Positions 1 to 59,062 of a DNA stretch of 59,062 bases are shown here, one piece after another. The position numbers were made by a program, and so were the translations under genes. The notes beneath the pieces were generated by a model. That model was not told the DNA's origin, did no database searches, and saw only the letters and a list, made by a program, of their open reading frames with translations. Source of the DNA: a virus. The stretch spans positions 1-59,062 of IMG/VR virus record IMGVR_UViG_3300025467_000019; one strand, written 5' to 3'. Numbering within the stretch: position 1 is the first letter of the stretch; each line of letters opens with the position of its first letter.

Positions 1-53
1 CCATAATGTATAGATAATAAAGAAACAATCACGTTTCATTATTATAATGTTCT

Positions 54-347
54 ATGAAAATTCATATTCAATATGTGTATAGAGATGATTCATTAGTAGG
101 GGAACACGCTTCATTAGCTGGTTCTAATACATGTGAGGTACAAATACCTTCGTGGAGTAGATCTAATATCATTAAAGCTTGTTGTAAATTGGCTCTTTGG
201 GATAAGAGTGATTTAAAAGAAGCATTAGATGAAGATAGTGAAAAGTACTTCTACACTGAATTGGATTTGGGTGATAGCGATAGAAATAATGCAATCTTTG
301 CTGATTCTTATTTTGTAGCTAACTTCAATATTGTTCAAGTAGATTAA
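54..347 (+). CDS. hypothetical protein, 97 aa
   Basis: I do not recognise this family. The 97-residue product has no signal peptide or membrane segment. Its middle and C-terminal half are acidic (several Asp/Glu clusters around residues 54-77) and it ends in a hydrophobic strand-like stretch, so a small soluble cytoplasmic protein is likely. The ATG at 54 is the first in frame and follows an AT-rich leader without a Shine-Dalgarno sequence. A strong rho-independent terminator directly follows the stop codon, so it is the last gene of a transcript that enters from outside the window. Confidence 0.75.
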   Translation: MKIHIQYVYRDDSLVGEHASLAGSNTCEVQIPSWSRSNIIKACCKLALWDKSDLKEALDEDSEKYFYTELDLGDSDRNNAIFADSYFVANFNIVQVD

Positions 348-354
348 CATTTCA

Positions 355-388
355 AAGGGATATATCTTACCGGTATATCCCTTTTTTA
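355..388 (+). terminator. rho-independent terminator
   Basis: A perfect 10-bp stem (355-364 paired with 374-383) with a 9-nt loop is followed by a T run ending about 388. It lies 8 nt after the stop codon of the 97-aa gene. Confidence 0.85.
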
Positions 389-426
389 TTGCCTTTCTTC
401 AATAAAGTAACCATTATATCTAAACA

Positions 427-627
427 ATGAATAAAGAAATATATTATACCATTCAAATTAAAACACGTGATTCTAATGATTGGAATACGTTTAACATAAA
501 CACTTCAAGTGATATTACTCCTAAGCAAGTAAAAGAGGCTACTCTTGAAGGAGCTACTAAGCTAATGAATAAGCTTGAAAAGGAGTTTAACTCATTCGGT
601 TGTTTATTTAAAATACAAAAGATTTAA
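427..627 (+). CDS. hypothetical protein, 66 aa
   Basis: Unrecognised small protein of 66 residues. The sequence alternates short strand-like stretches with a central Lys/Glu-rich helix (about residues 33-55), giving the look of a compact alpha/beta protein without membrane segments. It follows the terminator at 355-388 and is followed after 38 nt by another small gene on the same strand, so the two are probably co-transcribed. It looks like the kind of small accessory gene that tailed phages carry between modules. Confidence 0.65.
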   Translation: MNKEIYYTIQIKTRDSNDWNTFNINTSSDITPKQVKEATLEGATKLMNKLEKEFNSFGCLFKIQKI

Positions 628-665
628 GGCTTGCCGTTTAACGTAGCTTAAGACATTATACTAAT

Positions 666-857
666 ATGAAAGAATTAAAACAAACCTATATTATCTTTTT
701 GCAAAATGATCAGGTATATTGTACAGCCGAAACATATGACCTGGCTAATGAGATTATTAAAGCTGATATGTTAAAGGGTGCTATCATTCAACAAGTTAAT
801 CATATCACAAGTATTGAAGAAGGTATTCCAGTTACATTATCATATGAAAGCAATTAA
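666..857 (+). CDS. hypothetical protein, 63 aa
   Basis: Unrecognised 63-residue soluble protein. It starts with a charged residue run and then a strand of hydrophobic residues (YIIFLQ, residues 8-13), and ends in a Ser/Asn-containing tail. The next gene starts 14 nt before this stop codon in a different frame, which suggests translational coupling of the pair. No domain can be assigned. Confidence 0.65.
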   Translation: MKELKQTYIIFLQNDQVYCTAETYDLANEIIKADMLKGAIIQQVNHITSIEEGIPVTLSYESN

Positions 858-1041
858 CTATGCAAGGCTAGCCGGCCTATTAGAAGGCACTATGGTATCA
901 GTACCATACTTTGTTAACACTCCAGGTTTTAAAGTAACTGACCCTGCTGCTTTTCGTAACTTTATGCAACAGCTAATCAACGAAGCCGAAGCTAAAGTAA
1001 AGGCAGAGGCAGAAGCAGAGGCATTAAATCAATACGAATAA
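844..1041 (+). CDS. hypothetical protein with Glu/Ala-rich C-terminal helix, 65 aa
   Basis: Unrecognised small protein. I choose the ATG at 844 rather than an upstream in-frame ATG at 778, because the upstream start would overlap the preceding gene by 80 nt, whereas 844 gives a short 14-nt overlap. Residues 1-45 are mixed; about residues 46-65 form a strongly helical Glu-Ala-Lys repeat, a probable solvent-exposed helix or coiled coil. Function is unknown. Confidence 0.6.
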   Translation: MKAINYARLAGLLEGTMVSVPYFVNTPGFKVTDPAAFRNFMQQLINEAEAKVKAEAEAEALNQYE

Positions 1042-1069
1042 AGCTTGCCGAATAGGAAACAGGCATTAC

Positions 1070-1105
1070 TATTGGCATTAGATCAACAATTATAAGATGC
1101 CAATA
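1070..1105. repeat. inverted repeat before the metalloprotease gene
   Basis: Perfect 9-bp arms (1070-1078 and 1097-1105, TATTGGCAT / ATGCCAATA) are separated by 18 nt and end 7 nt before the ATG of the secreted metalloprotease gene. It could be a leader hairpin or a two-half-site operator. There is no T run, so it is not an obvious terminator. Confidence 0.4.
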
Positions 1106-1112
1106 TAATACT

Positions 1113-2639
1113 ATGAAACTTAAAGCTTTATTACTACTAGCGTTAACGGGTACGGTGCCGGTGTATTCGTACCAAGCACGTACAGCACCTACTACTGTTG
1201 TTAATACCCAGGGTATTAACCTATTAGATGACTTTGGACGTAACATCAACACCCATGGCATTACGTTAGTGGATTGGGAAGGTGAAGTAGCCAACCCTGC
1301 TATACAGATATATGTAGTGCCGGTGAGACCTGGTCTGGTAACCATTACAGCTACAGAGCCTAGAATCTATTTTAACAACCCAAGTATGGTGACTGGTACT
1401 GGTCCGGTCAAGCAGTTAACGTTTACTGACACTAACCCAAAAACTTTTACGGTATCGATCTTTCCAGATAAGTCCGGTGTAGATCAGGACTACACATTAA
1501 CCATCACCACCAATAGTGGCAATACAATAACCACTCAATACGTTAATGTACATGTAATAAGCCAGGACCAACCATTTAGAACATTAGATTATCCTATCAC
1601 GGTGGACTTCAGTCAAGATCAATCAGGTTTTTTCAATGACCCGGTTAAACGAGCCATAGCGGTTCAATCGGCTCAGGACTGGATGTACTTCTTTGATGGT
1701 ACGGGATTGGACACAGTACCGGTAGGGGCGGAGACAACCAGCATATGGGATATGAACACCTACACTACCAGTCATAAGGTGACCAATTCAGTGGCCTACA
1801 AAGGGTACTTGTTGTATGCGTATGGGGTGGTGAACAGTACGGAGACATCTGGTGGGGAGGGGTCATATGCCGGTAGACCACAAACCATTAACGGCCAACA
1901 ACTACCACAAAGACGGTCAGGTGGGTACGAGGCGTACATCAACGGTAACTACAATCTACTAGGGTGGTCATTGGATACGAATGCTGAAGATTGGTGGAAG
2001 GCAACCAACCTAGGCAACACCATTAACGACTTAATGTCCATATCTCATCACGAAATCGGACACGCAATATGTTTTAGTACTGCTAACACAACATGGAACA
2101 AGTACCAGACCCAGGGGTATGTGGATGACCCACGCGTGGTGCAGTACCAAGGTAATAAGCCCACGGTAGATGTGCATAGTCATTTAGCAGGCAACGTAGA
2201 CCGTCAGTCAGGTAAAGGCGCCTTTGGTAATGAGTACAATGGCATAATGCCTAATTGTAGGTGGATAATGACCAAGCTAGACTTATTAGTAGCACAGGCA
2301 TGTGGGTACAAGTTAAGGGACACCTCAGCGTTTAAAAGCTTACAATTAACCACCACCAGTATACCTAATGCAAGTGCCAACGTGGCGTACAGTACAACAC
2401 TAGTAGCTACTGGAGGTATCCCGTTTTACAATTGGACCATCACACAAGGTACATTACCTACCGGACTAACAATAGATCCTTTTAGTGGTATTATATCTGG
2501 TACCCCTACCATACCAGGCACCTATACCTTCACTGTACAAGTAGAGGAGTACGATAGCAACACTTTACCAGTACACCAAACATATACGATCAACGTTAAT
2601 GGTACAGCAAAGACATTAAACCGTAGACAACTTCGTTGA
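1113..2639 (+). CDS. secreted HEIGH zinc metalloprotease with C-terminal Ig-like domain
   Basis: The 508-residue product begins with a Sec-type signal peptide (positive MKLK, then a Leu/Ala core, probable cleavage near residue 20). The body contains HEIGH at residues 313-317, the zinc-binding HExxH motif of metallopeptidases in which the two His bind zinc and the Glu is catalytic. The metzincin extension HExxHxxGxxH is not present, so the third zinc ligand is uncertain. The last ~90 residues (about 405-498) read as a putative Ig / He_PIG domain, with the typical LPTGLTIDPFSGIISGTP pattern. Such domains usually serve in adhesion or surface binding. Export suggests a role at the cell envelope or in the medium, for example processing of surface polymers or fibre proteins (inference). 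The gene is richer in GC than the tail module. The long gene-poor region follows. Confidence 0.75.
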   Translation: MKLKALLLLALTGTVPVYSYQARTAPTTVVNTQGINLLDDFGRNINTHGITLVDWEGEVANPAIQIYVVPVRPGLVTITATEPRIYFNNPSMVTGTGPVKQLTFTDTNPKTFTVSIFPDKSGVDQDYTLTITTNSGNTITTQYVNVHVISQDQPFRTLDYPITVDFSQDQSGFFNDPVKRAIAVQSAQDWMYFFDGTGLDTVPVGAETTSIWDMNTYTTSHKVTNSVAYKGYLLYAYGVVNSTETSGGEGSYAGRPQTINGQQLPQRRSGGYEAYINGNYNLLGWSLDTNAEDWWKATNLGNTINDLMSISHHEIGHAICFSTANTTWNKYQTQGYVDDPRVVQYQGNKPTVDVHSHLAGNVDRQSGKGAFGNEYNGIMPNCRWIMTKLDLLVAQACGYKLRDTSAFKSLQLTTTSIPNASANVAYSTTLVATGGIPFYNWTITQGTLPTGLTIDPFSGIISGTPTIPGTYTFTVQVEEYDSNTLPVHQTYTINVNGTAKTLNRRQLR

Positions 2640-2679
2640 ACATTTATGTTGACCTTTATTGGTGCCTGTACCAACATCT

Positions 2680-2697
2680 TCTATCTAGTCAGATAGA
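2680..2697. repeat. short perfect hairpin after the metalloprotease gene
   Basis: TCTATCT (2680-2686) pairs perfectly with AGATAGA (2691-2697) around a 4-nt loop, 40 nt after the metalloprotease stop codon. There is no T run. It may stabilise the 3' end of the transcript. Confidence 0.4.
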
Positions 2698-2741
2698 CTA
2701 GACATACATAGGACAGACACAACACACACACAACATAGACT

Positions 2742-2784
2742 GACCTACTAGATGGTTTAACTTTTTTCTGTCTAGTAGGTCTTT
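2742..2784 (+). terminator. probable terminator or 3'-end hairpin
   Basis: An 11-bp perfect stem (2742-2752 with 2771-2781) closes an 18-nt loop containing a T6 run and is followed by a short TTT. The stem is strong but the T tract is weak, so termination is probable rather than certain. Confidence 0.5.
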
Positions 2785-2965
2785 CTATGTACATTGGATT
2801 ATAGATCCGGTCTTGGAAATTTGAATTTCAAAATCCAGAAGTACAACCAAATTCGGAAGTGTGATACCATTTGAATGTACACTCATACCGGCACACCATA
2901 GCCCTTTTACACCACATCACCTTACGTGGTAGTTTATTACTTTAGATACATCCATAAATAATGGT

Positions 2966-3097
2966 ATGGATAACGATTACGATAAAGCACTTAATGACAT
3001 ACCTATGAGTGGTAAAGATAAACTAACGTTGTGGGTAGTATCCGTACTCACCTTCCTTTTCTTTATACTAGCCTTACTCGTTAACTTTTACTACTAG
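2966..3097 (+). CDS. small single-membrane-segment protein, 43 aa
   Basis: A 43-codon frame starting MDNDYDKALNDIP has an acidic, soluble N-terminal half (residues 1-19) and one long hydrophobic segment (about residues 22-41: WVVSVLTFLFFILALLV) ending NFYY. This is the layout of a small inner-membrane protein with a charged N terminus. Start choice: an ATG five bases upstream (2961) gives only a 15-codon frame, so 2966 is used. It lies alone in a gene-poor stretch downstream of the secreted metalloprotease. A holin-like or toxin-like role cannot be excluded, but nothing shows it. Confidence 0.5.
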   Translation: MDNDYDKALNDIPMSGKDKLTLWVVSVLTFLFFILALLVNFYY

Positions 3098-3220
3098 TAC
3101 CTACACAGCACTGTGTAACGTACACACACATGCTTGTGTAAGATCGGTCTCTGTACCGGTACCATACCACGTACACGGGTATACTCTTCTATATAAAGAA
3201 GCACTCTGTGTACATATACC

Positions 3221-3284
3221 ATACGTTAAGGCCTTATACATTGTACCGTATCATATGTTAAGGCCATATACATTGTACCTTATC
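3221..3284. repeat. two tandem 32-bp imperfect direct repeats
   Basis: Units 3221-3252 and 3253-3284 share the core GTTAAGGCC, then TATACATTGTACC, and ATC at the end, with three single-base differences. They abut with no spacer. They could be binding-site iterons or a recent duplication. Confidence 0.7.
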
Positions 3285-3365
3285 ACCATACACCTATACG
3301 CTCTCTTTCTCTCTTTGCTTATAGGCTTGCTAGGGCCGGCTCTTATAATTGGGCTCGCTATATAG
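3255..3365 (+). CDS. possible hydrophobic micro-protein, 36 aa
   Basis: An ATG inside the second 32-bp repeat opens a 36-codon frame beginning MLRPYTLYLI. Residues 7-36 are almost entirely hydrophobic (Leu, Ile, Ala, Gly, Pro), giving one membrane-spanning stretch. The first repeat has ACG in place of this ATG. No ribosome binding site is visible, and such a frame could arise by chance in this region, so this is only a candidate. Confidence 0.25.
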   Translation: MLRPYTLYLITIHLYALFLSLLIGLLGPALIIGLAI

Positions 3366-3511
3366 TCAAGCTTTTTTTTTGGCCCGTAGCAAAATAGTAA
3401 CCAGTATCTATATAACCAATGTTTGTTTCCAACCAGGTATTTTTTTCAAACCATCTCAAAATCAATACATAAGGGCAAAAATTAGTATTATATATGTTGA
3501 AAAAAAAGTCA

Positions 3512-3540
3512 ACTAAAAAGTTGCATGCCGACTTTTTAGT
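3512..3540. repeat. AT-rich 10-bp inverted repeat
   Basis: ACTAAAAAGT (3512-3521) pairs perfectly with ACTTTTTAGT (3531-3540) across a 9-nt spacer. It sits in the gene-poor region and may be an operator or a weak terminator. Confidence 0.45.
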
Positions 3541-3769
3541 ATATCCCAAAAGCCTATTTCCTATATTACCTTTCCTTCGGAAATCCGTATTCTTGGGGTA
3601 CTCAAAAATTTTTCGCGCGCATATTTTTTTGGTAAAAAACCTATATAGGGGGGAATTATGATATCCCATTTACATATACTGTTAGGTAGTTATGCGTTAC
3701 AGGGCTTTCGAAAAATAGTTATCTATTAGTTGATTTTCGTTTTAGGTAATTTATAATCTGTGTATTCTT

Positions 3770-4069
3770 ATGAAACATAACAACAACAATCACAGATACA
3801 ACACAAATGTAAACGTAACGCTCTTGCCCGCACCGGTAGGTAAGGTGTACAGGAAAGATATAAATGCTGAAGTGAAGCCCCGGGTATACAAGCCCCGTGC
3901 ACCATGGGCCATAAAGCTAGCCAAATTGCCGGTTGGGGGTTCTTTGCCAGTACCGGATAAGATCGTGCAACGTAGCATGTATTTATATGCTGAGAGAATG
4001 GGATATAAGGTAACTGTAAAGAACGACCATTTACAAGAGGCCCCATTACGTTGTTACAGATTAGCTTAA
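3770..4069 (+). CDS. hypothetical basic protein, 99 aa
   Basis: Unrecognised 99-residue protein. It starts with an Asn/His-rich segment (MKHNNNNHRYN), followed by a Pro/Lys/Arg-rich middle part (about residues 20-58) and a C-terminal helix-like part with Tyr and basic residues. The net positive charge and flexible N terminus would suit nucleic acid or polyanion binding, but no motif proves this. It heads a run of five plus-strand genes that extends to 5966 with richer GC content than the tail module. Confidence 0.65.
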   Translation: MKHNNNNHRYNTNVNVTLLPAPVGKVYRKDINAEVKPRVYKPRAPWAIKLAKLPVGGSLPVPDKIVQRSMYLYAERMGYKVTVKNDHLQEAPLRCYRLA

Positions 4070-4094
4070 CATTATAACTATATACATACAAAAC

Positions 4095-4631
4095 ATGAAT
4101 CCGATACAGATTAACAGTAGTGTAGAAGAAGTAAGCAATATGCCATCTGCCTGTCCTTTCCATAGTCTTGGGACAGCGATGATCAACGAGATAGTGCCAC
4201 CGGTGTTAAACATAACACGTTATGGTATCCTAAAAATGAGTCGTATAGCGAATGTGGTACCGTGTGTACGGTCAGAATTTCCTAACCGTACCTGGGACAT
4301 TATTCTTATAGATAAGAATACAAGGGTGTTAGAGAACGCCAAAATTGGGTGGGTATATTTTATTGTAGTGGGATTGAGAATAATTAAGGTAGGTAGTGCA
4401 GAAAACATTAACAACCGTTTATATGGGTTTGAACAATCCAGGTCCTTAGCTGATAAGAAACACTCTACTGATACTAACGTGAAGCGGGAATTTGAGAGCG
4501 ATTTAGCAAGTGGTAAAGTGGTATCGGTATATGCCTTTCAGTCCGATAGTTATAGGGCGGTGGAGAGATCGGTACTAGCAGTTATGTCGGCAGCTGGGTA
4601 CTTGCCTGCTGGTAACCGTAATCGCAATTGA
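4095..4631 (+). CDS. GIY-YIG-like domain protein (T5orf172-type)
   Basis: The 178-residue product has an unassigned N-terminal part and a C-terminal domain beginning about residue 85. There GWVYFI (85-90), then IIKVG (96-100), then NNRL (106-109) follow the GIY...YIG and Arg pattern of the GIY-YIG superfamily, in the version found in T5orf172/MUG113-type phage proteins. A later AVERSVLAVM stretch could supply the conserved Glu. In this superfamily Tyr, Arg and Glu assist metal-dependent DNA strand cleavage. The motifs are degenerate, so an active nuclease is not assured. Homing endonuclease or host/rival DNA cutting are both plausible roles. Small genes of unknown function lie on either side. 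Confidence 0.5.
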   Translation: MNPIQINSSVEEVSNMPSACPFHSLGTAMINEIVPPVLNITRYGILKMSRIANVVPCVRSEFPNRTWDIILIDKNTRVLENAKIGWVYFIVVGLRIIKVGSAENINNRLYGFEQSRSLADKKHSTDTNVKREFESDLASGKVVSVYAFQSDSYRAVERSVLAVMSAAGYLPAGNRNRN

Positions 4632-4643
4632 TAACACGCACAT

Positions 4644-4841
4644 ATGAGTTATTACACAACAAACACAAACGACAAGGTGCAGTTAAGGGAGAGCAAGACC
4701 GGCAACATAGCACTCGAGATCCATACCTCCACCTACGGGGGCACTAAGGACAGTTATGTTAGTGGGGATGAGTTAATCATTCACACCAACAATGGGGTTA
4801 CGTGGGTGTATTCGGCTAGCAAACGCTACCGGATAAGGTAA
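4644..4841 (+). CDS. hypothetical protein, 65 aa
   Basis: Unrecognised 65-residue protein, rich in Thr, Ser and Tyr with alternating polar and hydrophobic residues. It reads as a small all-beta protein without membrane segments, and ends in a basic RYRIR. It lies 12 nt after the GIY-YIG-like gene, and its stop codon sits 12 nt before the preferred start of the HD-like gene, so all three are probably one transcript. Confidence 0.65.
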   Translation: MSYYTTNTNDKVQLRESKTGNIALEIHTSTYGGTKDSYVSGDELIIHTNNGVTWVYSASKRYRIR

Positions 4842-4853
4842 GTGTTATTTGTA

Positions 4854-5399
4854 ATGAAAAAAAGACCTATACACGGGGATGTACTAGCGCATGTACGGTT
4901 GCAGTTAACATACGATACCGAACTGTTGTCTAAAAAAGAACTCAAGGCCTTAAGGTATGTGCGCTCTTTAACGCAAAACATTGACCACTACGGGGGTAAG
5001 TCCTTTGATAAACACCTCTACGGCACTCTGTCTTTGTTGAAACACTTTAACCAATCAGAGGATGTTTGCTTGGCTGGCCTGTACCACGCCATCTATGGCA
5101 CCGAGTACTTTAGCCACAACATTAAAGTCGATAGAACCACGGTCACAAAGTACATAGGCAAGTATGCAGAGGAGTTGGTGCACGTGTTCTGTTCCCCGGA
5201 AAGAGATCGAAACATCATAAACAATAGATTAAACAAACCACTCACCTGTTGGAAGGACCTACTCTATATACTATATGCAAATGCTATAGAGCAGATCCCA
5301 GAACCTGATCAACCAAATCAAAACGCCATGCTCGGGTTCTGCAAAACCGTACAGGAACGCATTATATGGTGTGAAAACACTCTAGATGGTAATGTGTGA
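4854..5399 (+). CDS. HD-like (DUF6817-type) protein
   Basis: The 181-residue product contains HLYGTLSLL (residues 54-62) and AGLYHAIYGTEYF (74-86). The pattern H...HL, then AGLxHAxYGT, matches what I know of the DUF6817 group, which resembles HD-superfamily metal-dependent phosphohydrolases, with His54, His78 and neighbouring acidic residues as likely metal ligands. The substrate is unknown; nucleotides or signalling nucleotides would fit the superfamily. I start at the ATG at 4854; a GTG four codons upstream (4842) abuts the previous stop and is less likely. It sits in a compact plus-strand operon with the GIY-YIG-like gene. Confidence 0.55.
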   Translation: MKKRPIHGDVLAHVRLQLTYDTELLSKKELKALRYVRSLTQNIDHYGGKSFDKHLYGTLSLLKHFNQSEDVCLAGLYHAIYGTEYFSHNIKVDRTTVTKYIGKYAEELVHVFCSPERDRNIINNRLNKPLTCWKDLLYILYANAIEQIPEPDQPNQNAMLGFCKTVQERIIWCENTLDGNV

Positions 5400-5435
5400 G
5401 TGGAACTATTAACTATTTCAACTTAATATAATTAT

Positions 5436-5966
5436 ATGTCTCACCACACCACTACACAATCCCCCCTGTTCAAGGACCTGTACGTTAGTATCGTTAATAC
5501 GTTAGTAGCTAAGTGGCCCATTAATAACGAGGGGGACATAAAGCACATAGCTTCTATCGCCCTTAAGGTAGCAACCATTGCCCATGATACGCACTACACT
5601 ACCACTGTAAACGCACAACCTGAGAACCCCTTTGCTGGTAAATTTGATGATACCCTCACCAAAGAAATACTTTCAAACGTGACCTGGCAGTTCAATTCAT
5701 ATACCCCCAAACCTGGGGTACCTGCCTATAATGAATGGGTATCAAAAGTGGATAGCTTTGCTTCTAATGATAATGCAGTTAGAGAGGCTAAAGAGGAACA
5801 ACAACAGCAACAACTCCGGGGTAAGTCCAGACTCGAAGAGTTTAAAAAGAGGTGGGCGGGGATGGAACCTGCGGTTCCAGAAGTAAAGAAGGTTAAAAAG
5901 AAGTTTGTTGGTGGGGTTTGGGGTACAGCTGAAGGCGAAAGCAACTCAAGCCATTACCAGATTTAG
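5436..5966 (+). CDS. hypothetical protein with Gln-rich linker, 176 aa
   Basis: Unrecognised 176-residue soluble protein. Residues 1-60 are helix-like. The middle contains Pro and aromatic residues, and residues 118-125 hold a Glu-Gln run (EEQQQQQL) leading into a charged helix (about 126-142) and a basic segment with several Lys (about 150-156). The coiled-coil-like part could mediate oligomerisation. Its stop codon overlaps by 4 nt the 3' end of the convergent methyltransferase gene, so the plus-strand accessory operon ends here. Confidence 0.6.
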   Translation: MSHHTTTQSPLFKDLYVSIVNTLVAKWPINNEGDIKHIASIALKVATIAHDTHYTTTVNAQPENPFAGKFDDTLTKEILSNVTWQFNSYTPKPGVPAYNEWVSKVDSFASNDNAVREAKEEQQQQQLRGKSRLEEFKKRWAGMEPAVPEVKKVKKKFVGGVWGTAEGESNSSHYQI

Positions 5967-6628
5967 GACTTAAATCGTAGCAAGTGGTTTTCCCCATCGA
6001 GGTGTTTTTCCTCTTTAATGAGTGCTTTCACGCGCTCTATACTCACGTACTCTTCATTAATGTACCAGTCTTCAAAACTACCCACATCCCCGCATATCAT
6101 TGTGTACCCGGCCTCCGTAAGTAGTTGTCTTGATTTATCTCTCCACCCATCCCCAAACCTATAGGCATCGTGTTCGTAGGTTATGACCGAAAAACTTACC
6201 CTATCCAAGGGCACGTTCTGGAGAGATTTAAAGGTAACACTCGCTGGCTCCAAATCAAAGCTAGCATAATCAATGTGGTTAGTACTTAATGTAGAACAAA
6301 TAGTATCCCAATTAAGAGCGGTTGCATCAGCAGTCCACATCAAGTTTTTACGTGTTGATACCTTCCACATTGGTTCAAACTGTCTATCGAAATCCACCGA
6401 TAACCCTTTCCATTGAAAGCTTTGTTCTAATAAAAGTGTGTTGTTAATATAATATGGTTTGTTGCAACCTAATTCTACATACGTACCATTGGTCAACCCG
6501 TTCAGACAACTCATTACAAATAGGTCTTGGCCTGCTTGAGAGTGATACTGTGGGGTTTTGTCTGCACCGTTAAACGGCACCGTTAACCAACCACTTTTTA
6601 GTTCTTTAGCAGACGTGTTCAATTTCAT
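5963..6628 (-). CDS. FkbM-type SAM-dependent methyltransferase
   Basis: The 221-residue product matches the FkbM group of class I methyltransferases. SQAGQD (residues 30-35) is the usual entry motif. GTYVELGC (48-55) is the SAM-binding motif I, followed by NNTLLLE and then GLSVDFD (75-81), where an acidic residue binds the SAM ribose. DYASFDLEP later in the chain is the acidic motif near the active site. These enzymes usually methylate sugar hydroxyls in glycans or natural products. Together with a second FkbM gene at 55874-56530 and the glycosyltransferases at 48095-52765, a role in capping viral or host glycans is likely (inference). It lies downstream of the small exported-protein gene on the minus strand, with a terminator between them. 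Confidence 0.8.
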   Translation of the reverse strand: MKLNTSAKELKSGWLTVPFNGADKTPQYHSQAGQDLFVMSCLNGLTNGTYVELGCNKPYYINNTLLLEQSFQWKGLSVDFDRQFEPMWKVSTRKNLMWTADATALNWDTICSTLSTNHIDYASFDLEPASVTFKSLQNVPLDRVSFSVITYEHDAYRFGDGWRDKSRQLLTEAGYTMICGDVGSFEDWYINEEYVSIERVKALIKEEKHLDGENHLLRFKS

Positions 6629-6660
6629 ACATTTAATTAGAAATAAAACAATATAATCAA

Positions 6661-6692
6661 TAAAAAACCCTTACCGTTTAAGGCAAGGGTTT
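6661..6692 (-). terminator. rho-independent terminator (minus strand)
   Basis: AAACCCTT (6665-6672) pairs with AAGGGTTT (6685-6692), with two further G-C pairs inside the loop. Read on the minus strand the stem is followed by a T run. It ends the transcript of the small exported-protein gene. Confidence 0.75.
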
Positions 6693-6704
6693 AAAGAGAT
6701 TGTT

Positions 6705-6932
6705 TTACTTTGTAGGCGGGGCATCAGAAGGCGGGGCATCTGTTGCGGGTTTCTTTTTATGTTTCTTATGCTTTTTTGGAGCATCCACTGGTGCTATATT
6801 GCCTGTTGTTGCAGGTGTGGTTGTGGTTGTTGTAGGAGCCGGAGCGGGTTGAGTGGCTTGCGCAAACCCAACATTTACTACTTCGAGCGCTATAGCTCCT
6901 GCAAGTACTAATAATATATTTTTGTACTGCAT
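6705..6932 (-). CDS. small exported Pro/Thr/Lys-rich protein
   Basis: The 75-residue product has a clear Sec signal peptide: MQYK, a hydrophobic core to about residue 20, then a probable cleavage site in VGFAQA (about residues 20-25). The mature part is low-complexity: a Pro-Ala-Thr stretch, then KKHKKHKKKP, then Ala-Pro-Asp. A periplasmic or cell-surface location is likely; the polycationic segment could bind LPS, peptidoglycan or nucleic acid (inference). I use the ATG at 6932 instead of an in-frame TTG two codons upstream. A TAAGTATTTG box lies 4 nt before the start. Confidence 0.65.
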   Translation of the reverse strand: MQYKNILLVLAGAIALEVVNVGFAQATQPAPAPTTTTTTPATTGNIAPVDAPKKHKKHKKKPATDAPPSDAPPTK

Positions 6933-6991
6933 AGACAAATACTTACTTATTTTCTATTGATAATACAAATTATTGATTTATTTTTTTTATA

Positions 6992-6999
6992 TATAAATA
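6992..6999 (+). promoter_or_regulatory. T4-like late promoter box TATAAATA
   Basis: A perfect TATAAATA octamer, the consensus -10 element of T4 late promoters, lies 9 nt before the ATG of the 2OG oxygenase gene in a very AT-rich divergent intergenic region. Confidence 0.5.
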
Positions 7000-7008
7000 T
7001 ATCTATAT

Positions 7009-7677
7009 ATGATACGTAGAATGTTTAAAAATCAACCCACTGTTTATAACGATAAAGTTTGTATTTATAAATTTAAGGGTATGAAAAAATTTGGGCCAGG
7101 TACAGATTTTAATAAAAAAGTAAACCTCTATTTTAATAATCCTATTTTTAGTAATAGAACTAAACCTTCAGAACAGAACGGTAAAGGTAAAGCTATCACC
7201 TCTGTAGGGTTGAATGGGGTGTTGCCTTTTTTTAAAAGTATAGGGCTTGAGGGCACAGAGTTGAACGACTGGTTAAAGAAAACGTTCTATAAGGCTGCAA
7301 AAGATATGGAGTTGCCAGTTGATCCTAAGATACATAAACAGGTGTTTTTACGTTCGTGGGCCAATCGTATGTATAAAGAAGTATCTGGAAATGCACACAT
7401 TCACGGTAACGTCTGTCACCTTGTTGGTATTTTTTATTACGAAGTGCCAAAAAATAGCTCTAAGTTGATATTTGTTAATGAGCACATTTATGACGTACCA
7501 GTAGATAAATTAAATAAAGAAAAACTAGAATACCTCGATCCAGAGCCTGGTATGCTTGTTTGTCATGATCCATGGATTCCGCATGCAGTAAGTGAGCACG
7601 GTAATGAACTACCACGTACGTGTTTTGTTTTTGATATACAATTTCCCGGGGTACCGTTGCCTAAAAAACAGCAATAA
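7009..7677 (+). CDS. 2OG-Fe(II) oxygenase
   Basis: The 222-residue product fits the phage 2-oxoglutarate/Fe(II) oxygenase family (2OG-FeII_Oxy_5 type). RSWANRMY (115-122) is the typical lead-in. AHIHG (129-133) and H137 carry the first metal ligands, followed by GIFYYEVP (140-147). PGMLVCHDPWIPHAV (180-194) supplies the distal His192, and Arg203 is placed to bind 2-oxoglutarate. Such enzymes hydroxylate protein side chains, nucleobases or small molecules. With collagen-like fibres encoded next door, fibre residue hydroxylation is an attractive but unproven role. A TATAAATA box precedes it. A second family member lies at 58278-58820. Confidence 0.7.
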   Translation: MIRRMFKNQPTVYNDKVCIYKFKGMKKFGPGTDFNKKVNLYFNNPIFSNRTKPSEQNGKGKAITSVGLNGVLPFFKSIGLEGTELNDWLKKTFYKAAKDMELPVDPKIHKQVFLRSWANRMYKEVSGNAHIHGNVCHLVGIFYYEVPKNSSKLIFVNEHIYDVPVDKLNKEKLEYLDPEPGMLVCHDPWIPHAVSEHGNELPRTCFVFDIQFPGVPLPKKQQ

Positions 7678-7732
7678 AACTTTTATAAGAAAGTTTATTA
7701 AAAAAACTAATAATAAATCACTAAATATTAAC

Positions 7733-8080
7733 ATGCCAAGAGATAATAGCTTTAATAAACTCGTTCAATTATTAGAAACCGTTGATACCAACTTAAACTC
7801 AAACCCACCTGTAGTGGATGAAGGTCATGGTGGTACACATATGGCTATTGCACAAGTAGCAGAAATACTACGCAATGCCCAACACCTAATGGATTTATTA
7901 GAGAGTTTACCAAAAGAAACTTGCTTAGAACCTTGGCAACAATCAAAGCTCACCCTAGCTAATGATTATCTCGAGAGTGTAAAAACTGCAATGTCATCTC
8001 CTGATGCAGATGATCAAGAAGGTCACGGCCACGATATAGAGGAAATCGATATCGAACCAACAGAACTAGAGCTTAAGTAA
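7733..8080 (+). CDS. hypothetical phage protein with acidic His-containing tail, 115 aa
   Basis: The 115-residue product is mainly helical. Residues 30-50 (GHGGTHMAIAQVAEILRNAQ) and the LEPWQQSKLTLANDYL segment (about 66-81) resemble a small helical protein commonly seen in structural regions of tailed phages, where a Trp-x-x-x-Lys-Ile/Leu pattern recurs. The C-terminal tail is acidic with Gly-His repeats. I choose ATG 7733 over an upstream in-frame ATG at 7592, which would run through the previous gene; a TAAATATTA box lies 2 nt before 7733. A capsid- or tail-associated role is possible. Confidence 0.65.
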   Translation: MPRDNSFNKLVQLLETVDTNLNSNPPVVDEGHGGTHMAIAQVAEILRNAQHLMDLLESLPKETCLEPWQQSKLTLANDYLESVKTAMSSPDADDQEGHGHDIEEIDIEPTELELK

Positions 8081-8082
8081 TT

Positions 8083-8364
8083 TTAATCGACAAAGTCGAT
8101 ATTATTAAATCTCTTTTCGTATTCTTTTGTAGTAGAATCTACTTTACCTGCATATTCAAACCCTGTGGTGCAGTTCTTAGCAGCCACATATAGTTCGTAA
8201 TTATTTGCAAATCTACCCTTTGCTAAGACTTCGCATACATGAGAAAAAGCTTCTTTTGTTTTAAACTTTAGCTTTTTGTTGTTCGGTAACTGTAATGTGA
8301 AATAATCGTTTTGTTTCATTAAATGTTTTACAATTGTATTTAACAAATTAGTGTAATAACTCAA
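8083..8364 (-). CDS. hypothetical protein, 93 aa
   Basis: Unrecognised soluble protein. It has a helix-like N terminus, a central strand-rich part with Lys repeats (PNNKKLKFKTKEAF) and an acidic C-terminal end. The longest frame starts at a TTG (8364) placed 3 nt after the stop of the large fibre gene, which would suit translational coupling. The alternative ATG at 8319 gives a 78-residue protein. It belongs to the minus-strand fibre transcript and converges on the helical protein gene 2 nt away. Confidence 0.55.
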   Translation of the reverse strand: MSYYTNLLNTIVKHLMKQNDYFTLQLPNNKKLKFKTKEAFSHVCEVLAKGRFANNYELYVAAKNCTTGFEYAGKVDSTTKEYEKRFNNIDFVD

Positions 8365-8367
8365 CTA

Positions 8368-11300
8368 TTATTTGAATGTAGCTATAGAAGCAAACACCGC
8401 ATATGTAGGTGTGGATGTTAGTTTGGTTACAGAGAAAGTATAGATATCGTTTGCGTTTGCGTTGCCTGAGGAAGGTGCCGAACCACCCTGCCACTTTGGT
8501 GTTACTGCAGTACCGTCAATTTGAGTAGCAGTTTGATACCAAGGTGTGGCACCATTAGTTACAATGAGTGCTAGTGTAACTGTTTGACCTACACCTAATG
8601 TACTGTTTAATGTAGTAGTACTATTACCACGTATATTAAGCACCCAATTGTTAGCATTGTTTGATGTGTAGAATTGTATACCTTGTGTTAATACATCAAA
8701 GTTTGTTGTAGCAGCAGGCGCCAAACCGGTATTAGAAGTAGTTTCTAATACTGTTTGTTCGGTTACTATACCACCGTTAATATTTAAATTGCCCCCGACA
8801 GTTACAGTCGTTCCGTTATCTTGTATTATACTATTAGTAGTAGCAAACGACCCGCTCCATTTAGTTATATAATTTGAGGTACCACTACCTATGATATTAA
8901 CTGTGGGGGTAATTTGAAGATAATTTCCAGTTGGTACGGCTATAGTAGAGCTATTCGTCCAGCTTGTTCCTGGTGTAACGTTAATACGATACCAGGAATT
9001 TTGAGAATATACACCAAATACAGCATATATAGTATAAGAAGAACTATTGTTTTGAACTATATAAAAATTGCTAGGAGATTGAGAATTAGCACCTAAACCA
9101 CCATTATATACAGCTACTCCATCCGCATAAAATGCTCCACTAACACCAGACTGAGAAGAACTGTTATTAGAAGTTTTAAAATATAAAGTGGTGTATTGAT
9201 CTTGAGAGGTGCTGGCATTATAACCCGCGTGAGAGGCTATTTCCATTACAAGTACACAACCACCTTGAGAAGTATTCCAGGTACCAATATTTACATAACC
9301 AGATGTACCATATGTTTCTGGTAGTGTGTATGTTGGTAACATACCAGAATAACCACTTACACCGGAAGTACCTGAAAAACCAGAATAACCGCTTATACCA
9401 GACGTGCCAGAATAACCTGATATACCAGAAGTACCACTGAAGCCGCTAAACCCGCTAAACCCAGACCAACCGCTTATACCAGAAGTACCAGAAAAACCAC
9501 TAATACCGCTTGGGCCGCTAGTACCGCTAGTACCACTGTAACCAGACACTCCAGAGTAACCGCTTATGCCACTGTAACCGCTTATACCAGATGTACCAGA
9601 CCATCCTGAGGTACCACTAAAACCTGAGAAACTTGAATACCCACTTATACCTGAAGTACCAGACCATCCTGAAATACCGCTATAGCCACTATAACCCGAA
9701 TTACCGTAAGCAATTAAATTAGCACTAAAGTATGTGCCTTGACCGGCACCACCGCCCTGTTGTATGGTTTGATTAGTTGGGTTACCAGAATAAACGGTAA
9801 AGTCCATATAATCAGTAGTACCATTTAAATAAACTATTTTTGATTCAGTTTGAGTATAGCCAATACCAGATAAAATCTGAGTCTGATTAATAGCTTGTGT
9901 CGCTCCGTTTTTTCTAAATTGAATATTTGTCTGGTTGGTTACTGTAGACCCTACAGACCACCATACTTGATATGTAACGTTATAGTAACCTGCTACAGTT
10001 GGAGTGAATCTAAAGTTTGATGGGTTATACCAACCGTTAGGATCAATTGAAGCAACAAATGGTACTATTCTGTCTAAACTAGAAGTAACAACTGTATCAC
10101 CACTTAATTGTGCAACTGTAAGGTAATTGCTTGCTGCAAATTGTCCTGGTAGACCAGAAAACCCACTAGTACCGCTATAACCAGACCAACCTGAAGTACC
10201 GCTAAAACCTGATACACCGGAATAACCTGATGTACCGCTCCATCCTGATGTACCGCTCCATCCTGATGTACCAGAAGTACCGCTGTAACCAGATATGCCT
10301 GAGTAGCCAGAAAAACTTGAATAACCGGACCAACCTGATATACCAGATGTACCTGAAGTACCACTGTAACCGGAAGTACCACTAACACCAGATGTACCTG
10401 AAGTACCACTGTAACCGGAAGTACCACTAACACCTGAATAACCGGACCAACCACTTGTACCAGAGTAACCTGATATACCAGAGTAACCACTTATACCGGA
10501 GTAGCCAGACCAACCAGATATACCGGAGTAACCACTTGCACCAGACCAGCCTGACGTACCACTAACGCCTGAATAACCAGACCAACCACTTGTACCTGAG
10601 TAGCCACTTACACCGCTATAGCCAGAGTAGCCTGACACTCCAGAATAACCAGATATACCGGAATAGCCGCTTATACCTGAGTAGCCAGAAAAACTTGAAT
10701 AACCGGACCAACCTGAAGTACCAGAATAACCGCTTATACCTGAATATCCACTTATTCCGCTATAACCACTATAACCGGAAATACCAGAAACACCAACAGC
10801 ACCTCTATATATACCTGTAGAAATGTTACTATAATGATCAGTTCCTAAATAGTAAAACTGTACAGCTACACCATTAACTGCAGTTGTTTTAGCAAATACT
10901 CTATATACTAAACGATCACTACCATCTGCAGTGAGTGTAATAGGTGTACCTATCGTATAACTTTGTTGTTGTTCTGCAGGGTTTGATGTATCTGTATTTG
11001 TTAAAGCATCTCCTTGAGCAGAAAACAATTGTACTTCAGTACCACCTGTGGTACGTCGGTATATAGAATGTATTAAGTTGGTAGTACTGGAACCTACTTG
11101 AGAACCTGTAATAGAGTAATAAGCTGTGAATACCCAAGTACCTTTACTTAAAAACGTTAATTCCGGATCTCCAACTTGCGTTATAAGTTGTCCTAAAGTA
11201 GTAACACCTTGACTTGCACTTATAGTGTAGTTAATGCTTGATTGAGAAGCTGATTCCGGTATTTGAGAAAGATACCCATATGTAATGCCTAAATCAGAAG

Positions 11301-11439
11301 CTGAATTAGTTGGGTAATACGTAACACCAACAGCAGGATTACCAGAATAACCTGAGTAACCTGATATACCAGAATATCCAGATTGACCTGAATAACCTAT
11401 TGGACCTTGAATTGCTTGATATACGAAAGTGTTACTCAT
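8368..11439 (-). CDS. collagen-like tail fibre with C1q-like domain, 1023 aa
   Basis: Modular fibre. Residues ~1-40 hold a short Gly-X-Ser start. Residues ~40-215 are a globular beta domain (YYPTNSASDLGITYG to STGIYRGA) with a close paralogue in the 2042-aa fibre. Residues ~215-435 are Gly-X-Ser triplets. Residues ~440-580 read as a C1q/TNF-like beta-sandwich (GWYNPSNFRFTPTVAGYYNV, ending near TYFSANLIAYG), a fold that usually trimerises. More triplets run to ~700. Then a beta-rich part, a NYITKWSG segment typical of phage fibres, and a ~125-residue C-terminal domain almost the same as in the 2042-aa fibre. This is most likely a trimeric host-binding fibre. The C-terminal tip is the probable receptor-binding or trimerisation end (inference). 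Two further fibre genes lie upstream in the same transcript. Confidence 0.8.
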   Translation of the reverse strand: MSNTFVYQAIQGPIGYSGQSGYSGISGYSGYSGNPAVGVTYYPTNSASDLGITYGYLSQIPESASQSSINYTISASQGVTTLGQLITQVGDPELTFLSKGTWVFTAYYSITGSQVGSSTTNLIHSIYRRTTGGTEVQLFSAQGDALTNTDTSNPAEQQQSYTIGTPITLTADGSDRLVYRVFAKTTAVNGVAVQFYYLGTDHYSNISTGIYRGAVGVSGISGYSGYSGISGYSGISGYSGTSGWSGYSSFSGYSGISGYSGISGYSGVSGYSGYSGVSGYSGTSGWSGYSGVSGTSGWSGASGYSGISGWSGYSGISGYSGISGYSGTSGWSGYSGVSGTSGYSGTSGTSGVSGTSGYSGTSGTSGISGWSGYSSFSGYSGISGYSGTSGTSGWSGTSGWSGTSGYSGVSGFSGTSGWSGYSGTSGFSGLPGQFAASNYLTVAQLSGDTVVTSSLDRIVPFVASIDPNGWYNPSNFRFTPTVAGYYNVTYQVWWSVGSTVTNQTNIQFRKNGATQAINQTQILSGIGYTQTESKIVYLNGTTDYMDFTVYSGNPTNQTIQQGGGAGQGTYFSANLIAYGNSGYSGYSGISGWSGTSGISGYSSFSGFSGTSGWSGTSGISGYSGISGYSGVSGYSGTSGTSGPSGISGFSGTSGISGWSGFSGFSGFSGTSGISGYSGTSGISGYSGFSGTSGVSGYSGMLPTYTLPETYGTSGYVNIGTWNTSQGGCVLVMEIASHAGYNASTSQDQYTTLYFKTSNNSSSQSGVSGAFYADGVAVYNGGLGANSQSPSNFYIVQNNSSSYTIYAVFGVYSQNSWYRINVTPGTSWTNSSTIAVPTGNYLQITPTVNIIGSGTSNYITKWSGSFATTNSIIQDNGTTVTVGGNLNINGGIVTEQTVLETTSNTGLAPAATTNFDVLTQGIQFYTSNNANNWVLNIRGNSTTTLNSTLGVGQTVTLALIVTNGATPWYQTATQIDGTAVTPKWQGGSAPSSGNANANDIYTFSVTKLTSTPTYAVFASIATFK
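9350..9710 (-). repeat. Gly-X-Ser repeat block, distal block of the 1023-aa fibre
   Basis: The codons read (Gly-X-Ser)n with X mostly Tyr, Thr, Ile, Phe and Trp. Synonymous codons vary from unit to unit, so the repeat is strict in protein but loose in DNA. Confidence 0.85.
10140..10790 (-). repeat. Gly-X-Ser repeat block, proximal block of the 1023-aa fibre
   Basis: About 215 residues of Gly-X-Ser triplets lie between the N-terminal beta domain and the C1q-like domain. X is Tyr, Trp, Ile, Thr, Val, Phe or rarely Ala. No proline occurs within the regular triplets, apart from the exit into GLPGQF. Confidence 0.85.
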
Positions 11440-11448
11440 TGATTATAT

Positions 11449-12240
11449 TTATTGAGAGATGTACCTCAATGAACCGACCATTGAAGCAGGTGTAGAAAAG
11501 ATATTTGGTGTAAGATTTACAGTTGATCCAGGGCCTATATTGTACAGTATAAATCCTTGATTAGTACCTTCATTACCGCCTGTTATACCTTGACCCCCAC
11601 CGGTAAGCCCGGCATAACGATAAACACTTAAATCTCCAAACGGCATTAATAACGGGCCGTTTTCTACCGCGAACGGCAAATTAACTAAATAAAGATTAGC
11701 TGAATTTGATACACCTGTAAACGCAGATACTGATATATTAAAAGTGCAATACACATATCTACCAGTCTTTATATACGCCCCTACTGGTGTACCGCCACTA
11801 TAACCTACAGCAGACAAAGCATACCCGGCGGCTGATATTTGAGGTACCCAGGTACCGCTAATTTGTGCTGCATAAGTACCAGATGGTGGTGCTACATAAG
11901 CTGTTGTTTGACGGGTATTGTCTCCAAATGTGATCCCATAACTTGGGTTAATTTCTATTTCAGTAGTACTTAAAGCGCCTGTAAGTGTTACCTGCCCACC
12001 ACTTGTAACTAAAAAGATTGAAGTACCGAGCGTGGGGGAAACAACATTAAAGCCACCTCTACTAATTTGTACATTACCGGATGTATTTGATAATGCAACC
12101 CCTGTAATACCAGACACTTGATTAGCTAAATTGACTGAACCATACGACAACCAAATATCTTTAAATGGGTGTGTTGTAGTACCAACTGACCAGGCACTGG
12201 ATGAAGGCACTAAAGTATCTCTATAGTAATTATAACTCAT
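11449..12240 (-). CDS. tail fibre or fibre-associated structural protein, 263 aa
   Basis: The 263-residue product lacks Gly-X-Ser repeats but is typical of phage fibre proteins. Its N terminus (YRDTLVPSSSAWSVGTTTHPF) followed by DIWLSYGSVN resembles phage proteins that place a scene of simulated strands along a fibre shaft. YGITFGDNTRQTTAY (about 105-119) is a common fibre motif. GTWVPQISAAGYALSAVGYS (about 129-148) starts a C-terminal beta-sandwich head. It sits between two collagen-like fibre genes in the same minus-strand operon, with 3-nt and 9-nt gaps, so it is probably part of the same fibre or its adaptor. Confidence 0.65.
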   Translation of the reverse strand: MSYNYYRDTLVPSSSAWSVGTTTHPFKDIWLSYGSVNLANQVSGITGVALSNTSGNVQISRGGFNVVSPTLGTSIFLVTSGGQVTLTGALSTTEIEINPSYGITFGDNTRQTTAYVAPPSGTYAAQISGTWVPQISAAGYALSAVGYSGGTPVGAYIKTGRYVYCTFNISVSAFTGVSNSANLYLVNLPFAVENGPLLMPFGDLSVYRYAGLTGGGQGITGGNEGTNQGFILYNIGPGSTVNLTPNIFSTPASMVGSLRYISQ

Positions 12241-12243
12241 GTA

Positions 12244-13527
12244 TTAAATAATGTTCCAGTTGTTGTTAAATATGATTTCTATTGCAGCATAATTACCTAC
12301 CATTACTGCTGTAGGTAAACCATCAATGGTGTTAGGTGTAGTGGCAGAAACTGTAATAGTATAATTGTTATTAGTTATTACTCCTGACTCGTCTTTAATA
12401 TAATACTTTGTACCGGTAATACCAACTGGTAATACAACCACTGCATTACCTGGGTAATTAACTCCAATATAATAATCGTTAGCTGTTGCTGTATAAGTTG
12501 ATAATGAATCTGAATAAGTTGTATATAGTTTACCAACCACAATACCAGAGTTCTGTATGCCGCGTTCATTTACTACTACTGCTGTAGATGAAGTAATAGC
12601 GCGCATAATTGGTTTAGAAACTGTGTTAGCTGCACTTGGAGAATACGTTACTGTAGCACCAGCTGTAACATCGCTTAAGTAATAGCACTCCCCAGGGGTT
12701 AAACCTATTAAACCATTTATTAAACCGTCATATACAATTGTAAATTGTGTTGCTGTAGCAGTTTGTACCACACCGGTTGCTTCAGCATGAGTTGCACTGT
12801 CAGCTTGTGCTAAATACCAACCACCAGAAGTGTTATCAAGTCTCACTACTTGACCAGCACTAAATGTGTTAGTGTATGTAATAGTTTGACTTGAAATGTT
12901 AACCGGGGAACCACTAAAGCCTGATACACCGCTAAAGCCGCTAAAACCTGATGTACCTGAATAACCAATGTAACCAGAAATACCGCTATAACCACTATAG
13001 CCTGAAGTACCCGAGTAACCGCTTATACCACTAAACCCGCTAGTACCGCTAAAACCTGAAATACCGGAATATCCAGAAAAACCTGATGTACCAGAATAAC
13101 CTGATGTACCACTAAAGCCTGACGTGCCTGAATAACCGCTATATCCAGACCAACCTGATGTACCAGAAGCGCCGCTAAAACCTGACGTACCTGAATAACC
13201 AGAAGTGCCACTAAACCCTGACACACCACTAGAACCTGAAATACCAGAATAACCACTAAAGCCTGATACACCTGAGTAACCACTTACACCTGAGTAACCG
13301 CTTATGCCGCTGTAGCCTGAAAAACCAGAAACACCTGAAGTACCGCTGAAACCGCTTGTACCAGACCAACCACTATAACCGCTGTAGCCAGATGTACCAC
13401 TAATACCTGACCAACCAGAGACGCCTGATGTACCAGAAACCCCTGAAGTGCCAATATATCCTCTGACACCACTATAACCAGAATATCCAGATACACCTAC
13501 AGGATTATAAATTTTATCAAAAGCCAT
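12244..13527 (-). CDS. collagen-like tail fibre, 427 aa
   Basis: First gene of the minus-strand fibre operon. Residues ~1-12 are a short N-terminal anchor (MAFDKIYNPVGV, similar to the YNPIGV start of the 2042-aa fibre). Residues ~13-205 are Gly-X-Ser triplets. Residues ~207-320 form a globular domain (ITYTNTFSAGQVVRLD; then GVVQTATATQFTIVYDG; then CYYLSDVTAGA) shared with the 632-aa and 2042-aa fibres. The C-terminal ~100 residues are a separate beta domain (YYIKDESGVITNNNYTITVS, ending NNNWNII) of a type common at the ends of phage fibres. The shared short anchor suggests that two fibres dock to the same virion site (inference). A palindromic TAAATATTTA box lies 11 nt upstream. Confidence 0.8.
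   Translation of the reverse strand: MAFDKIYNPVGVSGYSGYSGVRGYIGTSGVSGTSGVSGWSGISGTSGYSGYSGWSGTSGFSGTSGVSGFSGYSGISGYSGVSGYSGVSGFSGYSGISGSSGVSGFSGTSGYSGTSGFSGASGTSGWSGYSGYSGTSGFSGTSGYSGTSGFSGYSGISGFSGTSGFSGISGYSGTSGYSGYSGISGYIGYSGTSGFSGFSGVSGFSGSPVNISSQTITYTNTFSAGQVVRLDNTSGGWYLAQADSATHAEATGVVQTATATQFTIVYDGLINGLIGLTPGECYYLSDVTAGATVTYSPSAANTVSKPIMRAITSSTAVVVNERGIQNSGIVVGKLYTTYSDSLSTYTATANDYYIGVNYPGNAVVVLPVGITGTKYYIKDESGVITNNNYTITVSATTPNTIDGLPTAVMVGNYAAIEIIFNNNWNII
12910..13490 (-). repeat. Gly-X-Ser repeat block of the 427-aa fibre
   Basis: About 190 residues of Gly-X-Ser triplets with X mainly Tyr, Phe, Thr, Ile, Val and Trp, bounded by the N-terminal anchor and the shared VVQ-type globular domain. 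Confidence 0.85.
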
Positions 13528-13538
13528 GGAAAGATTAA

Positions 13539-13548
13539 TAAATATTTA
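13539..13548 (-). promoter_or_regulatory. late-promoter-like palindrome TAAATATTTA
   Basis: A self-complementary TAAATATTTA lies 11 nt before the ATG of the 427-aa fibre gene, in the divergent region with terL. The same box recurs at 27260-27269, and related forms precede many genes here. Confidence 0.45.
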
Positions 13549-13631
13549 CACATACCAACCTAAACAATCTATGGGTTGATATAAAATACCTGGGTTGCAA
13601 TTTAAACACCAAGTACTCAATACATATAATA

Positions 13632-15401
13632 ATGCCAAAGCCCCCTAAAGAGACTTTTTACTTGGGTAACAAGAACTTACCTGTTCCTGATACTAATTTT
13701 AACTGGACACCAGAAATGGTAGAGGATTTGGAAAGAGCACGTAAATCCGTATTACATTTTTCTCGCTTTTTTTATATTGTTAATTTGGATGAAGGTAAGC
13801 AGCAAATAAAATTATATCCATATCAAAAGCGGATATTAAAAGCGCTTGTAGAGAACAGGTTTAACGTAGTGTTAGCAAGTCGACAAATAGGAAAAACGAC
13901 TATCTTAACTATATTCGCATTATGGATGGTTTGTTTTCAAGATGATTTTCGAGTACTGTTAATTGCTAACAAAGAAGGTACTGCAATTAACATATTTAAA
14001 CGTATTCGTTTAGCATATGAAATGTTACCTAATTATATGAAACCAGGGGTAATCAATTATGCTAAAACCGGGTTAGAACTAGCTAATGGTAGTTCAATTG
14101 GTATTAGTACAACAACATCTGATGCTGCTAGAGGTGAATCTATTAATTGTTTGCTGATTGATGAAGCAGCTTTTATTCCTGCTGAGTTTATGAACGATTT
14201 CTGGGAATCAGTATTTCCAGTTATTTCGTCTTCCAAAAAATCTAAAATTTTTATGTTATCAACACCTAATGGTGTAGGTAATTTATTTTATAACATATAT
14301 ACAGAATCTTTAGACAGTAGTAACGGGTGGCATAATGAAAGAGTAGATTGGTGGGAGGTACCCGGTAGAGATGAAGCATGGAAAGAAATGACATCTAAAG
14401 CGCTTGGTTCTGTAGAGGCTTTTAATCAAGAATACGGTAATGAGTTTAGAGCAGCGGGTGAAAATGCTTTAGATAATGACTTAATGTTGCAGTTTGAAAA
14501 AACATCTCCGTCACCGATACTGACAAGCGAGGATGAATGCTATAAAATATATATTGAAAGAAAACAAAGTCATTTTTACACTATAGGGGTTGACGTTGGA
14601 GATGGTATAGGAAGAGCTAACTCTACTATTCAAGTACTAGATATAACAGATTTAACTAACATAGAACAGGTAGCTGTGTATGCTAATAATAAGTTAGACC
14701 CGTATAATTTTGCTGCAAAGCTTGTAGAAATAGCCCATGAGTGGGGCAGACCACCATTATTAGTAGAACGTAATAATTGTGGCGCGCAGGTTATAGATGC
14801 TTTAGTACACACACACAATTATGACAGTTTAATAAAATACACTCCAAGTATGGGTACATTTACTGATAAAGCAGATAAAGACATGCGCAAGGGAGTGTAC
14901 TCTCATACAAATAGTAAATTCAATGCTATGGCTAATTTAAGATACTGGATGACTACTTTACGATGTCTTAAAATATACGATAAAGAAACTATAAATGAAT
15001 TTAAGACATATGTTAAACAAGCAAACGGTGTATGGAAAAAACAATCCGATCGTTATTTAGATGATAGAGTAGAAGCTTTAATATGGGCTTTATTTGTTTT
15101 AGATGCTAAAGTGGTTGAACAGCATTATGAATTATTAGAAAAAGACGGTAATGGTAAACCGTTAAAAATTATACCACTTGATTGGGATCCTTTTAATGTA
15201 CCGGAAATAGAACTACCAAGTCAAGAAGACCTTTATAGTAGATACACAAGAGGTAAACAGAATGATATATCAGTACGTAATCCAGCTTTCTTACAAGGTA
15301 AAACAGACAACAATAATGAAATAGATGAGTTATTATCACAAGGCTGGAAACCAGTTAATTTTAATTCAGCTTCTGGTAGGTTAAACGGCGGAATGTATTA
15401 G
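13632..15401 (+). CDS. terL: terminase large subunit (T4 gp17-like)
   Basis: Motor ATPase and nuclease that packages DNA into the procapsid through the portal. The 589-residue length is typical of the T4 gp17 group. SRQIGKTT (83-90) is the Walker A region, CLLIDEAAF (173-181) Walker B with the catalytic Glu178, and SKIFMLSTPNG (204-214) motif III / coupling. The RNase H-like nuclease starts at YTIGVDVGDG (316-325) with Asp321, Glu379 in PLLVERNN, and a late DDRVEAL with Asp as the third metal-binding region. No intein or frameshift is visible. It stands between fibre genes rather than next to portal and capsid genes, and ends at a bidirectional terminator. Confidence 0.95.
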   Translation: MPKPPKETFYLGNKNLPVPDTNFNWTPEMVEDLERARKSVLHFSRFFYIVNLDEGKQQIKLYPYQKRILKALVENRFNVVLASRQIGKTTILTIFALWMVCFQDDFRVLLIANKEGTAINIFKRIRLAYEMLPNYMKPGVINYAKTGLELANGSSIGISTTTSDAARGESINCLLIDEAAFIPAEFMNDFWESVFPVISSSKKSKIFMLSTPNGVGNLFYNIYTESLDSSNGWHNERVDWWEVPGRDEAWKEMTSKALGSVEAFNQEYGNEFRAAGENALDNDLMLQFEKTSPSPILTSEDECYKIYIERKQSHFYTIGVDVGDGIGRANSTIQVLDITDLTNIEQVAVYANNKLDPYNFAAKLVEIAHEWGRPPLLVERNNCGAQVIDALVHTHNYDSLIKYTPSMGTFTDKADKDMRKGVYSHTNSKFNAMANLRYWMTTLRCLKIYDKETINEFKTYVKQANGVWKKQSDRYLDDRVEALIWALFVLDAKVVEQHYELLEKDGNGKPLKIIPLDWDPFNVPEIELPSQEDLYSRYTRGKQNDISVRNPAFLQGKTDNNNEIDELLSQGWKPVNFNSASGRLNGGMY

Positions 15402-15406
15402 AACAA

Positions 15407-15437
15407 TAAAAAAGCCCTTATTGCTAAGGGCTTTTTA
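15407..15437. terminator. bidirectional rho-independent terminator
   Basis: AAAAAGCCCTTA and TAAGGGCTTTTT form a perfect stem with a 4-nt loop, flanked by A and T runs on opposite sides. It serves terL (+) and the convergent acidic-protein gene (-). Confidence 0.9.
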
Positions 15438-15459
15438 AATGTATGTCTTTTACTATGTC

Positions 15460-16533
15460 TTAACCTTCAAACATGTTCTTGTCACCCATTGGTTCTTTAG
15501 CGCCAGCTGTGAACTTTTTAATGTTTTGAAGCTTGTTCTTGTTACCATGAAGTGCAGATTCATCGCCTTCAATTTCTTTAGCTTCTGGTTCATTTCTAAT
15601 CTTACCTTTATCAGCTGTACCACCGACTTTCTTGATCTTTGGGCTATCTGTCATTGGCTTGTTTACTGGATCAGGATTACCTTTTTTTAAGGAACCGTTA
15701 ACTTTTGTTAAAACGTGACCGAGGTCTTCTGCTTCAACATCTTCAGCTACCATACCTTCTTCTTCCTCTTCTTCTTCATGACCAGCAATCTCTTGATCTT
15801 CATCACCTAAGTCACCATGTTCAGCATCAACTTCTTTATCCTTTTCGAGGAATGCAAGGAGCTTTCTAGCTGCTTCAATTGCTTCAGCATGTGTAAACAT
15901 TTCTTCTTCGCCGCCCATTTCTTCATCACCCATAGGTGTTTCACTATCAGCAGCAGCGTCAGTAGCAGAAGCAACGCCAGCTTCTTCTTCATCGTGCATC
16001 ATTGCTTCTTCGTTTTCGTTGAAAGGAATACCTTTTAGTGCTTCCTCGTATAGGTTATCGAATTTTGATTTTGACATAGTAAACTTTGGTTTGTAGTTAT
16101 ATTTATTGTTTTCTGCTACGGTTTCTTTAACTTTTTCCTTTGAGGTGGTGTTTTTTTCAGCTTTTGTATCTGTTTCATCAGTTACTTCAGGTTCTTTATC
16201 TTCTTCTTCATCTTTCATTAACTTATTATCTGAACCAGGATCTTCCATCTTATCTACTGGTTTAAAACCACTTTTCTTAGGAACCAATCCAGCTGGACCT
16301 GAATTCTTTAATACAGCGTTAACTTCTGCGCCGTCTACCTTTTTAACTGCTTCTTTTGGACCACCGCCTAACAGGCTACCAGCCTTGACCATTTCTTCAG
16401 TTAAATAAACACTCGTATCAGTTTGTACTACTTCCTTCTGTGCATTTTCATTTACAGTTTCAGGAATAATTTGTTTGGATGCAGCTATGTTGCTGTATAA
16501 GTCTCCAAGACCAGAAAAGGATTTAATCTTCAT
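15460..16533 (-). CDS. acidic low-complexity protein, probable virion or scaffold component
   Basis: A 357-residue, strongly acidic and largely disordered protein of no family I can name. It has Glu/Asp runs (EEDKEPEV, about 110-117; EEEEEEEG, about 255-262), a Met-rich middle part and two short ordered stretches: KSKFDNLYEEALKGI (about 155-169) and a helix EAIEAARKLLAFLEKD (about 218-233). The charge and low complexity recall scaffolding or core proteins of T4-like phages, or DNA-mimic proteins, but neither can be shown. It stands alone on the minus strand between terL and the neck gene, with a CTAAATATT box 7 nt before the ATG. Confidence 0.65.
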   Translation of the reverse strand: MKIKSFSGLGDLYSNIAASKQIIPETVNENAQKEVVQTDTSVYLTEEMVKAGSLLGGGPKEAVKKVDGAEVNAVLKNSGPAGLVPKKSGFKPVDKMEDPGSDNKLMKDEEEDKEPEVTDETDTKAEKNTTSKEKVKETVAENNKYNYKPKFTMSKSKFDNLYEEALKGIPFNENEEAMMHDEEEAGVASATDAAADSETPMGDEEMGGEEEMFTHAEAIEAARKLLAFLEKDKEVDAEHGDLGDEDQEIAGHEEEEEEEGMVAEDVEAEDLGHVLTKVNGSLKKGNPDPVNKPMTDSPKIKKVGGTADKGKIRNEPEAKEIEGDESALHGNKNKLQNIKKFTAGAKEPMGDKNMFEG

Positions 16534-16591
16534 TTACAACAATATTTAGCATATCTAACGTTAAATCTATGTGGTATAGTAAATAAATTTA

Positions 16592-17530
16592 ATGGGGTAC
16601 GTTTCTTATATATCTAAATATTGTATTGATACAGGAACTTACACACCACCCGGAGTTGATGACGTAGGTCCGCAATTAAGTGGTGGATTTAATTGTGCTT
16701 ACGGAACTAGCGGGATTAATTACCTTAATGTAAATGATAACCAATCCCAGATAGCATTGTTTGGTAGTTGGTGGCAAGAACAGATAAGTCAATTCGGTCA
16801 ACAAATTAACTATTATATTAATGGTTATAATTTATCTGCTCATGATTATCTTTACGGAGAAATGCCTTTAGTTCGTTTTGCTCCACCAATCCCGATGATC
16901 ATGGCTATTACATTAAGTAATGATAATGTTATATTACGCAAATTCGGGTTAGAAGGTCAAGCGGATATGACCGCTTTAGTGTCTATTGCTACATTTACTA
17001 GTACGGTTACTTCAGTTAGTGGGGCACTTTCAGCTTATAGATATGAACCTAAAGCAGGAGATCTCATTGAGTTAGCTCAATATGGTTCTACTCGTCCTAA
17101 CGGTAGAACTGGTAAAGTATTTGAAATAACTGAAAGATTAGATGAAGCAGATAACGAGCAGAACAATCAATTGTTAGGTCATTATGTTTGGACTATAAAA
17201 GCTAAACGTTACGAATTTGATTACGAACTCAGTGCTCCACGTGAAAAGAAAATGGATCAAGTATTTGATAACAAATACGATGGTCCAGTTAACAGTCTTC
17301 CAAAAGTATTGGAAACTAAAGAATACACTCAATTTGTTGATAAACCGTCAGCAGATGTATTTGATTACAGAGAAAATGCTCAATCCAACACAAGCGTTTA
17401 CGGGGATTATGAAGATACCAACGTACTTGTAAATCTAATTGGTGTAACTAATCGAGCTGGTACAGTAACAGGGGCGGTAGCAGTTTCTGGTGCTAATACA
17501 TATCTAGTTGCTAAGAGCCCTAATAACTAA
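16592..17530 (+). CDS. neck protein (T4 gp14-like)
   Basis: The 312-residue product resembles the gp14 neck or head-completion family of T4-like phages, which seals the portal after packaging and joins head to tail. Family-like features: SAHDYLYGEMPLVRFAP (about 82-98), then a strand-rich core, then YEPKAGDLIELAQYG (about 149-163) and GKVFEITERLDEAD (about 171-184), and finally HYVWTIKAKRYEFDYEL, corresponding to the usual ending of the family core. The C-terminal ~80 residues (after about 230) are extra and Asn/Thr-rich. Position next to terL and before fibre genes fits a head-tail connector. Sequence support comes from the pattern only, so other connector proteins remain possible. Confidence 0.55.
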   Translation: MGYVSYISKYCIDTGTYTPPGVDDVGPQLSGGFNCAYGTSGINYLNVNDNQSQIALFGSWWQEQISQFGQQINYYINGYNLSAHDYLYGEMPLVRFAPPIPMIMAITLSNDNVILRKFGLEGQADMTALVSIATFTSTVTSVSGALSAYRYEPKAGDLIELAQYGSTRPNGRTGKVFEITERLDEADNEQNNQLLGHYVWTIKAKRYEFDYELSAPREKKMDQVFDNKYDGPVNSLPKVLETKEYTQFVDKPSADVFDYRENAQSNTSVYGDYEDTNVLVNLIGVTNRAGTVTGAVAVSGANTYLVAKSPNN

Positions 17531-17542
17531 CTGATATAATAA

Positions 17543-17553
17543 TAAGTATTTAA
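17543..17553 (+). promoter_or_regulatory. late-promoter-like box TAAGTATTTAA
   Basis: The box ends 5 nt before the ATG of the 355-aa fibre gene. The same sequence occurs before the tail tube gene (33536) and, with one change, before the tape measure gene (38031). Confidence 0.45.
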
Positions 17554-17558
17554 CTCAC

Positions 17559-18626
17559 ATGTCCGTAGATTACCCAAATTTAATATTTCCACACGAGTTA
17601 CCAACAGTACCAGGTCTATCCGGACAGGATCTAATTTACCTCGAACAACCAAACGGTGATGGTACATACACCTCATACGCGATTTCTTTATCTGCTTTAT
17701 TTGGATGGAGTGGTGCAAGTGGTGGGGGTGGTGGTGGCTCAGGTGTGTCGGGTTATTCTGGTGTATCAGGTTATTCAGGTGCATCTGGTGCACCTGGTGG
17801 TACGTCCGGTTGGTCCGGTATTTCAGGTTATTCTGGTGCGACTGGTATTGCAGGTACACCTGGCGCTTCAGGTATATCTGGTTACTCTGGTGCTACAGGC
17901 GCTACAGGTCTTGCCGGTATTTCAGGCTTCTCTGGTTATTCTGGTGCAGCTGGTTCAGATTATACTTTCCCGTCAAACTTAACGGTATCTTTAGCTGCAG
18001 GCTATACATTTGGTCAATACAAAAACGGAGATGTTATACCTGCTGCAGGTTTAACAGTACAAGAAGTTATCAATTTAGCTATAAGCGGTACAATACCTAC
18101 CCCTACTCCTACTCCAATACCTACTATTACCCCTACACCAACTGTTACCCCAACAGTTACTCCTACTCCTACTCCTGCAGCTACTCACACCCCTACACCG
18201 ACACCTACAATTACACCTACTCCAACAGTAACACCTACTCCTACACCTACCCCAACTCGTACTCCTACCCCGACCCCTACCCCTACTGTTTTAACTGGTG
18301 TAATTTATTTCGGTCCATCTGCAGCAGTACCAACAACTTCAAGCGACGTACAAGCTTTAAGTTCAACTTATACAAACGGTGCAAATCCATTTAATTTCTG
18401 GACTGGTACGGCATATAACAATTTTACAGTAGCTTTACCTACTACAAATAGTTTAGTAAGCATAATTGATGCGAATGCGTTCTTCGTTGATTTAACTGAT
18501 CACTTCAGCACTCAAAGCACAATAAGCATAACTGTAGGTGGAACTCCTACTAACTATAACCTATATACTATGACAAACGCTATACCATATAGCCCTTCAC
18601 ATAAACTATTAGTAACATTTTCATAA
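17559..18626 (+). CDS. collagen-like fibre with Thr-Pro stalk, 355 aa
   Basis: Modular structural protein. Residues 1-50 are an N-terminal adaptor-like domain ([35 protein letters not shown]). Residues ~52-130 are Gly-X-Ser and Gly-Ala-Thr triplets, including a Gly-rich joint (GGGGGGS). Residues ~177-248 are an almost pure Thr-Pro repeat, a rigid extended stalk often O-glycosylated in other systems. Residues ~250-355 form a beta-rich C-terminal domain beginning [21 protein letters not shown] infer a short fibre or whisker. The Thr-Pro stalk is a plausible glycan acceptor for the glycosyltransferases encoded later. It is followed 1 nt after its stop codon by the 632-aa fibre gene, which makes one operon. 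Confidence 0.7.
18096..18292 (+). repeat. Thr-Pro-rich repeat tract
   Basis: About 65 residues are (Thr-Pro)n with occasional Ile, Val, Ala or Arg. In DNA this is a run of ACTCCTACC-like units with scattered synonymous changes. Confidence 0.85.
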
Positions 18627-18627
18627 T

Positions 18628-20526
18628 ATGCCATTAACTCCAGGTTTAGAAATTCCTTTTGGTATACAACCAGTCAACCCGGTACCGGTTGATACATGGT
18701 CAGGTCCTTATTACGGGCCTAATGAAACAGCGGCAAAGGCAGCAGCTAATGCATCAATACCTCAAGCAATAAGATTTCAGTCTTTACAGGTACGTCTTAT
18801 TATTGCGGGCGTGCCATATATATATTGGTATGATACAGGTACTACAGATACTGACCTGCATGTATTTTCTACAGGCGGTGGTGGAGGTAGTGGTGTATCT
18901 GGTTATTCTGGTTATTCTGGTTTTAATGCTAATAATCAGTCCGTAACTTATGCAAACTCTTTTAGTGCGGGGCAAGTAATTTATAAAACACCTGGTGGTT
19001 ACGATTTAGCATTAGCTAATGATATATATACGTCTGAAGTTATAGGTGTAGTACAGTCAGCAAATAGTAGTGAATTTACATACGTCATTAATGGCTATAT
19101 TTCAGGCTTAACCGGTATAGAAGATGCGACTTGTTATTATCTTTCTGATACAGTACCTGGTCAGTTAACAATGGACGCGCCTACCGTTAGCGGTAGTGTT
19201 ATCAGACCAGTGTTAATTGGTACCAGTACAACAACTGGTGTAGTTGTTGAATTCCCTAGCGTGGTAATTGGTAGTACAAATAACGGTACAAGTGGTTATT
19301 TAGCACGCTGGACCGGTCCACATTCTTTAGGAAATAGCAGTATAATTGATACAGGACCAGATGTTACTATAGCTGCTGACACAACAATTGTCGGTAATAT
19401 TAATATAGTTGGTCATTATCTTTTAAGTGGTGTACCTCTTAGTGATGGGTTTAGTGGTTTTAGTGGTACATCAGGTTATTCAAGTTATAGCGGTTTTAGC
19501 GGTTATTCTGGTACATCCGGACATTCAGGATGGTCTGGTTTAGGTTTATCAGGTTATTCTGGTATATCAGGTTTTTCGGGAAACAGTACATCAGGTTATT
19601 CTGGTATATCAGGTTTTTCTGGTGTTTCAGGTTATTCTGGATCAGGTATAAGCGGTTATTCTGGTGGTAGAGGTTACAGTGGTTGGTCTGGTATTTCTGG
19701 TTTTAGCGGTTATATAGGACAATCAGGCTATTCAGGTACTTCTGGTGTTAGCGGTTACCGTGGTTCAGGTATTAGTGGTTATTCTGGTTGGTCAGGTATA
19801 TCTGGTTTTAGTGGTTTAGGTTATTCTGGTTATAGTGGTTATTCTGGTGCAGCAGGTACTGGAAGTGGATCTATTAACTACTCTGATGTTATAGTTGTGA
19901 GCACAAAAGCTGATAGTTATTGGACTGCATATACATTAACTGGGAATGTTGAAGGATTATATAGCAATTCGCCCTTAACGTTAAGTTCGCAAACCGTATA
20001 CGGTAAACAGTTTAGTAGTGGTACTAAAACACTTATTGTAAATGATGGACCAATACACACTAATAATACATATGGTATATTAGTTGAATTCCCTTCTAGT
20101 CCAAATGTGGGGGATGTTATTAGCACCCCTTGTGTTACAATAAGTAATATAGTTAGCGCCGGTTATTTTGTTCCTGGTACTGTATATACAATTGTAACAC
20201 CTGGCGATACTAATTGGTCTTCTGTAGGTGCTTCGCAAAATTATTCAGGATTTACTTTTACAGCTACCAGTGCAGGCACATGGGATCCAGGAGCCGGTAC
20301 AGCTTCAACCCCGGCTGGAGTAACTTACTTAATATTTAAACCAGCCGCAGGGCAAGTAGCTATACTACAATTTCAAGGCGGTGGTCAAGTATATCCATTT
20401 GGTCAAGGTGCTTCTTATATAGCAGCTTATGTTCCGCTCGGTGGACAATTTGGTGCTCAACCTATTACTTGGGTATATGCAGGTGTAATTAGTGGGGTAC
20501 CGACTTGGTATCAAATGTACTTCTAA
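18628..20526 (+). CDS. collagen-like tail fibre, 632 aa
   Basis: Residues 1-85 form an N-terminal domain with GLEIPFGIQPVNPVPVDTWS and an Ala-rich helix; this part is not shared with the other fibres and may dock to the baseplate or to another fibre. A Gly-rich joint with two triplets leads into a globular domain (about 104-275: [56 protein letters not shown]) shared with the 2042-aa and, in part, the 427-aa fibres. Residues ~277-412 are Gly-X-Ser triplets with some Gly-Ser-Gly interruptions. The C-terminal ~220 residues (SINYSDVIVVSTKADSYWTA to VPTWYQMYF) are a beta-rich end domain. I infer a host-contact fibre. Confidence 0.75.
   Translation: MPLTPGLEIPFGIQPVNPVPVDTWSGPYYGPNETAAKAAANASIPQAIRFQSLQVRLIIAGVPYIYWYDTGTTDTDLHVFSTGGGGGSGVSGYSGYSGFNANNQSVTYANSFSAGQVIYKTPGGYDLALANDIYTSEVIGVVQSANSSEFTYVINGYISGLTGIEDATCYYLSDTVPGQLTMDAPTVSGSVIRPVLIGTSTTTGVVVEFPSVVIGSTNNGTSGYLARWTGPHSLGNSSIIDTGPDVTIAADTTIVGNINIVGHYLLSGVPLSDGFSGFSGTSGYSSYSGFSGYSGTSGHSGWSGLGLSGYSGISGFSGNSTSGYSGISGFSGVSGYSGSGISGYSGGRGYSGWSGISGFSGYIGQSGYSGTSGVSGYRGSGISGYSGWSGISGFSGLGYSGYSGYSGAAGTGSGSINYSDVIVVSTKADSYWTAYTLTGNVEGLYSNSPLTLSSQTVYGKQFSSGTKTLIVNDGPIHTNNTYGILVEFPSSPNVGDVISTPCVTISNIVSAGYFVPGTVYTIVTPGDTNWSSVGASQNYSGFTFTATSAGTWDPGAGTASTPAGVTYLIFKPAAGQVAILQFQGGGQVYPFGQGASYIAAYVPLGGQFGAQPITWVYAGVISGVPTWYQMYF
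19440..19860 (+). repeat. Gly-X-Ser repeat block of the 632-aa fibre
   Basis: About 140 residues of Gly-X-Ser triplets with a few interruptions (GLGLSG, GNSTSG, GGRGYSG). The interruptions may act as hinges, as breaks do in collagens. Confidence 0.8.
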
Positions 20527-20610
20527 TTTATTCGGATATATTTAGTTTACATATTTAAAAATAAAAAAAACACTATTTTTGTGTAAAGATTAAAAAGTCC
20601 ACTTAAAAGA

Positions 20611-20620
20611 TATAAATATT
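20611..20620 (+). promoter_or_regulatory. T4-like late promoter box TATAAATATT
   Basis: A TATAAATA core lies 23 nt before the ATG of the 2042-aa fibre gene, in an otherwise empty 115-nt gap. This spacing leaves room for a short leader and fits a genuine late promoter better than most other copies of the box. Confidence 0.6.
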
Positions 20621-20641
20621 TTGTAATAACCCAAAATAATT

Positions 20642-23600
20642 ATGTCAATAACACGTGGCGCTTTTTCTGCAGTTTACAATCCAATCGGTGTATCAGGTTA
20701 CTCTGGTTACTCTGGTTCAGGTGTATCAGGCTGGAGTGGTATCTCTGGCTTTTCTGGCTGGTCCGGTATTTCCGGCTTTTCTGGTGTATCAGGCTGGTCT
20801 GGTATATCTGGTTACTCTGGTTGGTCTGGTATTTCAGGCTACTCTGGTGTTTCTGGTTGGTCAGGCATTTCTGGCTGGAGTGGTATCAGTGGTTGGTCTG
20901 GCATAAGTGGTTATTCCGGTTGGTCTGGTATCAGTGGTTATTCTGGTACGTCTGGTTTTAGCGGCACGTCAGGCTTTAGCGGTTACTCTGGTGTATCAGG
21001 CTTTAGTGGTTATTCTGGCACCTCAGGCTTTAGCGGTTATTCTGGTTGGTCTGGTATTTCTGGTTATTCCGGTACTTCAGGCTGGAGTGGTTATTCTGGT
21101 TGGTCCGGCATTAGCGGCTTTAGTGGTGTATCAGGTTGGTCTGGTATATCTGGCTACTCTGGCTGGTCTGGTATTTCTGGTTTTAGTGGCGTTTCTGGTT
21201 GGTCTGGTATTTCAGGCTATTCCGGCGTTTCTGGTTGGTCAGGTATTTCAGGTTATTCCGGTTGGTCCGGCATTTCTGGCTACTCTGGCGTTTCTGGTTG
21301 GAGCGGTATTTCAGGTTGGTCAGGTATTTCTGGCTTCTCTGGCGTCTCTGGTTGGTCAGGTATTTCTGGCTTCTCCGGTGTATCTGGTTGGTCTGGCATA
21401 AGTGGTTACTCCGGTTGGTCAGGTATTAGCGGTTATTCTGGCTGGTCTGGTATTTCCGGTTGGTCTGGTATTTCAGGTTATTCTGGTACATCAGGCTTCT
21501 CTGGTGTCTCTGGTTGGTCTGGTATTTCCGGCTTCTCCGGTGTTTCAGGTTGGTCTGGTATTTCTGGCTACTCTGGCTACTCTGGTTGGTCTGGTATTAG
21601 CGGCTATTCCGGTTGGTCTGGTATTTCTGGTTATTCTGGCGTTTCTGGTTGGAGCGGTATTAGCGGCTTTAGTGGTGTATCAGGCTACTCTGGTTGGTCT
21701 GGTATTTCTGGTTATTCCGGCTGGTCTGGTATTTCAGGCTTTAGCGGTGTATCAGGTTGGAGCGGCATTTCAGGCTACTCTGGTTGGTCTGGTATTTCTG
21801 GTTACTCCGGCTATTCCGGTCAAGACGGTACATCAGTAAAGATTCTTACATATGTAGCAGATGCATATGTTAATCCACCAAACGATCCTCAATCAACATT
21901 AAATACTGCTGCACCATTTGCAGTTAATGGCGACGGTGTTATTGACGAAAAAACAGGTCATTTATGGGTATATACTAATGAAGTAATAACAGTATACCCA
22001 ACAGCAAAGTATTATGGTGGTACAAATCAAAGCAGTCCTACTTCATTAAGAGTATATGCTTCAACACCAGCAGTTGTTCCTGTAGCTGGTGAAAAAGTTA
22101 CAGATGGTATATCTCAAACAGGTATTGCAACAGTAACACCTGGTTCTGATGTTAACGGTACATATTATGACTTAACATTAGATACAGCACAAGATTTTTC
22201 AAATCCAACAACCATTCAAATTCATGCAGATGGTCACTGGACTGACGTTGGTCAAGTAAAAGGTGATTCTGGCTATTCTGGTTGGTCTGGTATTTCAGGT
22301 TGGTCAGGTATTTCTGGCTGGTCTGGTATTTCTGGTTATTCCGGTACATCAGGCTTCAGTGGTACATCAGGCTTTAGCGGTACAAGCGGCTTTAGTGGTA
22401 CTTCTGGTTATAGTGGTTATTCAGGTGTATCTGGCTGGTCTGGTATATCCGGTTTTAGTGGTGTATCAGGCTGGAGCGGTATTTCAGGCTGGTCTGGTAT
22501 TTCAGGTTGGTCCGGTATAAGTGGCTATTCCGGTACATCAGGCTTTAGCGGTGTATCTGGCTACTCTGGTTGGTCAGGCATTTCTGGTTACTCTGGCACA
22601 TCTGGCTGGTCTGGTATTTCAGGCTTCTCCGGTGTATCTGGCTGGAGTGGTATTTCTGGCTGGTCTGGTATTTCAGGTTGGTCAGGTATTTCAGGCTTTA
22701 GCGGTGTATCAGGCTGGAGCGGTATTTCAGGCTACTCCGGCTGGTCTGGTATTAGTGGCTTTAGTGGTGTATCAGGTTGGTCAGGTATATCTGGTTGGTC
22801 TGGTATAAGTGGCTTCAGCGGTGTATCAGGTTGGTCTGGTATTTCTGGTTGGAGCGGTATATCCGGTTATAGTGGTGTTTCAGGTTGGTCTGGTATTTCA
22901 GGCTATAGCGGCGTCTCTGGCTGGAGTGGTATATCTGGCTTCTCTGGTGTATCAGGTTGGTCTGGTATTTCTGGTTGGTCAGGTATTTCTGGTTATTCCG
23001 GTACTTCAGGCTTTAGCGGTTATTCCGGCTGGTCTGGTATTAGTGGTTATTCCGGTACATCTGGCTTTAGTGGCTACTCTGGTTGGTCTGGTATAAGTGG
23101 CTTTAGCGGTACTTCCGGTACGTCAGGCTTTAGCGGTTATTCAGGCGTATCTGGCTGGTCTGGTATTTCAGGTTGGTCTGGTATAAGTGGCTATTCTGGC
23201 TACTCTGGTTGGTCTGGTATTAGTGGTTATTCTGGTTGGTCTGGTATTTCAGGTTGGTCTGGTATATCTGGCTACTCCGGTTGGTCTGGCATTAGCGGCT
23301 TTAGTGGTGTTTCAGGTTGGTCTGGTATTTCAGGTTGGTCTGGTATTAGTGGTGCTGACGCAACATTACAATTAACAATACCATATGCTAACGACTTTAC
23401 ACCAGGTACTGTAATTTACAGAGCACAAGACGGTACATATCAACGCGCAAAAGCAGATGATATTACTACAGTAGATGCAATCGGTATCGTACAAGATGCT
23501 AATGGTAGTCAATTTACGATCGTTTATAACGGTCAAATTTCAAATCTAGCTGGTTTAACTGACGGATACGGTTATTACTTATCTGACACAACAGCTGGTA

Positions 23601-26600
23601 TGTTAACCGATACAGCTCCAACAGTGAGTGGCTCGTTCATTAAACCAATGTTAATTGCTACAGGTTCTACAACAGGTGTTGTAGTTGAATACCCTGCTAC
23701 ACAAATTGGTTCTACAAACAACGGTTCAAGCGGTTATCTAGCACGTTGGACAGGTTCACATACAATTGGTAACAGTAGTATATTTGATACAGGTCCAGAC
23801 GTTACAATTGATGCTAATACAGTAGTTACAGGTAACTTAGCTGTATCTGGTACTATTGTAATGAACGGTGCTGACTTAAAGGGTTATTCCGGTATATCTG
23901 GTTTCTCAGGTTATTCTGGTCTAAACGGCGCTGGTGCTGCTTCAGGTTATAGCGGTTTCTCTGGTACATCAGGCTTTAGCGGTTACTCAGGTTGGTCTGG
24001 TATTTCAGGCTTCTCTGGTACATCGGGCTTTAGCGGTACATCTGGTATTTCAGGCTTCTCTGGCGTATCTGGCTTCTCTGGTGTTTCTGGTTTCTCCGGT
24101 ACATCAGGCTTTAGCGGCTTTAGCGGCTTTAGCGGTACATCAGGCTTCTCAGGCTTCTCTGGTACATCAGGCTTCTCTGGTACATCAGGTCATAGCGGCA
24201 CAAGCGGCTTTAGCGGTTACTCAGGTTGGTCTGGTATAAGTGGCTTTAGCGGTATATCAGGCTTTAGTGGTACTTCAGGTACATCAGGCTTCTCTGGTAC
24301 ATCAGGCTTTAGCGGCACAAGCGGCTTTAGTGGTACAAGTGGCTTTAGCGGTTATAGTGGTACTTCCGGTATATCAGGCTTCAGTGGTACTAGTGGTATA
24401 TCAGGCTTTAGTGGTATATCAGGCTACTCTGGTACATCTGGTATAAGTGGCTTTAGCGGTGTATCAGGCTTCAGTGGTACGTCAGGCTTCAGTGGTACAT
24501 CAGGCTTCAGTGGTACATCAGGCTTCAGTGGTACATCAGGTACTAGTGGTATATCAGGCTACTCTGGTACAAGTGGTACTAGTGGTATATCAGGCTACTC
24601 TGGTACATCAGGTATAAGTGGCTTTAGCGGTATATCAGGTTATAGTGGCGTATCGGGTTATTCAGGTACATCAGGCTTCAGTGGTACATCAGGTACTTCT
24701 GGTATATCAGGCTTTAGTGGCACATCAGGTTGGTCAGGCTATTCCGGTACATCCGGCTACTCTGGTACATCAGGTGTGAGTGGTTATTCTGGTTCAGGTA
24801 TATCTGGTTTCTCCGGTTATCCTGCAGTTGGTATAACATATTACCCAACAACTTCAGCTTCTGAATTCAGCATACAATACGGTATATTAAGCGAAGTACC
24901 TCAATCTACAGCACAAACGTTTACAGCTTATACATTAAGTGCTTCAGAAGGTTTAATAACATTAGGTCAAGTTGTAACACCAATCAGTGATCCAGGTGAA
25001 ATTGAACTCGGTAAAGGTACATGGCAGTTCAATGCATACTATGCATTAACAGGTACTAACCCATCAACAACTACAACAACCTTAAAGCACTCTATATATA
25101 AGAGATCATACCCAGGTGGTACTGAAACATTATTATTTAATGTTATTAGTGATCCGCTTGTTAATACAGATACTGCTAACCCAGCGCTAAGCATTACACA
25201 GTACACAATTACTACACCGATAGCTCTTGATATAACTGATAGATTAGTTTATAGAGTACAAGCTCAAACAACCGATACAGACGGTGTAACAGTTGAATTC
25301 TATTATGGTGGTACAGACCACTATAGCTTTATTTCAACTGGTATATACCGTGGTGCTACTGGTACATCAGGCTACTCTGGTTATTCTGGTACGTCTGGTT
25401 ACTCTGGTACATCTGGTACGTCTGGTGTAAGTGGCTACTCCGGTACATCAGGCTTTAGTGGTTACTCTGGTACATCAGGTACATCTGGTATATCAGGTTA
25501 CTCCGGTACATCAGGCTTTAGCGGTACATCTGGTATATCTGGCTACTCTGGCACATCGGGTTATTCAGGCTACTCTGGCACATCTGGTATATCAGGTTAC
25601 TCTGGTACATCAGGTACATCTGGTATATCAGGTTACTCTGGTATATCTGGCTACTCTGGTACATCTGGTATATCTGGCTACTCTGGCACATCGGGTTATT
25701 CAGGCTACTCTGGCACATCTGGTATATCAGGTTACTCTGGTACATCAGGTACATCTGGTATATCAGGTTACTCTGGTATATCTGGCTACTCTGGTACATC
25801 TGGTATATCTGGCTACTCTGGTACATCTGGTATATCAGGTTACTCTGGTACATCAGGCTACTCTGGCACATCTGGTACATCAGGCACATCTGGTATATCA
25901 GGCACATCTGGTATATCAGGCTTCTCTGGTACATCAGGCTGGTCTGGTACGTCAGGCATTTCTGGTTATTCTGGTATATCAGGTTGGTCAGGCTACTCTG
26001 GTACATCAGGCTGGTCTGGTACGTCAGGCATTTCTGGTTATTCTGGTACATCTGGTACATCAGGCTGGTCTGGTACGTCTGGTATAAGTGGCTACTCCGG
26101 TACATCTGGTTGGTCTGGCTACTCTGGTACATCAGGCTGGTCTGGTACATCTGGTATATCTGGTTACTCTGGTATATCTGGCTGGAGCGGTACATCTGGT
26201 ATATCTGGTTACTCTGGCGTATCAGGCTTTAGTGGTACATCAGGTTGGTCTGGTACATCTGGTTACTCAGGCCCTGGCGCAAATCAAACCTTAAACACAA
26301 CTTCAAATGTAGTGTTTGCTTCATTAAGTGCTGCTACATTATCAGCATACAATGTAAGTGTTACAGGTATATTAGCAATAGGCGATGTAACTGAAACTAC
26401 AACCAATACGGGTTCAGCTCCTGCAGCTACTACAAACTACGATACATTAACACAAGGTATACAATACTATACATCAAGTAACGCAAATAATTGGACATTA
26501 AACCTTCGCGGTAATAGTACTACTACATTAAACAGTGTATTAGGCGTAGGTCAAACAGTTACAGTTGCTCTTGTTACTACTAACGGTGCTACTCCATACT

Positions 26601-26770
26601 ATCAAACAGCAATACAAATTGATGGTAGCGTGGTAACGCCAAAATGGCAAGGTGGTTCAGCTCCTTCGTCAGGCAACGCAAATGCACTCGATGTTTATAC
26701 AGTATCGGTGACTAAGACAGCCGCAACACCAACATACCTAGTATTAGCTTCCGTCGCGACATTCAAATAA
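20642..26770 (+). CDS. giant collagen-like tail fibre, 2042 aa
   Basis: The largest gene of the window. Layout by residue: ~1-17 anchor (ends YNPIGV, as in the 427-aa fibre); ~18-393 Gly-X-Ser triplets; ~393-541 globular domain ([20 protein letters not shown] to [15 protein letters not shown]); ~542-903 triplets; ~903-1080 globular domain shared with the 632-aa and 427-aa fibres; ~1081-1395 triplets; ~1395-1572 beta domain ([15 protein letters not shown] to STGIYRGA) shared with the 1023-aa fibre; ~1573-1878 triplets; ~1879-2042 C-terminal domain almost the same as that of the 1023-aa fibre. About two thirds of the chain is (Gly-X-Ser)n. If it forms a trimeric triple helix at about 0.29 nm per residue, the repeat parts alone would span several hundred nm (inference). 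I read it as a long host-range fibre. Confidence 0.85.
20690..21830 (+). repeat. Gly-X-Ser repeat, block 1 of the giant fibre
   Basis: About 375 residues. Trp, Ile, Tyr and Phe dominate position X, with GWSGISG and GYSGWSG as the most frequent hexads. Ser uses TCT, TCA, TCC, AGT and AGC, and Gly mostly GGT and GGC, in no fixed order. Confidence 0.9.
22265..23360 (+). repeat. Gly-X-Ser repeat, block 2 of the giant fibre
   Basis: About 360 residues with the same Trp-Ile-rich composition as block 1, which suggests that blocks 1 and 2 arose from each other by duplication. Confidence 0.9.
23880..24830 (+). repeat. Gly-X-Ser repeat, block 3 of the giant fibre
   Basis: About 310 residues. Here Phe and Thr replace Trp as the main X residues (GFSGTSG hexads), so each block has its own composition. 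Confidence 0.9.
25360..26275 (+). repeat. Gly-X-Ser repeat, block 4 of the giant fibre
   Basis: About 305 residues rich in Tyr, Thr and Ile at X (GYSGTSG), shifting to Trp and Thr near the end. It contains the exact 135-bp tandem duplication. Confidence 0.9.
25523..25821 (+). repeat. exact 135-bp tandem duplication in the giant fibre gene
   Basis: Positions 25523-25657 and 25658-25792 are identical base for base (45 codons each), and about 29 bases of a third copy follow to 25821. Elsewhere in the repeat blocks the synonymous codons differ, so this is a recent slippage or unequal-recombination event. Confidence 0.85.
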
Positions 26771-26788
26771 GATTAGTCGCTTAACAAT

Positions 26789-26826
26789 AAAAAAAGGCTA
26801 ACCGTAAAACGTTAGCCTTTTTTGTG
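26789..26826. terminator. bidirectional rho-independent terminator
   Basis: A perfect 12-bp stem (AAAAAGGCTAAC at 26791-26802 with GTTAGCCTTTTT at 26811-26822) has an 8-nt loop and T runs on both outer sides. It ends the giant fibre transcript (+) and the convergent 129-aa gene (-). Confidence 0.9.
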
Positions 26827-26864
26827 TTTAAACACTATTTAAAACAAATATATCCGTTTACACT

Positions 26865-27254
26865 TTAATCATCTAAACGCTTTAAACCAAACACTGACTT
26901 AGCTATATATTGAAATAGTTGTTCTCTTGAAACTGTATCAGTTGCACCAAGTTTAGTATACTTGTGTTGCCAAATTTCAATATCCTTTGTTATTTTATCT
27001 AAAACAGTTTTAAGTTCTTTTAATGCCTCATCTGTATGTTTTATTTCTTCTGGTGTTGCAGGATCAAACAAACCAACAAGCTGTGAACTTAATGCGGTTT
27101 TTGGTTGTTCAGGTTCAAGTATACTTTCTTTATCTTCTAGAGCTGTTTCACCACCGACACCACCATTATAACCTGTTTCATCTGTCCAGGTTTCTTTATA
27201 AACTTGATGGAAGTATTTTTCTACAAGTAATTTATTAAATTCTTCTTTAGCCAT
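26865..27254 (-). CDS. hypothetical helical protein, 129 aa
   Basis: Unrecognised protein. The N-terminal ~60 residues are acidic and Gly-rich with little predicted order. The C-terminal half (about 68-115) is helical, with a charged heptad-like stretch EEIKHTDEALKELKTVLDK suggesting a coiled coil. No membrane segment. A palindromic TAAATATTTA box (27260-27269) precedes its ATG, as for structural genes, so it is perhaps a late, virion-associated protein. It converges on the giant fibre gene at a shared terminator. Confidence 0.6.
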   Translation of the reverse strand: MAKEEFNKLLVEKYFHQVYKETWTDETGYNGGVGGETALEDKESILEPEQPKTALSSQLVGLFDPATPEEIKHTDEALKELKTVLDKITKDIEIWQHKYTKLGATDTVSREQLFQYIAKSVFGLKRLDD

Positions 27255-27259
27255 ATTTG

Positions 27260-27269
27260 TAAATATTTA
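27260..27269 (-). promoter_or_regulatory. late-promoter-like palindrome TAAATATTTA
   Basis: Self-complementary box 5 nt before the ATG of the 129-aa gene, the same sequence as at 13539-13548. Confidence 0.4.
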
Positions 27270-27303
27270 TGGATTATTAGCAAAAATACACTATAATAAT
27301 CAT

Positions 27304-27873
27304 ATGGGCATGTTCGACACAATTATAGTTAAAGATAAGCTACCCTGGACAGATGAAATGTGGGCAGAAGGGCTACCTAATAAATGTATAGAGTTTCAAA
27401 CCAAAGACTTAGATAATAGTCTTGCTAACTATAAAATCGAAAATAGTAGACTTTTAATGCAAAAGTTTAAGGAACAGAAATGGACTGACCCAAAATCAAA
27501 TAATGAGTTTAGTTTTGGTCGTTTAGAGCGGACTGGAGAATATTGGGAAGATCAAAACTATCACGGTAAGCTTAGCTTTTATGATTACTGTTCAAATGAC
27601 AAGCCTGGTAATAATGACTGTTGGGTAGAGTTTACTGCAACATTTACAAATGGTCAGGTTGATAAGATTGAAGTAATTAACTTTGAAAAAAACGATAACA
27701 CTGAACGTATTAAGAAGTTTAATGAGATAGCCGAAGAGATGCGACACAACAATAAACGTTGGATTAACAAGTACTTTTTTCGTACTAAACCAATACGCTG
27801 GATACGTGGATGTATACATAGAGCGTTATACAATACCGGTAATTTTTTTATAAGTTTAAGTTATAAGTTTTAA
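27304..27873 (+). CDS. hypothetical phage protein (MGMFDTI type), 189 aa
   Basis: The N terminus (MGMFDTIIVKDKLPW) and the following FQTKDLDN region match a group of small phage proteins of unknown function that start MGMFD and contain a strand-rich domain, usually described as hypothetical. Residues ~70-125 are aromatic-rich and acidic. The last ~45 residues are basic and hydrophobic (WIRGCIHRALYNTGNFFISL) and may touch a membrane or nucleic acid. It lies 16 nt before the nucleotidyltransferase gene on the same strand. Confidence 0.6.
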   Translation: MGMFDTIIVKDKLPWTDEMWAEGLPNKCIEFQTKDLDNSLANYKIENSRLLMQKFKEQKWTDPKSNNEFSFGRLERTGEYWEDQNYHGKLSFYDYCSNDKPGNNDCWVEFTATFTNGQVDKIEVINFEKNDNTERIKKFNEIAEEMRHNNKRWINKYFFRTKPIRWIRGCIHRALYNTGNFFISLSYKF

Positions 27874-27889
27874 GTAAGTAATATCTTAC

Positions 27890-28942
27890 ATGGAGAACTT
27901 AACGTTTGAGTTTCATAATGAGCTTAACCCACAATTATGGGAAAGCGGCAAGCTAAAGCCAGAAATTAAAGATAAACTACTGGAAATAGCTCAAGCGTTT
28001 TTAGATACAATCGACATTGATATTGATGTTGAAGATATTACTTTAACTGGTTCATTAGCAAACTATAACTACACAAAGTATAGTGATTTTGACTTGCACA
28101 TTATTACTGATTTCAAAGAGTATGATGTAAAACCTGAGTTACTTAAAGACTATTTTAATGCAAAGAAAACAGTGTGGAATTCAACGCGTAATATTACTAT
28201 AAAAGGTTATGACGTAGAGGTTTACATACAAGATATAGAAGAACCTCACCATTCAACAGGAGTATACTCACTTAAAGATAGTGATTGGATAAAGAAACCA
28301 AACGCAACTAAAGAAAAGAAAGAAATAGACCTCTCATTAGTCAGCAAGAAAAAACAGTCAATGTTAGATATGATTAACTATGCATTGAGCGATGATTGTA
28401 ATGTGGAATGTGCTGAAAAAACAAAAGAAAAATTCATGGAATTACGTAAAGCTGGTCTCGAGAAAGGTGGAGAATTTGCACCGGAAAACTTGGCTTTTAA
28501 AGAATTACGTAGATCAGGAGATATTGAGAGACTAGTACAAGGAGTGCTTGCTAAGAAAGACAGGGTTCTATCTTTAGATAGTATACAAGAAATGAGTTTC
28601 AAGAACTTTATCAATCTTAACGATAAACGCGGTCCAAGACATCAACAGTTAGGTGCTGGTTTAAAGAAATTAGGCAATTTGGGTACTGGTGAAGTAAAAA
28701 ACATCGGTATGGTAGCACAAATGCACAAAAAGAAAAAAGAAGATACTACAGCGGTGCATATGTTAAAGAAAAAACACACGGGCGGGGCACCTATAACTAA
28801 CGACCAAGCACAAAATATTATTACAAGATATAATTTGGATATTAACAAAATTAAATCCGGCCACCCTCGTAAACTCAGCACTAGTAACATAGAGATAGGA
28901 TTTAATCCGCAGACAAACGCCTTTTATTTACGTAAATATTAA
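27890..28942 (+). CDS. nucleotidyltransferase-like protein with basic C-terminal domain
   Basis: The 350-residue product contains a DNA polymerase beta-type nucleotidyltransferase motif: TGSLANYNYTKYSDFDLHI (53-71), in which Gly54-Ser55 and the Asp66/Asp68 pair bind metal and nucleotide; the acidic KGYDVEVYIQD segment (105-115) supplies the third carboxylate. The enzyme class transfers NMP to protein, RNA or small molecules. The C-terminal half (about 240-350) is Lys/Arg-rich (FKNFINLNDKRGPRHQQL; KKKKEDTTAVHMLKKK) and looks like a separate nucleic-acid- or partner-binding part. It heads the tail operon rather than an RNA-processing module, which is unusual. Relatives are known in some marine phages. 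Confidence 0.65.
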   Translation: MENLTFEFHNELNPQLWESGKLKPEIKDKLLEIAQAFLDTIDIDIDVEDITLTGSLANYNYTKYSDFDLHIITDFKEYDVKPELLKDYFNAKKTVWNSTRNITIKGYDVEVYIQDIEEPHHSTGVYSLKDSDWIKKPNATKEKKEIDLSLVSKKKQSMLDMINYALSDDCNVECAEKTKEKFMELRKAGLEKGGEFAPENLAFKELRRSGDIERLVQGVLAKKDRVLSLDSIQEMSFKNFINLNDKRGPRHQQLGAGLKKLGNLGTGEVKNIGMVAQMHKKKKEDTTAVHMLKKKHTGGAPITNDQAQNIITRYNLDINKIKSGHPRKLSTSNIEIGFNPQTNAFYLRKY

Positions 28943-28945
28943 ATA
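28933..28945 (+). promoter_or_regulatory. late-promoter-like box TAAATATTAAATA
   Basis: It overlaps the stop codon of the nucleotidyltransferase gene and ends 5 nt before the ATG of the 518-aa gene. It is possibly an internal late promoter for the tail module. Confidence 0.35.
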
Positions 28946-28950
28946 CCTAC

Positions 28951-30507
28951 ATGAAGAGCTTGAATACATTACAAACTAAGTATGAACTATCATACGTTAC
29001 AGAAGCTGTAAACGAATTATATTTTAAGAAGTTATTTGAAGCAATAGCTACTCCAACACCTGTTGCACAACCTGCACCAGCTGCTGCTCCTGCTGCAACT
29101 ACCCAGGCTCCTGTAGCTTCTGCAGCTCAACAAAAACCTGCAGCTGCACCTGCACAACAAGCACCTGCACCTGCACAACAAGCACCTGCACCTGCACAAC
29201 AAGCACCTGCACCTGCCCAACAAGCACCTGCACCTGCAACTGCACAACAAGCACCTGCACCTGCAACTGCACAACAAGCTGCTCCACAAACCCCTCAAGA
29301 TTTAGAAAAAGCAGTTGAAGCAGATCCAAAACAATTACCTGGTTTAATTCAAACTTTAGTTAATAACGTTAAACAAAACCCTCAAGCATTAGCAGCTTTA
29401 CAAGCAGCTGTTGCAAAAAACGATGTAAAAGCAGTACAACAACTAGCTGCGCAATATGCCCCTAAAGAAGAGGAAACGTTCGTTAGTGAACAAATTGATT
29501 ATATTCTAGAACATGTCGACACACTTTCTAATAAAGACGAAGTACGTAGAGGTTTACAAGAGTATGTAGAGTCTGGTGGGGACGTAAAAGTACTCAGACG
29601 GTATGATGAAAAGTATGATGAAAATGTACTAAGTGTTTATAAAGAATATTACCTACAAGAAGGTATATGGGACGCTATTAAATCTGTAGGTAAAGGTATT
29701 TGGCAGGGTATTAAAAATGTAGGTGCTGCAGCAGCACCTGTTATAGGTAAATACGGTCCATGGGCTGCATTAGGCGCTTTAGCTGGTGGCCCATTAGGGG
29801 CTATGGCTTTACCTTTGTTAGCAAAAGCTCTCGGTGGTAAGGGTGGAGAAACTACAGCAAATAAGCCAGAAGAACAAAAATTAAAACCTATCAGTAAAAT
29901 GACTGCAGTCGATCTTTCAGGTGTAAGTGATGAAAAATATAGTTCACTTCCATTAATGGCAGTAAAAAATAAATTTAAAGTACTCGATCTTACACCTGAG
30001 GAAGAACAAGATATTGAAAAGGGTGCTACACTTAACATAACAGACAAACAAGACAATACAGTACAGTTTACGTATAAAAACGGTTTATTATCGTTTATAA
30101 AAGTATCGGGTGGTTCTGATGCAGCTCCTGCTCCTGCACCATCTACTACACCTGCTCCAACACCTCCTTTACTCACTCCTACTCCTCCACCTGTTACTGC
30201 TACTCCACCTCCAGTTGCACCAAAACCACCTGTGGTTAGAAAGCGTAAAGCAAAACCTGCTACTATAAACGTTAAGGATAATTTATATACTCCTGCACAA
30301 GTAAAAAACGCAAAAAATAGAATAGCTAAAAAACAATATAACGGTAAAGAAGAGTTAATGAATCTTCAAAAAATTGCAAAAAACCCAAAGCGCGGAAAAA
30401 ATGAACTACCGGTAGGGGAAAAAGCGTTTATGTCTTTAGCAAATAAAATCATAAACGAAATGCACAATACTTCTGGTGCTATACCGATTGAAAAAGCTAA
30501 TGGCTAA
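28951..30507 (+). CDS. Ala/Pro/Gln-rich structural protein with hydrophobic segment, 518 aa
   Basis: No family recognised. Residues 1-30 are an ordered helix (NTLQTKYELSYVTEAVNELY). Residues ~35-112 are Ala-Pro-Gln repeats (APAPAQQ units). Residues ~113-230 are helical and charged. Residues ~255-300 are a long Gly/Ala-rich hydrophobic stretch (IWDAIKSVGKGIWQGIKNVG leading into AALGALAGGPLGAMALPLL), reminiscent of membrane-active or tail-tube-lumen segments. Residues ~395-440 are Pro/Thr-rich, and the C-terminal ~80 residues are basic and helical. It heads the tail module and could be an ejected or tail-lumen protein, or a linker protein, by its mix of flexible and hydrophobic parts. That role is inference. 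Confidence 0.6.
   Translation: MKSLNTLQTKYELSYVTEAVNELYFKKLFEAIATPTPVAQPAPAAAPAATTQAPVASAAQQKPAAAPAQQAPAPAQQAPAPAQQAPAPAQQAPAPATAQQAPAPATAQQAAPQTPQDLEKAVEADPKQLPGLIQTLVNNVKQNPQALAALQAAVAKNDVKAVQQLAAQYAPKEEETFVSEQIDYILEHVDTLSNKDEVRRGLQEYVESGGDVKVLRRYDEKYDENVLSVYKEYYLQEGIWDAIKSVGKGIWQGIKNVGAAAAPVIGKYGPWAALGALAGGPLGAMALPLLAKALGGKGGETTANKPEEQKLKPISKMTAVDLSGVSDEKYSSLPLMAVKNKFKVLDLTPEEEQDIEKGATLNITDKQDNTVQFTYKNGLLSFIKVSGGSDAAPAPAPSTTPAPTPPLLTPTPPPVTATPPPVAPKPPVVRKRKAKPATINVKDNLYTPAQVKNAKNRIAKKQYNGKEELMNLQKIAKNPKRGKNELPVGEKAFMSLANKIINEMHNTSGAIPIEKANG
29144..29277 (+). repeat. tandem 21/27-bp repeats coding for APAPAQQ
   Basis: Three 21-bp units (29161-29181, 29182-29202, 29203-29223; only one base differs in the third) are followed by two identical 27-bp units (29224-29250, 29251-29277). 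A partial unit precedes them. Slippage-prone and likely variable in length between strains. Confidence 0.8.
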
Positions 30508-30510
30508 TGA

Positions 30511-31095
30511 ATGAGTACTGTTGTACAGCAATCCATTCTTAATAAGAACAGAAAAGATAAGTTTTTACTTGTCTTAAACTTGCCACCTATTCTTAGATCT
30601 TCTAACAAACCCGATCAAGGAGATCGTTCAAATAAGTTTATAAATCAAGATTCATTACAGTATTCCATTTATGGTACTGTAGTACCTGAAACTACTGTTC
30701 CTGAAGTAGAATTGGCATTTTCAGGTCAAACTGCTAAAGTTACGAGTTATAACAGAAATTCATATAAATCCGTTACTGTAAACTTTACCGTAGATAACCA
30801 ATTTAATAATTGGTGGGTGTTGTGGTATTGGCTTAATGTTCTCAATGATTCTAAAGAAAGTTCTTATAATTTTAGCGAATTAGGAGATACAGATCCTTTT
30901 ATCAACCTTACCAATTATCAAACTAATATTACTATATTCGGATTAGATGAGTACAACAACAAAGTTATACAATGGGATTATATAAGAGCGTTTATAACAA
31001 ATTTAGGGGAAATTACCTACAATTATAGAGATGGAGATCAAATTGAATCTTCATTTACATTTGCGTTTGGCCAGCTTAACGCTCAATTACTTTAA
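30511..31095 (+). CDS. tail-tube-fold protein, probable tail component
   Basis: The 194-residue product shows the strand order of gp19-fold tail proteins: DKFLLVLNLPPIL (about 16-28), then LQYSIYGTVVPETTVPEVEL with the central Pro-rich loop, then KSVTVNFTVDNQFNNWWVLWYW (about 85-106), and at the end DYIRAFITNLGEITYNYRDGD before an SFTFAFGQL strand. In the family this last Gly-Glu/Asp-x-x-Tyr pattern closes the tube ring. Located just upstream of the sheath gene, it may be a tail terminator, completion or baseplate ring protein rather than the main tube subunit. Confidence 0.55.
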   Translation: MSTVVQQSILNKNRKDKFLLVLNLPPILRSSNKPDQGDRSNKFINQDSLQYSIYGTVVPETTVPEVELAFSGQTAKVTSYNRNSYKSVTVNFTVDNQFNNWWVLWYWLNVLNDSKESSYNFSELGDTDPFINLTNYQTNITIFGLDEYNNKVIQWDYIRAFITNLGEITYNYRDGDQIESSFTFAFGQLNAQLL

Positions 31096-31145
31096 TAAAA
31101 TCAGTGTTTTGGCGCCGGAATCTCATAAATAATATTAAGTAACAC

Positions 31146-31154
31146 TTAAATATT
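31146..31154 (+). promoter_or_regulatory. late-promoter-like box TTAAATATT
   Basis: The box touches the ATG of the tail sheath gene (31155), the closest spacing found. If it is a promoter -10 element, transcription would start inside the coding sequence, so a role in translation or an upstream register must be considered. Confidence 0.35.
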
Positions 31155-33527
31155 ATGGCACAACGTACTATACAATCTCCGGGCGTACAGATTAATGAAA
31201 TCGACCTATCCACAAGAGCAGTAACACCAGTCGGTACTAATGTTTTAGTAACTGGTTTTGCACCACAAGGTCCGACTTATGAAATAGTTGAATTAGCATC
31301 TCTTAGCGATTTCCAAACTGTTTTCGGTACACCTACAAATGCTGCAGAACGCTATTTTTATTATGCAGTAAATCAACTCTTTACAGCTGGTAATAATCCA
31401 ACTATTAAAGCAGTACGTATTCCATATGGCAGTGGTAGTGGTGAAGGTACAGCAAGTCAATACAGTGCATTAGCATTTCCAGTTGTTGCAATTCCGTCAA
31501 ATACAACTCAATACCCATTAAGTGCTGCAGCAAACGGTACTATTCCATTAAGTTCTGCACAAGGTTACTATTTCGGTGAACCAGCACTTGTTGCTTTAAC
31601 ACCTGATCAATACTCCACAATTTCTCAAGGCGGCCTCAATTGGTCTTCAACGACTGGTAATGTAGCGTTAAGCAGTTTCGTAGTTTCTGGTAGCAACGTA
31701 ATAACCGATCTTGGTAAAGCTGGTATGGTTGTAGTTAATGTTGCTAAGACAACAATTGATGATAACTTCCAAGGTTACTACCTTAACTTAGCTGACGCTT
31801 TCAGCAATAATCCAACATCTGATTACGATGATGCAGTATCTATTAGAACAATTGGTAGCACATATTTTATTGATGGTCAACAAGCTGTTGATACAAATTA
31901 TATAACAATACCACAAACACGTATTGGTTTTACATTAAGTGCAGCTTATTTACCAAGTGTTGATAGCCTTTCACACGATATCGAAAATATACCTACATTT
32001 AATATTGCTGCTTCAGGTTATAGTGACAATGTAGTTCTTTCGTTGTTTAGATTACGCCCTTCACCATTCTCACAAAATACAACAACATTACAGTATGTAT
32101 TACAAGAAGGTTATGCAGGTTCATTCTACGCAAACCGTACACAGCAAGATCCAAAAGGTGGTCAACCAACCTCACTATTCTTACAAACAGTTGCTAACAA
32201 CGCTTCAAACAACATTGAAGTATATATTAACCCATACATCTCATCCTATACAAATTGGTTAGATAATAACGGTAACTCAACAAAACGTGTAAGAGTATTT
32301 AAGACAAATACATTAACTACAATAGCAGCTACTTCAAATACAGATCCTGATTATACATTCTATACTCAAGCTTCTGCATATCTAGCACATGCTCCTACTT
32401 CATTCTTACCTGCTAACGAATTATATGCATTAGGTGTATATGCAGATAGCCTACCATCAAATAGCACAAAAGTTATTGGTGACTTAGGCTCAAAGCTTGA
32501 CTACGTTTTAAATCAAGCTGAAAACACCGATGTAGTTGACATTGACATTACACTTGATGCTGGTTTATCAACAATTGCAGCAATTCAAGCATACAATGCT
32601 TCACCAGAGTATGATGATACTTCAATACCATCAGGTCTTATGTCTGACCTTGAAGATCTGACCGACTCAAGCGGTAACCCAGTAAGCAATACAGCAACAC
32701 AAGCTTGGACATCTATAACAAATCAATTTGTAGATTTTGCAGCAAATCGTCGCAAAGATCACATCTTTATTTCTGACCCATTACGTCATATTTTTGTAAC
32801 TGGTAAGAACTACAAGACTCTTAATAATAAAGAAAACGACTTCTCACAAAACATTTACTGGCCTCTACGTAACCTTTACGGAGCATTCAACACAAGTTAT
32901 GCTACCGCATATGCTAACTGGGCACAGCAAGTAGATATTTTTACTTCTCAATCAGTCTGGTTACCATTCTCTGGTTATGCAGCAGCAATGATTACAGCAA
33001 GCGATTCAAATAATTACTTCTGGACACCACCAGCTGGTTTAAATAGAGGTATCATTAATGGTTTAACTGATATTGGTGTTAACCCACAACAAAAACAACG
33101 CGACTTACTTTACAAAGTATCTCTTAACCCTGTAGTATACTTCCCAAATGAAGGTTACTCAGTATTCGGTCAAAAGACACTATTAAAGACACCAAGTGCG
33201 TTTAGTCGTATTAATGTACGTCGGTTGTTCTTATATCTAGAAAAGACAGCTTTACAAACATTAAAGTATTTTGTATTTGAACCAAATACAACATTTACTC
33301 AAAGTAGAGTTGTTAACACATTAACACCTGTATTTGAATTAGCTAAGAACACACAAGGTTTATACGATTACTTAATTGTATGTAACAGTACGAACAACAC
33401 GCCGAGTGTAATTGATGACAATACATTAGTTGTCGACATTTACATTAAGCCGGTTCAAGCTGCAGAGTTTATATTAGTAAACTTCTATGCAACTAAGACT
33501 TCACAAAACTTTAACGAGCTTTTATAA
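31155..33527 (+). CDS. tail sheath protein (T4 gp18-like)
   Basis: Contractile sheath subunit that polymerises around the tail tube and contracts to drive the tube through the envelope. The N terminus SPGVQINEIDLS (8-19) with SDFQTVFGTPTNAAERYFYYAV (53-74) is the standard start of sheath proteins. The C-terminal ~130 residues (FPNEGYSVFGQKTLLKTPSAF; FSRINVRRLFLYLEKTALQ; then FEPNT and VVDIYIKPVQAAEFILV) form the conserved sheath domain whose arm strands link neighbouring subunits. The middle ~400 residues are a variable insertion exposed on the tail. At 790 residues it is longer than T4 gp18 (about 660). Confidence 0.95.
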   Translation: MAQRTIQSPGVQINEIDLSTRAVTPVGTNVLVTGFAPQGPTYEIVELASLSDFQTVFGTPTNAAERYFYYAVNQLFTAGNNPTIKAVRIPYGSGSGEGTASQYSALAFPVVAIPSNTTQYPLSAAANGTIPLSSAQGYYFGEPALVALTPDQYSTISQGGLNWSSTTGNVALSSFVVSGSNVITDLGKAGMVVVNVAKTTIDDNFQGYYLNLADAFSNNPTSDYDDAVSIRTIGSTYFIDGQQAVDTNYITIPQTRIGFTLSAAYLPSVDSLSHDIENIPTFNIAASGYSDNVVLSLFRLRPSPFSQNTTTLQYVLQEGYAGSFYANRTQQDPKGGQPTSLFLQTVANNASNNIEVYINPYISSYTNWLDNNGNSTKRVRVFKTNTLTTIAATSNTDPDYTFYTQASAYLAHAPTSFLPANELYALGVYADSLPSNSTKVIGDLGSKLDYVLNQAENTDVVDIDITLDAGLSTIAAIQAYNASPEYDDTSIPSGLMSDLEDLTDSSGNPVSNTATQAWTSITNQFVDFAANRRKDHIFISDPLRHIFVTGKNYKTLNNKENDFSQNIYWPLRNLYGAFNTSYATAYANWAQQVDIFTSQSVWLPFSGYAAAMITASDSNNYFWTPPAGLNRGIINGLTDIGVNPQQKQRDLLYKVSLNPVVYFPNEGYSVFGQKTLLKTPSAFSRINVRRLFLYLEKTALQTLKYFVFEPNTTFTQSRVVNTLTPVFELAKNTQGLYDYLIVCNSTNNTPSVIDDNTLVVDIYIKPVQAAEFILVNFYATKTSQNFNELL

Positions 33528-33535
33528 CCTTAACA

Positions 33536-33546
33536 TAAGTATTTAA
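33536..33546 (+). promoter_or_regulatory. late-promoter-like box TAAGTATTTAA
   Basis: Located 1 nt before the ATG of the first tail tube gene and identical to the box at 17543-17553. Confidence 0.45.
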
Positions 33547-33547
33547 T

Positions 33548-34105
33548 ATGTCACAAACTATACAAGATTTTTATAGAGTAGCACAAGCACGCGGATTTGC
33601 TCGTGATTTCATGATGAGAGTCCGCTCAATAGGTGATGCAGCATCACAATCAAGTGCATTCAACGAAGATGATTTTGTATATATTACTACAAAGTCGTTA
33701 CCTGACCGTCAAATCACTAATCAAAAAGTACCATACATGGGTTTAAACTTTAATGTACCAGGCACTGTTGATTATACAGGTTCAGATGGTTGGAACGTTA
33801 AGTTCTATAATGATCGTAACGGTATTATTCGTCAAAAGCTTGAAAATTGGCAAATCAATGGTGTATTTGATGATGCTACAAGTACTGGCGATCTTTCGTT
33901 ACGTGGTACAGATAAGGTTATACAATTAGACTTAATTGATGAAAGTCAAAAAGTACTTAACACATACAAATTATTTGGTGTGTATATTATAAACCTCGGT
34001 GCAGTAGATGGTTATGATAATGCTGGTGCTGGTAAACCTCTCGATTTTACAGCAAAGCTTGCTTATCAATACTGGAGACATACAGTTAGCCCTGCAACTG
34101 CTTAA
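33548..34105 (+). CDS. tail tube protein (T4 gp19-like)
   Basis: Main tail tube candidate. The 185-residue length and motif order fit gp19: IQDFYRVAQARGFARDFMMRV (residues 5-25) leads into VYITTKSLPDRQI, PYMGLNFNVPGTVDY (about 59-73), WNVKFYNDRNGIIRQKLENW (about 78-97), a GTDKVIQLDLIDESQKVLNTY segment and a closing GVYIINLGAVDGYD...FTAKLAYQYWRH. Hexamers of this protein stack to form the channel through which DNA passes, and the sheath is built around it. It directly follows the sheath gene, as in T4-like phages, and has its own rho-independent terminator, which would allow high expression as a separate short transcript. Confidence 0.9.
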   Translation: MSQTIQDFYRVAQARGFARDFMMRVRSIGDAASQSSAFNEDDFVYITTKSLPDRQITNQKVPYMGLNFNVPGTVDYTGSDGWNVKFYNDRNGIIRQKLENWQINGVFDDATSTGDLSLRGTDKVIQLDLIDESQKVLNTYKLFGVYIINLGAVDGYDNAGAGKPLDFTAKLAYQYWRHTVSPATA

Positions 34106-34118
34106 TATTAAGTTTATT

Positions 34119-34150
34119 ACAAAGCCCTGGTTAAATCCAGGGCTTTTTTT
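34119..34150 (+). terminator. rho-independent terminator after the tube gene
   Basis: AAAGCCCTGG (34121-34130) pairs with CCAGGGCTTT (34137-34146) around a 6-nt loop, followed by T7. It separates the abundant sheath/tube messages from the minor tail genes. Confidence 0.9.
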
Positions 34151-34162
34151 ATGTTCAACCAT

Positions 34163-34174
34163 TAAGTATTAATA
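34163..34174 (+). promoter_or_regulatory. late-promoter-like box TAAGTATTAATA
   Basis: Directly before the ATG of the second tube paralogue (34175) and directly after the terminator, so a new transcript for the downstream baseplate genes could begin here. Confidence 0.4.
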
Positions 34175-34786
34175 ATGGCGAGTACAACAGATTCAGGTAT
34201 AGCTTCATTTTATCAAACAGCAACTAGACGTGGGTTTGCACGTACCAATCTGTTTAGAATAAATTCAATATCAAGAAACTCTAGTACTAATCCAGGTAAT
34301 AATACAGACATATATACACCTATACAAAACACTGAAAACTTGTTTTTATATGCTCAAGATGGCATTATACCATCACGTAATATATCTGTTACATCTGTAG
34401 ATTTTAAAGCATTTAAATACAATATACCAATGGTTGCTAGTTACCCTGAAGCAGCAGGTTCTTGGTCAGTTACGTTTTTTTGTGACAGAGATTATATATT
34501 GAGAAACGTTTTTGAGCAATGGTCGGTTGATACGTTTGATGAGCATACTTCTTTATCAAATCAACCTAATTGGTGGGATTGTAATGTAGTGTTGGACTTA
34601 ATTAATAATTCAGGCCCTAACGATATAAACACGCATCCAGCTGTTCGTAGATATACGTTAGTTGGTGCTTTTCTACAAAATGTGGGCAGTATGAAATATG
34701 AAGTTAAATCTGGTGGTGATATAGCAACAATGCAAGCTAATCTAGGCTTTCAATATATAACATCAGAAGACTTATTAACACAGTAG
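34175..34786 (+). CDS. tail tube paralogue (gp19 fold)
   Basis: The 203-residue product starts IASFYQTATRRGFARTNLFRI (residues 9-29), aligning with the first tube protein, and keeps the strand order PSRNISVTSVDFKAFKYNIP (about 66-85), WSVTFFCDRDYILRNVFEQW (about 97-116) and GAFLQNVGSMKYEV near the end. Identity to the neighbour seems modest, so the copies are old. Proteins like this can form special rings at the baseplate end or tail tip rather than the bulk of the tube. It has its own AT-rich box and sits 19 nt before a third copy. Confidence 0.75.
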   Translation: MASTTDSGIASFYQTATRRGFARTNLFRINSISRNSSTNPGNNTDIYTPIQNTENLFLYAQDGIIPSRNISVTSVDFKAFKYNIPMVASYPEAAGSWSVTFFCDRDYILRNVFEQWSVDTFDEHTSLSNQPNWWDCNVVLDLINNSGPNDINTHPAVRRYTLVGAFLQNVGSMKYEVKSGGDIATMQANLGFQYITSEDLLTQ

Positions 34787-34789
34787 GTG

Positions 34790-34800
34790 TAAGTATTATA
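34790..34800 (+). promoter_or_regulatory. late-promoter-like box TAAGTATTATA
   Basis: Ends 5 nt before the ATG of the third tube paralogue (34806). Confidence 0.4.
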
Positions 34801-34805
34801 CATAT

Positions 34806-35456
34806 ATGGGCGTTGTTTATGGGCAATCAATTAGAGATTTTTATAGAACTGCAACCGAACGCGGGTTTGCAAGAGATTTTCAATTTAGAATAACAGCGTT
34901 TAGGGTAAATGGCTTAGAACTTGATACTAATAGTTTAGTATTTTTAAAAACTGCTAATTTACCTGGTAAAACTATATCAACAATATCTACTCCTTATATG
35001 GGACTAGATTTTCAAATACCTGGTAACGTAAAGTTTGATAATAACAATAACTGGACAGTAACTTTTTATTGTGATCAAAGTTACGATCTAAGAACGTTAT
35101 TGGAAGGTTCAATGTCAGATACTTTTGATGAATCTCAATCTTCTGGTGATATGGAGCCAAGAGATTTGACCGAAAACATTATACAAATCTCTTTAATAGA
35201 TGATCAATTAGAAGAAGTGAGAGTTTACAACTTGTTAGGTGCATTTATAACAAATATAGGTGAAATAAAATACAATTTAACCGGGGCAGGGGCTGTACAA
35301 GAAGTTACTGCTAGTATAGCTTATCAGTACTGGACTACGGAGCCTAGTTCTGGTATAGCATCAGGTTTTAGTTTACAGAGCTTAATTGTAGGACAAGCTA
35401 CAGCAGCAGTTAACAACGTTATTAATAGTTTAATAACCAATTTAGGAGGTAGGTAA
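34806..35456 (+). CDS. tail tube paralogue (gp19 fold) with extended C terminus
   Basis: The 216-residue product begins IRDFYRTATERGFARDFQFRI (residues 8-28), followed by FLKTANLPGKTISTISTPYM and GLDFQIPGNVKFDNNNNW, then WTVTFYCDQSYDLRTLLEG and AFITNIGEIKYNLTGAG, the complete gp19-type order. About 30 residues after the usual end (SGIASGFSLQSLIVGQATAA and onwards) are hydrophobic and absent from the other copies, perhaps a plug or contact to the hub. Its stop overlaps the next start by one base (TAATG), with AGGAGG seven bases upstream of that ATG. Confidence 0.75.
   Translation: MGVVYGQSIRDFYRTATERGFARDFQFRITAFRVNGLELDTNSLVFLKTANLPGKTISTISTPYMGLDFQIPGNVKFDNNNNWTVTFYCDQSYDLRTLLEGSMSDTFDESQSSGDMEPRDLTENIIQISLIDDQLEEVRVYNLLGAFITNIGEIKYNLTGAGAVQEVTASIAYQYWTTEPSSGIASGFSLQSLIVGQATAAVNNVINSLITNLGGR
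35444..35449 (+). promoter_or_regulatory. rare clear Shine-Dalgarno AGGAGG
   Basis: AGGAGG lies 6 nt before the ATG at 35456, inside the end of the previous gene. Most genes in this window lack such a site, so this one stands out and suggests coupled re-initiation. Confidence 0.6.
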
Positions 35457-36163
35457 TGGCTACTATAATAGGCTCTAACGCTAACGTAAATAATTCTGGT
35501 TCTGAGGTAGGTACATTTGTACAGTTTTTGAGTAACCCAGCAACTCAAATACCTCTAGATTCTAATTTTCTTATTAGTTTTGACCCAATACCACCCGCTT
35601 TAAATAGTGGTACTGACTTATGGAAAAATTTAGAATATAATTGGAATGTAGCACCTACCCTAAACTCTTTGATAGGTCAAACACAAAAACAAACAGTGTT
35701 TGGTAATTCAGTATGTTTATTTGCTCAAGCTATTGACATACCCGGGGAAGCTGTAGGAACTGAAAGAGCATCTACACCGTTGGGTGGAGCCGCTGGTGGC
35801 TTGATACCTGGTGTTGTTAGCACATCACGGGCGGCGTATAACGATTTAACTATAAGTTTTCTTGAAACAAACCAATCATTCATTGACTTTTTTATACGCC
35901 CGTGGATTACGTTAGTAGGGCATTATGGTTTAATAGTAAGAGATAGTGCTTCTCCGCAAAACGTAAAAACAGACATAACAGTAGTACATTTTGATAAAAA
36001 CGATAATCAAACTAATGGTGGAGTGAGAAGGGTTTTTACTTTTTATTCATGCGCTCCTGTTAATATAGGAGATTCTAAATATTCATACGGTAAAGCAGAA
36101 ATAAGAGTAGAGCCGGTAAAATTTGTATATAACAATTACAAGATATCTTACATGCAAAATTAA
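35456..36163 (+). CDS. tube-like baseplate protein (gp48/gp54-type initiator candidate)
   Basis: The 235-residue product has an N-terminal FLSNPATQIPLDSNFLISFD (about 24-43) and then CLFAQAIDIPGEAV (about 90-103), NDLTISFLETNQSFIDFFIRP and WITLVGHYGLI (about 131-160), and a C-terminal APVNIGDSKYSYGK plus AEIRVEPVKFVYNNYKI. This resembles the tube-like proteins that cap the baseplate and start tube polymerisation. A FDKNDN loop and an internal Gly-rich loop (GGAAGGLIPG) separate the strands. Located between tube paralogues and hub-assembly genes, a role as tube-baseplate junction is likely. Confidence 0.5.
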   Translation: MATIIGSNANVNNSGSEVGTFVQFLSNPATQIPLDSNFLISFDPIPPALNSGTDLWKNLEYNWNVAPTLNSLIGQTQKQTVFGNSVCLFAQAIDIPGEAVGTERASTPLGGAAGGLIPGVVSTSRAAYNDLTISFLETNQSFIDFFIRPWITLVGHYGLIVRDSASPQNVKTDITVVHFDKNDNQTNGGVRRVFTFYSCAPVNIGDSKYSYGKAEIRVEPVKFVYNNYKISYMQN

Positions 36164-36202
36164 GGTAACTGATTTTTCAGCATACCAACGTAAGTCAATA
36201 CA

Positions 36203-37162
36203 ATGTCGTTTACATACGGAGTTAAATTACCTGGATTTAATAATAAAAAAATATGGGTAAAAGAAGTTACAGCTAAAGATTACAAAGACCTGGTTAAATC
36301 CCTTTATAACAACGACCCTACAGAGTTCTTACATCATTTAAATCAAGTAATTGAACACGTTTCCCCTGGGATATTACAGGAAGGACTCAATGTTGTAGAT
36401 AAGATTATACTTTTATTACAAATACGTTCAATATGTATAAGTCCTGATCTTAAATTGAAAGCAAACTGCACAGATACGAAAAAAGAGTTTGAATATACAG
36501 TAAAAATAGAAGATTTAATATCTAAATTAGAAAATATAAGTTATAATCGAACAGTTACACATGAGGATACTATAGTAAACCATAGTATTATTAAAGCTAA
36601 AGATGAAATATACTTTGTAGGTCTAGAAACTGAACGGTATTTCAGTTATACACTAGCTTCCTGTATAGATTCCTTATCGATTAGTGATAAGACTGTAAAT
36701 TTTAAAGAACTAGAATTTAATGATAGAATTAAAATTGTCGATACATTGCCTTTTTTAATAACCACTAAAATATATAAATCGATTACTACTGTAGAGGAAA
36801 ATCTCAACAATATTAAACTGTTGGTAATACTATCTCCTTTTACAAGAAAATATGTAGTAAACCTACCAGTGTCAACAAATACAAACGTGTTGTTAGATTT
36901 TTGTAAACTGGTCTTTAATGATGATTTAATAAACCTATATAAATTAAACTTAAGTTTGGTAAGCAAAGCTAATTTTACCCCGGATTATGTTGATAGTATA
37001 ACTCCAGCTGAACAATTATTGTACTGGACTTTATTTGTGCAGCAAGTTGAAAAAGAAAACTCAGAATCAAACACAATGTTGCAAAACAAACAAGCAACTG
37101 CACCCGGTTTTGATGGTAAAGCAATAGATTTGAACTTAAGAACACCAAGTGAATTTACTTGA
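36203..37162 (+). CDS. baseplate hub-assembly-type protein (gp26/gp51-like candidate)
   Basis: The 319-residue soluble, helical protein starts SFTYGVKLPGFNNKKIWVKEVTAKDYKDL: a strand with a Pro turn, followed by a helix that reads as the common N terminus of T4 baseplate hub-assembly proteins. The rest is Leu/Ile/Lys-rich without membrane segments or repeats. The following gene has the same type of N terminus, which suggests that the pair work together. In T4-like phages, chaperone-like proteins of this kind help the hub and tape measure come together and are not always in the virion. The assignment rests mostly on position and the N-terminal pattern. Confidence 0.4.
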   Translation: MSFTYGVKLPGFNNKKIWVKEVTAKDYKDLVKSLYNNDPTEFLHHLNQVIEHVSPGILQEGLNVVDKIILLLQIRSICISPDLKLKANCTDTKKEFEYTVKIEDLISKLENISYNRTVTHEDTIVNHSIIKAKDEIYFVGLETERYFSYTLASCIDSLSISDKTVNFKELEFNDRIKIVDTLPFLITTKIYKSITTVEENLNNIKLLVILSPFTRKYVVNLPVSTNTNVLLDFCKLVFNDDLINLYKLNLSLVSKANFTPDYVDSITPAEQLLYWTLFVQQVEKENSESNTMLQNKQATAPGFDGKAIDLNLRTPSEFT

Positions 37163-37192
37163 TATACACACTTGCAAACGTAAATTAGTATT

Positions 37193-38008
37193 ATGAGCAA
37201 TAACTTTAATGACATACTATCCGTACTAGATACAATTAATAGAGAAGTATCGGTACCGATCTATATACCAAGTCTCAAAAGAGATGTAAAGTTTAAAAGC
37301 ATAAGCACCGGTCAACAAAAGAGTATATTAAAAGCTGCGGTTGACAACCCTGTTTTTCAGACTAGATTTACTATAGCGTTTTATGCGTTAATTCAAGAAA
37401 ACTGTCTTGAAAAAGATGTAGTACCACTATTAACCACTCTTGATGCAGCATGTATTGCAATACAGTTTAGAGTTAGTACAGCAGGTACAGATTATACTAT
37501 TCAACAAAATAATCGTAAGTTTAACGTAAACCTACAAACCGTTATAGATAAAATTAAAAGCAACGACGTTACGCTAAACGCAGACACAGTAACAGAAACA
37601 CCTTTTACTGTACAAGTAGGTACACCTTTATATGTTGATCAATTTAATTTAGAAAAACAACTTCGTGAAAAAAACACAAACGATCAACAAGTAATAAACA
37701 CTCAACTTACAGATACGATAGGAGATGCGTTTGTTGGAGAAGTATCAAAGTTTGTAAAGAATGTAACTGTGTACTACAATAATGAAACACAGCAAATAGA
37801 TTTTACCACATTACCTTTTGCAAAAAGACATGCATTATTAGAAAAAATGCCAAGCACCGTTGTTAAAGGCGTATTAAAGTATATGGAAAAGTATGTAAAT
37901 ATACAGAAGGATATATTAACAGTTACAGGTACGGATATAGAGAACGGTGAAGTGGTTAGCGATCTAGTGTTATTAGTAGATAGTGCTTTGTTTGTTGTTA
38001 GCCAATAA
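37193..38008 (+). CDS. baseplate hub subunit (gp26-like, T4_baseplate family candidate)
   Basis: The 271-residue product has PIYIPSLKRDVKFKSISTGQ (about 22-41) followed by QKSILKAAVDNPVF and FTIAFYALIQENC (about 60-72). This is the strand-helix beginning of the T4 gp26/gp51 hub family, in which the first strand presents a Pro-Ser-x-Lys/Arg turn and the helix reads (E/Q)xKxIL. The rest is helical with charged loops. It precedes the tape measure gene by 36 nt, in keeping with a tape measure or hub chaperone role, and a TAAATTAGTATT box lies just before its ATG. Confidence 0.5.
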   Translation: MSNNFNDILSVLDTINREVSVPIYIPSLKRDVKFKSISTGQQKSILKAAVDNPVFQTRFTIAFYALIQENCLEKDVVPLLTTLDAACIAIQFRVSTAGTDYTIQQNNRKFNVNLQTVIDKIKSNDVTLNADTVTETPFTVQVGTPLYVDQFNLEKQLREKNTNDQQVINTQLTDTIGDAFVGEVSKFVKNVTVYYNNETQQIDFTTLPFAKRHALLEKMPSTVVKGVLKYMEKYVNIQKDILTVTGTDIENGEVVSDLVLLVDSALFVVSQ

Positions 38009-38030
38009 TGCTTAAGGTACATTCAGTACC

Positions 38031-38041
38031 TAAGTATTTAG
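38031..38041 (+). promoter_or_regulatory. late-promoter-like box TAAGTATTTAG
   Basis: Ends 3 nt before the ATG of the tape measure gene (38045) and differs by one base from the boxes at 17543 and 33536. Confidence 0.4.
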
Positions 38042-38044
38042 TAT

Positions 38045-40912
38045 ATGGCAAACGAGGGAGATAAGAAAACCCCAGCTTCAGGCATACCACCTGATGTGGC
38101 TGCTGCTTTAAAAGCAAAGCCCACCCCAGTTATACCACAAAAGTGGTTAGACGAGATGCTAAAAAACACTAAGGATATCCCTACTCAGCTTAAAGCATTA
38201 GTACAAATAGTAAGCGATACACAATTAGCCAGCAATCAAGCAAGTTTAAGTACAATAAATCAACTAAACAAAACTCTAGGGCCTAGTTTGCAAAACGCTT
38301 TCGTAGAAGCATTAAGAAAATACGATAAAGACGAAAAAAATTCAGAAAGCGCTAAAGAAGAAGACAAGAAATATAAAGATAGAAAAAAAATAAAAGATAA
38401 AGAACAGGACGAAAAGCAAAAAAAAATAACAGATGATTTAAGTAATAAGCTTGGAGATAAAGTTAAATCGACTACTACTAAGACACCAGGTCCTGAAGAT
38501 TTGTCAGGTGCTGAAGCAGCGGAAGCATCTTTAGCGTCAGTACAGGTACAGCCAGTAACTATCGAATCTATAAGTGCACCTGCTTTAGAATCGTTAAAGT
38601 CTATTCTTTCCCCTTTAGCAAGTGAGGGGGTAGACAAGGAAGCAAAAAAGAACCAGGCTTTAGAACCAAAAGCCGGGGAAGGTATAATAGCTGCGTTAGG
38701 CAAAAGTTTGGGAGCAGGTATCAAAGCTCTTGCTGTTGGTGTTGGTGGTGGTATAGCTGCATTAGGGGAAGGTATTGGTGCGTTTTTAACAGGTTTAAGT
38801 GTTGGTCTTACAGCTTTAGCGCCAGCATTAATAATTTTAGCTGACCCGTTAGTGTTAGCAGGTATGGCTATATTAGTAGGTGCTATTATAGGGTTAGGGT
38901 ATGCTTTAAGAGTAGCAGCTCCTGCAATAGCCGCTACCATGCCGTTTTTTGAAAAATTAGCTGAAGTACTTGGTAAAGTATTAATGCATGCCCTAGACAA
39001 AATACCTGATATGATTAAAGCAGTAGGTGTCGCTATTGGTACAGTATTAACAATGGCGGGCCCGATTATTATAGAACTAGCAAAAATAATTGGCGGTACA
39101 TTAATAAATGCTATAAAAGTAATAGGTACAGAAATTGCTGCAGTTTCTGCAATAGTACTACCTTATATAACAACTATTGTTAAAGTCGTTAAAGAAGCTA
39201 TAGTACAACTCGCGCCGTTTGCAGTACAGCTCGTTAAAATTGTTAAAGATGCTATTGTACAGATAATGCCATCCATAGTACAACTTGCTACAATCATTAA
39301 AGATACTTTAGTAACTGTAATGCCTTATATTGTTGAACTCGGTAAAATAATAAAAGACGTATTAGTAACAGCATTTGAAACGTTAAAACCAATTATATTA
39401 GCTCTTATACCTGTAATTGAAGAAATAGCTACATATCTGGGAACAACACTTGTTGCGGCAGTCAAATACGTCGGGCCAGTGTTAATAAATCTTAGTGAAG
39501 CTATAAAAGAAGTAATATCTGGTATCAGTGCATTTTTGAATGGTATCGTAACGTATGCAACTAATTTAGTTAATAAGATTTCAGAAGTAATAGAGTCCGG
39601 TATAGACGGTATATCTCATATAGTAGATTCAATAGGAAACACTATACAAGGCACTATTCAAGCAATTGGTGATTCTATAATAGGTATTATAACAACTGTT
39701 ACTAACAGTATAGAACAACTTAGTAATATAAGTGGTGATAAGTTAAAAGACACAGCTTCCGGTATTACTGCAGTGGCTTTAGCAATGGCTGGTTTTGGTG
39801 CTAGTGCAGTAGCGGGCGGTGTTGGTAATTTAGTTGGCGGTTTACTATCTAAAGTTGGCGGTCAAAAACCACCACTTGAGCAGTTATTAGCTATAGGCGA
39901 ACAAGCAAGCAATTTTGATAAAATTGCAATCGGTCTCGGCGCATTAAAAGTAACATTAAATGAATTTGGTTCTATAAAAGTTGATTTAGACCCTGTAAAA
40001 AAGTTTATTGGTGCTATAGGAGAACTTAAAAACGTACTTTCCCCTACAGCAGGTGGTATTATAAGTGGGTTAGTATCTAGCAAACCTGAAGAAAACCCAA
40101 TTCAACAATTAATAGCTGCAGGTAAACAATCAGAACACATTTCATTACTAGCGCTTGGTGTAGATACTCTTAAAGATAGTTTACAGTCAATAAGTGAATT
40201 AAAAGTAAATTTAGACCCAGTTACCAGTTTTATAAACACAGTAAACGGAACAGATTTAGCTAAAATGGTTGCTCTGTCTACTGCTTTATCTGTTTTACCA
40301 CCAGCGGCTGTTGGATCCACTAATACCGGTACAAATACAAGACCAGCGGCTGTTGGATCCACTAATACCGGTACAAATACAAGACCAGCAGCTACACTAT
40401 CTTCTAAACAAACACAATTTTTTATTGCTAATGAACCTGTAGTGTCAGGTACTCCGTTATCTGATAAACAGATAACAACAATGGACCAAGCAATTAGTTT
40501 TGGTAATGTTTATCCGCCATATGTAATGGCTCAATATAATAAACAAAAAGCGGAAAAAAATCAACCAGCAGCAAGTGTAGCAACAACTGAATCAGCTAAA
40601 TTAAATAAAATAACAAATAAACCGGAATCTGAAGGGGTAAAAATTACTCCTTCTTTAAGGTTGCAAGAGTTGCAGTTAAAATCTTCAGAAAAAGTAATTC
40701 AAAAACTAGAAGAACTAATTAAAACAGTAGGCCCTGCTTTAGCTGCTAACAAATCTACCCCTGCAAGTAGCAATACAACCACTTCTATAATTAACAATAG
40801 TAATACCAATAATGTACAAAATGGTGGAGATGGTAATACTAATAGAGATATACCTTATATAGAACGTAATAAATATAGACAAGATATGATATATTCGAGA
40901 GGTTTACTATAA
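38045..40912 (+). CDS. tape measure protein
   Basis: Length-determining protein of the tail that fills the tube lumen before DNA ejection. The 955 residues show the expected layout. The N-terminal region is soluble, with a Lys/Glu-rich coiled coil (about 97-150, KYDKDEKNSESAKEEDKKYK and following). A long hydrophobic, Gly/Ala/Val/Ile-rich helical part spans about 221-606, including repeated ~22-residue units with VQL, IVK and IVQIMP patterns and several membrane-like stretches. The C-terminal region is polar with Asn/Thr-rich linkers (including an exact 42-bp duplication at 40300-40383). No lytic domain is visible. Position directly before the tube cap and gp53 genes agrees. T4 gp29 is shorter (about 590 residues), so this tail is probably longer. 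Confidence 0.75.
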   Translation: MANEGDKKTPASGIPPDVAAALKAKPTPVIPQKWLDEMLKNTKDIPTQLKALVQIVSDTQLASNQASLSTINQLNKTLGPSLQNAFVEALRKYDKDEKNSESAKEEDKKYKDRKKIKDKEQDEKQKKITDDLSNKLGDKVKSTTTKTPGPEDLSGAEAAEASLASVQVQPVTIESISAPALESLKSILSPLASEGVDKEAKKNQALEPKAGEGIIAALGKSLGAGIKALAVGVGGGIAALGEGIGAFLTGLSVGLTALAPALIILADPLVLAGMAILVGAIIGLGYALRVAAPAIAATMPFFEKLAEVLGKVLMHALDKIPDMIKAVGVAIGTVLTMAGPIIIELAKIIGGTLINAIKVIGTEIAAVSAIVLPYITTIVKVVKEAIVQLAPFAVQLVKIVKDAIVQIMPSIVQLATIIKDTLVTVMPYIVELGKIIKDVLVTAFETLKPIILALIPVIEEIATYLGTTLVAAVKYVGPVLINLSEAIKEVISGISAFLNGIVTYATNLVNKISEVIESGIDGISHIVDSIGNTIQGTIQAIGDSIIGIITTVTNSIEQLSNISGDKLKDTASGITAVALAMAGFGASAVAGGVGNLVGGLLSKVGGQKPPLEQLLAIGEQASNFDKIAIGLGALKVTLNEFGSIKVDLDPVKKFIGAIGELKNVLSPTAGGIISGLVSSKPEENPIQQLIAAGKQSEHISLLALGVDTLKDSLQSISELKVNLDPVTSFINTVNGTDLAKMVALSTALSVLPPAAVGSTNTGTNTRPAAVGSTNTGTNTRPAATLSSKQTQFFIANEPVVSGTPLSDKQITTMDQAISFGNVYPPYVMAQYNKQKAEKNQPAASVATTESAKLNKITNKPESEGVKITPSLRLQELQLKSSEKVIQKLEELIKTVGPALAANKSTPASSNTTTSIINNSNTNNVQNGGDGNTNRDIPYIERNKYRQDMIYSRGLL
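40300..40383 (+). repeat. exact 42-bp tandem duplication in the tape measure gene
   Basis: Positions 40300-40341 and 40342-40383 are identical and encode two copies of PAAVGSTNTGTNTR in frame. A partial third copy (ACCAGC) follows. Each unit contains GGATCC and ACCGGT. Confidence 0.9.
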
Positions 40913-40916
40913 TACA

Positions 40917-42239
40917 ATGGCAACAGCAGCTACTAACAATTCAAGCACCTATTCTCCTAATTCAACAGGATATAGCTTTAGCCCGCCCGGTTATCAAGGA
41001 TTGTTATTTAATTGGAGTGCACCGCCAGATAAGTTAGGCGCGCCTATACTAACACCTAATGTAGGTGTAATTGACGTGTTTAATGAGTTTGATTGGACTG
41101 TATCCCCTAGAGCAGCTCGACAAATAGTACCACGCGCTATTCTTACTGAATACAGACAGACACAATCTAGTGAATTAAGGGGCTTTTTATATAGTATTAG
41201 AGGTGCAGCAAGTAATTTAGCTATAGCCGGTGCTATAGGTGCGCAGCCTTTAAACGGGTTTACACAAAGTGTAGGTCAAGAAGTTAAAACTGCAGGTACC
41301 GTTGTAGGACAAAATAGCATAGGTAGTACTATAGTTACTGCATTAAATTCAACGGTTGATAAAGCAACAACCCTATCCACTCAAGCTTTAGAGCAAGTAC
41401 AGAACGCAAATTTCGTACCACAGAGCCCTTCTGATGCTGCAGACGCTTTAAACCCATATAACGGTTTGTATTCTGTAGAGGAAACCGGTTTCACATATAT
41501 ATTACCGTATTACAGCTCAACAAACATGGTAGATGTTAACAATAGTTGGGGTAATGCAGGCGGTTCAATACCAGGATTAAGTAAAATGGCTAGCGGTGTA
41601 AGCAAAATTGCTAAATCTCTAGTAGGGGCTGGTGGTAGTACTTCTACTAGTACTGCTGGTACCGGAGAAGGTGGTATAGGAGAAGCTATTGGTGGTATTA
41701 GTGATATAGCTGGTGGTGGTATGGATATGTTATATGGAGCAGCTGCAGGTTTACACGGTAATAGTGCAAAAGAAGATCTTAGAATGTTTAATGGTACTAG
41801 TGCTGAAGAAGGTGCAAAGTTTACATTCTTTTTATACAATACTATAGGTAGCGATATAACAACACTACAATGTAATTGGGATTTTTGCTACATAATAACA
41901 TATCAAAATTTACCTAATAGAAAAGGTATAAACTTTTTAGACGCTCCTTGCTTGTATAGAATAGACATACCGGGGTTTAAACAAATACCTTTAGCATATT
42001 TAAACAGTATTAGTATTGAAAATGTTGGTAATACTAGACTGGTTAATTTAACTGACGGTACGGTTGTAACTGTAGACCAGGCAGCTTCTGGAGATCCCAA
42101 TATTAAGTTAATGCCAGAAGCTTATAGAGTAACACTCGAATTTAAAGGTGTATTAAAGAACACTCGCAACACGTTCTTATTTAATGCTGATCCTAGTCAA
42201 AAAATAACCATAACTACCAAATCTACATCTGCTTATTAA
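40917..42239 (+). CDS. baseplate tail-tube cap protein (gp48-like)
   Basis: The 440-residue product is Gly/Ala/Ser-rich in the middle (about 230-285) and ends with a conserved-looking beta domain: FLYNTIGSDITTLQCNWDFC (about 303-322), PGFKQIPLAYLNSISIENVG (about 353-372) and MPEAYRVTLEFKGVLKNTRN (about 402-421). The MPEAYxVTLxFxxL ending is typical of T4 gp48/gp54-type baseplate proteins, which top the hub and nucleate the tube. It starts 4 nt after the tape measure stop and is followed by the gp53-like gene after 2 nt, so all are translated from one message. Confidence 0.6.
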   Translation: MATAATNNSSTYSPNSTGYSFSPPGYQGLLFNWSAPPDKLGAPILTPNVGVIDVFNEFDWTVSPRAARQIVPRAILTEYRQTQSSELRGFLYSIRGAASNLAIAGAIGAQPLNGFTQSVGQEVKTAGTVVGQNSIGSTIVTALNSTVDKATTLSTQALEQVQNANFVPQSPSDAADALNPYNGLYSVEETGFTYILPYYSSTNMVDVNNSWGNAGGSIPGLSKMASGVSKIAKSLVGAGGSTSTSTAGTGEGGIGEAIGGISDIAGGGMDMLYGAAAGLHGNSAKEDLRMFNGTSAEEGAKFTFFLYNTIGSDITTLQCNWDFCYIITYQNLPNRKGINFLDAPCLYRIDIPGFKQIPLAYLNSISIENVGNTRLVNLTDGTVVTVDQAASGDPNIKLMPEAYRVTLEFKGVLKNTRNTFLFNADPSQKITITTKSTSAY

Positions 42240-42241
42240 AC

Positions 42242-42616
42242 ATGAATCAGACCCCTTTAAATCAAAATGATATAGGTAATTTACCTTCTCTTGAGAGTTT
42301 TAGGTACGAAAATATTTTTAACGTTTATCAAAACGACAATAATAATTATTTTTACAATATTTTATCTAAAACCAATTTTCCTTCTAATATAGAGGAGGCG
42401 TATTATAGTGTTTATGTAGTTCCTTCAAATTATATGCCATACACACTTATTTCTTATAACTTGTATGGTACAACACTACTTTGGTGGTTAATATGCTCAG
42501 TTAATCAGATACAAAACCCTGTACATTTTCCAGCAGCAGGTACTCATTTAAAATATTTAACCCCTGCGTATGTAAGGTCTATTATCGCTCAGCTCAGTAA
42601 TACTACCAACTCTTAA
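42242..42616 (+). CDS. baseplate wedge protein (gp53-like)
   Basis: Short wedge component linking baseplate wedges to the hub. The 124-residue product has the core ...PYTLISYNLYGTTLLWWLI (about 66-84), then NQIQNP, which is the Y-x-LYG-x-x-x-x-WW-x-I-x-x-x-N-x-I-x-NP pattern of the gp53 family, and then a Gly and hydrophobic strand before the end. T4 gp53 is somewhat longer (about 196 residues), so this is a minimal version. Its last base is shared with the ATG of the next gene. Confidence 0.7.
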   Translation: MNQTPLNQNDIGNLPSLESFRYENIFNVYQNDNNNYFYNILSKTNFPSNIEEAYYSVYVVPSNYMPYTLISYNLYGTTLLWWLICSVNQIQNPVHFPAAGTHLKYLTPAYVRSIIAQLSNTTNS

Positions 42617-44148
42617 TGGCTCAAGCACCATCAACAACAAGAATACGTCTTAACGACCAAACATACGAGTTTGGTCTGATGTTGTTTAATTCAAAAGACA
42701 CTTTTTTTGGCATTAATACAGCAGCATTAGTGAAACTCTCTATACAAGAAGATTCTAGAGACTGGTTTAAACGGGGTTATGTTATTATTAATAATAATGA
42801 AAACATAATTGAACGTAGACCTAATGAACGCATATCTGCCGCAGCAAATTATAAATTTCGTAATGATGGAAGAGACTTACTATTAGTTAATATAAAACCC
42901 GTATATGATAACCCATCTAAAAGTCTTGAAATGGATGCTTTTCCTTCTCAAGGTTGGGAGTTAAAATATATATTTTCTGTATATGACGTAGAAGATATAC
43001 CAGGTAAACTACCAAACGAAAAAAACATTAAGCTATATTTTTGGGAATTAGACTATCAGTTATTTGCAGAATCAACATCAGTAGGTTGGAATAGTAATAT
43101 AGCTTTATACAACCTTAACCCGTCGTTAAACGGTAAATCTAGTGTTCTTTCTGATAATGACCGTAAAGTACCGACTGGTTTAATTTTAAAAAGTTTAATA
43201 GAAAACACTTTAAATGCTAGAAGTGGTATACAAACATTCAGTCAGTTTTGGGATCCTGGTGCAAGTAAATTATTTTATAACCCCCCCACCAATAATAGTG
43301 CTATAGATGATTTAGATTATGTATTTAACAGACATGTAGCTAGCAAAAAATTCGGCTCTGTCGACGGTGATGTACCTCTATTATATAGAGATCGTTTTAC
43401 GAAAGAATGGACGCTAACATCTTTATCAACAGAACTATCCTTAGCAGTAGCTAGTAAAGCAGCAGGGCCGTGGCAGTTGGAACAATTATTTTTAACATCG
43501 TCAACCCCTACCGGTGTTACTATACCATCTTTATTAAAAACACCTCAATCTAGAGCATCATATCTTAACTTGAATTTAGGTGGTACTAGTACCGTAACTA
43601 ATTATCAGTTTGTTGATATGGCTGCAATAGATAATGCTTTTATGCTTATTAATATGCCGTGCGCAAGCAATAACATAAAAAACAAACAATTTAGTGTAGA
43701 CTATGCTGACAATACGGTAGATAGTATAAAAAGTTATTTTCAAAACAATTATGTACAAAAGTTTTCAAATTACGACGCACCTACTGCTTTGTTATCTTTA
43801 AATAAAACTAAAACTGAAAACATATCGTATAAGGAAACATACTCATACGGGGCTACTAAACTTGAGAGATACCCAGAATCAAGAAATGCTATACTTAAAA
43901 CAGGTTTCTTCTTGAATCAGTGCTTACACTTTACTGCACCTGGCACCACTTTACGTAAATGTAACAGGTTTATCGGATTGGACAGACAAATAGGTGCAGT
44001 AGATGCCGATTTTGATGAGAAATTTCTCGGTCAATGGTATGTTATTAAAGTAGAACACGTTTTTACAGCAAATTCATACACAAACAACGTAACCGCGGTA
44101 AAACCACATGCGGATAAAAACACTCGTATACCTGACGACGTGCTGTAA
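42616..44148 (+). CDS. baseplate hub protein (gp27-like)
   Basis: The 510-residue product reads as the trimeric hub that connects tube, spike and wedges. RIRLNDQTYEFGLMLFNSKD (about 9-28), followed by LVKLSIQEDSRDWFKRGYVII (about 38-58), corresponds to the first hub barrel, with the phrase WFKRGxV that is frequent in T4-like hub proteins. Mid-protein there are long loops, and near the end GQWYVIKVEHVFTANSYTNN plus VTAVKPHADKN forms the closing strand pair typical of gp27/Mu gp44-type hubs. It lies between gp53-like and spike genes, in the order expected for T4-like phages. Confidence 0.6.
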   Translation: MAQAPSTTRIRLNDQTYEFGLMLFNSKDTFFGINTAALVKLSIQEDSRDWFKRGYVIINNNENIIERRPNERISAAANYKFRNDGRDLLLVNIKPVYDNPSKSLEMDAFPSQGWELKYIFSVYDVEDIPGKLPNEKNIKLYFWELDYQLFAESTSVGWNSNIALYNLNPSLNGKSSVLSDNDRKVPTGLILKSLIENTLNARSGIQTFSQFWDPGASKLFYNPPTNNSAIDDLDYVFNRHVASKKFGSVDGDVPLLYRDRFTKEWTLTSLSTELSLAVASKAAGPWQLEQLFLTSSTPTGVTIPSLLKTPQSRASYLNLNLGGTSTVTNYQFVDMAAIDNAFMLINMPCASNNIKNKQFSVDYADNTVDSIKSYFQNNYVQKFSNYDAPTALLSLNKTKTENISYKETYSYGATKLERYPESRNAILKTGFFLNQCLHFTAPGTTLRKCNRFIGLDRQIGAVDADFDEKFLGQWYVIKVEHVFTANSYTNNVTAVKPHADKNTRIPDDVL

Positions 44149-44165
44149 CAACGATGATATAGGGG

Positions 44166-44177
44166 TAAGTATAATAA
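44166..44177 (+). promoter_or_regulatory. late-promoter-like box TAAGTATAATAA
   Basis: Directly before the ATG at 44178 of the 270-aa baseplate-associated gene. Confidence 0.35.
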
Positions 44178-44990
44178 ATGGCTACAACAGTTGTAAGAAC
44201 ATTTAATCTTTATAACACTACATTCTATTGGAATGGATACAGTGTAGCTAGTCACGATACAGAGGTAGGTATTGCTGAGGCATATTATATAACTCAGTTT
44301 TCATCTAACCCTATAGGTTCACAAATAGACTTTTTTACAGAGTTTGCAGGTGGTTCTAGTGTAAATCTATCGTTTAGCTTAAGTGGCAATACCATATATA
44401 GTTTAAGCTATTTATGGAGCAAGTATTGGTGGGATGAAGCTATATATTATTCTAATAGCTTAGTGTTAAGCGCTATTTCTATAAGCAAACCTTCATACTA
44501 TCAACCGTTTTCAGAGTCGGTAGGTAGTTTATACTATATTTCTTATTATAACAATTTAAACAACACTCAAACTGTTCCTTATAATACTTTGCTAGAATGT
44601 CTGTTATCGCCAGGAATATCCAGCGCAATAAAGGGTTTCTATACAACAGCTAATAAGCTATTTACAACAAATATATCTAATATAGGGCCTAAAGGTACGG
44701 ATACGGCACCTAATAACGGTAACTTAATTATGGCGGATACTGATTTAAATAGAAGAATTGTATCCAACTCTCAACTTTACAACACGGTTAATAGTACGTA
44801 TCCAGATTTAAGCGCATTTTTACCGTTTAATAATATAACAATAGGTAACCTTATAGCACCGTATGGATGGTATGCAGAATTACAGTATGAAGATTCTAGT
44901 TTGAGTAATAATAATACTATATTTGTTGATATGTCCAATAGAACTTTAGCTTCTCAAACTCAACTTACAACTATAACATTAAGCGCATAA
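44178..44990 (+). CDS. unassigned baseplate-region structural protein, 270 aa
   Basis: I do not recognise the family. The 270-residue product is very rich in Ser, Tyr, Asn and Thr, with many short strand-like segments (VVRTFNLYNTTFYWNGYSVA; SLSYLWSKYWWDEAIYYSNS) and few charges, the composition of a virion surface protein. It has no signal peptide. Flanked by the hub gene upstream and the spike gene 1 nt downstream, it most likely belongs to the baseplate or spike complex, for instance as a peripheral or spike-tip-associated piece. An AT-rich late-type box immediately precedes it. Confidence 0.55.
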   Translation: MATTVVRTFNLYNTTFYWNGYSVASHDTEVGIAEAYYITQFSSNPIGSQIDFFTEFAGGSSVNLSFSLSGNTIYSLSYLWSKYWWDEAIYYSNSLVLSAISISKPSYYQPFSESVGSLYYISYYNNLNNTQTVPYNTLLECLLSPGISSAIKGFYTTANKLFTTNISNIGPKGTDTAPNNGNLIMADTDLNRRIVSNSQLYNTVNSTYPDLSAFLPFNNITIGNLIAPYGWYAELQYEDSSLSNNNTIFVDMSNRTLASQTQLTTITLSA

Positions 44991-44991
44991 T

Positions 44992-46935
44992 ATGAAAACA
45001 TTTCCATCAATATATTTGGGTGTTGTAGTACAAAATAATGATCCAGAGTATCGTGGTAGAGTAAAAGTTTGGGTACCACATGCTAATTCAGGGGTTTATA
45101 ATAAATGGGCTGCTCTTAAACAAGACCGCACATTTAAGTTTCCAGGTATTAATATAGACTCTGATTTGAGTTTAATTATAAACGATCTAAAGGATAGTTT
45201 ACCTTGGGCTGAGCAGTGTAGTCCGTTAATGGGTGAAAATGCTTCCGGTACATATAATGCTTATACGGACAAGTCTACTGTTTCTGACGCAGAATACCCT
45301 TATAGTTTATCAGGTACAAATTTTTCAAATTCTTATGCTCAATTTAACTTAAACCAGGAGCGTATGGGAGAGAAACCTGGCTTTGTGTATGAAAAGTATA
45401 ACATGAGGCCGGTAGATGCGTTTACTGATACTACTGCAAATAAAACTAATAACGTAAACCCTACAGGTACACAGTATCGTCCATCAACATATTCAAATGC
45501 CGCTAAAGGTGTATTTTCTATACCAAAAGTAGGCGCTCATGTATGGGTGTTTTTTAGAGACGGAATACCGACGTATCCGGTTTATATGGGTACTTCTTTA
45601 GGTGGAGATGATTTTGCTAGTATATTTAATACTACAGATGGTGACTATCAAGATTACCCACAAACATTTGAAAGTTTAGGTAAAAATACAAGAAACAATG
45701 AAGATCTAAATACTGAAACATACCGCAACAAAATGGTTATTAATCAGCGTGGTGCTGCTTTAGAAATTGTTAACACAACAGATAGAGAATCATTTAAAGT
45801 TACACACTTTGCGGGCGGGTTTTTAGAATTCAACAACAAATATAATTCTTTATTTAGCCCTAAAAACCTACAACTTTTAACATTAAGAGATAAGTTTGAA
45901 ACAGTAAAAGGTCACAATAACCTTTGGGTAGGTAGAGATTTTGATAATATAATACAAGGTGATTATTTTGTTAAAACCGGCAACCTAAATCAAGCTGCTA
46001 TGGCTAACTGGGTTACAGCTTACACCGCTATAGCTAATATATTAGCTTTACCGGAAAGTGATGGTTCAAAAAACACTCTAGCTGCAACAGTAGCCGCCCA
46101 AGCACAAGCTTTAGCTGCTGCTGAAGCAGAGTTAGGTTTTGGTGGTAATTATATTGAAACTGTAACCAAACATAAACTCGTTAACATAGGTTTAGTGTTT
46201 AATCAATTTGCAAGCACAAGATATAACGGTACAGCTAAAACAATTACGCAATATTATAATAATACAGGTACAGCTACTACAACTATACCCGCTATAGAAT
46301 ATACACACATAGATGATATGCCTGGTGGTAATTACACTGTAACCGCTGGTAATAGATATAATTTACTAGTGGGTTCTGGTGGTATAGATATTAAAACAAC
46401 AGGACCAGTTAATTTGGGTGGTACTATACTAGCAGTTGCAGGTAAACAAGTTAATATTGCGTCTTCAGATGATACTAACATTGATGGTGGTACTAATTTA
46501 TCGGTTATAGCTAATATAATGACTTTGAGAACACGTAATCGGCAGCAAGTATTAATTGATGACAATTTGGGAGTAAGTCAAAATGTAGTAATCGGTGGTG
46601 GTCAATATCTTAAAGGAGAAACATATTTACAGCATGTTACTGCACCGGTAGAATTTCAAGTTACAGAGTCTACCAAAATTACAGATACTGGAGCACAAAT
46701 TAGTAAACCAGGTGGTGGCATAATATATAGCGGGGATACTGTCACGTTAGTAATTAATCAATCCCATACCCATTACTTTAAAAATTTACCGTTACAATTA
46801 GTTGCTGATCCTTCTACATTAAACACTCAAGCCGCTGCGGTTAACGGACCAAATACAGCAGTTGCGGCAAGCAGCCCAACTACCCATCATAATTCAGCTG
46901 GTTCAATATCAACACCTATCAACGGACCTGCTTAA
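44992..46935 (+). CDS. baseplate central spike (gp5-like, without lysozyme domain)
   Basis: Cell-puncturing spike of the hub. The N terminus SIYLGVVVQNNDPEYRGRVKVWVPH (residues 6-30) is the OB-fold start of gp5/VgrG proteins. A second OB-fold part, GVFSIPKVGAHVWVFFRDGI (about 173-192) with PVYMGTS, completes it. From about residue 447 the sequence turns to short beta-repeat units (GGNYTVTAGNRYNLLVGSGG; VQQVLIDDNL-type strands), expected for the triple-stranded beta-helix needle. T4 gp5 carries a lysozyme between these parts; I see no EAEK-like lysozyme signature here, so wall lysis must come from elsewhere. C-terminal HTHYF and THHNS stretches could bind a tip metal ion. Confidence 0.65.
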   Translation: MKTFPSIYLGVVVQNNDPEYRGRVKVWVPHANSGVYNKWAALKQDRTFKFPGINIDSDLSLIINDLKDSLPWAEQCSPLMGENASGTYNAYTDKSTVSDAEYPYSLSGTNFSNSYAQFNLNQERMGEKPGFVYEKYNMRPVDAFTDTTANKTNNVNPTGTQYRPSTYSNAAKGVFSIPKVGAHVWVFFRDGIPTYPVYMGTSLGGDDFASIFNTTDGDYQDYPQTFESLGKNTRNNEDLNTETYRNKMVINQRGAALEIVNTTDRESFKVTHFAGGFLEFNNKYNSLFSPKNLQLLTLRDKFETVKGHNNLWVGRDFDNIIQGDYFVKTGNLNQAAMANWVTAYTAIANILALPESDGSKNTLAATVAAQAQALAAAEAELGFGGNYIETVTKHKLVNIGLVFNQFASTRYNGTAKTITQYYNNTGTATTTIPAIEYTHIDDMPGGNYTVTAGNRYNLLVGSGGIDIKTTGPVNLGGTILAVAGKQVNIASSDDTNIDGGTNLSVIANIMTLRTRNRQQVLIDDNLGVSQNVVIGGGQYLKGETYLQHVTAPVEFQVTESTKITDTGAQISKPGGGIIYSGDTVTLVINQSHTHYFKNLPLQLVADPSTLNTQAAAVNGPNTAVAASSPTTHHNSAGSISTPINGPA

Positions 46936-46952
46936 GTTGAAAACTATATAAA

Positions 46953-46973
46953 ATAACGTATTTAATACGTTAT
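46953..46973. promoter_or_regulatory. perfect 21-nt palindrome overlapping the mutase start codon
   Basis: ATAACGTATT (46953-46962), one central T, and AATACGTTAT (46964-46973) are exact reverse complements. The right end overlaps the ATG at 46972. It contains GTATTTAA, part of the recurrent late-type box. A dimeric repressor operator or a start-codon-masking hairpin could both be imagined. Confidence 0.5.
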
Positions 46974-48084
46974 GTACGATTATTTAATAGTAGGTTCAGG
47001 ATTATACGGTTCTGTATTTGCCCACGAAGCTAAAAAAGCAGGTAAAACATGTCTAGTGCTTGAAATGAAAAAACACATAGGTGGTAACATATACACTAAA
47101 GACTATAATGGTATACACATACATGAATACGGCCCTCATATATTTCACACCTCTAGTAAAAAAATATGGGATTACGTGAATCAGTTTGCAACGTTTAATA
47201 ACTTTGTTAATAGGCCTAAAGTAAACTATAAGGATAATTTGTATTCGTTCCCAATAAACCTATTAACACTTTATCAGTTATGGGGAGTTAAAACACCACA
47301 AGAAGCTATTGAAAAGCTTAATAAAAGTAAAATAAAAATAGATAACCCTAAAAATCTTGAAGAATGGTGCTTAAATGAAGTAGGTACGGAATTATACGAA
47401 ACGTTTATTAAAGGATACACACAAAAACAATGGAAAACTAACCCTAAAAACTTACCATCGTTCATTATTAAAAGAATACCTATAAGAACAAATTTTGACG
47501 ACAATTATTATTTTGATACTTATCAAGGTATACCTATAGGGGGTTATACTCAAATAATTGAGAAAATGCTTGACGGTATTGAAGTTAAGCTCAATGTTGA
47601 CTATCTAGCAAATAAAGACGAGTGGGATAAAAAAGCTAAAAAAGTTCTATACACCGGCCCAATAGACGCGTATTTTAATTATTGCTTTGGAGATCTTGAT
47701 TACAGGACTACAAGTTTTGAGCATATATACAAAGAAGTAAAAGATTATCAGGGTAATGCATTAATTAATTATACTGATGCAAATGTACCGTACACTCGTA
47801 TTATTGAACACAAACATTTTGACTGGGTAGATAAAAACTTTACAGTTATAACAAGAGAGTATCCAGAAAATTGGAAACGTGGTTTGACACCGTATTATCC
47901 AATCAATGACGATAGAAACACTAAAGTTTACAAAAAATACAAAGAAAAATCTCAAACTTTAAAAAACGTGCTATTCGGTGGTAGGCTTGCAGAATACAAA
48001 TACTATGATATGCATCAAGTTATAGCAGCTGCTTTGCACGATTTTGAAAAAGAAAACAGTGGTATTATTAATAACAGTTTATAA
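46972..48084 (+). CDS. glf: UDP-galactopyranose mutase
   Basis: FAD enzyme that interconverts UDP-galactopyranose and UDP-galactofuranose, the donor for Galf-containing glycans. The 370-residue length is standard. Residues 1-13 hold the Rossmann GxGxxG (VGSGLYG, 7-13). GGNIYTKDYNGIHIHEYGPH (38-57) with IFHTS is the highly conserved second motif of the family. The middle holds FPINLLTLYQLWG, and the end has FGGRLAEYKYYDMHQVIAAA, where Arg binds the nucleotide sugar phosphates. It opens the glycan cassette and probably supplies a Galf donor to a transferase encoded downstream. A 21-nt palindrome overlaps its start codon. Confidence 0.9.
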   Translation: MYDYLIVGSGLYGSVFAHEAKKAGKTCLVLEMKKHIGGNIYTKDYNGIHIHEYGPHIFHTSSKKIWDYVNQFATFNNFVNRPKVNYKDNLYSFPINLLTLYQLWGVKTPQEAIEKLNKSKIKIDNPKNLEEWCLNEVGTELYETFIKGYTQKQWKTNPKNLPSFIIKRIPIRTNFDDNYYFDTYQGIPIGGYTQIIEKMLDGIEVKLNVDYLANKDEWDKKAKKVLYTGPIDAYFNYCFGDLDYRTTSFEHIYKEVKDYQGNALINYTDANVPYTRIIEHKHFDWVDKNFTVITREYPENWKRGLTPYYPINDDRNTKVYKKYKEKSQTLKNVLFGGRLAEYKYYDMHQVIAAALHDFEKENSGIINNSL

Positions 48085-48094
48085 TTACTTGAAT

Positions 48095-49384
48095 ATGGCA
48101 AAGAAAACTAAACCTCGCATTTTTGTACAACTTGCTTCGTATAGAGACCCGCAATTAGTACCCACGATTAATGATATGTTAGCAAAAGCTGCTAACCCTG
48201 ATCAATTTTCATTTGGTATTTGCTGGCAATATGGAGACGATGAAGATCCAAATATCTATGATAAAAAGAAAAACTTTAGAGTGGTTAAAAAGAAATGGAC
48301 AGAAAGTCAAGGCTTAGGGTGGGCACGTAATATTACCAATTCTCTTTATAAGGGAGAAGAATTCACTCTACAATTAGATTCTCATCACCGTTTCGCCCAA
48401 GACTGGGATAAAATGTTGCTTGAAGATTATGAGCAAGCATTAACAATGTCTCCAAAGCCAGTTATTACAACTTACTGTACACCATTTGACCCTGAAAAAG
48501 AAATTACAGATTTTGGCCCTTGCTTAATGTCTCAATACGAGTTTAGTGCAGATAAGTTACTAATGAGTATGCCATGGTATATTCAAGACTACAAAACACG
48601 TAATAGAGTTATACGTGCACGCACTATAAGTGGTCATTTTATGTTTGCAGCAGGTAAGTTTATTGAAGAAGTACCCTACGATCCAGACATTTATTTTGGT
48701 GGCTACACAGAAGAAACAACAATGAGTGTAAGAGCGTGGACGACCGGTTATGATTTTTTTAGTCCTTACCGTCAATACATTTGGCACGAATATACACGTA
48801 GTTATCGCGTTAAACACTGGGATGATCATGGTACAGAAAAACATACCGGTAAAACTTCAGGTGAAAGAGATGTCTATGCTCGTAACAAAACACGTCAAAT
48901 ATTTGGTCAAGAAGACCATGGTATTGACTTAGGTATATACGGTTTAGGTACAGCCCGTACTTTACAGGAATATGAAAAGTTCGGCGGTTTTGACTTTAAA
49001 AATTGTAGAATACAAGACTATACATTAAAAGTAAATGAACCACCGAACCCTACAGATTATAATACGCAATTTATTAGTAAAGGACGTAAAATACACATCG
49101 ACTGGGATATAGGGTTTTTCTTGAAAGAAAAACAAGAAGGAGATGAGGTGCAATTTTTAACTTTCGGTGTATTGACTCAAAGTGACGTGGAACTATACAG
49201 ACAAGACTTTACTAGAGAAAAGAACCCTAATCATGTTGATTTTAAAGTCAACGAGCACGGAGCAGCATTTCGTAGTATAGATAAGCCTTATAAGATTGTT
49301 ATGTATGCAAACTGGAAAAATAAAGGCTGGGGTAATAGATACGAAAGAGTAATACCTACACTTGCAATGCAAGAAGGACCATGA
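48095..49384 (+). CDS. GT60-like glycosyltransferase (Skp1-hydroxyproline GlcNAc-transferase relative)
   Basis: The 429-residue product matches GlcNAc family PF11397 / CAZy GT60, known from Dictyostelium Gnt1, which adds GlcNAc to a hydroxyproline of Skp1. Diagnostic parts: RIFVQLASYRDPQLVPTI (8-25), FGICWQYGDD (40-49), GLGWARNI (73-80), and GEEFTLQLDSHHRFAQDWD (87-105), where the DSHHRF core is the metal-binding acidic motif. ISGHFMFAAGKFIEE with YFGGYTEE follows. I choose ATG 48095 over an upstream in-frame start that overlaps the mutase. The C-terminal ~120 residues are an extra domain. The acceptor here is unknown; collagen-like viral fibres or Thr/Ser residues are candidates. Bacterial and viral members exist, so the eukaryotic function need not hold. 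Confidence 0.8.
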   Translation: MAKKTKPRIFVQLASYRDPQLVPTINDMLAKAANPDQFSFGICWQYGDDEDPNIYDKKKNFRVVKKKWTESQGLGWARNITNSLYKGEEFTLQLDSHHRFAQDWDKMLLEDYEQALTMSPKPVITTYCTPFDPEKEITDFGPCLMSQYEFSADKLLMSMPWYIQDYKTRNRVIRARTISGHFMFAAGKFIEEVPYDPDIYFGGYTEETTMSVRAWTTGYDFFSPYRQYIWHEYTRSYRVKHWDDHGTEKHTGKTSGERDVYARNKTRQIFGQEDHGIDLGIYGLGTARTLQEYEKFGGFDFKNCRIQDYTLKVNEPPNPTDYNTQFISKGRKIHIDWDIGFFLKEKQEGDEVQFLTFGVLTQSDVELYRQDFTREKNPNHVDFKVNEHGAAFRSIDKPYKIVMYANWKNKGWGNRYERVIPTLAMQEGP

Positions 49385-50559
49385 GAATTGTCTTTATATT
49401 AATAGGTAATAGTAGAAGAAGTAACTATTTAGACGGTGACACCCTTCGCTACGGCAATGGAGGGGGGTCTGGAACTGATTCTAGTACTATTGTGGTTGCC
49501 GAGCAATTAGCTTTACATGGCCACGAAGTAGTAGTTACTTCTGATAAACTCGAACCATTACTTGAAGAAGAGTATGCAAAACAGGGTGTACATTTCAATG
49601 CAGGTAAAAAGGTAAGAGGTGTATACTATACCGACATTAACTTTACAAACATTGAAAGTAAAGCTTTTGATGTTATTATAAGCAGTCTATGGTTTCATGA
49701 CTACTCTAAACTGCCTATAACTGTTAGTAAAGCTATAATTTATTGGTGCCACATGCAATGGATATACGGTATAGGCGAAATTACAGATTATGCAAAAGCT
49801 AATAATTTAAGAATAGGCTTTGTTAACATTTCTAGTTGGGAAAAAAGCATGAATCAAGATGTAATTGATAATACAGTCACTCAATTACCAAACACTATAA
49901 GCAAAACTATTCCTAACCCGATAATGGATGACATTATTAATGAAGTACTTGCTACCAATCCAGTAAAAAAGAAACATAAATTTGTTTTTCATGCTTCTTG
50001 GGCAAGAGGTGGTAACGTAGCTATACAGTCTATAAGAGATTTAAACTGGCCAGATGCAGAATTACATGCATTTGACTATTTAATGACTATACATAATCAT
50101 GAAGATTCGTTTTTTCATAAACATGCCGGGGTTGATAAACAAACGCTTTTTACCCATATAGCAGAAAGCGAATATTTTGTATACCCTCTTTATACACCTT
50201 ATAAAGATGTACATAAGGACACATTTTCATGCGTGGTAGCAGAAGCAATAGCACTTGGTGCAGTACCTGTAACTTATCCGCTCGGCGCTTTACCTGAAAA
50301 CTTCGAAGGCTACTGTGCATGGCTAGACTTTCCAGCAAGAGCAGATCCGGAAGTTATGCAAAAAGAATCTTTATCTAAAGATGAGACTGGTCTGTTTACT
50401 TGTACTGATAATATCGTTAAAAAGTTAAACTACTTAGACAATAACCCGGAGTTAAAACAGAAAGTTCAAACTGAAGGTAAAAAATTTATATTAGATAAAC
50501 TCAACGCAAATAAGGTAGGTAATATGTGGGTTGAGTTTATAACTGAACTCACTACATAA
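49381..50559 (+). CDS. GT-B glycosyltransferase (GT4-type)
   Basis: The 392-residue product reads as a two-domain GT-B transferase. The N-terminal domain has MRIVFILIG, a Gly-rich GNGGGSGTDSST loop (25-36) that replaces the typical GG donor/acceptor loop, and an EQLALHGHEVVVTSD helix-strand (41-55). The C-terminal domain begins KFVFHASWARGGNVAIQSI (about 199-217). KDTFSCVVAEAIALGAVPVT (about 274-293) is the E-x7-E-like donor-binding motif, with CVVAEAIALG diagnostic of retaining GT4-like enzymes. It overlaps the GT60-like gene by 4 nt (ATGA type), which points to one operon. The sugar donor cannot be told. Confidence 0.75.
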   Translation: MRIVFILIGNSRRSNYLDGDTLRYGNGGGSGTDSSTIVVAEQLALHGHEVVVTSDKLEPLLEEEYAKQGVHFNAGKKVRGVYYTDINFTNIESKAFDVIISSLWFHDYSKLPITVSKAIIYWCHMQWIYGIGEITDYAKANNLRIGFVNISSWEKSMNQDVIDNTVTQLPNTISKTIPNPIMDDIINEVLATNPVKKKHKFVFHASWARGGNVAIQSIRDLNWPDAELHAFDYLMTIHNHEDSFFHKHAGVDKQTLFTHIAESEYFVYPLYTPYKDVHKDTFSCVVAEAIALGAVPVTYPLGALPENFEGYCAWLDFPARADPEVMQKESLSKDETGLFTCTDNIVKKLNYLDNNPELKQKVQTEGKKFILDKLNANKVGNMWVEFITELTT

Positions 50560-50563
50560 CCAT

Positions 50564-51268
50564 ATGCATAGAATTGTAAGTTTTTATCAAGAGGATCTAC
50601 CTGAGGAACTTGTAGTTTTACAAAAAAGAGTATTTGATCATTTTAGTATACCTCTTGAGCAAGTAAAATTTCCTGTAGATAATAATGGCCATGCTTATGC
50701 TATAGAAGATTACTTAAGAAGTACTCATGATTGGAGTAGTATAACTATATTTGATGTTGACTGTGTACCGTTTGAAAGAGTAGCTATTGATAGAGCATTA
50801 GATCTTATTAAAGACGGCAACACTGTATACGGTAACATACAAGCTTCCAATACCGGAGAGCACTCACCGTACAAATCGCCGCCTTTTGCTGCACCAAGTT
50901 TTTTAAATTTTACACGTAACATATGGGATGATTATATAAAAATATGGGACAATAAAAAAACTACAAACGGGGTATTTCAATTTCAACATTATCCTAATCC
51001 TGACGGTATAGAAGTAGAAGCAGATGTAGCTGAGGTTTTTACTAGAGAAAATGAAAAACGAGGTGTAAGGATAATGCTAGCATATCCTACTAAAAGCCCG
51101 TATGATGATACATGGAAGTATAAAGCGTATTTTGGTTATCCTTATTTCTCATACGGCAATTGTACTGAGTTTGCTAGTGGGACTTGTCATAATTTTCAAA
51201 TTAGAATACCCGACAAACAGAGATACTTTATTAAATATTGCAACAACATATTAAATGAAAATAAATGA
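50564..51268 (+). CDS. GT-A-like protein with DxD motif
   Basis: The 234-residue product has SITIFDVDCVPFERVAIDRAL (59-79), whose DVD at 64-66 follows a hydrophobic strand as the metal-binding DxD does in GT-A transferases. The N terminus (HRIVSFYQEDLPEELVVLQK) is a strand plus helix, and a later region (GVFQFQHYPNPDGIEVEADV, about 143-162) could be the acceptor side. The lengths and motif spacing match no single CAZy family I can name. Position within the cassette, 4 nt after a GT-B gene and overlapping a GT25 gene by 14 nt, supports a transferase role. Confidence 0.55.
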   Translation: MHRIVSFYQEDLPEELVVLQKRVFDHFSIPLEQVKFPVDNNGHAYAIEDYLRSTHDWSSITIFDVDCVPFERVAIDRALDLIKDGNTVYGNIQASNTGEHSPYKSPPFAAPSFLNFTRNIWDDYIKIWDNKKTTNGVFQFQHYPNPDGIEVEADVAEVFTRENEKRGVRIMLAYPTKSPYDDTWKYKAYFGYPYFSYGNCTEFASGTCHNFQIRIPDKQRYFIKYCNNILNENK

Positions 51269-51932
51269 GTTTTTTCAAAAAGGGTATTATATTAATTTGG
51301 ACCGACGTACTGATAGAAGAGCTGAGTTCGAACAAGAAGTCAAAAGAATTGGTCTAGAGGGTTTTTTTGAAAGAGTACCTGGCGTAGATGGTAGTAATGA
51401 ACCGTCTGAACTAAAGAAACATAACTATTGTGGTGCTTCATATGCAAAGATATTTAAAGATGCAAATGAGAAGGGGTACGAGCGGTTTTTAATATTTGAA
51501 GATGATGTACAGTTTTTTGATCGTGATGGTGTGAGTGGTTTAGAATTGATTGAAAAAGCTTTAGATCAATTACAGAAATTCCCTGACTGGGATATGATAT
51601 ATTTCGGGTGCTACACTTTTGATAAAACTATTTATCATGTTTCGGAGAATTTAATTTCAGCTAATCAAATATTAACTACACATGCAATTGGTTATAATAA
51701 GAAAGGAATGCATATGTATCTACAATATAATCCTTTCTTTCACTGCCCTATTGATGGGTGGTTAGGTGAACGTAAAGAACTTACAAAATATATAGTGTAC
51801 CCTTTAGCAGTAATACAAAGAGAGAGTAGAAGTGACCTAGATGCATGGGGTTGGGCACCTAATGCTTTCCATTGGGATGAAAACTTTATTAAAAAGCATA
51901 GTAAATTAATACAAACATTTGAAATAGAATGA
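51255..51932 (+). CDS. GT25 family glycosyltransferase
   Basis: The 225-residue product is a compact member of glycosyltransferase family 25. YYINLDRRTDRRAEFE (11-26) is the family start, followed by VPGVDGS (41-47), CGASYAKIFKDANEKGYERF (59-78) and LIFEDDVQFFD (79-89), where the EDD acts as the metal-binding acidic motif. DWDMIYFGCY later corresponds to the next core strand, and PIDGWLGE near the end to a further acceptor-site motif. GT25 includes bacterial LPS galactosyltransferases and the animal collagen beta-galactosyltransferases. With Gly-X-Ser collagen-like fibres encoded in the window the latter is thought-provoking, although no hydroxylysine can be expected in the repeats, which lack Lys. 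Confidence 0.85.
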   Translation: MKINEFFQKGYYINLDRRTDRRAEFEQEVKRIGLEGFFERVPGVDGSNEPSELKKHNYCGASYAKIFKDANEKGYERFLIFEDDVQFFDRDGVSGLELIEKALDQLQKFPDWDMIYFGCYTFDKTIYHVSENLISANQILTTHAIGYNKKGMHMYLQYNPFFHCPIDGWLGERKELTKYIVYPLAVIQRESRSDLDAWGWAPNAFHWDENFIKKHSKLIQTFEIE

Positions 51933-52765
51933 GTGTAGATATAACATCTAATTATGTTACCTGTCACATGATAGGTAGATTAGGCAATCAAATGTTTCAA
52001 ATTGCTAATGCTTATGCACAATCATTAAGACACAATAGACAATTATTATTACCAAAAAGTGACACCTCTGTAAGTGATTATTTTGATACTGTACACCGTA
52101 AACTACAGTTCATATTGGATAAATCCCCTGTAGATCAACCAAATGTACATACTATACATGCTACATATCATTATACAGAATACAAACCACATGACATAAT
52201 GCCTACTGTATTTAAAGGATATTTTGAGAGTGAAAAGTACTTTATAGATTATAAAGATAAAATAAAGGAACTATTTGGTCCGACAGAAGAATTCATCAAT
52301 GAAGCTTATAGAGAATACCCGCAATTGATTAATGGTACAACAGCAGCTATTAACGTAAGACGTGGAGATTTCTTAACTTTTCCTAAGAGTCATCCTGTAA
52401 TAAGCTTGGATTATATATATAAAGCTGTAGATTTATTACCCAAAGTCGACACTATATTTGTATTGAGTGATGATATATATTGGTGTAAAGATAATATTGA
52501 AATACCAAATGCTATATTTGTACCTTATTCCACGTACAAAGCACTATGGTTTCTTTCTTTATGTAAACACTTTGTAATATCTAATTCAACGTTTTCTTGG
52601 TGGGGGGCTTACTTATCTAAACACCCTACCAAAACAGTTATTGCACCGGAAGTGTGGTTCGGACCTGATATATTATCTCATACCGACCCGAAAGACATTT
52701 ACTGTGACGGTTGGATTAAAGCACCTGCCGTATATGACCCGTCTGGTTTTATTTTACCAGGCTGA
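51929..52765 (+). CDS. GT11 family alpha-1,2-fucosyltransferase-like protein
   Basis: The 278-residue product fits CAZy GT11. IGRLGNQMFQIANAYA (15-30) is the family start. AAINVRRGDFL (138-148) is the GDP-fucose-binding (H)xRRGD motif, with Asn instead of the usual His at its first position. VLSDDIYWCKDNI and later CKHFVISNSTFSWWGAYLS complete motifs II and III. Its start overlaps the GT25 stop by 4 nt. GT11 enzymes add fucose to galactose, so it may terminate a Gal-containing chain built by the preceding enzymes (inference). Its 3' end overlaps by 67 nt the end of a small minus-strand gene. Confidence 0.85.
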   Translation: MSVDITSNYVTCHMIGRLGNQMFQIANAYAQSLRHNRQLLLPKSDTSVSDYFDTVHRKLQFILDKSPVDQPNVHTIHATYHYTEYKPHDIMPTVFKGYFESEKYFIDYKDKIKELFGPTEEFINEAYREYPQLINGTTAAINVRRGDFLTFPKSHPVISLDYIYKAVDLLPKVDTIFVLSDDIYWCKDNIEIPNAIFVPYSTYKALWFLSLCKHFVISNSTFSWWGAYLSKHPTKTVIAPEVWFGPDILSHTDPKDIYCDGWIKAPAVYDPSGFILPG

Positions 52766-52869
52766 GTCTTTTTACTTTTCTTATCTTTTTTAAATATATT
52801 GTCCCAATTGTTTCCGTATTCTTCTTGAGTTACGGAAAAGGGACGTGATTTACTGCCTTTACCAGCCAT
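52699..52869 (-). CDS. small basic protein (MAGKGS type), 56 aa
   Basis: A 56-codon frame starts MAGKGSKSRPFSVTQEEYG, continues NWDNIFKKDKKSKK and ends before a stop inside the fucosyltransferase gene. The N-terminal pattern MAGKGSxxRPxxVxxxxYxxNWDxIF recurs in small phage proteins of unknown function, so I judge it real despite its 67-nt antisense overlap. It is very basic, without membrane segments. It lies 1 nt after the stop of the 164-aa gene and thus belongs to the minus-strand operon that begins at 53937. Confidence 0.7.
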   Translation of the reverse strand: MAGKGSKSRPFSVTQEEYGNNWDNIFKKDKKSKKTQPGKIKPDGSYTAGALIQPSQ

Positions 52870-52870
52870 A

Positions 52871-53365
52871 TTAACTTCTTGGTAAAATATTATCAGTTGT
52901 TAGTACGTAAACCGGTTCTTTAGTTTTAACTTTAAGATTTTCCGGTTTAAAGAACTTATTAGGTACATTTGCAATTGCTTGCCCAATAGACGTTACAGGG
53001 TATTTTTGACCTTTCTTAGATGCATTAAAGTTATATGAACTCTTTTTAATAGAATCAACAACCGTAGCTACATCTTGATCTTCAGGAATCTGTAATACCC
53101 ATCCAACTAGATCTTTATTAATAATTTTATTAGTATCAGATACAAGAATAACAAACTGTTGCTTAGGCTTAGGTTCACCCTCTTCATCATTACCAGTTTC
53201 TTCAGATGCAGCTACTCCTTCTTCAACAGTAGTAGCTGTTTCATCAACAGCTACAGTATTGTTGCTTAAAAGATCAATAATTTCATTGATCTTGTTTTCA
53301 TCCTCTACGGTTTGTTGTAAAGCTGCAACTACAGCTTGTAATTTAACGTACTCTTCTTTTGGCAT
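52871..53365 (-). CDS. hypothetical protein, 164 aa
   Basis: Unrecognised protein. Residues 1-32 are a helical coiled-coil-like part (EEYVKLQAVVAALQQTVEDE), residues ~38-66 an acidic linker, and residues ~70-164 a folded domain (FVILVSDTNKIINKDLVGWVLQI) with alternating strands and helices, ending in VYVLTTDNIL. The small coiled-coil-plus-domain layout suggests a virion-associated or nucleoid protein, but I cannot assign it. It follows the 188-aa gene after 5 nt, and the small basic protein gene starts right after it. Confidence 0.6.
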   Translation of the reverse strand: MPKEEYVKLQAVVAALQQTVEDENKINEIIDLLSNNTVAVDETATTVEEGVAASEETGNDEEGEPKPKQQFVILVSDTNKIINKDLVGWVLQIPEDQDVATVVDSIKKSSYNFNASKKGQKYPVTSIGQAIANVPNKFFKPENLKVKTKEPVYVLTTDNILPRS

Positions 53366-53370
53366 TTTTA

Positions 53371-53937
53371 TTAGTCGTTGTTTTCAGCGACTTCTTCTTG
53401 TTTTTTTGTTTTTTTTCTAGAACGCTTAGGTTTTACTTCTTCTTGTGTTGTTTCTAATTCAGCATCTTCACTGACAACAGGGTCAGTATCTGAAGGTTCA
53501 ACTTCATCTACAATTCCATTTATTTTCTTAGTATGTTCTAACCAACATTCTACTAAATTGTTGTGGTCTGCTCTTCTGCATGGGATGCCATAACTCTTTA
53601 CATCATTTAAATTGTCTTGTGTAAAAAAGCTAACTACAGTATGTTCTTCAGGTCTATCTACGTTTACCCGTATAATAGAAAAAATGTTTAAGTTTGGATT
53701 TGTATAATCAAATACAAAGTTTAAATCCAAGTTAGTAATACGTACAGGTGGTGGTGGTACTTCTTGTGTAGGATCATGTCTAGGCATCTCTCTTTTAGGT
53801 TCTGTTGATGCTTCGGTTCTACCTCTTAAATATTCGTTACGCAACTGGTGTTGCATTTTTTGAGAAGCTTCATTACTACCTCTATTATAAGCCTCGTCTA
53901 TTAAATGTTGAAGTTTTTGATCTGTTACTATTTTCAT
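53371..53937 (-). CDS. hypothetical protein with Lys-rich tail, 188 aa
   Basis: Unrecognised protein. I start at the ATG at 53937 (MKIVTDQKLQHLIDEAYNRG), since the 17 extra residues from an upstream in-frame start lie in AT-rich promoter-like DNA. Residues 1-45 are helical and charged. Residues ~65-115 hold strands (ITNLDLNFVFDYTNPNLNIF), including a folded domain. The C-terminal ~40 residues are acidic and then very basic (KPKRSRKKTKKQEE), a flexible tail that may bind DNA. It is first in a three-gene minus-strand operon, divergent from the 73-aa gene. Confidence 0.6.
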   Translation of the reverse strand: MKIVTDQKLQHLIDEAYNRGSNEASQKMQHQLRNEYLRGRTEASTEPKREMPRHDPTQEVPPPPVRITNLDLNFVFDYTNPNLNIFSIIRVNVDRPEEHTVVSFFTQDNLNDVKSYGIPCRRADHNNLVECWLEHTKKINGIVDEVEPSDTDPVVSEDAELETTQEEVKPKRSRKKTKKQEEVAENND

Positions 53938-54041
53938 GTTATAGTTATTTACATATAATATATGTAAAACATAAAATAAATCAAGCACAACTTTTGAATT
54001 TTACTGTAACATATGTGTTTATTGTGTAAATATAATTAACA

Positions 54042-54263
54042 ATGAAATTTCAAGAATTAATGGAAAGTTATGGTATGATAAAACAAGAAAAGCGTTTGTT
54101 TTATCCGAGAGATTTTAATCTTTCAAAATCATTTTTAAAAGCTCTTAAAGAAGAGCTAATATTACAAGAAAAATCAGGCATCTCGCCAGATAAATTTCAG
54201 CACAAGCTTAATAGAGCGCTTCAATTTCATATTTCTGAACATAAAAAAACCTCTCAAAAATGA
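54042..54263 (+). CDS. hypothetical helical protein, 73 aa
   Basis: Unrecognised 73-residue basic, helical protein. It begins KFQELMESYGMIKQEKRLFY, has a middle helix LSKSFLKALKEELILQE (about 27-43) and a His/Lys-rich end. Small helical proteins of this type are frequent in phage genomes and may bind nucleic acid, but no motif shows it. The gene is monocistronic: a divergent promoter region lies upstream and a bidirectional terminator immediately downstream. Confidence 0.6.
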   Translation: MKFQELMESYGMIKQEKRLFYPRDFNLSKSFLKALKEELILQEKSGISPDKFQHKLNRALQFHISEHKKTSQK

Positions 54264-54280
54264 GAGGTTTAATTTTTTAT
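54243..54280. terminator. bidirectional rho-independent terminator
   Basis: AAACCTCTCA (54247-54256) pairs with TGAGAGGTTT (54261-54270) over a 4-nt loop, with T6 at 54273-54278 on the plus strand and a T run on the minus strand. It serves the 73-aa gene and the convergent porin-like gene. Confidence 0.85.
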
Positions 54281-54292
54281 ATATAAGTTAAC

Positions 54293-55051
54293 TTAGAACT
54301 TATAAGAATAACCAACATTGTAGCCTGTTACTTGACCAGCCGTGTTTGTAACGTCAGCGCGGTGTGCAAATACATTTGCTGTAAAGCCGTAAGCTGCTAA
54401 ACCAATACCAGCTGTAGCATACTTTTTATTGTTTTTGAATGCTGCAATAGTTGCTGCACCTGGGTCATTAAAGCCAACACCAATAGCAGGTACAACTTTA
54501 AGACCTTTAACACCAGAACTTACTGGTAAGCGAAGGTTGAATTCGTAATTGTTGCTACGGTTTTTTAAGTCATCAAGAGCTGTACCATCCCATACAACTG
54601 TTTTACCGAATAGATCACCACTCAATTTTACAAATGGTAGAGTGTCGCTAGTTAAACCACCAGCAATAAGTTCACCATTTTGAGCTGTACGTAGTTGTGC
54701 ACCAAGCGTTAAATTAGCAAGAGGTGATGTGAATACATAACCTGCTGTGTAATAGATACGCTTAAGACCAGCTTCGTCTGCAGTTGATACTGATTTACCA
54801 GCTACTGTAGTAGTTATTGTTAAGCTGTTATAACGGCTGAAAGTATCGATAGCAAAATCAACGCTATATACATCAAGACCGACTCTAGCAGTAACATAAT
54901 CAGTACCTGCTACATTACCACGATCAATAAGTTTAGAAGTAAAACCAACATTTGCGCTAACACCAGTAATAGGTGTTGGTACTGCAGGAGTTTGTGCAAC
55001 TGCTGCTGTTGTTAATACTGCCAATGTGAGGATAGTTAATAATTTCTTCAT
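54293..55051 (-). CDS. outer membrane beta-barrel (porin-like) protein
   Basis: The 252-residue product has a signal peptide (MKKLLTILTLAVLTTAAVA, cleavage near residue 19). The mature part consists of alternating hydrophobic/polar strands: VSANVGFTSKLIDRGNV, YVTARVGLDVYSVDFAIDT, IYYTAGYVFTSPLANLTLG, YATAGIGLAAYGFTANVFAH. It ends in YSYKF, the C-terminal aromatic beta signal recognised by the BAM complex. The length would suit a barrel of roughly 10-14 strands. A phage that places its own outer membrane protein may alter receptors, permeability or superinfection (inference). A perfect TATAAATA box precedes it on the minus strand (55058-55065). Confidence 0.8.
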   Translation of the reverse strand: MKKLLTILTLAVLTTAAVAQTPAVPTPITGVSANVGFTSKLIDRGNVAGTDYVTARVGLDVYSVDFAIDTFSRYNSLTITTTVAGKSVSTADEAGLKRIYYTAGYVFTSPLANLTLGAQLRTAQNGELIAGGLTSDTLPFVKLSGDLFGKTVVWDGTALDDLKNRSNNYEFNLRLPVSSGVKGLKVVPAIGVGFNDPGAATIAAFKNNKKYATAGIGLAAYGFTANVFAHRADVTNTAGQVTGYNVGYSYKF

Positions 55052-55057
55052 ACTATA

Positions 55058-55065
55058 TATTTATA
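55058..55065 (-). promoter_or_regulatory. T4-like late promoter box TATAAATA
   Basis: Perfect octamer on the minus strand, 6 nt before the ATG of the porin-like gene. Confidence 0.5.
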
Positions 55066-55075
55066 CGCTGCTTAT

Positions 55076-55106
55076 AAAAAACCCTGGTTTTGCACGGTTT
55101 TTTTTG
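55076..55106 (-). terminator. weak terminator candidate
   Basis: On the minus strand a short AAACC / GGTTT-type stem with imperfect middle is followed by a T6 run, 12 nt after the 212-aa gene. The stem is short, so termination would be partial. Confidence 0.35.
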
Positions 55107-55117
55107 TTATAGGATTT

Positions 55118-55756
55118 TTAGAGCCAGCTAGGTCCTTTAGTTCCTACTGGTATTCTTAATATAGTGCGTGCTAATAGTTTAATATAAAAATACACAGTTA
55201 ACTGTATAGATGGCCATAAAAGTTTATTACAATTACCTATAACTTTACTTGAACCAATACGATACACAACGTTAAGTTTTCTACCTGTTTCGTGAACTGC
55301 ATTTGTAATGTCTACAGTACTTGCTCCGTAGTCTTGATCGGACCAATTATCTACAAGAATATCTGCATTTAACCTATTACCAGAACCTCTCAATGTACCT
55401 ATAATAGTAACATTACTACCACCTTTTACACTAAAAATTTGATTTCCTGTATTAGGAACACTATTACCAAACTGTCCGGAAATAGTAGCTACAACTTTAT
55501 TGTTAACATCTACAGAACATTCTCTACCCTGTTCAACTGCAAAGCAGTGAAGTGTAATAACAGCACTATCTGCAAGTTTTAATATACTCGCAAAATTGGT
55601 GGGGTTAGATGGTAAAAAGGCATTATCATCATTATATGCAGGTGTTGGTACTTGTACGATGTCAGGGCTACCAGCACTTAAAGACCATGCACATGTACCT
55701 TGAGAGTCACATGCATATGAAAGGTAATTTATATCTATAGATGTTGATTGACTCAT
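55118..55756 (-). CDS. hypothetical virion-like beta-rich protein, 212 aa
   Basis: The 212-residue product (start at MSQSTSIDINYLSYACDSQG; upstream in-frame codons overlap the tRNA) has many Asn, Ser, Gly and Thr residues. It has repeated strand patterns such as VITLHCFAVEQGRECSVDVN, NQIFSVKGGSNVTIIGTLRG and NADILVDNWSDQDYG, and a C-terminal basic tail with RKLNVVYRIG and a hydrophobic YFYIKLLARTILRI segment that could be a membrane or interface helix. Several Cys residues occur (CDSQGTCAW). No family recognised; a structural or exported decoration protein is plausible. It lies between the porin-like gene and tRNA-Glu. Confidence 0.55.
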   Translation of the reverse strand: MSQSTSIDINYLSYACDSQGTCAWSLSAGSPDIVQVPTPAYNDDNAFLPSNPTNFASILKLADSAVITLHCFAVEQGRECSVDVNNKVVATISGQFGNSVPNTGNQIFSVKGGSNVTIIGTLRGSGNRLNADILVDNWSDQDYGASTVDITNAVHETGRKLNVVYRIGSSKVIGNCNKLLWPSIQLTVYFYIKLLARTILRIPVGTKGPSWL

Positions 55757-55795
55757 ATGTTTTTTATTTACACATAAAAAACGAAAGGTCAAATT

Positions 55796-55870
55796 TGGTA
55801 CCACCAAGGGGAATCGAACCCCTATTATCGAGATGAAAACCCGGTGTCCTAACCGTTAGACGATGGCGGC
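55796..55870 (-). tRNA. tRNA-Glu(UUC)
   Basis: 75 nt on the minus strand fold as a tRNA. The acceptor stem GCCGCCA pairs with TGGTGGT (one G-T and one G-U end pair), the D arm is TCGTCTAACGGTTAGGAC, and the anticodon loop TTTTCAT carries UUC. The anticodon stem has one mismatch and one wobble. The T arm AGGGGTTCGATTCCCCT is perfect. Discriminator A and an encoded CCA complete it. Sequence matches bacterial tRNA-Glu layout. The 5' end is 3 nt from the stop of the FkbM gene, so the tRNA is probably processed from that operon's transcript. Confidence 0.95.
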
Positions 55871-55873
55871 AAA

Positions 55874-56530
55874 TTAATTTCTAACAAAATTATACATCAT
55901 AGCTACTTTCATGCCATTGTATTTTTCGTCATATTCTGGCGACCAAACATGAAAATTTGTAGATGGTGTGAAACCCATAGAAGTAATATACTGCTTAAGT
56001 CTGTCAGCTTCGTCTCCTCTAGTTTCAGGATGAAAATTATGAGCTTCCATCATTATTGTGTGAAATCTTCTAAACACATCAGGTGGTGTGTTGTAGAAAA
56101 TATCATATTCAGAACCTTCAATATCAATTTTTAAGACGAGCTTATCATTAGGGTCAAATATAGATATCAACGATTCAATAGTAATAGAGGCAACTAACTG
56201 ATCCCCTTTACCTACTATAGAACTACCCTGTTCATCACTAATAGTTAAAACGGTATTTTGCTTAGTTGATACAGCAGCATTTATGCATTTAACGTTAGGT
56301 ATGTCTTTCGTGTTATTAAGGTATTTTATAAAGTTATTAATATTAGCTTCTACACTGACTATCCTTTTAGGATTAAATGTACTACAGTACGATGCAAACA
56401 ATCCGAAGTGACCGCCAAGATCTAACACGCTATAACCTTCAATGTTTTCTCTGGACATTAAATATACGTTTAATTCAAATATTTCATTAAATTCAAACGG
56501 TGCTTGTTCTTTTAAGAATGCTAAATCCAT
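55874..56530 (-). CDS. FkbM family methyltransferase
   Basis: The 218-residue product is a class I SAM-dependent methyltransferase of the FkbM group. YSVLDLGGHFGLFA (33-46) is motif I for SAM binding, RIVSVEAN (56-63) the acidic end of strand 2, INAAVST (83-89) the following strand, and VLKIDIEGSEYDIF (132-145) the conserved FkbM motif with IEG-x-E; MMEAHNFHPETRGDEADRL follows. Enzymes of this kind mostly O-methylate sugars. It starts 7 nt after the halogenase-like gene, forming an operon of tailoring enzymes. It is a second, diverged copy of the type at 5963-6628. Confidence 0.85.
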   Translation of the reverse strand: MDLAFLKEQAPFEFNEIFELNVYLMSRENIEGYSVLDLGGHFGLFASYCSTFNPKRIVSVEANINNFIKYLNNTKDIPNVKCINAAVSTKQNTVLTISDEQGSSIVGKGDQLVASITIESLISIFDPNDKLVLKIDIEGSEYDIFYNTPPDVFRRFHTIMMEAHNFHPETRGDEADRLKQYITSMGFTPSTNFHVWSPEYDEKYNGMKVAMMYNFVRN

Positions 56531-56537
56531 ATTACTA

Positions 56538-57809
56538 TTAAGCTAACAATTCATTTAAATCAACTTGAAACCCTTTTATAATGTTTGTTATATAGTCTGG
56601 TTCATGCTTCCAGTATCGATTATATACTTGTTCAGCTTTATTAATATCTATTGTAAAATTGTGAGATTTTATCCATTTTTGAAAAAATTCAGAATTCTTT
56701 AATTTGTTATGTGCTTCTTTTTTAGTTTTTTTCCAGTACACACTGTTAATATTATTTTTACCAGCATAATTTAATGCAATTAAATCTTGCATTATAAGCA
56801 TATGATTTAAATGAAGTTTATTAACTTGCTCGGCAATGTTAAAAGAAGTTTGATTGTGTGGTGAAAAAAGCGCAGTTAAAAAATGTGTGGTTATTTCAAA
56901 CACATAATGCATCGGTAATGCCCCTGTAGGGTCTAATAAAAATAATCTGTTACCCAGGTATAATATTCTATTATCAACAATACGTTTTCTATAATATTGA
57001 GTCCAAGAAAATGTTCTTAATAGTTCAGGGTTTATGTTTTTATTGATATTTAAAAAATTTTTAATTGCTTTTTCTTTTGTTGTAATTTTGTTATTATATA
57101 AATACCCCCACGTCTTTTTATGTTTTAATGGTATACCAAACATCCAACCATTATTATGTACATGTATAGAAGTGTACTGCTCATTATAAAAATTAGGATC
57201 AGGAAAGGCAATAATTGAATTTACACCTTGAAAGTCGGGGAATAAATAATCACCATTATTTAAGTCTTCCGGGGATGGTGTGCCGCGACAGTCAAATACA
57301 TAGTCAAAAGTGTATAATTTTTTACTACAATGTATATTTACGTTGACATTGTTTTGATTTACACTTAAAACTTTATCTTGTACTTCTATAACGTTTTTAT
57401 ATATTTTTTTTAACGTTTTTAATATATGTGTACTGAAAAGCTCACTGTCTATATGTAGACTAGGTGAGTTGGTTTCAATATAAAAATTTTCCCCACTAGC
57501 TTTTTTCCATAAACCTACTACTCCCCACTTAACAGTTGCGTTTATATAATCCATATCTTTTAAGATATTAAATTCTATACTATTACGTAACAGTGGTAAC
57601 AAGCTAGCAGAACTACCTTCCCCTATTTTCATATGTGGTATACTGGGATCATGTATACAATATACTTCTATGTACTCAGAATTTAAAGACTTAATTAAAC
57701 TACCTATATTTAATAATGCAACTGCCCCCATGGTTCCATTACCAATTACACATAATTTTATTTTTTTATCTATAACTGGATACGACCAAAATGCTCCTGT
57801 TTTATTCAT
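56538..57809 (-). CDS. flavin-dependent halogenase-like protein (tryptophan halogenase family)
   Basis: The 423-residue product follows the family order. CVIGNGTMGAVALLNI (20-35) is the FAD Rossmann motif. KIGEGSSASLLPLL (61-74) is the IGE-type motif. VKWGVVGLW (93-101) holds a Lys where halogenases place the catalytic Lys. NNGWMFGIPLKHKKTWGYLY (219-238) is the place of the family GWxWxIP motif, here GWMFGIP. LGNRLFLLDPTGALPMHYVF (285-304) is the place of the GFLEPLEST motif. Such enzymes use FADH2, O2 and halide to halogenate Trp, Tyr or other rings. The deviating motifs mean activity is uncertain. A related halogenase (VirX1) is known from a cyanophage, so viruses do carry such enzymes. It is first in an operon with FkbM and tRNA-Glu. 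Confidence 0.7.
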   Translation of the reverse strand: MNKTGAFWSYPVIDKKIKLCVIGNGTMGAVALLNIGSLIKSLNSEYIEVYCIHDPSIPHMKIGEGSSASLLPLLRNSIEFNILKDMDYINATVKWGVVGLWKKASGENFYIETNSPSLHIDSELFSTHILKTLKKIYKNVIEVQDKVLSVNQNNVNVNIHCSKKLYTFDYVFDCRGTPSPEDLNNGDYLFPDFQGVNSIIAFPDPNFYNEQYTSIHVHNNGWMFGIPLKHKKTWGYLYNNKITTKEKAIKNFLNINKNINPELLRTFSWTQYYRKRIVDNRILYLGNRLFLLDPTGALPMHYVFEITTHFLTALFSPHNQTSFNIAEQVNKLHLNHMLIMQDLIALNYAGKNNINSVYWKKTKKEAHNKLKNSEFFQKWIKSHNFTIDINKAEQVYNRYWKHEPDYITNIIKGFQVDLNELLA

Positions 57810-57871
57810 GTAATGTGTAAAGATAATTACTACTAGTTACTTATATTAACATTATAATTAATCAAATAGAA

Positions 57872-57898
57872 CCCGGCTCGGTATTACTCCGAGCCGGG
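57872..57898. terminator. GC-rich hairpin, probable terminator
   Basis: CCCGGCTCGG (57872-57881) and CCGAGCCGGG (57889-57898) form a perfect 10-bp, very GC-rich stem with a 7-nt loop in AT-rich DNA. The plus-strand side is followed by CATTGTTTTT. On the minus strand it lies directly downstream of the 61-aa gene but the T run is weaker. Confidence 0.6.
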
Positions 57899-57921
57899 CA
57901 TTGTTTTTCTAACTAATAGTA

Positions 57922-58107
57922 TTAAAATAAATAATGGTATGGAGCAGCAACAGCTTTTTTAAAAGCTACTACTACCTTATCCCAAAACTTTTTAATACTT
58001 TCAACGAACTCTAACTTTACCTTACTGTTATCTATCTTATAGTCCTCGTATGCGAGTCTAACAAGACCACCAACAGCAAGGTATGATACAATAATCACTG
58101 CTTGCAT
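57922..58107 (-). CDS. small membrane-associated protein, 61 aa
   Basis: Unrecognised 61-residue protein. Residues 2-17 are a hydrophobic segment (QAVIIVSYLAVGGLVR), residues ~18-34 are polar, and the rest is a basic amphipathic helix (KKFWDKVVVAFKKAVAAPYH). The start resembles an N-terminal anchor, so a small inner-membrane protein is probable. The basic helix could lie on the membrane. The GC-rich hairpin lies 23 nt after its stop codon. Confidence 0.55.
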   Translation of the reverse strand: MQAVIIVSYLAVGGLVRLAYEDYKIDNSKVKLEFVESIKKFWDKVVVAFKKAVAAPYHYLF

Positions 58108-58149
58108 ATGTGTTGTTTGTTAAGAACCGCCGCCCGGGGGCTTTGGTTG

Positions 58150-58176
58150 TTGTACTGGATGTTAACACCAGTACAA
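58150..58176. repeat. 9-bp inverted repeat upstream of the 61-aa gene
   Basis: TTGTACTGG (58150-58158) and CCAGTACAA (58168-58176) are perfect reverse complements separated by a 9-nt loop. It lies between the 61-aa gene start and the oxygenase 3' end, and may be a terminator without T run or an operator for the 61-aa gene. Confidence 0.45.
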
Positions 58177-58277
58177 ATATTTACTTAAATTTTTTATATA
58201 ATAATAAATTTATTTATAGGTAATACCTATTACTTTTATTTGAATTCCAAATAGAAATAATGCATTATATCATATTT

Positions 58278-58820
58278 TTACACATTTTTTAATTTAAAAT
58301 TACCTGACACGGATATTCTAAAACCATTTGATGAGTAAAACGGGTAAACAGTGTGAAACATTCTAGAAGGAAATATTAACATTTTGTTTTCAAATGTTTT
58401 ATCAGCTGGTATAATTGAGTAACTGATTTGACCGAGACTGTTCGTGTATACAAAATAGAAATTACCACTACGTAGTCTTTCAACAGGTATTTGTTGTTTA
58501 ACTTTTATCTCGTCTTTGTTTGTGAACGGTATGTTTACCCATATAACATAACTAAACACGCCATTATGATCATGTAATGGATTGAATTCGTGTTTTTTTT
58601 GAAAATTGACCCATGTTTGGTCTAAATACAAATTAAATAATTGCCTGTTATGTGTATAATAATTAAAAATTTGCTCGTATTGGTATATTAATGGTAATAT
58701 TAACTCTTCTTGATATTTTAAGCTTTTTTCTAATGCATACTCTTTTTCTATATTGCCTGAAAGCTTACTATTAAAAGGTGTTCCTTTAGTAAAGTTTTTT
58801 TTGTATTTTTTTAATTTCAT
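58278..58820 (-). CDS. 2OG-Fe(II) oxygenase, C-terminal part (frame 2)
   Basis: The 180-residue frame carries the catalytic part of a phage 2OG-Fe(II) oxygenase. GNIEKEYALEKSLKYQEELIL (22-42) is the typical lead helix. NFQKKHEFNPLHDHNGVFS (72-90) has the first metal-binding HDH (83-85). YVIWVNIPF (91-99) is the core strand. PSRMFHTVYPFY (151-162) supplies His156, and GFRISVSGNF (166-175) Arg168 for 2-oxoglutarate. The start ATG lies inside a longer ancestral gene: an upstream frame (58786-58920) supplies the missing N-terminal part of the family. The two frames overlap across an A8 run, so the full protein needs a frameshift, slippage or a sequencing correction. Confidence 0.7.
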   Translation of the reverse strand: MKLKKYKKNFTKGTPFNSKLSGNIEKEYALEKSLKYQEELILPLIYQYEQIFNYYTHNRQLFNLYLDQTWVNFQKKHEFNPLHDHNGVFSYVIWVNIPFTNKDEIKVKQQIPVERLRSGNFYFVYTNSLGQISYSIIPADKTFENKMLIFPSRMFHTVYPFYSSNGFRISVSGNFKLKNV

Positions 58821-58920
58821 CTTTTATTGGTTTTAATTGTTCAGACGTTAAGTCAACTATTAAATAGCCAGGACTTGAAAATGATACTGGTTTAACTTGA
58901 TCAGGTTGTATATTGGTCAT
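58786..58920 (-). pseudogene. 2OG-Fe(II) oxygenase, N-terminal part (frame 1)
   Basis: A 44-codon frame beginning MTNIQPDQVKPVSFSSPGYL has the N-terminal SPGYLIVDL strand and LKPIKDEIKKIQ helix that precede the GNIEKEY part in related oxygenases. It ends at a stop 8 codons into the overlap with the catalytic frame. Removing one base from the A8 run (58795-58802, T8 on the plus strand) joins both frames into one uninterrupted protein of about 211 residues. The reading is therefore either a single gene with a one-base indel or a slippage-regulated gene. Confidence 0.65.
58795..58802 (-). other. A8 homopolymer at the frameshift point
   Basis: T8 on the plus strand (A8 in the message) marks the point where the two oxygenase frames meet. 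Runs of eight A are slippery for polymerases and ribosomes and are also common sequencing-error sites. Confidence 0.7.
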
Positions 58921-59062
58921 AAAATAATTTATATAAAATAAAATATTTCTTAAATTAATCAAGTGGTAATTATAAAAAAATAAGCACAGAAAAAGTTACA
59001 CTCCTGTGTAATGTAATGTTTTTAAATGCTGTTAAGTATCTGTTCTATAAACACTTTATTAT

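Follow-up and report, generated by a model that had tools for sequence, protein, structure and literature searches.

We propose that a six-gene glycan cassette in the genome studied here is a portable O-glycan module for the phage's own Thr-Pro-rich tail stalk, a reading to which we assign a probability of about 0.6. The virus is a freshwater-type tailed phage, represented by a 59,062-nucleotide stretch of DNA (the window). Relatives of the cassette genes tend to travel with virus proteins that hold long Thr-Pro stretches, and the phage's own tail protein, more than its collagen-like fibres, is therefore the likely carrier of short mucin-like chains. Virion self-glycosylation had been put forward in the original prediction, and the Thr-Pro (TP) tracts that follow the cassette lend it support.

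Cassette genes and their products

The six predicted genes are all present on the plus strand and in the expected order (Table 1). They had been described as mostly overlapping by 4–14 nt, and overlaps of 4, 14, and 4 nt do occur, but at only three of the five junctions. The GT-B and DxD genes are separated by 4 nt, and the likeliest start of the GT60 gene, ATG 48095, is located 10 nt past the stop of the UDP-galactopyranose mutase (UGM) gene; an alternative listed start, TTG 48044, would give a 41-nt overlap with UGM.

Table 1. Features of the window that bear on the proposed glycosylation module
Feature	Position	Strand	Basis
UDP-galactopyranose mutase (UGM; UDP-Galf donor synthesis)	46972..48084	+	PF03275 E 5.3e-79; TIGR00031
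GT60-type polypeptide GlcNAc-transferase-like; proposed initiating enzyme on Thr	48095..49384	+	PF11397, TP-tract association
GT-B fold (GT4-like) glycosyltransferase, constant partner of the GT60 gene	49381..50559	+	phrog_2170, AlphaFold model
DxD protein (FDVDC), optional cassette member	50564..51268	+	DVDC region, weak fold matches
GT25-family transferase (EDD motif)	51255..51932	+	PF01755 33.1 bits, cut-off 24
GT11-family fucosyltransferase-like	51929..52765	+	PF01531 102.8 bits, cut-off 23.9; phrog_2644
Baseplate hub-like gene, left border of swap site	44992..46935	+	phrog_430 weak
Conserved gene, right border of swap site	52871..53365	-	Empty sites L372, L384
Tail-fibre-like protein; short collagen-like part, Thr-Pro tract, conserved C-terminal domain	17559..18626	+	PHROG tail fibre matches, phrog_15511
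Thr-Pro tract, 64 residues (30 Thr, 23 Pro)	18099..18290	+	Alignment with sister phages
Giant collagen-like (Gly-X-Ser) fibre, possible second acceptor	20642..26770	+	444 triplets
Collagen-like fibre, possible second acceptor	8368..11439	-	PF01391 E 8.1e-47
Collagen-like fibre, possible second acceptor	12244..13527	-	PF01391 E 3.3e-30

UGM scores well above the TIGR00031 equivalog cut-off (398.5 bits against 303.75), and its active-site residues are conserved in distant relatives, as are the catalytic motifs of the GT60-like (QLDSHHRF), GT25 (EDD), and GT11 (GNQMF) proteins. The GT60-like protein matches PF11397 with 200 bits (E 8.7e-59, cut-off 21), and DSHHR, the metal/donor-site motif, is invariant across nine diverse members. 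RRG is likewise conserved in relatives of GT11, where the window protein has RRGD. For GT25, which is present in one to three copies per relative, the PF01755 match covers only the N-terminal part of the model. The GT-B protein has no Pfam match; its AF2 model (pLDDT 91.9) gives 111 PDB matches at E ≤ 0.001, those listed being GT-B-type glycosyltransferases, and Foldseek aligns it with PimA (TM 0.66) and 7qsg (E 4.9e-12). As modelled, the product is a GT-B/GT4-fold transferase. The DxD protein, which matched no Pfam or PHROG family, is probably a GT-A transferase; its DVDC region is conserved in six homologues, and the AF2 model (pLDDT 64), too uncertain for a family to be named, shows weak GT-A-like matches to 2y4j, LH3, and the PBCV-1 capsid glycosyltransferase 2p72 (best E 3e-3). 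A PDB sequence search with the DxD and GT60 proteins gave no useful relatives. Because the 19-residue hydropathy maxima are low (1.53 at most over the six proteins, and below 1 in five of them), the cassette proteins appear to be without a clear membrane anchor.

Swap site and association with Thr-Pro tracts

Relatives of the GT60 gene were found at 51 loci in IMG/VR, and since a GT-B gene adjoins nearly all of them (48/51 hold GT-B), the cassette is a conserved unit rather than a chance assembly. As cargo, it occupies a swap site, where the glycosyltransferase genes sit among structural genes, immediately behind the baseplate gene. In relatives, this site holds the window-type cassette, another GT60 cassette, or nothing. 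The baseplate hub-like gene is present in 53 relatives and forms the same border wherever the locus extends to it, and in the cassette-less relatives L372 and L384 the right-border gene comes directly after it. No DNA match to a near-identical isolate was obtained among 50,697 phage records, and no GT-B relatives were found in isolate phages. In the literature searched, PF11397 was met in a single paper, on a brown alga, and none of the papers listed for GT60 with phages mentioned GT60.

Of the 50 cassette records, 40 contain the pattern TPTPTPT, compared with 3 of 46 related records without the window-type cassette, and the reversed pattern, used as control, in 2 of the 50 cassette records. 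Within three lineages, the contrast between records with and without the cassette is 4/9 against 2/27, 3/3 against 1/19, and 2/2 against 0/12; in the window lineage, the tract is present in only 4/9 type a records. The P values for co-occurrence (Fisher 4e-14 for the 40/50 and 3/46 contrast, uncorrected for kinship, and 1e-6 for a test stratified over the three lineages) and for gene placement (below) are too small, because the records are fragmentary and partly related. Sampling in the reverse direction recovered divergent GT60s in 10 of 120 TP loci (control 0/118); in another set of 25 whole TP records, five were positive (control 0/25). The TP-linked GT60s require at least three changes on the tree. 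As GT60s of type b and c cassettes are present without TP tracts, and PF11397 is absent from most TP records tested, GT60 and TP tracts are strongly linked, though not exclusively so.

The acceptor proposed for the window phage is the tail-fibre-like protein. Its Thr-Pro tract is written in mixed codons, and in the homologue from sister phages with another cassette (type b/c) a non-TP spacer replaces the tract, while the C-terminal part of the protein is conserved in the alignment despite this exchange. The cassette and the TP gene are 30 kb apart in the window lineage. In other, unrelated lineages, the TP gene lies directly upstream of GT60 in 8 of 25 representatives, a placement with P 2e-5 when TP genes make up 22 of the 450 ORFs in those representatives.

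Among isolates, GT60 was found only in the phages XacN1, RAS14, and CM1. TP tracts are present in both of the two examined, XacN1 and RAS14, and in 0/12 related jumbo phages. The culturable Xanthomonas jumbo phage XacN1 encodes a GT60 relative (ORF334, 33.7% identity), and at least nine of its ORFs carry TP tracts (174, 180, 190, 232-236, and 325). The XacN1 report describes at least two glycoproteins detected by proteomics, for which glycosylation by phage enzymes was proposed, although its main text names no glycosylated proteins (PMC5852040). XacN1, the only relative with reported glycoproteins, resembles the window phage in having a GT60 relative and TP-tract proteins, but differs in that it has no GT-B match, and instead a carbamoyltransferase and a GT9 near ORF334.

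GT60 relatives also occur at 80 bacterial loci, and because these span many phyla at 32–43% identity, no host can be assigned from them. TP DNA is found at 12/80 of these loci, with about 3.5 expected and 0/80 in the reversed control; a neighbour test for TP-rich genes adjoining bacterial GT60, based on a crude ORF caller, was not significant. Several of the bacterial Thr-Pro proteins beside GT60 begin with a twin-arginine-like signal.

Alternative targets of the enzymes

LPS loci often contain UGM, GT25, and GT11, and in infected cells the enzymes might instead modify the surface polysaccharide of the host (the LPS O-chain), for instance as a means of excluding other phages. The pelagimyophage authors interpret tail-fibre-linked glycosyltransferases in this way (PMC7029224). 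The window cassette, however, has no flippase, polymerase, ligase, priming transferase, or membrane-anchored GtrA/GtrB-like protein, and, lacking membrane proteins, it does not resemble the serotype-converting gtr modules with their membrane flippase GtrA and membrane GtrB. Nor would action on LPS predict that an initiating-type gene from a polypeptide-modifying family follows Thr-Pro proteins, and we consider it rather unlikely.

The original prediction had the Gly-X-Ser collagen-like fibres as its main target, with Thr-Pro tracts as an alternative in passing. Collagen-like fibres are abundant in the window genome and might be decorated on Ser, Thr, or Tyr. Ser occupies the Y position in 94% of cases in type a, 80% in type b, and about 60% in types c and d (type d being cassette-less), as pooled over the collagen genes of each type, but this trend is based on few, related proteins. 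In one group of relatives (L039–L042 and L044), a collagen-like stretch is located just upstream of GT60, adjoining a TP gene. On the other hand, no more than 16 of the 50 cassette records, which include many fragments, gave a PF01391 match, and relatives with an empty site retain giant collagen-like fibres with mostly Ser at Y. Because cassette-less relatives keep such fibres, and are equally rich in them, collagen was rejected as the main target. Collagen occurs independently of the cassette, unlike the co-occurrence expected of collagen glycosylation systems, and decoration of these fibres is unlikely. The Thr-Pro alternative is far better supported, with tracts that follow the cassette across unrelated phages.

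Dictyostelium GnT1 acts on hydroxyproline, and PF11397 carries the name of the Skp1 enzyme in Pfam. As the window also has a 2OG-Fe(II) oxygenase gene (PF13759, 7009-7677), GT60 might act on hydroxyproline once Pro in the Thr-Pro tract has been hydroxylated by such a phage enzyme. This route is very improbable, since PF13640, a P4H-like family, does not accompany the cassette (4/25 cassette records compared with 6/25 others). Glycosylation of phage DNA is less probable again: the PF11397, GT25, and GT11 families act on proteins or glycans, no nucleotide hypermodification gene was seen beside the cassette, and the cassette adjoins baseplate genes. That role is otherwise well known for phage glycosyltransferases (PMC12619734, PMC7029224).

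Proposed pathway and comparison with known systems

In the tail-stalk reading, the GT60-type enzyme would place the first sugar, GlcNAc by family precedent, onto Thr in the tract of the tail-fibre-like protein in the host cytoplasm. The GT-B enzyme, as the constant partner of GT60, would add the second sugar; extension and capping of the chain may fall to the optional GT25, DxD, and GT11 proteins, with Gal-type and then Fuc-type residues by family precedent. UGM would supply UDP-Galf for one chain-building step. The genes, their conservation, the swap site, and the link to Thr-Pro tracts are observed; the acceptor residue, the identity of the sugars, the order of steps, and the benefit are what we infer. 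The resulting stalk would be mucin-like, stiff, and resistant to proteases, with a sugar coat that is altered by cassette swap.

The Gnt2 enzyme family of Trypanosoma cruzi and Dictyostelium belongs to CAZy GT60; on this family assignment, a GlcNAc-transferase family that initiates O-glycans on Thr of Thr-rich mucin-like proteins would be shared with the window phage. Those are eukaryotic Golgi enzymes, whereas the phage protein lacks a clear membrane anchor and has its predicted acceptor in the same genome. The Thr-rich mucins of T. cruzi receive alpha-O-GlcNAc on Thr through a relative of Dictyostelium Gnt2 (PMC3769586).

The claim of a previously undescribed system was too strong, given the phage-enzyme glycosylation of virions known for mycobacteriophages and proposed for XacN1 (PMC12619734, PMC5852040). 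In mycobacteriophages, phage glycosyltransferases glycosylate virion structural proteins (Freeman et al. 2023, as relayed in PMC12619734). The mycobacteriophage glycans are described as located at the C-termini of capsid and tail tube (PMC12619734), whereas the window phage has a GT60-led multi-enzyme cassette and a predicted Thr-Pro tail-stalk acceptor. As for Mimivirus collagen and chlorovirus capsids, the glycans would be made for the virus's own structural proteins (PMC9546862, PMC4691112, PMC9614988), and PBCV-1 is referred to as a self-glycosylating virus in PMC5852040; these are, however, eukaryotic viruses with other enzyme families, and the collagen link is unsupported in the window phage. 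The host-recognition cluster of pelagimyophages, which are aquatic T4-like phages, is similar in that tail-fibre genes are interspersed with glycosyltransferases and triple collagen repeats are reported, but its authors assign the enzymes to host O-antigen (PMC7029224). In the window phage, the site lies behind a baseplate gene, and the cassette genes track a feature of a phage protein.

More tentatively, mucin-type O-glycosylation in the cytoplasm may be a general system of phages and bacteria, built from GT60 enzymes and Thr-Pro proteins, in which phages would coat tail stalks, with cassette exchange varying the coat while the backbone is kept, and bacteria would modify Thr-Pro proteins beside GT60 before export. 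If the proposal is true, it would provide a function for PF11397, a large and little-studied family in bacteria and their viruses, name the acceptor sequence, and reveal glycan-coat modules in tailed phages that can be exchanged. It would also matter for how stable phages are, how they adsorb, and how they interact with the surface defences of bacteria, and would offer a compact soluble system for the production of mucin-like glycoproteins in E. coli.

The glycosyltransferase cassette and its site

The window, an IMG/VR virus record of 59,062 bases, encodes the terminase, sheath, tube, tape measure, and baseplate proteins of a phage with a contractile tail. The six-gene cassette is real, and all of the predicted genes, from UDP-galactopyranose mutase (UGM) to GT11, are present on one strand. 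The overlaps of 4–14 nt in the original prediction hold at three of the five junctions (4, 14, and 4 nt), but not for the GT60-type gene, which most likely starts at ATG 48095, 10 nt past UGM, or for DxD, which starts 4 nt past the GT-B gene. The closest DNA, contig 3300006127_000042, encodes cassette proteins that are 100% identical, and no similar DNA was found among annotated isolates.

Features of the window
Feature	Position	Strand	Remark
2OG-Fe(II) oxygenase (PF13759, phrog_81)	7009-7677	+	near collagen-like genes
Gly-X-Ser collagen-like genes	8368-26770	both	round terminase gene; up to 2042 aa
Thr-Pro (TP) tract	18099-18290		residues 181-244 of protein 17559-18626; 30 Thr, 23 Pro
Baseplate hub-like gene	44992-46935		left border of cassette
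UGM, GT60-type, GT-B, DxD, GT25, GT11	between 46935 and 52871	+	six genes, this order
Conserved gene	52871-53365	-	right border of cassette
tRNA-Glu gene	55796-55870		near FkbM/halogenase-like pair
FkbM methyltransferase	55874-56530	-	adjoins next gene; variably present across relatives
Tryptophan-halogenase-like gene	56538-57809	-	variably present across relatives

The cassette is both conserved and mobile. Among 2.9 million viral contigs scanned, GT60 protein relatives turned up at 51 loci, with a GT-B gene adjoining GT60 in 48; across these loci UGM, GT25, DxD, and GT11 are variably present, shuffled in order and duplicated, and the surrounding backbone varies between the baseplate genes of the window, structural genes with TP tracts, and genes for terminase and collagen. 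The baseplate gene as query returned 53 relatives, where the site behind it holds the window's cassette type (type a), a tandem pair of GT60 genes from another clade together with different enzymes (type b), a single GT60 with a GT25-like gene (type c), or nothing (type d), the right-border gene directly following the baseplate gene in loci L372 and L384. Sister phages at loci L354-L361, L368, and L389 have two tandem diverged GT60 genes at this same site, essentially without a TP tract.

Thr-Pro tracts and GT60

At some loci, among them L008, L012, L013, L020, L039, L045, and L051, the gene upstream of GT60 encodes long (TPTP)n tracts. The TPTPTPT DNA pattern is present in 40 of the 50 cassette records (reversed control pattern, 2) and in 3 of 46 related records without the window's cassette type. 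By lineage, the frequencies with and without the window's cassette type are 4/9 versus 2/27 (window type) and 3/3 versus 1/19 (DNA polymerase), and with and without GT60 2/2 versus 0/12 (XacN1). Because the records are not independent, P values for this association, including the stratified 1e-6 over the three lineages, are indicative only. In reverse sampling, a (TP)5T DNA scan gave 120 loci (1.13 Mb) and the reversed pattern 118 control loci (1.04 Mb); the GT60 family profile detected 10 divergent members in the former versus 0 in the latter (Fisher P 0.0016). Whole-record searches placed PF11397 in 5/25 further TP records versus 0/25 controls. TP-linked GT60s require at least three label changes on the tree, and the pairing is therefore not confined to one clade. 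Nor is it exclusive, since most TP records lack PF11397 and type b/c GT60s are mostly without TP tracts.

The tail-fibre-like gene 17559-18626 comes after a head-closure-like gene, and its product runs from a conserved N-terminus through a short collagen-like part (by which it matches tail-fibre families) and the TP tract (Thr codons ACT, ACA, and ACC; Pro codons CCT, CCA, and CCG) to a conserved C-terminal domain. The C-terminus is the same in type b/c sister phages, as is the N-terminus in type b, and the tract is replaced by a non-TP spacer of greater length that looks Ig-like by eye.

Isolates and bacterial relatives

Among 50,697 phage records, GT60 relatives occur only in Xanthomonas phage XacN1 and Stenotrophomonas phages CM1 and RAS14. 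TP matches number 29 in XacN1 and 19 in RAS14, the two of these searched for the pattern (reversed pattern, 0 and 1, respectively), and none were found in 12 related jumbo phages without GT60. The XacN1 tracts lie in ORFs 174, 180, 190, 232-236, and 325. Proteomics revealed at least two glycoproteins in XacN1, which its authors suggest are made by the phage's own glycosyltransferases; the main text does not give their identity (PMC5852040). In XacN1 ORF334-331 (L432:9001-14302), the genes after GT60 are one for a carbamoyltransferase and others that are uncharacterized, making up another decoration set. GT25 relatives are found in giant uncultured phage genomes of 484-735 kb (LR756501, LR756503, LR756504, and LR756508).

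TP DNA is present in 12/80 bacterial GT60 loci versus about 3.5 expected from the genome-wide frequency; a neighbour test for TP genes beside bacterial GT60 was not significant. Several TP proteins at such loci start twin-arginine-like, which would fit cytoplasmic modification ahead of Tat export; on bacterial contigs L461, L453, L451, L455, and L466 this signal (RR plus a hydrophobic stretch) opens Thr-Pro proteins near GT60. Two proteins, VgrG-like by eye (Paraburkholderia, L465:13072-15561; Trinickia, L485:14616-16964), have very long (TP)n C-terminal tails, with a GT60 gene roughly 4-6 kb away.

Proposed acceptor and mechanism

Judged from the sequences, the cassette enzymes most probably add sugars to the Thr-Pro stalk of the phage's own tail. 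The originally favoured collagen-like fibres do not track the cassette: PF01391 repeats occur in 16/50 cassette records (a good number of these being fragments), and relatives whose site is empty have them too (G062, G063, G064, G069, and G077), so the fibres are independent of the cassette. They are a possible second acceptor, in line with Ser at the Y position in 94% of cases in type a versus about 60% in type d. Modification of the host surface is also possible, but the membrane steps are missing from the cassette.

For the tail stalk, the cassette enzymes, which have no clear membrane segments, would act in the cytoplasm, where the tail protein is synthesized. Some eukaryotic enzymes of the GT60 kind modify hydroxyproline. 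P4H-like genes do not track the cassette, which disfavours this route and makes Thr the better guess for the acceptor residue; by analogy, eukaryotic enzymes of this kind place alpha-GlcNAc on Thr as the first sugar of mucin-type chains (PMC3769586). For the GT-B partner, a GT4-type fold is predicted. On family precedent, GT25 would add hexose, GT11 fucose, and UGM would provide Galf, with UDP-GlcNAc, UDP-Gal, and GDP-Fuc coming from host enzymes. To call this a previously undescribed system is too strong, since the sugar-coating of virions by phage enzymes is known in principle; the literature searched yielded no description of the swap site or of the pairing between GT60 and Thr-Pro tracts.
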